The notes beneath the pieces were generated by a model. It was given only the letters and a program-made list of their open reading frames with translations, ran no database searches and was not told the origin of the DNA. Both the position numbers and the translations under genes were made by a program. 39,448 nt of DNA from Pseudomonadota bacterium (GTDB lineage: Bacteria > Pseudomonadota > Gammaproteobacteria > Burkholderiales > Burkholderiaceae_C): assembly GCA_018261815.1 (NCBI GenBank), contig JAGTRL010000005.1, positions 1-39,448 of the forward strand, in the 5' to 3' direction. This document shows positions 1 through 39,448 of this stretch, piece by piece (position 1 is the stretch's first letter; each line of letters starts with the position of its first letter).

Positions 1-639
<639 letters not shown>

Positions 640-660
640 GCCCGGCGGCTTGCCTGGCCG

Positions 661-694
661 CGAAGGCCCGGTGCCTCTGGGCATCGGGCCTTCG
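661..694 (+). terminator. Strong hairpin, likely terminator of hppA
   Basis: A ten-base arm CGAAGGCCCG (661-670) is exactly complementary to CGGGCCTTCG (685-694). Pairing continues inward through a G-T wobble and TGCC/GGCA, leaving a four-base loop TCTG, for a stem of about 15 pairs. It lies 22 bases after the hppA stop codon. The following bases (CTGCTTC) give only a poor T-tract, so it may be a weak intrinsic terminator or an RNA-stabilising 3' hairpin. Confidence 0.65.
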
Positions 695-744
695 CTGCTT
701 CAGGCACGCCGACGCGGTACGGTTGGCCGGCTCCGGCTGCAGCC

Positions 745-1572
745 ATGCGCCGGCGCCTGCTGATCGCTGGTGCCGCCGGCACGGCCGTGCCGGGTGCCGC
801 CCCTGGGCGGTCTGCCCCACGGCTGGGATTCGCGCTCGGCAGCGGTGCTCTGCACGGCTACGCACACATCGGCATCGTGCGCGGCTGCGAGCGGCTCGGT
901 CTGCGCCCCCACGCGATCGCCGGGACCAGCGTCGGAGCCGCGGTGGGTGCGCTCTGGGCCGCGGGCCTGACGGCAAACGAGATCGCTCGCATTGCCGATG
1001 CGCTGGACTGGAGCGCCCGCCCGGCGCTGGGCAGCCTGCTGTTCGGCCGACGGCGCAATGACGCCTTGCGTGAGCAGATCGAACGTGCGGTACAGGGTCG
1101 CTCGATCGAGCAACTGCCGCTGCGCTTTGCCGCGGTGGCCACGGATGCACGCAACGGCGAGCCCGTGGTGCTCGAAGCCGGCCCGGTCGGCCTGGCCGTG
1201 GCAGCGTCGAGTGCGGTGCCGGTGCTTTTCGAGCCGGTGCGCATCGGCAGCCATGAGCTCATCGACGGCAGCCTCAGCGCACCGGTGCCAGTCGAGGCGG
1301 CCCGGCACCTGGGCGCCGAAGCGGTGGTCGCGGTCGACATTGCCTACCGGCCCTACGAAGAAGCCCCGCGGTCAGCGGCCGACTACGCGTTCCAGTCGCT
1401 TCACATCGCCACCAATGCGCTGGCGCGGGAGCAGACACGTGGGGTCGAGCACCTGATCAAGCTCGATCTGCACCATCTGATGCATAGCCGTTTCGACGCC
1501 CAAGCGTTGATCGATGCCGGCGAGCAGGCCGTGCTGCAGCTGGCGCCGGCGCTGGGGCTGGCCCGGCGCTGA
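745..1572 (+). CDS. Patatin-like phospholipase family protein
   Basis: 275 residues. A patatin/RssA-type serine hydrolase, a family that cleaves acyl chains from lipids with a Ser-Asp dyad. The nucleophile elbow GTSVG places the serine at residue 62, and the Asp is at 174 in the LIDGSLSAP motif. The glycine-rich oxyanion segment near residues 32-43 reads GSGALHGYAHIG. Most relatives have an Arg-Gly pair where this protein has His-Gly, so position 37 is unusual. The N-terminus is Arg-rich then Ala/Gly-rich (RRRLLIAGAAG), possibly an export signal, but it is weak. There is no clear ribosome-binding site before the ATG, so the start is moderately certain. The gene converges on msrA with 21 bases between the stops. 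The substrate cannot be told from sequence. Confidence 0.9.
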   Translation: MRRRLLIAGAAGTAVPGAAPGRSAPRLGFALGSGALHGYAHIGIVRGCERLGLRPHAIAGTSVGAAVGALWAAGLTANEIARIADALDWSARPALGSLLFGRRRNDALREQIERAVQGRSIEQLPLRFAAVATDARNGEPVVLEAGPVGLAVAASSAVPVLFEPVRIGSHELIDGSLSAPVPVEAARHLGAEAVVAVDIAYRPYEEAPRSAADYAFQSLHIATNALAREQTRGVEHLIKLDLHHLMHSRFDAQALIDAGEQAVLQLAPALGLARR

Positions 1573-1593
1573 GACTTCGCTTGCCGATCCGCC

Positions 1594-2205
1594 TCAGCCC
1601 CCGGACTTGCCCCACAACTGCTTGAGCCGCGCATCGCGCCCGCAGCCGGTGCGGTAGTACTGATAGCGCACCGGATTCTTCTTGTAGTAGTCCTGGTGGT
1701 AGGCCTCGGCCACATAGAAGGGGCCGGCCAGCACGATCTGCGTGACGATCGGCTCGGCGAAGGGCTTGCTCTTCTCCAGCGCGGCCAGCGAGGCCTGCGC
1801 CGCCTTCAGCTGCACCGCATCGAGCGCGAAGATCGCCGTGCGGTAGGGCGTGCCCGCATCGCAGAACTGGCGGTCCTTGGTGGTCGGGTCGATGGTGCGC
1901 CAGAAGTGCTCGAGCAGTTGTTCGTAGCTGACCTTGGCGGGATCGAAGACGATTTCCACCGCCTCGGCATGGCCGGTGACCTTGGCCGCCACCTGTTCGT
2001 AGGTCGGATTCGGCACCTTGCCGCCGATGTAGCCCGAGGTGGTGGACAGCACGCCCGGCAGCTTGTCGAAATCGGCCTCGACGCACCAGAAACAGCCACC
2101 GGCGAAGATCGCCTTGGCCTCGCGCTGGGCAGCCGCCCAGGGGGCCAGCGTCACCAGAGTCAGAGCCAAGCTCGCGCCGCGCAGGAAACGGATTGTGTTC
2201 ATCAT
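1594..2205 (-). CDS. msrA: Exported peptide methionine sulfoxide reductase A
   Basis: 203 residues. MsrA reduces the S-epimer of methionine sulfoxide in damaged proteins. The signature GGCFWCVE gives the catalytic cysteine at residue 38, and further cysteines (such as in the C-terminal TGCGRD) could serve as resolving residues. Residues 1-26 form a Sec-type signal (basic start, hydrophobic core, AAAQ cleavage site), so the enzyme should act in the periplasm. The ATG at 2205 overlaps the msrB stop codon as ATGA, implying translational coupling; a second ATG follows immediately at 2202 and could be used instead. The family usually has about 170-220 residues, so it is full length. Confidence 0.96.
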   Translation of the reverse strand: MMNTIRFLRGASLALTLVTLAPWAAAQREAKAIFAGGCFWCVEADFDKLPGVLSTTSGYIGGKVPNPTYEQVAAKVTGHAEAVEIVFDPAKVSYEQLLEHFWRTIDPTTKDRQFCDAGTPYRTAIFALDAVQLKAAQASLAALEKSKPFAEPIVTQIVLAGPFYVAEAYHQDYYKKNPVRYQYYRTGCGRDARLKQLWGKSGG

Positions 2206-2678
2206 GCGGCCGCCACGAATTTCAACGCCACGCCGTTGTTGCAATAGCGCTTGCCGGTGGGCGCCGGCCCGTCGTTGAAGACATGGCCATGGTGCCCGCC
2301 GCAGCGCGAGCAGTGGTACTCGGTGCGCGGCATGAACAGCTTGAAGTCGGTGCTCTCGCCGAAGGCGCCGGGCAGCGTGGTGAAGAAGCTGGGCCAGCCG
2401 GTGCCACTGTCGAATTTCATGTCGGACGTGAACAGCGCCAGGTCACAGCCGGCGCAGTGGTAGGTGCCCTTGCGCTTCTCGTTGTTCAGCGGGCTGCTGA
2501 AGGGCCGCTCGGTGCCCTCGTGCCGCAGCACGTCGTAGGCGGCCGGGCTGAGCCGCGCCTTCCACTCGGCATCGCTGAGTGTCATGGTGGGCTTGGCGAC
2601 CTTCTTGTCCTGCGCAGCCGATATCGCGGGCGCGGCACCAAGCGCGGAAAACAGGGCCAGCAGCTTGCGGCGGGTCAT
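2202..2678 (-). CDS. msrB: Exported peptide methionine-R-sulfoxide reductase B
   Basis: 158 residues. MsrB reduces the R-epimer of methionine sulfoxide, complementing the adjoining msrA. Two zinc-binding CxxC pairs are visible (Cys75/78 and Cys123/126), with the catalytic Cys146 in RYCNNG. The N-terminus MTRRKLLALF... is a twin-arginine or Sec-like signal ending near residue 22, so it is probably exported like MsrA. The start at 2678 was chosen because AAGGAG stands nine bases upstream; longer in-frame starts have no such site and would bury the signal. Stop overlaps the msrA start by four bases. A separate metallophosphoesterase gene ends 59 bases upstream on the same strand. Confidence 0.95.
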   Translation of the reverse strand: MTRRKLLALFSALGAAPAISAAQDKKVAKPTMTLSDAEWKARLSPAAYDVLRHEGTERPFSSPLNNEKRKGTYHCAGCDLALFTSDMKFDSGTGWPSFFTTLPGAFGESTDFKLFMPRTEYHCSRCGGHHGHVFNDGPAPTGKRYCNNGVALKFVAAA

Positions 2679-2737
2679 GGCAAAGAACTCCTTGAACGGG
2701 GTGATGTGCATGGGTCGTGGCGGCGCCGGCCGATCTT

Positions 2738-3862
2738 TCATGCCGTCACCAGGCGCAGGTGGGTGATTTCCGATGGCGCCCCCAGGCGCTTCGGCGGGCC
2801 CCAGTAGCCGGTGCCGCGGCTGGTGTAGACCCACAGGCCCTGCCACCGGTTCAAGCCGGCGGTGAATGGCTGCTGCAGCCGAACGAACCAGTTCCACGGC
2901 AGGAACTGCCCGCCATGGGTGTGGCCGGACAGCTGCAGGTGGAAGCCGGCCTCAGCTGCCGCCGCCGCGCTGCGCGGCTGGTGCGCCAGCAGCACGCGCA
3001 CCCGCGTGTCGGCAGGCACACCGGCCATCGCGGCCTGAGGGTCGCTGCGGTGCGACTCGTCGAAGTGGTGGGCACTGAAATCGGCCACTCCGGCCAGCGC
3101 CAGCGAGGCATCGCCATGCCTGAGCAGCACGTGCTCGTTCATCAGCACGCTCAGACCCAGCCGGCGCAGTTCGTCGACCCAGGCGTGGGCGCCGCTGTAG
3201 TACTCGTGGTTGCCGGTGACGAAGAAGGTGCCGTGGCGCGAGTTCAACCCGGCCAGCGGCGCCACATGGTGGGCCAGCTCCTGCACCGAGCCGTCGACCA
3301 GGTCGCCGGTGACCGCCACCATGTCGGCCTGCAGCGCATTGATGCGCTCGACGATGGCCTGCAGGTAACCGCGCTTGATGGTCGGGCCCACGTGCACGTC
3401 GCTGATCTGCGCGATCGAAAAGCCGTGCAGCGCCGCTGGCAGCTGCGCGATGGGCACGTCCACGCGCACCACCTGTGCCGTGCGCCGCGCGTTCACCAGG
3501 CCCCACAGCGTCAGCAGTGCGGCCAGCGCCGGCACTGCCGCGGCCGAAGCCGGCGCCAGCCAGCCAGGCAGCGGCCACCAGAAGGACGCCGCCCACAGCG
3601 GCAACGCAAGCACATCGCGCAGCAGCGTCAGCACGAACAGCGACGAGAACAGGCCCATCAGCAGCAGCCCCGTCCAGGCCAGCCGGTCGGACAGCGGCTG
3701 CCGGCGGATGCGCCTCGCCAGCAGCGCCATCGGCATCAGCAGCCACGAGGCCAGCAGCAGCGCGGCGATCAGCCATTGCAGCGGCGGCGCGAAAGCCAGC
3801 GCGGGAATCAACCGCCAGCCCACGTAGGCGTGCAGCAGCAGCAGGATGAACATCAGCGCCAT
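2738..3862 (-). CDS. Membrane-anchored metallophosphoesterase (YkuE-like)
   Basis: 374 residues. A calcineurin-type metallophosphoesterase: the metal-binding motifs appear in order as SDVHVG (Asp155, His157), GDLVDG (Asp187), GNHEYY (Asn218, His219) and GHTHGGQ near the C-terminus. The first ~125 residues hold about four hydrophobic helices (roughly 2-25, 29-50, 62-82 and 104-124), so the catalytic domain is tethered to the membrane. Relatives such as B. subtilis YkuE act at the cell envelope; the substrate here is unknown. The ATG at 3862 lacks a strong ribosome-binding site; a second in-frame ATG follows nine bases later. The gene is divergent from the helicase gene and may form one transcript with msrB-msrA. 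Confidence 0.9.
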   Translation of the reverse strand: MALMFILLLLHAYVGWRLIPALAFAPPLQWLIAALLLASWLLMPMALLARRIRRQPLSDRLAWTGLLLMGLFSSLFVLTLLRDVLALPLWAASFWWPLPGWLAPASAAAVPALAALLTLWGLVNARRTAQVVRVDVPIAQLPAALHGFSIAQISDVHVGPTIKRGYLQAIVERINALQADMVAVTGDLVDGSVQELAHHVAPLAGLNSRHGTFFVTGNHEYYSGAHAWVDELRRLGLSVLMNEHVLLRHGDASLALAGVADFSAHHFDESHRSDPQAAMAGVPADTRVRVLLAHQPRSAAAAAEAGFHLQLSGHTHGGQFLPWNWFVRLQQPFTAGLNRWQGLWVYTSRGTGYWGPPKRLGAPSEITHLRLVTA

Positions 3863-3946
3863 GGGGGACCCGGGTTGACTTCGATCTTGATCGACCTTGG
3901 CAGATGGGTCCGGCCTGCCGCGGTTCAAGCCAGTGGCGGCGCGGGT

Positions 3947-3966
3947 TTCTGTATGTCCATCCAGTA
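3947..3966 (+). promoter_or_regulatory. LexA (SOS) box before the helicase gene
   Basis: The segment 3947-3966 contains CTG-N10-CAG (3949-3964) and agrees at 15 of 20 positions, by my reading, with the E. coli-type LexA consensus TACTGT(AT)4ACAGTA. One change falls in the core (CCAG for ACAG). TATAGT (3965-3970) directly follows and can serve as a -10 element, so a bound repressor would cover the promoter. No good -35 hexamer is seen. Confidence 0.65.
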
Positions 3967-3979
3967 TAGTGATGACGCC

Positions 3980-6064
3980 ATGCTCGACATGCCGCTGCCC
4001 ACCCGAGCCGACCCTTTCGACAGCCTGAACGACGAGCAGCGCCAGGCGGTGTTCCACGGCCGCGAGACCGGCGCCGCCGGGCCGCCGCCGCTGCTGATCG
4101 TCGCCGGCGCCGGCTCGGGCAAGACGCTGACGCTGGCCGCGCGCGTGGCCCGGCTGGTGCTGGACGGCGCCGATCCGCAGCGCATCCTGTTGGTGAGCTT
4201 CTCGCGCCGCGCGGCGCAGTCGCTGCAGCGGCGCGTGGGTCTCATGCTGCACCAGGCGCTGGGCTTCGGCGCCACGCAGCCGCCGCCCGCCCTGCCCTGG
4301 TCCGGCACCTTCCACAGCGTCGGCGCGCGGCTGCTGCGCGACTACGCGCCGCGCATCGGCCTGAACCCGGCCTTCACCATTGCCGACCGCGGCGACAGCG
4401 AAGACCTGCTCGGCCTGCTGCGCCACGAGCAGGGGCTGTCGAAGACCCATGCGCGCTTTCCGCTCAAGGGCACCTGCCTGGCGATCTACTCGCGCGTGGT
4501 CAACGCCCAGGAGCCGCTGGAGCAGGTGCTGCAGCAGCGCTATCCGTGGTGCACCAGCTGGCCGGCAGAGCTGAAGGCGCTGTTCCGCGCCTACGTGGCC
4601 GAAAAGCAGACGCAGTGCGTGTTCGACTACGACGACCTGCTGCTGTACTGGAGCCACATGCTCGACGATGCAGCGCTGGCCCGCGAGCTGGGCACGCGCT
4701 TCCAGCATGTGCTGGTCGACGAATACCAGGACACCAACCGGCTGCAGGCCAAGCTGCTGCGTGCGCTCAAGCCCGACGGTCGCGGCTTGGCAGTGGTGGG
4801 TGACGATGCCCAGTCGATCTACTCGTTCCGCGCCGCGGAGGTGCGCAACATCCTCGACTTCCCGGCGCAGTTCGAGCCGCCTGCCAGCGTGCTGACGCTG
4901 CAGCGCAACTACCGCTCCAGCCAGCCGATCCTGCAGGCCTGCAATGCCGTGATCGCCGAGGCGCGCGAGCGCTTCGCCAAGACGCTGTGGAGCGACCGTG
5001 TCACCGGCTGTGCGCCGCAACTGGTCAGCGTCGGCGACGAGGCCGAGCAGGCCGGCTGGGTGGCCGACCAGGTGCTGCTGCAGCGCGAGGGCGGCCTGGC
5101 GCTCAAGCAGCAGGCGGTGCTGTTCCGTACCTCGCACCACAGCGCCGCGCTCGAACTGGAGCTGGTGCGACGCAACATCCCCTATGTCAAGTTCGGCGGC
5201 CTGAAGTTCCTGGAAGCCGCACACGTCAAGGACCTGCTGTCGCTGCTGCGCTGGTCGCAGAACCCGCGCAGCCAGATGTCGGGCTTCCGCGTCGCGCAGC
5301 TGGTGCCGGGCCTGGGGCCGGTCAGCGCGCGGCGGCTGGTGGCGGCGCTGGCGCAGTCCGCCGATGCCGCGTCGGCTCTGGCCGCCTTCAAGCCGCCGCC
5401 CAGTGCCGCCGCGTCTTGGCAGGGCTTGCATGACTGCCTGCGGGCGATGCGGGATGCGCCCTGGCCGGCCGCGCTAGAGCTGGCGCTGCAGTGGTACCTG
5501 CCGCAGCTGCAGCGCCTGCACGAAGACGCGGCGGTGCGCCGCGCCGACCTGCAGCAGTTGGCGCGGCTGGCGCAGGGCTTCGCCTCACGTGAGGCCTTCC
5601 TCGCCGATCTGACGCTCGATCCGCCCGAGGCCACCAGCGACGAGGCCCAGGCGCCGCACCTCGACGAGGACTACCTGATCCTGTCCACCATCCATTCGGC
5701 CAAGGGCCAGGAATGGGGCGCCGTGTACGTGCTCAACGTCGTCGACGGCTGCATGCCGGCCGACATGGCGGCCGGCAGCGCCGAGGAGCTGGAGGAAGAA
5801 CGCCGCCTGCTCTACGTGGCGATGACGCGGGCCCGCGACCAGCTGCAGCTGCTGGTGCCGCAGCGCTTCTACGTGACGCAGCAGTCCGCGCGCGGCGACC
5901 GACACCTGTGGGGCGGGCTGAGCCGCTTCATCCCGCCGCAGGTGGCGACCTGCTTCGAGCGGGTGTGTGCCTCGCAGCCCGAGCCCGGCACGCCGCTGCG
6001 CGTGGCCAGCACCGACGCGCCGGCCTACAACCTGGCGGCGCGGGTGCGTTCGGCCTGGGACTGA
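3980..6064 (+). CDS. UvrD/Rep-family ATP-dependent 3'-5' DNA helicase
   Basis: 694 residues. A superfamily 1A helicase with all motifs in order: Walker A GAGSGKT (Lys48), the FSRRA motif Ia, VDEYQDTN (Walker B, about 247), GDDAQSIYSFR (about 275), QRNYRSS, STIHSAKGQEW (about 570) and VAMTRARDQL (about 615). It should unwind DNA in repair or replication restart. The start at 3980 was chosen because an upstream in-frame ATG at 3953 lies inside the LexA box and -10 element; 3989 is another possibility. There is no strong ribosome-binding site, so the message may be nearly leaderless. It differs from canonical UvrD in a shorter C-terminal part and is better named as a family member. Three bases separate its stop from that of the convergent MATE gene. 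Confidence 0.93.
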   Translation: MLDMPLPTRADPFDSLNDEQRQAVFHGRETGAAGPPPLLIVAGAGSGKTLTLAARVARLVLDGADPQRILLVSFSRRAAQSLQRRVGLMLHQALGFGATQPPPALPWSGTFHSVGARLLRDYAPRIGLNPAFTIADRGDSEDLLGLLRHEQGLSKTHARFPLKGTCLAIYSRVVNAQEPLEQVLQQRYPWCTSWPAELKALFRAYVAEKQTQCVFDYDDLLLYWSHMLDDAALARELGTRFQHVLVDEYQDTNRLQAKLLRALKPDGRGLAVVGDDAQSIYSFRAAEVRNILDFPAQFEPPASVLTLQRNYRSSQPILQACNAVIAEARERFAKTLWSDRVTGCAPQLVSVGDEAEQAGWVADQVLLQREGGLALKQQAVLFRTSHHSAALELELVRRNIPYVKFGGLKFLEAAHVKDLLSLLRWSQNPRSQMSGFRVAQLVPGLGPVSARRLVAALAQSADAASALAAFKPPPSAAASWQGLHDCLRAMRDAPWPAALELALQWYLPQLQRLHEDAAVRRADLQQLARLAQGFASREAFLADLTLDPPEATSDEAQAPHLDEDYLILSTIHSAKGQEWGAVYVLNVVDGCMPADMAAGSAEELEEERRLLYVAMTRARDQLQLLVPQRFYVTQQSARGDRHLWGGLSRFIPPQVATCFERVCASQPEPGTPLRVASTDAPAYNLAARVRSAWD

Positions 6065-6067
6065 CGT

Positions 6068-7465
6068 TCAGGCCGCCGCGGCGCGCCTGGGCCAGCGCAA
6101 AGGCCCGAACCAGGAGCCCGCGGCCACCGCGCCGGCATTGACCAACCCGTAGACCACCATCGCCAAGCCCTGCACCAGGAACACCTGCGTCAGCGTGCCG
6201 CCCCAGCGCAGCACCAGCCAGCCGCCCAGCGCCGCCACGGCCAGGCGCAGCAGGTTGGCCAGCACCGGCCACAGCAGCTTGCCGGCCCCCTGCGAGGCGA
6301 AGTACAGCACCAGGCCCAGGCCAAAGAAGCCGTACAGCGGCCCCACGCTGCGCAGGTAATGCGCGCCGGCTTCGAGCATCGCCGGGTCGTCGCTGAACAG
6401 GCGCAGCCAGGTGTGTGGAAAGGCTGCGGCCCACAGGCCGATGGCTTGAGCCATCGCGAAGGACAACGCTGCGCCGATCCAGGCGGCGCGTAGCGCACGC
6501 TCGCGCTGCCCGGCACCGATGCAGGTGCCGACCATCGCCACCAGCGGCGCGCCGATGCCGAAGACCAGCGGGATCAGCAGGTACTCCAGCCGCGAGGCGG
6601 TGCCGTAGCCGGCGATGGCCGCACTGCCGAAGGCGCCCACCAGCGCCACCACCACGGCGATCGACAGGTTGGTGGCCACCGTGGACACCGACCCGGCCAG
6701 GCCCACCCTCAGGATGTCGCGAAACAGCACCCAGCGCAGCCGCGTGCCGCGCAGCGCCGGACGCAGCAGGCTGCGCGGCGACCCCAGGTACAGCGCCAGC
6801 ACCAGGCTGCCGACCAGGTAGTAGACCAGCAGCGCGAGGGCCCCGCCGACGATGCCGAAGCCCGGCACCGGCCCCCAGCCGAAGATCAGCAACGCCGACA
6901 GCGGCACCAGCAGCGGCACGCCGGCACAGGTGACCAGCGCCGGAAAAGCCATGTTGCCGGTGCCGCGGATCACCGCCGCCAGCGAGTTGAACAGCCACAC
7001 CAGCACCGCGCCGGCGAATACCCAGTTCGAGTAGCTCAGTGCCGCGTCGAGCGCGCCGCCGCTGCCGCCCATGCGGGTGTAGATCCAGCGCCCGCCGCCG
7101 AGCAGCGCTGCGCTGAACAGCAACCCGAAGCCCAGCGCGACGACCACTGCATGCAGCACCAGCGCATTGGCATCGTCGCTGCGCCGCGCGCCCAGCGCGC
7201 GTGCGATGGCCGAGGCGATGCCACCGCCCATGGCGCCGGCCGAAGTGGTCTGCATCAGCATCACCAGCGGGAACACCAACGCCATGCCGGCCAGCGCATC
7301 GGTGCCCAGCTTGCCGACGAACCAGGTCTCGATCAGACCGACGCTGGCCTGCGCCAGCATCACCGCCACGTTCGGCGCGCCCAGGCGCAGCAGCGTCGGC
7401 AGGATCGGGCCTTCCAGCAACGCCCGCGTCCTCGGGTTCAGCGCCACCGCAGCAGCGCTGCTCAT
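6068..7465 (-). CDS. MATE family multidrug efflux transporter
   Basis: 465 residues with about 12 hydrophobic helices in two similar halves, as in MATE (NorM/DinF-type) exporters, which use a proton or sodium gradient to expel cationic drugs and metabolites. Diagnostic segments include the ETWFVGKLGTDALAG stretch in helix 1-2 and GIASAIARALGA after it, with a matching repeat in the second half. The ATG at 7465 overlaps the stop of the upstream MFS gene as ATGA. Together with the MarR regulator it forms a three-gene efflux operon. Substrate unknown. Confidence 0.93.
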   Translation of the reverse strand: MSSAAAVALNPRTRALLEGPILPTLLRLGAPNVAVMLAQASVGLIETWFVGKLGTDALAGMALVFPLVMLMQTTSAGAMGGGIASAIARALGARRSDDANALVLHAVVVALGFGLLFSAALLGGGRWIYTRMGGSGGALDAALSYSNWVFAGAVLVWLFNSLAAVIRGTGNMAFPALVTCAGVPLLVPLSALLIFGWGPVPGFGIVGGALALLVYYLVGSLVLALYLGSPRSLLRPALRGTRLRWVLFRDILRVGLAGSVSTVATNLSIAVVVALVGAFGSAAIAGYGTASRLEYLLIPLVFGIGAPLVAMVGTCIGAGQRERALRAAWIGAALSFAMAQAIGLWAAAFPHTWLRLFSDDPAMLEAGAHYLRSVGPLYGFFGLGLVLYFASQGAGKLLWPVLANLLRLAVAALGGWLVLRWGGTLTQVFLVQGLAMVVYGLVNAGAVAAGSWFGPLRWPRRAAAA

Positions 7466-8673
7466 GCGGCCGCACGCACCACGCGCGCCTCGCGGATCGG
7501 CAGGTTGATCAGCGCGGCGCCCACCGCCAGCAGGATGTCCACGTACCAATACCAGTCGTAGCTGCCGGTGACTTCGAAGGCCTTGCCGCCCAGCCACACG
7601 CCGGCGAAGGCGCCCACCTGGTGCACCAGCATGACGATGCCGAACTGCGTGCCCATGTTGGCCGGGCCGAAGAACTTGGCCACCAGCCCCGCCGTGGGCG
7701 GCACGGTGGACAGGAAGGTCAGGCCCATCACCGCCGCGAACACCAGCACCACCAGCCCGGTCTTCGGCGCCAGCAGGAAAAGCAGCACCGCCACCGCACG
7801 CGTTGCATACAGAAGCGCCAGCAGCGAGCGGGAGCGCCAACGCCCCATGGCCCAGCCGATGCCCAGGCTGCCCATGATGTTGAACAGCCCCAGCAGCGCC
7901 AGCGACCAGGCGCCGAACTGCAGCGGCAGCCCGCAGGCCGCGATCACCCCCGGCAGGTGCGTGGCCAGGAAGGCGACGTGGAAGCCGCAGACGAAGAAGC
8001 CCGCCGCCAGCAGCAGGTAGTTGCGGTCGCGCAGCGCCGTGCGCATGGCCTGGCCGGCGCTCAGCTTCTGCGGCGCGGCCGGCGAGTGCGGCGCGGGTGC
8101 GCCCCTGAGGATGAAGGCCGCAGGCAGCGACAGCAGCACCACGATCGCCAGCACCTGCAGCGCGCTCGCCCAGCCGAAGGACAGCATCAGCATGCCGGCA
8201 ATGGGCGCGATCAGGAACTGGCCGAAGGAGCTGCCGGCATTGACCACGCCGAAGGCGATGCCGCGCCGCTCGGGCGCGATCAGCCGGGTGGCCGCGGGCA
8301 TCAGCACCGAAGGCCCTGCGAGCCCGGCGCCGCCGGCGGCCAGTACGCCCACCGCGAGGATCAGCCCCAGCGTGCTGCTCATGTACGGTGTGATGAAGGT
8401 GCCCAGCGCCACCATCAGCACGCCGAAGAAGAGCACCCGCCCGGCACCGATCTTGTCGGCAATGGCGCCGGCCACCGGCTGCGTCAGCCCCCACCACAGC
8501 TGGCCGAAGGCGAAGGCCAGGCTGATGCTGCCGATGCCCAGCCCCGTGGCGGTGTTCAGCGGGCTGACGAACAGCCCCATGCTCTGGCGCACGCCGGTGG
8601 TCAGCGCATAGGAGCCGGCCGCCGCCAGCAGCACCACCCACAGCGCGAAAAGACGCGTTGACGGGCTATTCAT
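7462..8673 (-). CDS. Major facilitator superfamily transporter
   Basis: 403 residues with about 12 predicted membrane helices. The loop between helices 2 and 3 reads ADKIGAGR, the usual MFS GxxxDrxGRr-like signature; the two six-helix halves are joined by a cytoplasmic loop with Pro/Ala (about residues 190-215). It resembles the oxalate/formate and monocarboxylate-type MFS branch, but the substrate cannot be assigned. The ATG at 8673 lies inside the last codons of marR (eight-base overlap), and its own stop overlaps the MATE start, so the three genes are probably translated in a coupled way and repressed by the MarR protein. Confidence 0.92.
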   Translation of the reverse strand: MNSPSTRLFALWVVLLAAAGSYALTTGVRQSMGLFVSPLNTATGLGIGSISLAFAFGQLWWGLTQPVAGAIADKIGAGRVLFFGVLMVALGTFITPYMSSTLGLILAVGVLAAGGAGLAGPSVLMPAATRLIAPERRGIAFGVVNAGSSFGQFLIAPIAGMLMLSFGWASALQVLAIVVLLSLPAAFILRGAPAPHSPAAPQKLSAGQAMRTALRDRNYLLLAAGFFVCGFHVAFLATHLPGVIAACGLPLQFGAWSLALLGLFNIMGSLGIGWAMGRWRSRSLLALLYATRAVAVLLFLLAPKTGLVVLVFAAVMGLTFLSTVPPTAGLVAKFFGPANMGTQFGIVMLVHQVGAFAGVWLGGKAFEVTGSYDWYWYVDILLAVGAALINLPIREARVVRAAA

Positions 8674-9124
8674 CCTCGGCCTCCGCTGGCACCGGGTCGA
8701 GCAGTTCGAGCGAATCGTCGACCAATGCATGCAGCGCGCGCACGCGCTCCACGCCGAGCAATTGATTCAGGCCCTCCTGCGCCGCCTTCCAGTGGCGCTG
8801 GGCCTCGGCACGCTTGTCGCGGCCGGCGTCGGTGATGTGCACCAGGCGGCTGCGGCCGTCGTCGCCGGCCGACATCTGCAGCCAGCCGGCCGCCAGCATG
8901 GGCTTGAGATTGCGCGTCAGCGTGGACGCGTCCATGGTCATGGACGCCGCCAGGTCACCCGGACGGATCGGGCCCAAGCGCAACACATGCGACAGCAGCG
9001 AGTACTGCGTGGTCTTCAACCCGGCCTTGCCAACCTCGGCGTCGTACAACTGCGAAACACGGCGCACCAACTGGCGCAACTTGAAGTTGGTGCAGCCCTG
9101 CGGCTTGGTTTCGACGTTGCCCAT
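8666..9124 (-). CDS. MarR family transcriptional regulator
   Basis: 152 residues. A winged helix-turn-helix regulator of the MarR family, whose members usually repress their own operon and neighbouring efflux genes until a small ligand binds. The DNA-binding part is around residues 50-95 (GPIRPGDLAASM, STLTRNLKPML) followed by the wing with DDGRSRLVHIT. The ATG at 9124 is preferred over the TTG one codon upstream. It leads the operon marR-MFS-MATE and is divergent from a thioesterase gene; a 16-base palindrome with flanking symmetric elements lies in the 50-base gap and is the likely operator. Confidence 0.93.
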   Translation of the reverse strand: MGNVETKPQGCTNFKLRQLVRRVSQLYDAEVGKAGLKTTQYSLLSHVLRLGPIRPGDLAASMTMDASTLTRNLKPMLAAGWLQMSAGDDGRSRLVHITDAGRDKRAEAQRHWKAAQEGLNQLLGVERVRALHALVDDSLELLDPVPAEAEDE

Positions 9125-9161
9125 CAAAATAATTGTACCTACAATTGTTGTAGTTGCAACT
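9117..9161. promoter_or_regulatory. Overlapping divergent promoters with MarR-type operator
   Basis: Rightward: TTGCCC (9117-9122), 17-base spacer, TACAAT (9140-9145) toward the thioesterase. Leftward: TTGCAA (complement of 9154-9159), 16-base spacer, TACAAT (complement of 9132-9137) toward marR. The two -10 boxes are the arms of a perfect inverted repeat AATTGTA-CC-TACAATT (9131-9146). A second perfect palindrome, AGTTGCAACT, covers 9152-9161. The leftward start would fall about one base before the marR ATG, so that message may be leaderless. The operator role is inferred. Confidence 0.6.
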
Positions 9162-9174
9162 GTAGAGACGACGG

Positions 9175-9720
9175 ATGAACGCTGAAGACACGAAAGCCGC
9201 CTGGATCGAGGAGCTCGACGCTGTGCGCCGCCGCGCGATGGCGGCCGGCGCGGAGCCGGGCGTGGCCAGCCCGCAGCAACTGCAGGGCAAGAGCGGCCTG
9301 CAGATCATGCAGGCCATGCTGGCCGGCGAGCTGCCCTTCCCGCACATCATGCAGACGCTGGACTATTCGCTGGTGCAGATCGACAAGGGCCGCGCGGTGT
9401 TCCAAGGCGTGCCGCAGCTGATGCACTACAACCCGCTGGGCAGCGTGCACGGCGGCTGGTATGCGACGCTGCTCGATTCGGCGCTGGGTTGCGCGGTGCA
9501 CACCATGCTGGAGCCCGGCCAGGGCTATACCACGGCCGAGCTGGGCATCCACGTCGTGCGCGCGGCGTCGATGAAGAGCGGCCCGCTGCGCGCCATCGGC
9601 CATGTGGTGCATGTCGGCCGCCAGCTGGCCACGGCGGAGGCGCGCGTCGTGGGCGCCGACGGCAAGCTCTATGCGCACGGCAGCACCACCTGTCTGGTGT
9701 TCCAGGCGCCGCCGCGCTGA
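9175..9720 (+). CDS. PaaI-type hotdog-fold acyl-CoA thioesterase
   Basis: 181 residues. A PaaI/YdiI-like thioesterase that would hydrolyse acyl- or aryl-CoA esters. The active-site helix motif reads VHGGWYATLLDSALG (His92, Gly93-94, Asp101), and the downstream strand TTAELGIHVVRAA is characteristic of the hotdog fold. About 50 N-terminal residues precede the core and are helical. It is divergent from marR and shares its palindromic operator, so it may be co-regulated with the efflux pumps, perhaps as part of a response to an aromatic acid (inference). Confidence 0.88.
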   Translation: MNAEDTKAAWIEELDAVRRRAMAAGAEPGVASPQQLQGKSGLQIMQAMLAGELPFPHIMQTLDYSLVQIDKGRAVFQGVPQLMHYNPLGSVHGGWYATLLDSALGCAVHTMLEPGQGYTTAELGIHVVRAASMKSGPLRAIGHVVHVGRQLATAEARVVGADGKLYAHGSTTCLVFQAPPR

Positions 9721-9757
9721 GACGCTACAGTCGGTGCCCGACCCGCAGGTGCCGACG

Positions 9758-10162
9758 ATGCATGCCCTGGCCGCCATCCACAGCTATCACGCCCACGTGT
9801 ACTACGACCCGGCGCGCACCCGCGGCGTGGCCGAAACGCTGCGCCAGCGTATTGGCGAGCGCTTCGGCGTGCAGCTGGGCCGCTGGCACGACGTGCCGGT
9901 GGGCCCGCACACCGCAGCGATGTACCAGGTCGCCTTCGACACCGAAGTCTTCGCCAGCCTTGTGCCCTGGCTGATGCTCAACCGCGAGGGTCTGGACGTG
10001 CTGGTGCACCCCAACACGCTGGCGCCGCGCGACGACCACCTTCTCCACGCGCTGTGGCTCGGCCAAAAGCTGGCGCTGAAGGAGGCGGTGCTCCCGCTGC
10101 GCTTCGGCGCCGACCAGGAATCGCCGATCGAACCCAACACCACGCCCACCCTCGCACCCTGA
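9758..10162 (+). CDS. DOPA 4,5-dioxygenase family protein
   Basis: 134 residues. It matches the small DOPA-dioxygenase-like family, compact extradiol-type proteins of about 110-130 residues. The N-terminal motif HSYHAHVYYDP and the central GPHTAAMYQV and VLVHPNT segments, rich in metal-ligand histidines, are typical. Fungal members cleave catechols such as DOPA; the bacterial substrate is not established. The ATG at 9758 is preceded by AGGTG. It lies between the thioesterase (37 bases upstream) and nudC (25 bases downstream), probably on one transcript. Confidence 0.85.
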   Translation: MHALAAIHSYHAHVYYDPARTRGVAETLRQRIGERFGVQLGRWHDVPVGPHTAAMYQVAFDTEVFASLVPWLMLNREGLDVLVHPNTLAPRDDHLLHALWLGQKLALKEAVLPLRFGADQESPIEPNTTPTLAP

Positions 10163-10187
10163 GCGGGCTTCAACCAGACTCCCGCCC

Positions 10188-10997
10188 ATGATCTTCGTCC
10201 CCGCCGTGCAACCGTTGGCCGCGGCCACGCCGCTGGCCTGGTGCTTTGCCTTCTTCGACGGCAAGCTGCTGCTGCCCGACGCCCGGGCCTTGCAGCCGCT
10301 GGCGGTTCAAGGCTTCGAACACCTGGCGCTTGCGCGCCACTACCTGGGCCGGCTGGACGAGGTCGATTGCTGGGCTCTGCATCTGAGCGAGGCGCCTGCC
10401 GGGTGGAAGGGCACCGCGCTGCGCGCGGCGATGCTGCAGTTTCCCGACGCGCTGATGGGCGTGGCCAGCCGCGCGGCCCAGGTGCTGGAATGGGACCGTG
10501 CGCACCGCTTCTGCGGCGTGTGCGGCACGCCCACCGAATTGCAGGCGCACGAACGCTCGCGCAAATGCCCGGCCTGCGGCCACAGCGCCTACCCGCGGCT
10601 GAGCCCTGCGATGATGGTGCTGATCTGGCGCGGTCGCGAGCTGCTGCTGGCACGCTCGCCGCACTACGCGCCAGGCATGTTCAGCGCACTGGCCGGCTTC
10701 GTCGAGACCGGCGAATCGCTGGAAGATTGCGTGCATCGAGAGGTGGCCGAGGAAGTGGGCGTGACCGTGAGCGGCCTGCGCTACTACGGCAGCCAGAGCT
10801 GGCCATTCCCGCACAGCCTGATGGTGGCCTACACCGCGCAATGGGCCGGTGGCGAGGTGATGCCGCAGGAAGACGAGATCGAAGCCGCCGGCTGGTTCGA
10901 CATCGACGCGCTGCCCGGCATCCCGCCGCGGTTTTCGATCGCCGGGCACCTGATCCGCGACAGCGTCGAACGACTGCGCAACGGCCTGGCACCTTGA
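10188..10997 (+). CDS. nudC: NAD+ diphosphatase / RNA deNADding Nudix hydrolase NudC
   Basis: 269 residues, close to the E. coli enzyme in length. NudC hydrolyses NAD(H) to nicotinamide mononucleotide and AMP and removes NAD caps from RNA. A four-cysteine zinc ribbon (Cys109, 112, 127, 130) precedes the Nudix box GX5EX7REVAEEVG (about 170-192). The NudC-specific SQSWPFPHS motif at 202-210 distinguishes it from other Nudix proteins. Its stop converges on that of a MarR gene 45 bases away, with no clear hairpin between them. Confidence 0.95.
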   Translation: MIFVPAVQPLAAATPLAWCFAFFDGKLLLPDARALQPLAVQGFEHLALARHYLGRLDEVDCWALHLSEAPAGWKGTALRAAMLQFPDALMGVASRAAQVLEWDRAHRFCGVCGTPTELQAHERSRKCPACGHSAYPRLSPAMMVLIWRGRELLLARSPHYAPGMFSALAGFVETGESLEDCVHREVAEEVGVTVSGLRYYGSQSWPFPHSLMVAYTAQWAGGEVMPQEDEIEAAGWFDIDALPGIPPRFSIAGHLIRDSVERLRNGLAP

Positions 10998-11042
10998 CCT
11001 GCCTGCGCTCGGCTTGGGCGTCCCGGCGCACCGAAGGTCTTC

Positions 11043-11564
11043 TCAGAGCTGCGCCAACGGCATGCCGGCGGCGCCCGATTCAGGGCGCAGCAGCGCGATC
11101 AGTAGTGCAAGGTCGGCTTCGAGCCGGGTCAGCGCCTCGGCGTCGAGCTGCGCGATGGCCGCCGGCAGCACGCCGCTGAACGGCCCCGGTGCACGCCGCA
11201 GCACCTCGTCGCCGGCAGGCAGCAGGCGCAGCTGCACGGCGCGGCGGTCCTCGCCCTTGCGTTCGGCCGTGAGCAAGCCCATCGCCACCAGGGCCCGCAC
11301 CAGGTTGCTGGCGGTCGTCTGCTGGATGTCCATGGCACGCGCCAGCGCGTTGACGCCGATGCCGGGCTGCAGCGCGACGACACTTAGCGCCCACAACTGC
11401 GCACCGCCGATGCCGGCGACCTTCTCGACCTGGCGGAAATGGGACTTCACGGCATTGAAGACCTGGCGAAACTGGCGCAGCACGCGTGCGGCCGAGTCCG
11501 GCATCGCAGCGGCAGCCGGCGGCGCCGATACGGAATCAGGCACGGTGGGTGTCGTCGAGTTCAT
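11043..11564 (-). CDS. MarR family transcriptional regulator
   Basis: 173 residues. The centre (about residues 55-115) is a MarR winged helix: GINALARAM-like helices, DIQQTTASNLVRALVAMGLL as recognition region and a wing with GEDRRAVQLRL. About 25 Pro/Ala-rich residues precede it. The start codon lies within the last codons of otsB (29-base overlap), so it is the third gene of the otsA-otsB-marR transcript and may regulate trehalose synthesis, although family members can also act elsewhere. No ligand can be predicted. Confidence 0.9.
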   Translation of the reverse strand: MNSTTPTVPDSVSAPPAAAAMPDSAARVLRQFRQVFNAVKSHFRQVEKVAGIGGAQLWALSVVALQPGIGVNALARAMDIQQTTASNLVRALVAMGLLTAERKGEDRRAVQLRLLPAGDEVLRRAPGPFSGVLPAAIAQLDAEALTRLEADLALLIALLRPESGAAGMPLAQL

Positions 11565-12306
11565 CGATCATGGTCTGCAAGGCCACGGCCATTTCGGCCG
11601 GGCTGTCGAGAAAGAAGCGCGCCCGTGAGTGCGGATCGTCGCGACCGATGCGCACCGTCAGCCAGTGCGGCGGCGCGGCGACGAACACCGGCTCGTCGTT
11701 GACATCGTCACCGGCGAAGAACGCACTGTCGCAACTGGCGCGCGCCACCAGCGAACGCACCGCCTCGGCCTTGTCGGGGGCGCCGGCGGCCACGACATTT
11801 TCGACCATCTTGCCGGAGAACAGGCTCAGTGCCGGATCGTCCGTCAGCTGCAGCGCATCGATCGCCGCGCGCGCGCGTTCGCGGTCCGGGGCCAGCCGGT
11901 AGTGCAGCGCGATCGACGCGCCCTTGTCCTCGACGAAGACACCGGCGGCGTCGATGGCGCCGCCGTGGGCCTCGATGCGCCCGCGCAGCGGGTCGAGGCG
12001 GCGCGTGAGGGCCTCGGCCGCCGCCGCATCAGTGACGTCCTCGGCCCCATGGCTGCCGACGACGAAGCGCGGCTCGAAGCCGAGCCGGCCGCGCAGGTCC
12101 GCGACGGCACGCCCGGTGACGATCGCCACCGGCAGCCGCCGCGCCAGCCGCTCAAGCTGCAAGGCCACGGCGCGCGGAATGCGCGCATCGCACGGCCGCG
12201 GCACGATCGGCGCCAGCGTGCCGTCGAAGTCGAAGGCCAGCAGCGGCCGCCGTCGCAGCAGCGCGGCCAGCGCTTCGCGCCCCGCCACCGAGAACAGATG
12301 CTTCAT
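11536..12306 (-). CDS. otsB: Trehalose-6-phosphate phosphatase
   Basis: 256 residues. A HAD-superfamily phosphatase that removes phosphate from trehalose 6-phosphate. The nucleophile motif FDFDGTLAPI (Asp26, Asp28) and the later GDDVNDEPVF metal-binding motif are intact, with VTGR and GSHGAE in between as in OtsB cap-domain enzymes. AGGAGG stands eight bases before the ATG at 12306; another ATG one codon earlier (12309) is possible. It follows otsA by about a dozen bases, and the two form the OtsAB pathway. Confidence 0.95.
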   Translation of the reverse strand: MKHLFSVAGREALAALLRRRPLLAFDFDGTLAPIVPRPCDARIPRAVALQLERLARRLPVAIVTGRAVADLRGRLGFEPRFVVGSHGAEDVTDAAAAEALTRRLDPLRGRIEAHGGAIDAAGVFVEDKGASIALHYRLAPDRERARAAIDALQLTDDPALSLFSGKMVENVVAAGAPDKAEAVRSLVARASCDSAFFAGDDVNDEPVFVAAPPHWLTVRIGRDDPHSRARFFLDSPAEMAVALQTMIDELDDTHRA

Positions 12307-12320
12307 CATGCAATCCTCCT

Positions 12321-14579
12321 TCACTCGGCCTGGTAGCGTCGCACGCGCGCCTCGATGCGCGAGCGCAGCCGCCAGCGCCCAGCGTCGGCCAGCATGCGCC
12401 CGGCCCAGCGGTAGACGTTGAACTCGCGCACCGTGCTGCGCAGGCTGGCCATGCGCTCGCGCTGCTCGGCCTCGGGCATCGTCGCCGCGCGCTGCAGCGC
12501 GTCCGCGGTCTCCTCCACGTGGTAGGGGTTGACGATCAGCGCCTCGTTCAGCTCGCGGGCTGCGCCTGCAAAACGGCTGAGCACGAGCACGCCGCGCAGG
12601 TCGTCGCGCACCGCGATGAACTCCTTGCACACCAGGTTCATGCCGTCGTGCAGGCTGGTGACGATGCAGATGTCGGCGGCTCGGAACAGCTCGGTCAGCG
12701 CATCGTGCTCGTGGTGCTGCGCCAGCAGCCGCACCGGCTCGTAGCCGGGGCGGCCGAAGCGCTGGTTGATGCGGTCGGCCAGGCGCTGCACGCGCTGCTG
12801 GAAGCTGCGGTACTCCTCGAGCGCGCTGCGCGTCGGCGCGGCGACCTGCACGAAGACGAATCGGCCAATCCATTCGGGGGACTTCTCGAGCAGCCGCTCG
12901 ACCGCGTGCATGCGCTCGATGATGCCCTTGGTGTAGTCGAAGCGGTCGACGCCGACGGCCAGGCAGACGTCGGCGGGCAGCCCGAGCCTTTCGATGACAC
13001 GGCGCCGGCATGCGTCGACCGGTGCCCATGCCGCAACCTCGGCGTCGCCGGGCCACTCGATCGAGATCGGATAGCTCTCGACCAGCGTTTCCTTCTGCTT
13101 GTACGAGATCGTCGAATGTTCGTGCTCGATGCGCGCCTCCAGGTACCGGTCCACCGTCTCGATGAAGTTCTTGCAGTGGTAGCGCGTGTGGAAGCCGAGG
13201 ATCGTGCTGCCGAGCATGCCGCGCAGGATCTCGCGCCGCCACGGGCAGATGCCGAAGGACTCGGGGTTCGGCCAGGGGATGTGCCAGAAGGTGAGGATCG
13301 TGGCCTGCGGCAGCTTCTCGCGCACCATCGCCGGCAACAGCGCGAAGTGATAGTCCTGCACCAGCACCACCGGGTCCTCGCCGCGCGCCTCGGCCACCAC
13401 CGCGTCGGCGAAGCGCTGGTTGACCTTGCGGTAGGCCTCCCAGTCGGATTCGCGGAACACCGGCCGCACGTGCGCGACGTGGCACAGCGGCCACATGCCT
13501 TCGTTGGCGAAGCCGTAGTAGTAGCCCTGCTCCTCCTCTTCGGTGAGCCAGATGCGGCGCAGCGAGTACTCCGGGTGCGCCGGCGGCACGCCGACGCGGT
13601 CGAAGGCGTCGACGACCTCGCGGTCGCCGCTGCCGCTGCCGTGCGCGATCCAGGTGCCGCTGCAAGCGCGCATCACCGGCTCGACCGCGGTGACCAAGCC
13701 GCTGGCCGGACGCTTGACGATGATGCCGCCGTCGCTGCGCTCGTGGATGTACGGCTCGCGGTTGGAGACGACGATCACCTGGTCGCCGCTGAGCTGCGTG
13801 CGCAGCAGCGAGCGCAGCCGCGCAGCGTTCCAGGTCGCGTCCGGCCCCTGGGCGCGGCGGTACTCGTCCTCGAGGTCGCGCAGCCGGGCGCGCAGTTCGG
13901 TCGCCAGCGGAGCCAGTTCGGGAGCCGGCAGCCAGGGCGTGAGGATGCCCTCGCCGCGCATCAGCGCGCGCGTGCCCTTGACCCAGCCGCGCCAGCTGAG
14001 CTGCGCCACCACCATCGTGATGAATGCGATCACCACACCGAGCGCGGTGATCAGCCCGATCAGGTAGCGGCGCGTGTCCTGACTGCGGCGGTCGATGAAG
14101 CTGAGGTCGTGAAGCAGGATCAAGCGACCCAGCAGCTGCGGCGATCCGGGCAGCATCCCCAGGACCGGATGCGATCCGACGTTCACCGTGCCGCCCGTGA
14201 GCTGCAGCCGTGGGTCGGCCTGCGCGGACAGCGTCACCGCCTCGGCGCAGCTCAATGCCGGCGGATACCCCGCAGTGCTCTGAAGCAAGCGGTTGTCGGG
14301 GCTGCACAGGCCGATCGCGAACAGCCGTTCGTCCTGGGTCGTGCGCTCGAACAGCGCCTTCAGGCGCGTGCTTCGGTCGGCCTGCAGCGCCTCGGCCACC
14401 GAATCGGACAATGCGTTGGCCACCAGCATGCCGCGGCTGTTCAAGTCGCGGCTGAACCAGCGCAAGGTCAATTGGTCGAGAAACGGCACCGACAGATAGG
14501 CCGCGGCGACCAGTGCCACCAACAGCGGCAGCAGGAAACGCAACTGCAGCCGCAGCGTCTTCAGCACGGCCACGGCCAA
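12321..14579 (-). CDS. otsA: Membrane-anchored trehalose-6-phosphate synthase with sensor-like N-terminus
   Basis: 752 residues against ~470 for the E. coli enzyme. The C-terminal GT20 domain (about 267-735) makes trehalose 6-phosphate from UDP-glucose and glucose 6-phosphate. It keeps the [11 protein letters not shown] segment, [10 protein letters not shown] (Arg546, Lys551) and [11 protein letters not shown] (Asp645, Glu653). The usual HDYH motif is QDYH (408-411). Ahead of it are one membrane helix (14-34), a ~135-residue extracytoplasmic segment, a second helix (172-194) and a HAMP-like linker, the layout of a membrane sensor. The frame begins at TTG 14579 with GTG codons just after, and no good ribosome-binding site is seen, so the start is uncertain. 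A related GT20 activity such as glucosylglycerol-phosphate synthase is not excluded, but the otsB neighbour favours OtsA. Confidence 0.9.
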
Positions 14580-14610
14580 GCGAGTCGCCGCGGCGCTAGG
14601 ACATCGGGTA

Positions 14611-14639
14611 GGGACAAGGCTTGCATGGCTAATTATATT
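14611..14639 (+). promoter_or_regulatory. Candidate promoter for the mscS gene
   Basis: GGGACA (14611-14616), a 17-base spacer and TATATT (14634-14639) point toward the mechanosensitive channel gene. The -10 overlaps that of the leftward otsA promoter, so the two promoters would compete for polymerase or share regulators. An alternative -10, TACAAT, lies at 14650-14655 without a good -35. Confidence 0.4.
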
Positions 14640-14660
14640 TGCTCAAATATACAATACCAA
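14632..14660 (-). promoter_or_regulatory. Sigma70-type promoter for otsA-otsB-marR
   Basis: On the minus strand TTGGTA (complement of 14655-14660) is followed after 17 bases by a perfect TATAAT (complement of 14632-14637). It sits in an AT-rich island unlike its surroundings, about 50 bases before the otsA start codon. This is the best core promoter I see in the window. Confidence 0.6.
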
Positions 14661-14711
14661 CATCCAAGCACTTTCGCTTCGACCCGGCCTGCCGCCGGGC
14701 GTTCAGCAACG

Positions 14712-14745
14712 GGCCCGGCATCCAGCATGCCTGCGCGGCCGGGCC
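14712..14745 (+). promoter_or_regulatory. Hairpin in the mscS leader
   Basis: GGCCCGGC (14712-14719) pairs perfectly with GCCGGGCC (14738-14745) around an 18-base loop, just eight bases upstream of the AAGGAGG ribosome-binding site (14754-14760). It could influence translation or stability of the leader, but no alternative pairing that hides the ribosome site was found by eye. Confidence 0.4.
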
Positions 14746-14770
14746 ATCACCTCAAGGAGGACCCCACCCC

Positions 14771-15628
14771 ATGATCGACACCACCTGGATCGCTGGCCTG
14801 CTCGGAGACCGCGAGAGCTGGGGCAGCGTCGCCATGACCGCGTTGCGCATCGCCGCCATCGTCATCGCCGCCTGGCTCTCGATCGTCGTCGGGCAGAACG
14901 CCGTGCGCAGGCTGCGCGTGCGCATCGCCAACCGGCTCGACGACCGCGAAGCGGTGCAGCGCGCCGAGACGCTCGGCCGCGTGGTGCGCTACCTGATCGC
15001 GGTCGTGGTCTCGGCCATCGCACTGATGCTGGTGCTCGGCGAAGTCGGCGTCAGCGTCGCGCCGATCCTCGGTGCCGCCGGGGTGGCCGGCCTGGCCATC
15101 GGCTTCGGTGCGCAAAGCCTCGTCAAGGACTACTTCACCGGCTTCTTCCTGCTGCTCGAGAACCAGATCCGCCAGGGCGACGTCGTCAAGCTGGGCGAAC
15201 ACTCCGGTCTGGTCGAAGAGGTGACGCTGCGCTACGTGCGGCTGCGCGACTACGACGGCAACGTGCACTTCGTGCCCAACGGCCAGATCAGCAGCGTCGT
15301 CAACATGGCGCGCGGCTTCGCGCAGGCGGTGATCGACGTCAGCGTCGCCTACGCCACCGACATCGACAACGCAATGAAGGTGATGCGCGAGGTTGCCGCC
15401 GAACTGCGCAGCGACCCGGCCTACAGCGGGCGCATCCTCGACGACATCGACATCGCCGGCGTCGACAAGTGGGCCGATTCGGCAGTGATCATCCGCTCGC
15501 GCTTCCGCGTCAAGCCGCTCGAACAGTGGGCGGTGCGGCGCGAGTACCTGCGCAGGCTCAAGGCCGCCTTCGACCGCTGCGAGATCGAAATTCCCTTCCC
15601 GCAGATGAAGCTGCACCTGCCGGCGTGA
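14771..15628 (+). CDS. MscS-type mechanosensitive ion channel
   Basis: 285 residues, as in E. coli MscS (286). It opens under membrane tension to release solutes on osmotic downshock. Three hydrophobic helices lie in the first ~125 residues; the pore-lining third one has the Gly/Ala-rich GAAGVAGLAIGFGAQSL pattern, followed by KDYFTGFF and LLENQIRQGD at the start of the beta domain. PNGQISSVVN is also typical. AAGGAGG ten bases before the ATG fixes the start; the frame continues upstream but that part is non-coding leader. The gene is divergent from otsA, which fits a shared osmotic role. Confidence 0.93.
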   Translation: MIDTTWIAGLLGDRESWGSVAMTALRIAAIVIAAWLSIVVGQNAVRRLRVRIANRLDDREAVQRAETLGRVVRYLIAVVVSAIALMLVLGEVGVSVAPILGAAGVAGLAIGFGAQSLVKDYFTGFFLLLENQIRQGDVVKLGEHSGLVEEVTLRYVRLRDYDGNVHFVPNGQISSVVNMARGFAQAVIDVSVAYATDIDNAMKVMREVAAELRSDPAYSGRILDDIDIAGVDKWADSAVIIRSRFRVKPLEQWAVRREYLRRLKAAFDRCEIEIPFPQMKLHLPA

Positions 15629-15633
15629 AAATT

Positions 15634-15665
15634 GGCGGCGGCGCTCACCACGGGCTGCCGCCGCC
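15634..15665 (-). terminator. Intrinsic terminator of the trehalose/glucan operon
   Basis: Read on the minus strand, GGCGGCGGC (complement of 15657-15665) pairs with GCCGCCGCC (complement of 15634-15642), a nine-pair GC stem with a 14-base loop, followed by AATTTT. The TGA stop codon of the last operon gene lies in the loop. On the plus strand it also lies just after the mscS stop but lacks a T-tract there. Confidence 0.7.
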
Positions 15666-16847
15666 GTCCAGAGCGCGCCGCGCGAGCAGGAAGGTCGCCG
15701 CGTTCCAACTCTGCCCGGCCATGCCGCGCGGCTCGAGCGTGCGGCCATGGAACCACTCGGTGAAGCGCCAGCCGCGCTGCGCGTTGGCCTCGGCCAGCGC
15801 CTGCAGCGCCTGTGCCGCCTGATCGCACAGCCCGAGCCGGGCGAGCATCAGCACCCAGAAGCCACCGACGAAGGGCCACAGCCCGCCGTTGTGGTACTGG
15901 TGCACCAGGTTCTGTCGGTGGCGCCCCATGTACGGCCGCCACAAGGGATGCGCCGGCGTCAGCGGATGCAGCGTGACACGAATCGGCCAGGGCCGGTCGG
16001 CGCCTGCCGTGGCGATGGTGTGCGCGATGCGGTGGCCCGTCGACTCCGGCGCCAGGCCGCACAGCACGGCCAGCAGATTGCCGAAGACGTCCCCCTCGTT
16101 GCCGGCGAAGGCAAAGTTGACGAAGCTCAGGTACAGGCCCGAGTCGGTGCGGCCACGGCGCGCGTAATGGCGCAGCAGCCGCGCGCGGTGGTATTCGGGC
16201 AGGTCGTGCTGGTACGGGTTGAACAGGTGGTTGAAGTGATGGTGCGTCGCGTCGATGGCCTCGAGGCCGTAGCGCCGCTTGACGTCGTGCCACAGCGCGT
16301 TGCTGTAGAGCACGTAGCCCGAGCGCGGCATGATGTCGGCCCAGTCGCTGGCCTCGTTCTGCTGCAGCAGGCGGAAGTGCGGATGCTCCTGCGCCTGCAG
16401 CCAGGCAATGGCGCGGCGCACCGCCGGAGCCCACCGGCGCTGCGCGACGCAGCCGGCGCGCCGCAGATGGTCGACGGCGATCAGCCACCACAGCGTCGCG
16501 TCGATGCAGCCCAGGTACCAGAAGTCGGCGTCCTGCCCTTCGGGATCGACGTACTTCGGAATCTGGCCGTTCGACGCCTGGCACGCCGCCAATGCGTCCA
16601 GGCTGGCGACCGCGCCGCGCTCCAGCACTGCGTCGCCGCTGTCGCACATCGCCAGCACGCAGATCGCCGCATCGCGGCCGAAGATGCGCGTGTAGCGGCG
16701 CGCGTCGGCAGCGGCGCTGCGCGTCGCCGCCAGGATGCCACTGGACGTGAGGTTGGCGCGCAGCAGCGCCAGCGACGCCGCACTGCAGACGTCGATCAGT
16801 GGCGCATCATCGGTCGGCGGTTGTGGCAAGGGGGCGGTCGACGGCAT
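15645..16847 (-). CDS. Six-hairpin (alpha/alpha barrel) glycosidase, GH100 or amylo-1,6-glucosidase-like
   Basis: 400 residues; the last gene of the operon. Segments such as YTRIFGRDAAICVLAM, GQIPKYVDP, WYLGCIDATLWWL, QYHNGGLWPFVGGFW and AGQSWNAATFLLA resemble (alpha/alpha)6 glycosidases: bacterial amylo-alpha-1,6-glucosidase-like proteins and the GH100 alkaline invertases, whose NGGxWP motif is very similar. A role in trimming a glucan or cleaving a glucoside is likely, but the substrate is not clear from sequence. No signal peptide, so cytoplasmic. The ATG at 16847 was chosen because the conserved part begins soon after it; it overlaps treY by 41 bases. A terminator hairpin encloses its stop codon. 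Confidence 0.75.
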   Translation of the reverse strand: MPSTAPLPQPPTDDAPLIDVCSAASLALLRANLTSSGILAATRSAAADARRYTRIFGRDAAICVLAMCDSGDAVLERGAVASLDALAACQASNGQIPKYVDPEGQDADFWYLGCIDATLWWLIAVDHLRRAGCVAQRRWAPAVRRAIAWLQAQEHPHFRLLQQNEASDWADIMPRSGYVLYSNALWHDVKRRYGLEAIDATHHHFNHLFNPYQHDLPEYHRARLLRHYARRGRTDSGLYLSFVNFAFAGNEGDVFGNLLAVLCGLAPESTGHRIAHTIATAGADRPWPIRVTLHPLTPAHPLWRPYMGRHRQNLVHQYHNGGLWPFVGGFWVLMLARLGLCDQAAQALQALAEANAQRGWRFTEWFHGRTLEPRGMAGQSWNAATFLLARRALDGGGSPW

Positions 16848-19785
16848 CGGCGGCGGGCGGCACACCGTACAGCGCCGCGACTGGCCATTCTCGCAGCACC
16901 TCGCTGAGCAGCAGCACGCCATCCCGCACGGCATGCTTGCGCATCGCGATGCGGTCTTCCAGCCAGGCCGTTGAAGATGTTCTGTCGTCGGGCCAGACGA
17001 TGGCGGTGTCGCCCCAGCAGTCGCCGACCGGCGCCGCCCCGACAACAGGCCGCAGTGTCGCCGCCAGCCGCGAGGCAATCACCACCAGCCAGCTCGCGCC
17101 ATCGCGCCGGGCGAAGGCCACGACGTGCTGCGCCGCGCTGCCGCGCACCGCGAGCGGCAGGTATTCGGCGCGACGCAGCATCGCCTCGGCATCGCGGCGC
17201 AACTGCAGCGCGCGCCACGTCACCCAGAACTTCGCCCGCCCGTCGACTGCGCCGGTGAGCCACTGCCCCAGCGCGACGGAACGTGCCGGTGCGTCGGCCA
17301 GCGCGGCGAGCGCCTGCGCCTCGTCGAGCAGCGCACCGCGGCGTTGGAAATCCACCGCACGGCGGTTGTCGGGGTCGACCAACGACAGCTCGATCGCCTC
17401 GTGCCCCTGATAGATGTCGGGAACGCCGGGCGACAGGCATTTCAGCAGCGCCATCGTCAGGCCGTTGAGCGCGCCGAACCAGGCCAGCGTCGCCACGTTC
17501 GCCTGCAGGTCAGGCAGGAACAGGTTGCTGTCGCGCCGCTGCAGCAACGCCTGCACGAAGGACGACAGCGCCGCCTCGTGGCCGGCGTGGGGATTGATCC
17601 AGCTGGTCACCACCTTGGCCTCGCGCACCGACTTCAGCATCACCTGTTCGATGCGCGACGCGTAGTCGGCCAGCGCCGCATCGTCGATGCCGCCGCACGG
17701 CAGGCTGCCGACCAGCAGCTGGTACAGCAGGTACTCGTCGTTGCGCGACGGTGCATCGCGGCCATCGACGGTGCGCTTGTGGCGGCGGTTCAGCCGCATC
17801 CAGCGCCGCACCGCCAGGCGCCACGCCGCCGGCATCTCGCTGATCACGTCGATGCGGCAGCGCACGTCCTCCGAGCGCTTGGCGTCGTGCGTCGTCGTGC
17901 ACAGCATCGTGCCCGGCCAATGCAGCGCGCGGTCGCGGGTGGCCGCATGGAAGGCCGATACCGACAGGCCGAACATCTCCGGGTCGCCGCCCACATCGTT
18001 CAGCGACACCAGCCGGTGGTGCCGGTACAGCGCCGTGTCCTCGATGCCCTTGGCCGCCACCGGCGCGGTGTACTGCTGCAAGCGACGCGTGAAGGCCAGG
18101 CAGCGCTCGCGCGCGCCGGGCGCGGCACCGGGCAGCGGGCGACCGAGCAGCACGCGCTTCAGGAAGTCGAACAGGCTGGTGTCGGCCCCGAGCGTGCGCC
18201 GTCGCGCCAGGCCCACGGCCCAGTCGACGAAGCGCCGGTCCTGGGCGCTGGGCTCGTCGACGATGTAGCTGCGGTACACCGGAAAGGCAGCCACCAGTTC
18301 GACCAGCGCGCGCCTCAGCACGCTGAAGGTGAAGTCGCGTGTGCGCCGGTCCTCGCGCGCCAGGCGCAGCAGCGAGTTCGACAACACGCCCAGCTCTCCC
18401 GCCAGCGGGCCTGCCATCACGATGCGCCTGCACAGCCAGCTCAGCGCCTCGAACTCCTGGGCCTCGTCGTGCACGGCCACGCGCCAGGCGCGATCCAGCC
18501 GCGCGCGGGCACGGTGATCGACGAGCAGCGCATTGACGACGTTGGCGAAGCGGTAGCCGGTGGTGCCATGCAGGGCCCAGTCGCGCGGCAGCTGCTCGTG
18601 CGGCGCGAGGATCTTCTCGGCGACCACGTAGAGCGGCCAGACCGCACGGCTGCCGGCGTCGCTGCCGCCCGGCTCGGCGCTGCCACGCAGCTGCGCATAG
18701 CGGGACTGCAGGCGGCGGAAGTAGGCCGCCGGGTCGGCCAGTCCGTCGGGATGGTCGATGCGCAGGCCGTCGATCGCCCCGTCGGCGGCCAACTGCAGGC
18801 TCAGCCGGTGCGTCGCCTCGAACACCTCCTCGCGTTCCTGGCGCAGCGCGGCGAGCTCGTTGACGTCGAAGAAGCGACGGTAGTTGATCTCGTCGCCGGC
18901 CACGCGCCAGTGCGCCAGACGGTAGGGCTGGGCATCGATCAGCGCGTCCAGCGCGTCGAAACTCGCGCGCTGGCCGACGCGGCCGTTCAGCTCGACGCGA
19001 AGCGATTCGATGCACTGGCGCAGCGGGGCCGACAGCGACACCAGCTCGGCCAGGCGCGAGCGCAGCGCCGGCAGCTCGTCGCGGCGCCTGGCGCGTGCTG
19101 CCACGCTGGCCGCATCGTGCGTCGGCAGCTGCGACAAGGCTGTCGCCAGCGTCTGCACCGCCGCACGGTGCACGTCGTCCCCCGGCAATCGCCGCATCGC
19201 GCGCATCAGCAGCGGGCCGAACGATGCCGGGTCGATCGGCAGGCGGTGCTCGAAGTAGTCGATGTCGAGACGGCCGCGGGTGGCATCGAAGCTCAGGCGC
19301 AGCTCGCCGCGCTCGAGCACGATGCCGTACTGGTCACCGAGGATCGGCAGCAGCACCTTGCCGCGCAGCGCCGGGTCGGGCACGGCCCAGTCGATGTCGA
19401 AGTGGTCGGCGTAGGCTGAAGCCTGGCCGCTTTCGAGTACGTCCAACCACCAGGCGTTGTCGTTGCCGAGCACGCCCATGTGGTTGGGCACGATGTCGAC
19501 CAGCAGGCCCATGCCGCGCGCATGCAGCTGCTCGACCAGCCGGTCGAAGTCGGCGCGCGTGCCCAGCTCCGGGTTCAGCGCTCCATGGTCGACGACGTCG
19601 TAGCCGTGCAGGCTGCCGGGGCGTGCGCGCAGCAGCGGCGACACGTACAGGTGGCTGATGCCCAGCGCGTCGAGGTACGGCAGCAGCGCGGCCGCCTGGG
19701 CGAAGCCGAAGCCGGCGTGCAGCTGCAGGCGGTAGGTGGCACGCGGCACCCGCGCCGCACGCGCCGGCTCGACGGTTGTGTTCAT
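16807..19785 (-). CDS. treY: Maltooligosyl trehalose synthase
   Basis: 992 residues. TreY (a GH13 enzyme) converts the reducing-end alpha-1,4 bond of a malto-oligosaccharide to an alpha,alpha-1,1 bond. The N-terminal ATYRLQLHAGFGF start, SHLYVSPLLRARPGSLHGYDVVD and IVPNHMGV are diagnostic. The catalytic region shows GLRIDHPDGLADP (nucleophile Asp) and VVAEKILAPHE (acid Glu), with TTHDAKRSEDVR further on. The family is about 700-950 residues long, so this one is at the long end. The ATG at 19785 overlaps the treZ stop as ATGA. Its product is the substrate of the preceding TreZ. Confidence 0.97.
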   Translation of the reverse strand: MNTTVEPARAARVPRATYRLQLHAGFGFAQAAALLPYLDALGISHLYVSPLLRARPGSLHGYDVVDHGALNPELGTRADFDRLVEQLHARGMGLLVDIVPNHMGVLGNDNAWWLDVLESGQASAYADHFDIDWAVPDPALRGKVLLPILGDQYGIVLERGELRLSFDATRGRLDIDYFEHRLPIDPASFGPLLMRAMRRLPGDDVHRAAVQTLATALSQLPTHDAASVAARARRRDELPALRSRLAELVSLSAPLRQCIESLRVELNGRVGQRASFDALDALIDAQPYRLAHWRVAGDEINYRRFFDVNELAALRQEREEVFEATHRLSLQLAADGAIDGLRIDHPDGLADPAAYFRRLQSRYAQLRGSAEPGGSDAGSRAVWPLYVVAEKILAPHEQLPRDWALHGTTGYRFANVVNALLVDHRARARLDRAWRVAVHDEAQEFEALSWLCRRIVMAGPLAGELGVLSNSLLRLAREDRRTRDFTFSVLRRALVELVAAFPVYRSYIVDEPSAQDRRFVDWAVGLARRRTLGADTSLFDFLKRVLLGRPLPGAAPGARERCLAFTRRLQQYTAPVAAKGIEDTALYRHHRLVSLNDVGGDPEMFGLSVSAFHAATRDRALHWPGTMLCTTTHDAKRSEDVRCRIDVISEMPAAWRLAVRRWMRLNRRHKRTVDGRDAPSRNDEYLLYQLLVGSLPCGGIDDAALADYASRIEQVMLKSVREAKVVTSWINPHAGHEAALSSFVQALLQRRDSNLFLPDLQANVATLAWFGALNGLTMALLKCLSPGVPDIYQGHEAIELSLVDPDNRRAVDFQRRGALLDEAQALAALADAPARSVALGQWLTGAVDGRAKFWVTWRALQLRRDAEAMLRRAEYLPLAVRGSAAQHVVAFARRDGASWLVVIASRLAATLRPVVGAAPVGDCWGDTAIVWPDDRTSSTAWLEDRIAMRKHAVRDGVLLLSEVLREWPVAALYGVPPAADAVDRPLATTADR

Positions 19786-21616
19786 CCTGGCTGCCGCGAG
19801 ACGATCACCGACCAAGGCGGCAGGCCGCTTGCAGCGTCGTGCGTGCGGTACACCACATGTCCCGGCACCTGCCCGGCCAACGCCGAAGGCCCCGATGCAT
19901 CGGCCAGCTGCGCCAGCAGGTGCCAGCGATGACCCCCGCCCAGCGGCCAGTTGAGCTGCAGGGTGCCCGGCGACGGCTCGGCCCAGGTGCCGCTGCCTGC
20001 CGCGGCCAGATGCGGCATCAGCTCGGCATGGCGCAGCCGCAGCAGCCGCGTGGTCAGCGCCAGCCAAGCGGCATGCGGTGCGCGCCGCCGTTCGCGCCGA
20101 TCGAGCCGGCTGCGGCGAAAGGTGTCTTGCGCATTCGGGTCGGGGATCGCGGCACGCGCTTGCGCATCGGCAAAGCGGGCGAAGCGGCCGAACTCGTTGC
20201 GCCGGCCTTCGGTGACGTCACGAGCCAGATCGCCTTCGAAGTCACAGAAATACATGAACGGCGTACGGGCGCCCCACTCCTCGCCCATGAACAGCAATGG
20301 CGGCGACGGCGACAGCAGCAGGCAGGCCACCAGCGCGCGCAGCGCGGCCTCGCGTCCGCAGGCCGCCGCGAGCATGCCGATGCGCTCGCCCTGCGCGCGG
20401 TTGCCGATCTGGTCGTGCGTCTGCAGCGCATTGACGAAGGCCAGTGGCGGCAGCTGCGTCGATGGCGTACCGCGCGGGCCGCCGCCATAGACAGAGAACT
20501 CGCCCTGGTACGAAAAGCCCTCGGCCAGCGCGCGCCCGAGGTGGCGCAGCGGTGCATCGGCATAGTCGGCGTAGTAGCCGTCGTGCTCGCCGGTGGCCAG
20601 CACGTGCATCGCGTGGTGGGCATCGTCGTTCCATTGCGCGTCGGCCAGGCGCGCACGGCCCGCGCCGTCGCGCGCCAGACGCTCCGCGTCGTTGGCATGG
20701 TTCTCCACGATCACATGCACGTGGCGCGAATCGCCGACCACGCGCCGCACACGCTGCGCCAGCTCGTCGGCGAAGTGCAGCGCAGACCGGTCGTGCATCG
20801 CATGCACGGCATCGATGCGCAGTCCGTCGAGGTGGAACTCCTCTATCCAGTACAGCGCGTTGTGGATGAAGAAGTCGCGCACCGTGCCGCGCTGTGGCCC
20901 GTCGAAGGCGATCGCCGCGCCCCATGGCGTGTTCACCGCCGGGTCGAAGAAGGCGCCGCCGGCATAGGCATGCAGGTAGTTGCCGTCGGGGCCGAAGTGG
21001 TTGTAGACGACGTCGAGCAGCACCATCAGTCCGCGCGCATGCGCGGCGGCGACGAGCTGCTTCAGGTCGTCGGGGCTGCCATAGCTCGCCTCGGGTGCGT
21101 ACAGCAGCACGCCGTCGTAGCCCCAGCCGCGCCGGCCCGGGAAGTCGGCCACCGGCATCAGCTCGATGGCGGTGACACCGAGCGCGACCAGCTCGTCCAG
21201 GCGTTCGATGGCCGCGCGGAAGCTGCCCTGGCGTGTGAAACAGCCGATGTGCAACTCGTAGATCACGGCCTCGTGCCAGGGCCTGCCGCGCCAGGCGCCG
21301 TCAGGCCAGTCGAATGCGGCCGGATCGACGAGCTGGCTCGGGCGGTGCACGTCGTCGGGGTTGCATCGCGACGCGGGGTCGGGCACCACCAGGCCGCCGT
21401 CGATGCGGTAGGCATAGCGCAGCCCCGGCTGCGCGTCTTCGAGCCGAAGCTCGAACCAGCCGCCGCCAAGCGCCGGCATCGCGTCGACGCGCCCGGCCTG
21501 GCGGCCTGCACCCGGCCGCAGCAGTTCGACCCGCCCGGCCCCCGGCGCCCAGAGGCGGAAGCGCGCCCCACCCCCCGGCAGCAGCTGCGCACCGAAGGGC
21601 ATGTCGTGCGCGCGCT

Positions 21617-21620
<4 letters not shown>
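19782..21620 (-). CDS. treZ: Malto-oligosyltrehalose trehalohydrolase
   Basis: 612 residues. TreZ releases free trehalose from maltooligosyl trehalose made by TreY. It has an N-terminal CBM48-like beta domain (about 1-100, [11 protein letters not shown]), then the GH13 barrel: [50 protein letters not shown] (nucleophile Asp near 269), VIVENHAND (Glu near 304) and [16 protein letters not shown], a signature of the TreZ subfamily. The ATG at 21620 overlaps the glgX stop as ATGA; longer starts upstream lie within glgX. Confidence 0.97.
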
Positions 21621-23755
<2,135 letters not shown>

Positions 23756-23783
23756 CGCGCCGCCAGCGCTGTCGGCATCTGCT

Positions 23784-24475
23784 TCAGCGCGGCCCAGGCC
23801 CGGGGCCGTCGCGGTCGCGCGGGAACCAGCGTTCGATCAGTGCGGCGGCGCGGTCCCTGCCGCCGATGCCGAAGGCCAGCGCCAGGGCGACCACCACGCC
23901 GCCGAGCAGGATCAGGAAGGTCTGCTGGATCAGGCCGCCGCCGACGTCGAGGTGGTCGATGGCCAGCAGCACGACGAAGACCATCACGCCGTACTGCATC
24001 AGCCGGCCCAGCAGCTCGCCGTCGGCGATGTCGGCGCCGCGGCAGTAGGTCTGTACGCTGCGGCCGGCAAAGCGCGCGAAGTAGCTGCCGAAGACCACCA
24101 CCAGCAGTGCGACCAGAAGCTTGGGCACGAACAGCAGCACGCGCCCCAGCAGATCGGTCACCTGGTCGAGGCCGAGGCTGTTGGACGCGATGATCAGCGA
24201 CGCCAGGATCACCAGCAGGTAGGCGATCGCGCCGAACAGATCGGTGGTGTCCTTCTCGGTGCCGCCTTGCTGCAGGAAGCTGTCGATGCCGGCGCGCTCG
24301 GTGAGCACATGGAAGTTCAACGCGCGCAGCGCCTTGACGACCGCCAGGCGCGCGCCCTTGGCGAACAGCCAGCCCAGCAGCAGCACGATCAGCGCCGTGC
24401 CCAGCCGCGGCAGGAACACACCGACCTGGTGCAGCAGTGCGCGCAGCGAATCCACGACCATGTTCAGCTCTTGCA

Positions 24476-24476
<1 letters not shown>
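23784..24476 (-). CDS. Small MscS-like membrane protein inside the operon
   Basis: 230 residues with four or five hydrophobic segments (about residues 20-40, 82-100, 115-142, 160-180 and 190-208). The [21 protein letters not shown] segment and the [20 protein letters not shown] repeat fit the conserved helix repeat found in membrane proteins related to mechanosensitive channels; the soluble beta domain of MscS is absent. It may be a channel or accessory membrane protein. Its ATG shares a base with the treS stop (TGATG), so it is translationally coupled to treS. Why it sits between carbohydrate enzymes is unknown; osmotic release of trehalose is one guess. Confidence 0.75.
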
Positions 24477-27838
<3,362 letters not shown>

Positions 27839-27857
27839 GCGTGGGGCCCCGCTGGCA

Positions 27858-29888
27858 TCAGAGGAAGTAGTCGAAATCGTTCTCGCGGCGCAGCCGCGAG
27901 CGCAATTGCATCACGTGCGCCGGGCAGCGCTGCGGGTCGAGGCTGACATAGTTGCGCGGCCCCTGCCACAGGAAGTGGGCGCCGGTCAGCACGTCGTGCA
28001 TCTGGTAGGCCTGCTTCGCCTCGAGGCCCAGCGCCGGCAGGTCCAGATTCAGCCAGCCGCTTTGCACATGGTGCGGGTCGAGGTTGACCACGCAGACGAC
28101 GACGTTCGAGCCGTCCGGCGTCGACTTGGCATAGGCGATCATCTGCTCGTTGTCGATGCCGATGAACTGCAGGCCGGTGTCCTGCTGCAGCGCCGGGTTG
28201 TCGCGACGGGTCTTGTTGAGCAGCGCGATGAACGCCGCCAGCGACGCCGGGTCGTCGCGGTTCCAGACGCGCTGCTCGAACTTTTCGGAGTCGAGGTATT
28301 CCTCGCCGCCGGGGCGCAGCGCCTGGGCCTCGAGCAGTTCGAAGGCCGGGCCATAGATGCCATAGTTTCCGGCCAGCGTGGCCGCCAGCGACACCCGCGC
28401 CATGAACACCGCGCGGCCGCCCCACTGCAGCGCGGCGGGCAGGATGTCGGGCGTGTTCGGCCAGGCGTTTGGCCGGAAGTAGTCGCGGCCCGGGCCGCGC
28501 GCCAGTTCGGTGAAGTACTCGGTCAGTTCCTGCTTGGTGTTGCGCCAGCTGAAGTAGGTGTAGGACTGGCTGAAGCCGAGCTTGGCCAGCCGGTGCATCA
28601 CCTTCGGCCGGGTGAAGGCCTCGGACAGGAAGATCACCTCCGGATGCCGCTCGCGTACCGTGCGGATGGCCCATTCCCAGAAGCCGAAGGATTTGGTGTG
28701 AGGGTTGTCGACGCGGAAGATCTTCACGCCTTGCGCGATCCAGAACTCGAACACGCCGGCCAGCGCCTGCCACATCGCCGCCCAGCCCTCGCTCTCGAAG
28801 TCGAAGGGATAGATGTCCTGGTACTTCTTGGGCGGGTTCTCGGCATACTGGATGCTGCCGTCGGCACGCCGGCGGAACCACTGCGGGTGCTCGCGCACCC
28901 ACGGGTGGTCCGGCGCGCACTGGAACGCGATGTCCATCGCGATCTCGATGCCGTGTTCGCCGGCGCGCCGCACCAGCCGACGAAAGTCGTCGAGCGTGCC
29001 CAGCGCCGGCAGGATCTCCAGGTGCCCGCCCTCGTCGGCGCCGATGGCCCACGGGCTGCCCAGGTCCTGCGGCGTGGGTTGCAGCGTGTTGTTGCGGCCC
29101 TTGCGGTTGATGCGGCCGATCGGATGGATCGGCGGGAAGTACAGCACGTCGAAGCCCATGCCGGCGACATAGGGCAGCCAGGCTTCGCAGTCGGCAAAGG
29201 TGCCGTGCCGCGACAGCTCGGGCGAGGCCGAGCGCGGGAAGAACTCGTACCAGCTGGAGAAGCGCGCGCGCTCGCGCTCGACCGACAGCGGCAGCTCGGG
29301 GGCGTAGGTCCGCGCATGGCGCAGGTCCGGGTGGCGCGAGGCGACCGCGGCGCGCGCCTCGTCCATGCCCAAGCGCTGCAGTTCGCCGGCAGCGGCACCG
29401 CCTTGCGCCGCGCGCTGCAGATCCTGCGCCCAGGCCTGCAGCAGGACCGCATCGCTGCCGGGCCCGGCGCGCTGCGCGGCCTGCTCGATCAGCGCCGCGC
29501 CGGTCAGCGCGGCCAGGTGCAGGTCATCGATGTCGACGCGCCGGCTGAAATCGTGCCGCCACGACAGGAAGGGGTCGACCCAGGCGCGCACCGTGTACCC
29601 CCAGCTGCCGAGCGCGTCGGCGACGAAGCTCGCGCGCCAGCGGTCGTTGCCCAGCAGCTTCATGGTCACGCTGCGCCAGCCCGGCTCGCCGGCCGGCCGC
29701 CACAGCAGGCTGCAGGCCACCACGTCGTGGCCGTCGGCGAAGCAGTCGGCCTCGACGATCACCTCGTCGCCGAGCACGCGCTTGACGGCAAAGCGGCCGC
29801 CGTCGATCGCCGGGCTGAGGCCCTCGATGACGACGCGCACGCGGCCATCGGTGGCATCGACCGGCTCGGCTGGGGGCAATGCGTTCAT
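27858..29888 (-). CDS. glgE: Alpha-1,4-glucan:maltose-1-phosphate maltosyltransferase
   Basis: 676 residues, as usual for GlgE. It transfers maltose from maltose 1-phosphate to the end of an alpha-1,4-glucan. N-terminal beta domain (about 20-130), then helical insertion and GH13 barrel: [62 protein letters not shown] (nucleophile Asp near 392), [13 protein letters not shown] (Glu near 421). These are the GlgE subfamily motifs and separate it from amylases. The ATG at 29888 overlaps the glgB stop as ATGA. It links the TreS-maltokinase product to GlgB. Confidence 0.97.
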
Positions 29889-31801
29889 TGACTGGGGCCT
29901 TCCGCGGAATCCGGCTCGAACATCAGCAGGCCCAGCGGCGGCAACGTCAGGTTCAGCGCGTGGTAGCGGCCGTGCGCGCACACCGGCACCGTGTCGACGC
30001 CGCCCTGGTTGCCGACGCCGCTGCCGCCGTAGAGTGCGGCGTCGCTGTTCATGCGCTCGCGCCAGCGTCCTGCGCGCGGCACGCCGACCAGATAGTCGGC
30101 GCGCGGCAACGGCGTGAAGTTGGCCACCACCAGCAGCAGCCGGCCGTCGCGCGACTTGCGCAGCCAGCTCAGCACGCTGTTCTCGGCATCGTTGCAGTCG
30201 ACCCATTCGAAGCCGCCCGCTTCGCAATCGCGGTTGTGCAGCGCCGGGTTCTCGCGCAGCAGCCGGTTCAGGTCTTCGACCCAGCGCGCGATGCCGGCAT
30301 GGGCCGGATCGTCGAGAAGTTCCCAGTCGAGCTGGCGGTCGTGCGACCACTCGCGCCACTGGCCGAACTCGCAGCCCATGAACAGCAGCTTCTTGCCCGG
30401 GTGGGCCCACATGTGGCCGAGCAGCAGGCGCAGGTTGGCCCGCTTTTGCCAGTCGTCGCCGGGCATCCTGCCGATCAGCGAACCCTTGCCGTGCACGACC
30501 TCGTCGTGCGACAGCGGCAGCATGAAGTTCTCGCTGAACGCATACACCAGCGAGAAGGTCATCTGCCCATGGTGCCAGCGGCGGTACACCGGGTCCTCTT
30601 GCATGTAGGCCAGCGTGTCGTGCATCCAGCCCATGTTCCACTTCATGCCGAAACCCAAGCCGCCCAGATAGACCGGGCGCGACACCATCGGCCAAGCCGT
30701 GGACTCCTCGGCGATGGTCTGTGCGCCCGGATGATCGCGATAGACGGCCTCGTTGAGCAAACGCAGGAACGAGATGGCTTCGAGATTCTCGCGGCCGCCG
30801 AAGCGGTTGGGGATCCACTCGCCTGCATTGCGCGAATAGTCCAGGTACAGCATCGACGCGACGGCATCGACGCGCAGCGCGTCGATGTGGAATTCGTCGA
30901 GCCAGTACAGCGCGCTCGACAGCAGGAAGGAGCGCACCTCGTTGCGGCCGTAGTTGAAGATCGACGAGTTCCACTCCGGATGGAAGCCCTGGCGCGGGTC
31001 TTCGTGTTCGTACAGGTGGGTGCCATCGAACTGCGCCAGGCCATGCGCGTCCGCCGGGAAATGCGAAGGCACCCAGTCGAGGATCACGCCGATGCCGGCC
31101 TGGTGCAGCACATCGACCATCGCCTTGAAGTCCTCGGGCGTGCCGTAGCGGGCGGTCGGCGCGAAGTAGCCCGTGGTCTGGTAGCCCCATGAACCGTAGA
31201 ACGGGTGCTCGGTCACGGGCAGCAACTCGACATGCGTGAAGCCCAGACGCTGCACGTATTCGACGAGCCTGGCCGCCGCGTCGCGGTAGCCGAGCATGGC
31301 GCCGTCGGCAGCGCGCCGCCACGACCCCAGATGCACCTCGTAGACGGCGATCGGCGCATCCAGCGCGGTCTTCGCGGCGCGCTGTTCCATCCACAGCGAG
31401 TCGTGCCAGTCGAAGGGCACAGGCTCGTGCACCACCGAGCCGGTCGCCGGCGGGCATTCGGCGCGGCGCGCGAACGGGTCGGCCTTCTCCAGCCACTGCC
31501 CATCCCGTGTGCGGATGGCGAACTTGTAGCCCTGACCGGGCAACACGCCCGACAGCTCGAGTTCCCAGATGCCGCTGCCGTCGCTGCGGGCCTTCGCCGG
31601 AGCGGCATCACGCTGCCAATTGTTGAAGTCGCCCATCACCGACACCGCCTGGGCATTCGGCGCCCAGACGACGAAGCGTGCGTCGCTACCCGCCGCCGTG
31701 CATCCGAAACGGCGGTACAGGCGGCCGTGGGTGCCTTCGCGAAACAGGTGGATGTCCTGCTCGCCGAAGCGCGCGCTCTCGATGCCCGGGTTCAGTTTCA
31801 T
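29885..31801 (-). CDS. glgB: 1,4-alpha-glucan branching enzyme
   Basis: 638 residues. GlgB introduces alpha-1,6 branches into the glucan. It carries one CBM48 domain (about 25-115, [21 protein letters not shown]), then the GH13 barrel: [57 protein letters not shown] (nucleophile Asp near 310), TIAEEST (Glu near 363) and [14 protein letters not shown]. It lacks the extra N-terminal beta domain of the 728-residue E. coli enzyme, a common short form. Its ATG overlaps the stop of the small upstream gene. Confidence 0.97.
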
Positions 31802-32124
31802 GTTCGGCCGGCCTGTCGGGCGACGCAGGCCTGCAGTTCGTGCAACAGGCCGGCAAAGGTTCGCTCCACCTCCGCCGCACGGCGCATCGGCTCGTCCAGA
31901 CTGCGCGTCAGGCCCACCAGGCGATGGGTGTCTGCGCTCATGTAGAGCTGGCCGATCTGCTCCGCCGCGGCACGGTAGTGCTCCTCTGCACCCCGTGCAT
32001 GGCGCACCAACTCAGCCAGCACCGGAGCGCTCGCGTCCTGCAACTCGTGCCGGTCGAGTGTCAGCGTCCGGCGCGTCATCGGCAGCGCTGCCGCGCTGAG
32101 CACGGAGTCGTCGGGTCGATCCAC
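31798..32124 (-). CDS. Small helical protein, first gene of the glucan operon
   Basis: 108 residues from a GTG at 32124, or 93 from an ATG at 32079. I do not recognise the family. The chain has no membrane segment and is mostly amphipathic helix with heptad-like Ala/Leu spacing and many charged residues ([40 protein letters not shown]), suggesting a helical bundle or coiled coil. AAGGAG lies ten bases before the GTG and no site precedes the 32079 ATG, so I prefer GTG. The stop overlaps glgB as ATGA, which supports it being translated. A 17-codon reading frame with the same ribosome site overlaps its front. It may be an assembly or regulatory partner of the glucan enzymes (guess). Confidence 0.65.
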
Positions 32125-32129
32125 CTCAT
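32076..32129 (-). other. Possible 17-codon leader ORF
   Basis: An ATG at 32129 has the best-placed ribosome-binding site here (AAGGAG, five bases away). It opens a frame of 17 codons, [17 protein letters not shown], whose TGA overlaps the ATG at 32079 of the small operon gene as ATGA. It could be a leader peptide coupled to the gene downstream, or the ATG could belong to the small gene if a base were missing from the sequence. No homology is known to me. Confidence 0.35.
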
Positions 32130-32171
32130 GTCGTCTCCTTCTAATCAGCGGCAACCTTAGTTTTTCATCGC

Positions 32172-32209
32172 TGCAAAGTAAACTGCAAATTTGCAAGACG
32201 TAGTTTGCA
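32172..32209. promoter_or_regulatory. Cluster of TGCAAA half-sites between LysR gene and glucan operon
   Basis: The hexamer TGCAAA occurs at 32172-32177 and 32184-32189, and its complement TTTGCA at 32190-32195 and 32204-32209. The middle pair forms a perfect 12-base palindrome (32184-32195) that also fits the T-N11-A rule of LysR-type sites (T 32184, A 32196). It lies in the 90-base gap between divergent genes, starting ten bases before the lysR ATG, as expected for an autoregulated LysR operator. No convincing core promoter was seen on either strand. Confidence 0.55.
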
Positions 32210-32218
32210 TTCCTGAAA

Positions 32219-33136
32219 ATGAGCTCCAACCGCACCGCGCGGCCATCGCTGGCATGGTCGGACTTCCTGGTGGTCCATGCGATCGCGCGCCATGGCAGTG
32301 TCGCCAAGGCCACCACGCCGCTGGGCATGTCGCACGCAACCCTGCTGCGTCGCCTGGAGCAGATCGAGACGCGCATGCAGACGCCTCTGTTCGAACGTGT
32401 GCGCGGCCAGTACACGCTCACCGCCGCCGGCCACGAAATCGAACAGGCGGCGCGAGCGATCGAGCCCATCGCCATGGCCGCCGAGACGCGCGCGCGCGGC
32501 ACGGATCCGCGGCCCAGCGGCGAGGTGCGCCTGAACACCTCGTCGATCATTGCCACCCACCTGCTGCCGGTGGTGCTGGCGCAGTTCGGTACCGCGTTTC
32601 CTGAAGTGCGCATCGAACTGTCGACCTCGCGCGACCATGTCAACCTGCGGCGCCGCGATGCCGACGTGGCGCTGCGCATCGCCGACACCGTGCCCGACTG
32701 GCTGGTCGGGCGCGAACTCGGCCTGTTGCGCTTCAAGATCTATGCGCGCCGCAGCGGACGCACGGCAGTACCGCTGCGCGACGTGGCCGAACTGAGCCGG
32801 CAACGCCGCTGGATCGCCTTCGAGCGCGATGCCATCGATCAGAAGTTCGATCGCTGGCTGGCGTCGGAGGTCCCGGATGCACACGTCGTGCTGCGCGTCG
32901 ACAACTTCACGCATGCTGCGGCGATGGCTCGTGCGGGCCTGGGCATCGCGCTGCTGCCCACATTCATCGAGGGCAGCCTGGTGGACCTGCAGCCCCTGAC
33001 CGCGCCGATCGCGGCACTGGACACACCGCTATGGCTGGTGACGCATGCAGAGTTGCGCAACGTCCCGCGCATCCAGGTGATGTTGCGCGCCTTCGGTCCG
33101 GCGCTGGCGAATCGGCTTGCCCGCATGCGCGCCTGA
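32219..33136 (+). CDS. LysR family transcriptional regulator
   Basis: 305 residues, the normal LysR length. The N-terminal winged helix-turn-helix covers about residues 12-70 (FLVVHAIARHGSVAKATTPLG, SHATLLRRLEQIE, PLFERVRGQYTLTAAG) and the substrate-binding domain about 95-300. It is divergent from the trehalose/glucan operon with a palindromic site between them, and upstream of a broken TauD-type gene. LysR proteins commonly control the divergent neighbour, so it may regulate the operon, or it may be left from a lost TauD pathway. Ligand unknown. No good ribosome site precedes the ATG. Confidence 0.92.
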   Translation: MSSNRTARPSLAWSDFLVVHAIARHGSVAKATTPLGMSHATLLRRLEQIETRMQTPLFERVRGQYTLTAAGHEIEQAARAIEPIAMAAETRARGTDPRPSGEVRLNTSSIIATHLLPVVLAQFGTAFPEVRIELSTSRDHVNLRRRDADVALRIADTVPDWLVGRELGLLRFKIYARRSGRTAVPLRDVAELSRQRRWIAFERDAIDQKFDRWLASEVPDAHVVLRVDNFTHAAAMARAGLGIALLPTFIEGSLVDLQPLTAPIAALDTPLWLVTHAELRNVPRIQVMLRAFGPALANRLARMRA

Positions 33137-33226
33137 ACGCCTGCGCATGCGCCCTCCACCTTGGGCCTGCCAACGACACCGCACGCCACAGTGGGCGAAC
33201 CCAAGGCACGCGGACACGCAGACACC

Positions 33227-34080
33227 ATGGCGCAGCGAACCCCGAAAGTCACCCCTGCTCGGCGGCGCTTGGCGCCATCAATTCCGGCGTCGACCTGTCC
33301 CAGCCCCTCAGCGATACCGAGTTCGCGACCATGCGCCAGGCCTTCCACGACATGGCGTGATCTTCTTCCGCGACCAGCAGATCACGCCCGAGCAGCACCT
33401 GGCCGCTGCGCGGCATTCGGCGACGATCGACACCAATCGCTTCGGCAAGCCGGTGGACGGCTGTCCACAGATCGCCGAACTGCGCAAGGAGGCCGACCAG
33501 AGACCACCCACATCGGCGGCGACTGGCACACCGACCACAGCTACGACAAGGTGCCGGCGATGGGTTCGTTGCTGCTGGCGTGCGAAGTGCCGCCGCACGG
33601 CGGCGACACGCTTTTCGCCAACATGGCGCTGGCCTACGAGACGCTGTCAACCGGCCTGAAGAAGACGCTCGATGGCCTGCCGGCGGTGCACTCGACCGCG
33701 CATGTGTTCGGCGCGCAGGGCGGTTATGCCAAGGCTGCCGACCTGGGCGGGCGCATCGGCAATGCGGCCGCGGTGACGCAGGACGTGGTGCACCCGGTGG
33801 TGATCCGCCACCCCGACACGGGCCGGCGCACGCTGTACGTGAACGCGGCCGTCACCACCCACTTCGAAGGCCGGACCGCCGCCGAGAGTGCGCCGCTGCT
33901 GAAGCTGCTGTACGAGCACGCCTCCAAACCCGAGTCAGCTGCCGCTTCGTCTGGCAACAGGGCTCGCTGGCCTTCTGGGACAACCGCGCCACCTGGCACT
34001 ACGCGCTGAACGACTACCACGGGCACCGTCGGCTGATGCACCGCATTCCCGTGCAGGGCTCAGCGATCCCGGCGGCGTAG
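33227..34080 (+). pseudogene. TauD/TfdA-family 2-oxoglutarate dioxygenase, frameshifted
   Basis: A dioxygenase of the TauD/TfdA type can be followed across all three frames. GVDLSQPLSDTEFATMRQAF (about 33290-33350) stops at a TGA; VIFFRDQQITPEQHL to CPQIAELRKEADQ (about 33357-33500) is in a second frame; THIGGDWHTDHSYDKVPAMG to LYEHASKPE (about 33508-33930) in a third; FVWQQGSLAFWDNRATWHYA to MHRIPVQG (about 33950-34065) back in the first. The iron-binding HTD and C-terminal H and R motifs are present but split, so no working enzyme can be made. At least three net frame changes are needed, plus local compensating shifts near 33420 and the 5' end. Either true decay or clustered sequencing error. 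Confidence 0.85.
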
Positions 34081-34467
34081 CGCGGGCGGGTTCGACGCCG
34101 CCTGCCGGGCGTCGTCGGGGAACTGCGCGGCGAAGTCGGCTTCGACACGCAGTCCATCGATGACGTGATGGGGCGCGCTTCGGGTCAGCGGATGGCGCTC
34201 CTGCCACAGACGCTGCAGTTCCTTGAAGTACGGGTCGACGCGCTCGACCGCAATCACGCACCGGCCGGCAGCCTCGCCCTCGTGGATGACCGGCACGTAC
34301 AAGGCCATGGTCGTGCCAATCCAGCGGTTCCAGACGCCACAGAAGCGCTGCCGGACCAGCGGCCGGCTGAAGTCCAGGAAGAAGGCTCCATTCGGCAGAC
34401 AGTGATCCAGCTTGGTAGCGGCGATCTCTTCCGGGTGCGCCGCGAGCTGGAGCAGCAGCAAATGCAT
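34060..34467 (-). CDS. Hypothetical protein
   Basis: 135 residues; family not recognised. Codon use is like real genes here (high GC third positions), and the chain looks globular: an N-terminal helix (MHLLLLQLAAHPEE), then NGAFFLDFSRPLV, WNRWIGTTMALYVPVIHEGE and VERVDPYFKELQRLW. No signal peptide or membrane helix is clear. An in-frame stop lies eight codons before the ATG, so it cannot extend far. There is no strong ribosome site. Its end overlaps the 3' end of the TauD pseudogene by 21 bases on the opposite strand. It lies 43 bases after the acyl-CoA synthetase stop and may be the last gene of that operon, or a remnant. Confidence 0.5.
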   Translation of the reverse strand: MHLLLLQLAAHPEEIAATKLDHCLPNGAFFLDFSRPLVRQRFCGVWNRWIGTTMALYVPVIHEGEAAGRCVIAVERVDPYFKELQRLWQERHPLTRSAPHHVIDGLRVEADFAAQFPDDARQAASNPPALRRRDR

Positions 34468-34510
34468 GCGCAGCGGCCTCGGGCGCCGGGATCAGACGCT
34501 GTCGGCGGTC

Positions 34511-36064
34511 TCAGACAATCCGCGACTTGTGCCCCGCCCAGTACTTCTCGCGCAGCGGCTTCTTGTACAACTTGCCGGTGGGCAGCCGCGGCAGCGGGTC
34601 CATGAAGTCCACGCTGCGCGGGCACTTCAGCTTGGCCAGGTGCGCCTGGCAGAAGGCGATCAGCTCGGCCTCCAGCTCGGGGCTTGCGGCAACACCCGGC
34701 ACGGGCTGCACCACGGCCTTGACCTCCTCGCCCATCTCCTCGTTGGGCACACCGAACACCGCCGCATCCGCCACCTTGGGGTGGGTGATCAGCAGGTTCT
34801 CGCATTCCTGCGGGTAGATGTTGACGCCGCCGCTGATGATCATGAAGCTGGAGCGGTCGGTCAGGTACAGGAAGCCGTCATCGTCGACATAGCCCACGTC
34901 GCCCACCGTGCTCATCGTGCCGTCGGCCGAGCGCGTCGCTTGAGTGCGCTCGGGGTCGTTGAAGTAGACAAAGGGCGTGGCCGTCTTGAACCAGATCTCA
35001 CCGGGCACGCCCTTGGGCGCCGGCTGCATGTTCTCGTCCAGGATGTGCAGGTCGCCGATCATCACCTTGCCGACCGAGCCCTTGTGTGCCAGCCACTGTT
35101 CGCTGTCGCAGGCGGTGAAGCCCAGGCCCTCGGTGGCGCCGTAGTACTCGTGGATGATCGGGCCCCACCATTCGATCATCTGCTCCTTCACCTGCACCGG
35201 GCAGGGAGCGGCGGCATGAATCGCGATCTCCAGCGTCGAGCGGTCGTACTTGTTGCGCAGTTCCGGCGGCAGCTTGAGCAGACGGCTGAACATCGTCGGC
35301 ACCAGCTGGCTGTGCGTGACCTTGTACTTCTCGATCAGGCTCAGGTACTGCTCCGGGTCGAAGTGCTCCATGACGATCACCGTGCCGCCCACGCCCAGCG
35401 TCAGGCTCACTGCCGCGTTCGGCGCCGAGTGGTACAGCGGCGCCGGCGACAGGTAGATCATGTCCTCGCGATAGCGCCACAGCTTCTGCAGGAACCCGAA
35501 GATCGGCAGCGCCTCAGTCGGCGGACCTTCCGGCAGCGGCCGCAGGATGCCCTTGGGCCGGCCTGTCGTGCCCGATGAGTACAGCATCGCCGTGCCCAGC
35601 CATTCGTCGGCGATCGGCGTGTCGGGAAAGGCCGCGGTGGCGGTGGCGAAGTCCTGGAAGGGTGCGGCCATGTCAGGGCTGCCGTCCACCACCAGGCACA
35701 GCTTGACCTGCGGGCAGGACTTCAGCGCCTCGGCCGCCACCGCCAGCTTGGCGCGCGAGGTGATCAGCAGCTTCGATTCGCTGTTCTTGACGATGTAGGC
35801 CAGCTCCTCGGCCGTGAGGTAGCTGTTGATGCAGGTGAAGTAAAGCCCCGCGCGGTAGCCGGCCGAGCAGCTTTCCAGGAAGCGGTTGTTGTTCTCCAGG
35901 AACATGGCGTAGTGGTCCAGCCTCTGCAGCCCCTGTGAACGCAGCAGGTGCGCCAGCCGGTTGCTGCGCGCTTCGAAGTCGCGATAGCTGACGGCCTCAC
36001 CGGTGCTGGCCATGATGAAGGCTGCCCGGTCAGGGTGCTGGGTGGCGTACTTGCCTGGGTACAT
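34511..36064 (-). CDS. Acyl-CoA synthetase (AMP-dependent, FadD-like)
   Basis: 517 residues. An ANL-superfamily ligase that activates a carboxylic acid to its CoA thioester through an acyl-AMP. Motifs: the phosphate-binding YSSGTTGRPKG, the central YYGATEG, GDVGYVDDDGFLYLTDR with the hinge, GGVNIYPQE and the catalytic lysine in PTGKLYKKPL at the C-terminus. The ATG at 36064 is preferred, with GGAG upstream; a longer frame has no site. It follows a thiolase-like gene by 20 bases in a fatty-acid operon. The exact acid is not predictable, though the neighbours suggest a medium or long chain, or a branched or steroid-type side chain (inference). Confidence 0.93.
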   Translation of the reverse strand: MYPGKYATQHPDRAAFIMASTGEAVSYRDFEARSNRLAHLLRSQGLQRLDHYAMFLENNNRFLESCSAGYRAGLYFTCINSYLTAEELAYIVKNSESKLLITSRAKLAVAAEALKSCPQVKLCLVVDGSPDMAAPFQDFATATAAFPDTPIADEWLGTAMLYSSGTTGRPKGILRPLPEGPPTEALPIFGFLQKLWRYREDMIYLSPAPLYHSAPNAAVSLTLGVGGTVIVMEHFDPEQYLSLIEKYKVTHSQLVPTMFSRLLKLPPELRNKYDRSTLEIAIHAAAPCPVQVKEQMIEWWGPIIHEYYGATEGLGFTACDSEQWLAHKGSVGKVMIGDLHILDENMQPAPKGVPGEIWFKTATPFVYFNDPERTQATRSADGTMSTVGDVGYVDDDGFLYLTDRSSFMIISGGVNIYPQECENLLITHPKVADAAVFGVPNEEMGEEVKAVVQPVPGVAASPELEAELIAFCQAHLAKLKCPRSVDFMDPLPRLPTGKLYKKPLREKYWAGHKSRIV

Positions 36065-36084
36065 CGTGTCGTCTCCTTGTCGAA

Positions 36085-37623
36085 TCAGTGGGGCGTGAAC
36101 AGATTGCGGCCTTCGGCCTGCGTCACCCGCCCGGGCCGGCCGAGGCTGTCGCGATTTTGCAGATCCCACAGCGCCGCCGGGTCCTCGCTCAGGTTGGCGA
36201 TGAAGCGCTGGCCGGTGGCGTTCAGGCGTCCGAAGACCACCGCGAACTCCGGTCCCGCCTTGCCGTGCATCACGGTATAGGTTTCGATGGTGGCCTCGCC
36301 CTGCGGCGTCTCGGTGAACGGCGCCTTCGGCAGCGCGTCCATGCGCGATTGCAGCGCCGCCGGGCGCTCACGCCACCAGGGCCCGGCCGGCGCTGCGGTC
36401 GAATACACGCCGAAGGAGTGTTTGGTGACGTAGTTGCCGTTGGCGGTCACCAAGCCAAAAGCGCCGGGCCGCGCGCGCATCCGCCGCATCATCTCGCTGA
36501 TCGAATGCGTCACGTAGTTGTTGCCCGGCCCGCCGAAGAAGGGCAGCCCGCCGGTGACCGTCAGGCCGCGCAGATCGTCCTCGGCCAGGCCGATCTCGCG
36601 GCAGCCGATCTGCACCGCCGAAGCGAAGCAGCTGTACAGGTCGATCACGTCGATGTCGGCCAGCGTCTTGCCGGCCATGTCCAGCGCCTGGCGCGACGCG
36701 GCGCGGATGGCCGGCGACGAATGCAGGTCGATGCGCTCGCTGACGTACCAGTGGTCGTGCGCATCGGCACAGCCGTGCAGGAACACCCACTTGTCGCGCG
36801 GAATGCCGAGTTCGCGCGCCGTGGCCACGCTGGTCATGACCACGGCCGCCGCCTGGTCGATGAAGGCATGGGCGTTCATCAGCTTCGGGTAGGGGAAGCC
36901 GATCCAGCGGTTGGCGTCGTTCACCGTCACCAGTTGCTCGGCGCTGTAGCCCTGGCGCCGCGTGGCCAGCGGGTTCGCGGCGGCCACGGCGGCAAAGCGG
37001 GCCATCAGCGTGCCGATGGCCTGCTGGTGCGCCTCGATCGAGCGCCCGCGCGCGCCGCGGATCGCGTTCTCGAACAGCGGGTACATAACGATGGCCGCGC
37101 GCATGCGGTGCAGCTCTTCATGCTCGTTCCAGCCCCGGCGCGCTTCGCCGATCAGCTCGGGCGTGCCGCCGGGATCCTCGTTCCACACGCCGGCGGCACC
37201 CGTGCGTTCCAGCCCATGCTGGGTGCGCAGCGCCTCGCCGCCGCACAGCAGCACGGTGTCCATCTCGCCGCGGGCGATGGTTTCGGCAAACTGGTTCAGC
37301 AGGTACTGCGGCATGTTGCCGCCGCTGTAGCTGTAGATGTGGCGAGAAGCGTTCAGCCCCAGCCGCTGCGCCACGCTGCGCGGCGGATTGGTCGAGGTGC
37401 CGAGCTTCGTCGCGAAGCGCGGCGAAGTGTCGGCAAAGCTGCGGATCATCGCCACCGTGTCGATGGCCTCGCCGATGCCGGCGGCACCCGCATCCCGCAG
37501 CGCCAGCCGCGCCGCCTGCGCGATCAGGTCGTAGGGAGAGCGGCCGGCCTCGGCCGACGTGTCCAGGTCGGTGACATCGCCGCAACCGACGAGCACCGGC
37601 ATGCGCCCATCGATCGCCTCCAT
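36085..37623 (-). CDS. Thiolase-fold protein lacking the usual catalytic cysteine (SCP-x-like)
   Basis: 512 residues. The fold is that of acetyl-CoA acetyltransferases, with typical segments such as PYDLIAQAARLALRDAG, IARGEMDTVLLCGGEAL, IDVIDLYSCFASAV and a C-terminal extension. The position of the nucleophilic cysteine (usually C-x-S/G-G) reads YSYSGGNMPQ (about 97-106), without Cys, and the usual GHPxGATG is replaced by GGPGNNYVTH. This is seen in SCP-x/non-decarboxylating thiolase-like families whose reaction may not be standard thiolysis. The start at 37623 is seven bases after the acyl-CoA dehydrogenase stop; the ATG at 37602, 15 bases after GGAGG, is an alternative. It is probably an acyl-CoA-processing enzyme or lyase; exact reaction uncertain. 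Confidence 0.85.
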   Translation of the reverse strand: MEAIDGRMPVLVGCGDVTDLDTSAEAGRSPYDLIAQAARLALRDAGAAGIGEAIDTVAMIRSFADTSPRFATKLGTSTNPPRSVAQRLGLNASRHIYSYSGGNMPQYLLNQFAETIARGEMDTVLLCGGEALRTQHGLERTGAAGVWNEDPGGTPELIGEARRGWNEHEELHRMRAAIVMYPLFENAIRGARGRSIEAHQQAIGTLMARFAAVAAANPLATRRQGYSAEQLVTVNDANRWIGFPYPKLMNAHAFIDQAAAVVMTSVATARELGIPRDKWVFLHGCADAHDHWYVSERIDLHSSPAIRAASRQALDMAGKTLADIDVIDLYSCFASAVQIGCREIGLAEDDLRGLTVTGGLPFFGGPGNNYVTHSISEMMRRMRARPGAFGLVTANGNYVTKHSFGVYSTAAPAGPWWRERPAALQSRMDALPKAPFTETPQGEATIETYTVMHGKAGPEFAVVFGRLNATGQRFIANLSEDPAALWDLQNRDSLGRPGRVTQAEGRNLFTPH

Positions 37624-37630
37624 GGGCGCG

Positions 37631-38782
37631 CTACTTGCCCAAACCCATGGACCGTGCGATCACCTCTTTCATGATCTCGTTCGTGCCGCCGTAGATGCGC
37701 GACACCCGCGTATCGGCATAGGCGCGCGCGATCGGGTATTCCCACATGAAGCCGTAGCCGCCGTGCAGTTGCAGGCATTCGTCGATGACCTTGCCGGCCA
37801 TGTCGGTGCAGTTGAGCTTGGCCATCGACGCGGTGGGCGCGTCCAGCTCGCCGGCCAGCAGCAGGCTCATGCAGTGGTCGACGAAGACCCGCGCCATCTG
37901 CACCTGCGACTGCATCTCGGCCAGTTTGAAGCGTGTGTTCTGGAAGCTGGCCACTGCATTGCCGAAGACCTTGCGCTCGCGCACATAGGCCATCGTGTCC
38001 TCGATCGCCTGCTGCGCCGAAGCCACGGCGCCGATGGCGATCTGCATGCGCTCCCAGGGCAGTTCCTGCATCAGGTAGACAAAGCCCTGGCCCTCGGCGC
38101 CCAGCAGGTTGGCTTCGGGGACTTTGACGTTGTCGAAGAACAGCTCCGACGTGTCCTGCGCCTTCAGCCCCAGCTTCTTCAGCCGCTTGCCACGCTCGAA
38201 GCCCGGCATGCCGCGCTCCACCAGCACCAGGCTCGTGCCCTTGGCGCCGAGGGCCGGGTTGGTCTTGGCCACGGTGATCACCAGGTCGGCATTCCAGCCG
38301 TTGGTGATGAAGGTCTTGGCGCCGTTGACGGTGTAGTAGCCCTCGCCGTCCTTGACCGCGCTGGTCTTCACCGATTGCAGGTCGGAGCCGACGCCGGGCT
38401 CGCTCATCGCGATCGCGCCGATGATCTCGCCGCGCGCCATGCGCGGCAGGTAATTGGCCTTCTGCGCGTCGGTGCCGTACTTCAGGATGTAAGGCGCGAC
38501 GATCTCCGAGTGCAGTGAAAAGCCCAGGCCCGTGGTGCGAGCCTTGGAGGTCTCCTCCATCATGGCCATGCTGTACAGACGGTCGGCCCCCGAGCCGCCA
38601 TAGGGCTCGGGCATGCTGGGGCAAAGGAAGCCGTTGGCCCCCGCCTTATGCCAGACCTCGCGGTCGACATAGCCACGCTCTTCCCACGCCTCATGGTGCG
38701 GAATGACTTCCTTCTCGAGGAACTTGCGAAACGACGCGCGGAAACTCTCGTGCTCTTCGCTGAACAGCTTGCGGGGGATCAT
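37631..38782 (-). CDS. Acyl-CoA dehydrogenase
   Basis: 383 residues, typical. An FAD enzyme that makes the alpha,beta-double bond of acyl-CoA in beta-oxidation. Visible are the signature AMSEPGVGSDLQSVKT, the FITNGWNADLVITVAKT region, RKVFGNAVASFQNTRFKLAEM and QLHGGYGFMWEYPIAR followed by YGGTNEIMKEVIAR near the end. The ATG at 38782 has AAGGAG at a good distance. It sits 19 bases after the thiolase stop and before the thiolase-like gene. Substrate chain length unknown. Confidence 0.95.
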   Translation of the reverse strand: MIPRKLFSEEHESFRASFRKFLEKEVIPHHEAWEERGYVDREVWHKAGANGFLCPSMPEPYGGSGADRLYSMAMMEETSKARTTGLGFSLHSEIVAPYILKYGTDAQKANYLPRMARGEIIGAIAMSEPGVGSDLQSVKTSAVKDGEGYYTVNGAKTFITNGWNADLVITVAKTNPALGAKGTSLVLVERGMPGFERGKRLKKLGLKAQDTSELFFDNVKVPEANLLGAEGQGFVYLMQELPWERMQIAIGAVASAQQAIEDTMAYVRERKVFGNAVASFQNTRFKLAEMQSQVQMARVFVDHCMSLLLAGELDAPTASMAKLNCTDMAGKVIDECLQLHGGYGFMWEYPIARAYADTRVSRIYGGTNEIMKEVIARSMGLGK

Positions 38783-38801
38783 CGCGTCGCTCCTTTTCGC
38801 C

Positions 38802-39448
38802 TTACAGCCGTTCCACGATCGTGACGTTGGCCTGGCCGCCGCCCTCGCACATGGTCTGCAGACCGTAGCGCTTGCCGCGCGCATGCAGCGCATGCACCAG
38901 CGTGGTCATCAGCTTCGTGCCCGACGCGCCCAGCGGGTGGCCCAGCGAGATGGCGCCACCATTGACGTTGAGCCGGGCCGGGTCGGCGCCGGTGTTCTGC
39001 AGCCAGGCCAGCGGCACCGAGGCAAAGGCTTCGTTGACCTCGAACAGGTCGATGTCGTCGATCTTCATGCCGGCCTTCTTCAGCGCATGGTGCGTGGCCG
39101 GCAGCGGCGCCTCGAGCATGATCACCGGGTCGCCGCCGATCACCGTCATGTGGTGGATGCGCGCCAACGGCTTCACCCCCAGCGCCTTCAGGCCCTTCTC
39201 GTTGACCACCATCACGCCGGACGCGCCGTCGCAGATCTGGCTGGCGCTGGCCGCGGTGATGTAGCCACCTTCACGCAGCAGCTTGACGCCGGCGATGCCT
39301 TCGAGCGTGGCGTCCATGCGGATGCCTTCGTCGGCTACATGCAGCTCGTTCAGCTCGGGCCCTTCGGCCAGCTTGGCTGCGATCGGCACGATCTCGGCCT
39401 TGAAGGCCCCTTCCAGCGTGGCCGCCTTGGCGCGTTGGTGGCTCAGCA
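38802..39448 (-). CDS. Acetyl-CoA acyltransferase (thiolase), C-terminal part
   Basis: The frame is open to the right edge of the window, so the N-terminal half, including the nucleophilic cysteine, is outside; about 215 residues are seen. The C-terminal thiolase signatures are intact: ICDGASGVMVVNEKGL, EVNEAFASVPLAW, NVNGGAISLGHPLGASGTKL (active-site His) and the CEGGGQANV motif with the second catalytic Cys. It would cleave 3-ketoacyl-CoA with CoA, the last step of beta-oxidation. It lies upstream of the acyl-CoA dehydrogenase on the same strand. Confidence 0.95.
   Translation of the reverse strand, partial: LSHQRAKAATLEGAFKAEIVPIAAKLAEGPELNELHVADEGIRMDATLEGIAGVKLLREGGYITAASASQICDGASGVMVVNEKGLKALGVKPLARIHHMTVIGGDPVIMLEAPLPATHHALKKAGMKIDDIDLFEVNEAFASVPLAWLQNTGADPARLNVNGGAISLGHPLGASGTKLMTTLVHALHARGKRYGLQTMCEGGGQANVTIVERL

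Follow-up and report, generated by a model that had tools for sequence, protein, structure and literature searches.

The gene at positions 12321 to 14579 on the reverse strand of the window (the whole 39,448-nucleotide stretch of DNA that was analysed) encodes a protein of 752 residues in which a membrane sensor-type module is fused to a trehalose-6-phosphate synthase (TPS). It begins with TTG, and the GTG codons 3 and 5 are alternative starts. On the same strand, otsB for trehalose-phosphatase (11536-12336; PF02358 and TIGR00685 above cut-off) overlaps the downstream end of the TPS gene by 16 bases, and the gene for a MarR-family regulator (11043-11564, reverse strand; PF12802 and PF01047) in turn overlaps the otsB reading frame. 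A second MarR-family gene, at 8666-9127, is separate from the one in the co-occurrence count given below. Divergent from the TPS gene, the forward strand carries a gene for an MscS-type mechanosensitive channel (14639-15628; PF00924, PF21082 and PF21088) with a likelier start at the ATG of position 14771, and the order leading away from TPS is MscS, a GH gene, TreY, TreZ, GlgX, a protein with an MscS-type helix, a TreS-maltokinase, GlgE and GlgB. The alpha-glucan/trehalose cluster at 15645-31801 thus places, together with TPS/OtsB, three trehalose routes and the GlgE route in one place. Inside this cluster, the protein with the conserved MscS-type membrane helix (PF05552; 23784-24965) represents a second mechanosensitive-type gene.

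The earlier note on this DNA had claimed that a helix, a periplasmic segment, a second helix and a HAMP-like linker precede a GT20 output domain, and both parts of this claim were borne out, the layout by hydropathy and by an AlphaFold2 model of residues 1-262, and the output domain by the matches described in the next paragraph. Two membrane segments were evident from hydropathy, with 19-residue window maxima at starts 16 and 173. All parts lie on the reverse strand. The first membrane helix (residues 8-36 approximately; 14472-14558) was assigned from hydropathy and from the model helix 2-66. It is followed by a predicted periplasmic Cache/PDC-like domain with invariant Cys92 and Cys111 (residues 37-165 approximately; 14085-14471), delineated from the model, structure comparison and alignments, and by the second membrane helix (residues 166-195 approximately; 13995-14084), placed by hydropathy and the model. 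The HAMP-like linker (residues 196-248 approximately; 13836-13994) was drawn from the model and profile comparison, the connector helix with the invariant Trp250 (13782-13835) from the alignment, and the GT20 domain occupies residues 267-732 (12384-13781).

PF00982 matched the fusion protein over residues 267-732 with an E-value of 2.9e-125 and 419.1 bits against a cut-off of 32.5, and this was the only GT20 match in the source genome assembly (4.35 Mb, 85% complete). We compared the domain with E. coli OtsA at 14 positions listed as its active site (9, 22, 40, 76, 85, 130, 154, 262, 267, 300, 344, 361, 365 and 369), and 13 of them were identical when an offset of +1 was allowed for the initiator Met. 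The sole mismatch was position 40, which is Gly in E. coli OtsA and Ala in the fusion; the list expects Trp there, so this entry of it is unreliable. The Arg300 position was retained in the fusion GT20 and is Ala in two other GT20 proteins of relatives. Judged by these residues, the domain is a predicted trehalose-6-phosphate synthase in which nearly all of the OtsA positions examined are retained. The fusion protein fell below the NCBIfam equivalog cut-offs for OtsA (TIGR02400; 432.3 versus 564.85 bits), bifunctional TPS/phosphatase and glucosylglycerol-phosphate synthase, and we therefore treat it as a GT20 of its own branch and do not file it as an OtsA equivalog. In the full-length model, the first GT20 strand starts at codon 268, which is a GTG.

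The domain search of residues 1-265 suggested in the earlier note revealed no Pfam or NCBIfam model above cut-off. Matches to EccD and Adeno_E3B were weak, below cut-off and hydrophobic and were rejected, and the one match of a PDB profile search (E 0.71) was taken as chance. The Pfam Cache models did not match the window protein, and one of 28 relatives matched dCache_3 with an E-value of 0.29; we therefore call the domain Cache-like and assign it to no Cache family. The fold class emerged from structure comparison. The AlphaFold2 model, built with 41 sequences, showed a mean pLDDT of 89.6 and a pTM of 0.69; it contained two long helices (residues 2-66 and 160-207), shorter helices at 71-83 and 111-118, a helix at 223-248 after a gap, and strands at 86-92, 98-101, 124-127, 130-143 and 146-158. 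Foldseek ranked a WalK model first, followed by the sensor domains of CitA, LuxQ, WalK and DctB, and the E-value was below 0.001 for the first match only, which was an integrative WalK model with long helices. Superposition with VIA-align 2 gave, for WalK, a Z-score of 12.2 and an rmsd of 3.6 over 184 residues (model residues 2-196), part of which score reflects the long helices, for which VIA-align itself cautions that Z-scores below about 13 can be common. The corresponding values were a Z-score of 10.1 and an rmsd of 2.6 over 110 residues for CitA and 9.8 and 3.4 over 132 residues for DctB, both of which are crystal structures of the domain alone, and VIA-align gave a Z-score of 8.9 for LuxQ. 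The best 50 VIA-align rows were mostly sensor domains of kinases and chemoreceptors, which we take to be of the Cache/PDC type. According to the model, the N-module contains a single Cache/PDC-like fold between two predicted membrane helices, so that the sensor-type character proposed for this part stood, with the Cache/PDC assignment reached through structure comparison.

Cys92 and Cys111 are the only cysteines within residues 1-262, and they were invariant in all 41 rows of alignment A2 and all 28 rows of alignment A4, which have 23 rows in common. Further invariant residues of the N-module were W41, D45, R49, R85 and D158. These residues and the model fit a folded periplasmic domain with a predicted disulfide, which contradicts the idea, also considered in the earlier note, that the periplasmic region is unstructured and unconserved. 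The two cysteines also raise the possibility of a redox or envelope-stress sensor, in which the disulfide state of Cys92/Cys111 would set TPS activity. Their invariance in every row of both alignments would agree with such a switch, but a structural disulfide accounts equally well for it, and we consider this special case of sensory control quite improbable.

The linker was compared with HAMP domains in several ways. PF00672 matched neither the window protein nor any of the 28 rows of A4 at E-values up to 1. A profile of residues 176-250 was set against 11 of the 12 HAMP matches of the same genome (L125, with its HAMP under the cut-off, was left out) and scored 22.6 over 38 columns without the -glob option, with a P-value of 2.5e-4 and a probability of 42.7%, while another run scored 17.4 with a probability of only 4.9%. 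None of 150 column shuffles reached 22.6 (best, 16.8), and the register was that expected after the last membrane helix. When the HAMP profile was moved along the protein, the four stretches over residues 166-285 were the best of 46 (18.7-19.5; next, 13.0). Comparison of the linker with one single HAMP sequence was negative, and the full-length model was least confident here (pLDDT 40-52 at residues 191-250). The profile signal is thus weak but specific; we use the term HAMP-like rather than HAMP for this segment, and the HAMP identity claimed for it earlier is weakly supported.

To establish how often the module and the synthase occur together, we sampled the source genome together with 60 relatives, and among these 61 genomes PF00982 gave 28 matches in 25. 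At 19 of these 28 loci, each from a different genome and the source among them, the module stood in frame upstream of GT20; one of the 19, L012, runs into a contig end and shows the module partly. No module was visible at the remaining nine loci, which represent GT20 of other types or fragments. When public genomes were scanned with alignment A1 of the module, at least 551 of at least 588 stretches were confirmed, of which the best 80 were kept; module and GT20 were both present in all 80, and alignments A2 and A3 drew on 40 of them. One of the two scan patterns lay at the GT20 start, so the scan favours fusions. A profile of residues 1-262, without GT20, served as the bias-free test and matched four of 299 Pseudomonadota genomes, the window being one of the four; all four matches ran into GT20. 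In the class to which G170 belongs, G170 itself was the sole match among 289 genomes. These numbers (4/299 in the phylum and 1/289 in the class) indicated that the module is rare overall. No second copy was found in its own genome, and plasmid records gave no match to the module.

The organisms named for the best 80 scan loci included Burkholderiales genera, Lysobacter and metagenome-assembled genomes (MAGs) labelled Geobacter, Syntrophus and Bacteroidetes, where single MAG labels may be wrong. Named strains with the fusion belonged to Ideonella, Rubrivivax, Ramlibacter, Roseateles and Mitsuaria, and 13 of the 80 loci bore the label Ramlibacter, including L057 from a MAG labelled R. tataouinensis. 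Three pairs of loci with the same assembly prefixes (L042/L069, L043/L085 and L051/L086) represent two fusion TPS genes per genome. As many genomes carry the fusion, chance and contamination were rejected as its origin. The same data bear on a start-codon artefact, in which a soluble TPS would begin near residue 265, as the earlier note had allowed. The GTG at codon 268 offers such a start, and no clear ribosome site precedes the TTG. Against this, the module was in frame in the 19 sampled genomes and in all 80 kept scan loci, many of them with ATG at the place corresponding to the fusion start, a promoter-like site and a palindrome lie upstream of the module, and a start at codon 268 would coincide with the beginning of the first GT20 strand. 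The in-frame conservation, the single copy in its own genome and the promoter-like site upstream of the module exclude a late start as far as sequence can, and we rejected this extremely improbable reading.

The neighbourhood of the fusion gene was compared across the best 80 of at least 551 scan loci, 78 of which have more than 1 kb of flanking DNA downstream and 68 more than 2.5 kb upstream. Downstream on the same strand, otsB was found within 1.2 kb in 59 and within 81 bases in 56 of the 80. A relative of the MarR gene lay somewhere in 23 of the 80 loci, 22 of them at 45% identity or more. MscS (at least 50% identity) was divergently upstream in 10 of the 80, at 350 bases or less in five, at 1.9-2.1 kb in four and at 6.4 kb in one. 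Ten reading frames near TPS were inspected in seven loci (L033, L051, L058, L076, L088, L103 and L104), and the sole trehalose gene among them was a GH15 trehalase-like frame of L104. Directly after TPS in L076, a Lysobacter locus with no matched otsB, the frame at 9277-10521 encodes a putative Na+/H+ antiporter (PF07399), which likewise hints at osmotic or ionic surroundings for the synthase.

Trehalose is a compatible solute, and the divergent MscS gene in the window, with its counterparts in the ten loci, brings in an osmosensor proper, a special case of sensory control in which periplasmic osmolality or membrane tension would directly drive trehalose synthesis. The link to osmotic stress comes from gene context. 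However, most loci had no MscS gene found, even though 68 of the 80 have more than 2.5 kb upstream, and osmotic sensing carries no sequence signature. The Cache fold is mostly used for small-molecule sensing, usually by binding the molecule, so the modelled fold points to a ligand rather than an osmotic signal. The yeast osmosensor Sln1 does have a Cache domain, according to the text of Upadhyay et al. 2016 (PMC4822843). On balance, we regard an osmosensor in the strict sense as unlikely.

Between the divergent TPS and MscS genes, we found the perfect, operator-like palindrome TATATTTGAGCAAATATA at 14634-14651, and no other match with three or fewer mismatches occurred in the genome assembly. 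The palindrome is overlapped by a sigma-70-like promoter (TTGGTA-17-TATAAT; 14632-14660, reverse strand), a consensus match only, which reads into the TPS gene. For the palindrome counts, 74 of the best 80 loci were used, six having too little upstream DNA. With the pattern taken from the window after the relatives had been viewed and then counted in the same relatives, the palindrome occurred at up to three mismatches within 300 bases upstream of the TPS start in 18 of 75 stretches (the window and the 74 loci), compared with four of 3100 other 300-base windows of these loci and one of 1500 shuffles. A MarR gene was present in 10 of the 17 loci with the site and in 10 of the 57 without it (Fisher P 0.0016), and at up to five mismatches in 16 of 30 versus 4 of 44 (P 4e-5), where both tests cover the 74 loci with unequal flanks and with relatedness uncorrected. 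The palindrome is thus a candidate and probable MarR operator. Its co-occurrence with MarR genes and its position over the promoter suggest that TPS transcription is probably repressed by the neighbouring MarR, separately from any control through the sensor.

Conservation along the protein was uneven. Mean identity to the window was 51% for the periplasmic part, the least conserved region, 66% for the linker and 78% for GT20. In many close relatives (L004, L008-L011, L013, L014, L016-L020 and others), a Pro/Ala-rich stretch of some 20-60 residues is inserted where the chain turns between the final two periplasmic strands (window residues 140-148 approximately), and the window protein is without it. 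Region-wise dN/dS values were 0.54-1.03 for the periplasmic part in eight pairs, which gave no support for strong constraint, and 0.18-0.64 for GT20; they were discarded, because third positions are about 90-94% GC, which distorts dS, and the pairs had been picked by low dS.

Relatives of the synthase domain were then examined for the presence of the module. A GT20-domain query found a match in 81 of the 299 Pseudomonadota genomes. Identity was 51% or more for 13 matches, of which four carry the module, eight belong to a single genus from a class other than that of the window, and one, L139 (51%), is unclear, its frame being open to the locus edge. The eight (L130-L138 except L133) share 59-61% GT20 identity with the window protein; inspected by eye, their shorter N-terminal part seems to comprise one membrane helix and then a W-S-P-E/D connector comparable to that of the fusion, without a periplasmic domain. 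A tree was calculated from 66 GT20 domains, comprising the window, 30 of the best 80 scan loci and other GT20 loci from the genome searches, with 50 scan loci and L153 left out and a midpoint root used for drawing only. The module rows and the single-helix rows formed one branch of 44 rows (support 91/97), within which the eight single-helix rows were nested beside three module rows (97/86), and the three states need two changes. The remaining rows lay outside this branch: 17 grouped with E. coli OtsA and four with L002 and L003, and L139 joined the 44-row branch (100/99) on a long branch of its own. The simplest history would be that the module was gained once and that its periplasmic part was lost once while a membrane helix was kept.

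These relatives introduce the main rival explanation, a membrane anchor only, in which the N-module would serve to tether the synthase to the inner membrane, in the vicinity of OtsB, a channel or an exporter, and the domain in the periplasm would have a structural or dimerising role, without signalling. As the eight keep an apparent membrane helix without a periplasmic domain, anchoring alone must suffice in that genus, and the fastest divergence of the protein is in the periplasmic region. However, a confidently folded sensor-type domain with invariant residues exceeds the needs of an anchor; this domain is kept across at least two classes of the phylum and in the MAGs labelled Geobacter and Syntrophus, and the HAMP-like linker is conserved too. 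We therefore consider anchoring alone rather unlikely, although less so than the osmotic or redox versions of sensing. The sensor-less relatives offer a natural control or variant of the fusion.

Given the computed fusion, fold class, conservation, active-site residues and gene context, we favour, with some confidence, the explanation that the protein is a membrane-embedded one-component sensory TPS in which an extracytoplasmic signal sets the activity of the enzyme. That an outside signal acts on the synthase is what we infer from the architecture, as are the topology, the dimer, the transfer of the signal and the direction of its effect. Residues 1-195 would comprise two membrane helices with a single periplasmic Cache-like domain between them, residues 196-266 the HAMP-like signalling linker and connector helix, and residues 267-732 the TPS on the cytoplasmic side. 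In a dimer, a periplasmic change, either ligand binding or the state of the envelope, may travel along the second membrane helix and the linker to alter synthase activity, and the OtsB phosphatase, whose gene follows immediately, would receive the product. Transcription would be under separate control, probably by the neighbouring MarR acting at the palindrome over the promoter. A broader proposal, to which we give slightly less than even weight, is that such fusions might constitute a widespread, undescribed class of one-component receptors. Their extracytoplasmic Cache-type sensor would act directly as the gate of the committed enzyme in compatible-solute synthesis, and the cell would produce trehalose upon an outside signal with no kinase, second messenger or fresh transcription involved.

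The outputs that Cache sensors are known to control belong to signalling, for instance kinases, chemoreceptors and cyclases. With a metabolic enzyme attached to a Cache-type sensor, the path from an external cue to a protective metabolite would, if this reading is true, be very short. Since the fusion occurs in named betaproteobacterial strains, coupling between an envelope signal and trehalose could be tested directly with one purified protein. We found no description of this architecture in the titles and abstract openings of open-access papers on TPS with membrane or sensor parts, subscription papers being outside this scope. Compared with OtsA-type synthases such as E. coli OtsA and fungal Tps1, the fusion shares the fold family, most of the probed catalytic and substrate positions and the adjacent otsB, and its GT20 domain is 32% identical to E. 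coli OtsA. To our knowledge, the known OtsA-type synthases are soluble and have no membrane module. Ramlibacter, a genus carrying the fusion, includes R. tataouinensis with the TPS Rta_36500, whose gene lies beside a phosphatase and a GH15 trehalase (PMC3164672); in the portions of that article consulted, no membrane part is mentioned and the word HAMP is absent.

The closest published statement, in passages of Upadhyay et al. 2016 (PMC4822843), associates Cache domains with outputs in signal transduction. The receptor classes named there are chemoreceptors, c-di-GMP enzymes, nucleotide cyclases, Ser/Thr kinases, transcription factors and ion channels. The sensor class is shared with the fusion, whereas a glycosyltransferase is absent among these outputs, and the string "glycosyl" occurs once in the main text of PMC4822843, in a reference title. 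The Cache-HAMP sensor histidine kinases WalK, CitA, DctB and LuxQ share with the fusion the predicted pattern of two membrane helices, one extracytoplasmic Cache/PDC-like domain and a linker that in the fusion is weakly HAMP-like. Set beside these kinases, the fusion differs in an N-module sequence that the Pfam Cache and HAMP models do not recognise, and in its output, which is a biosynthetic enzyme where theirs is a kinase.
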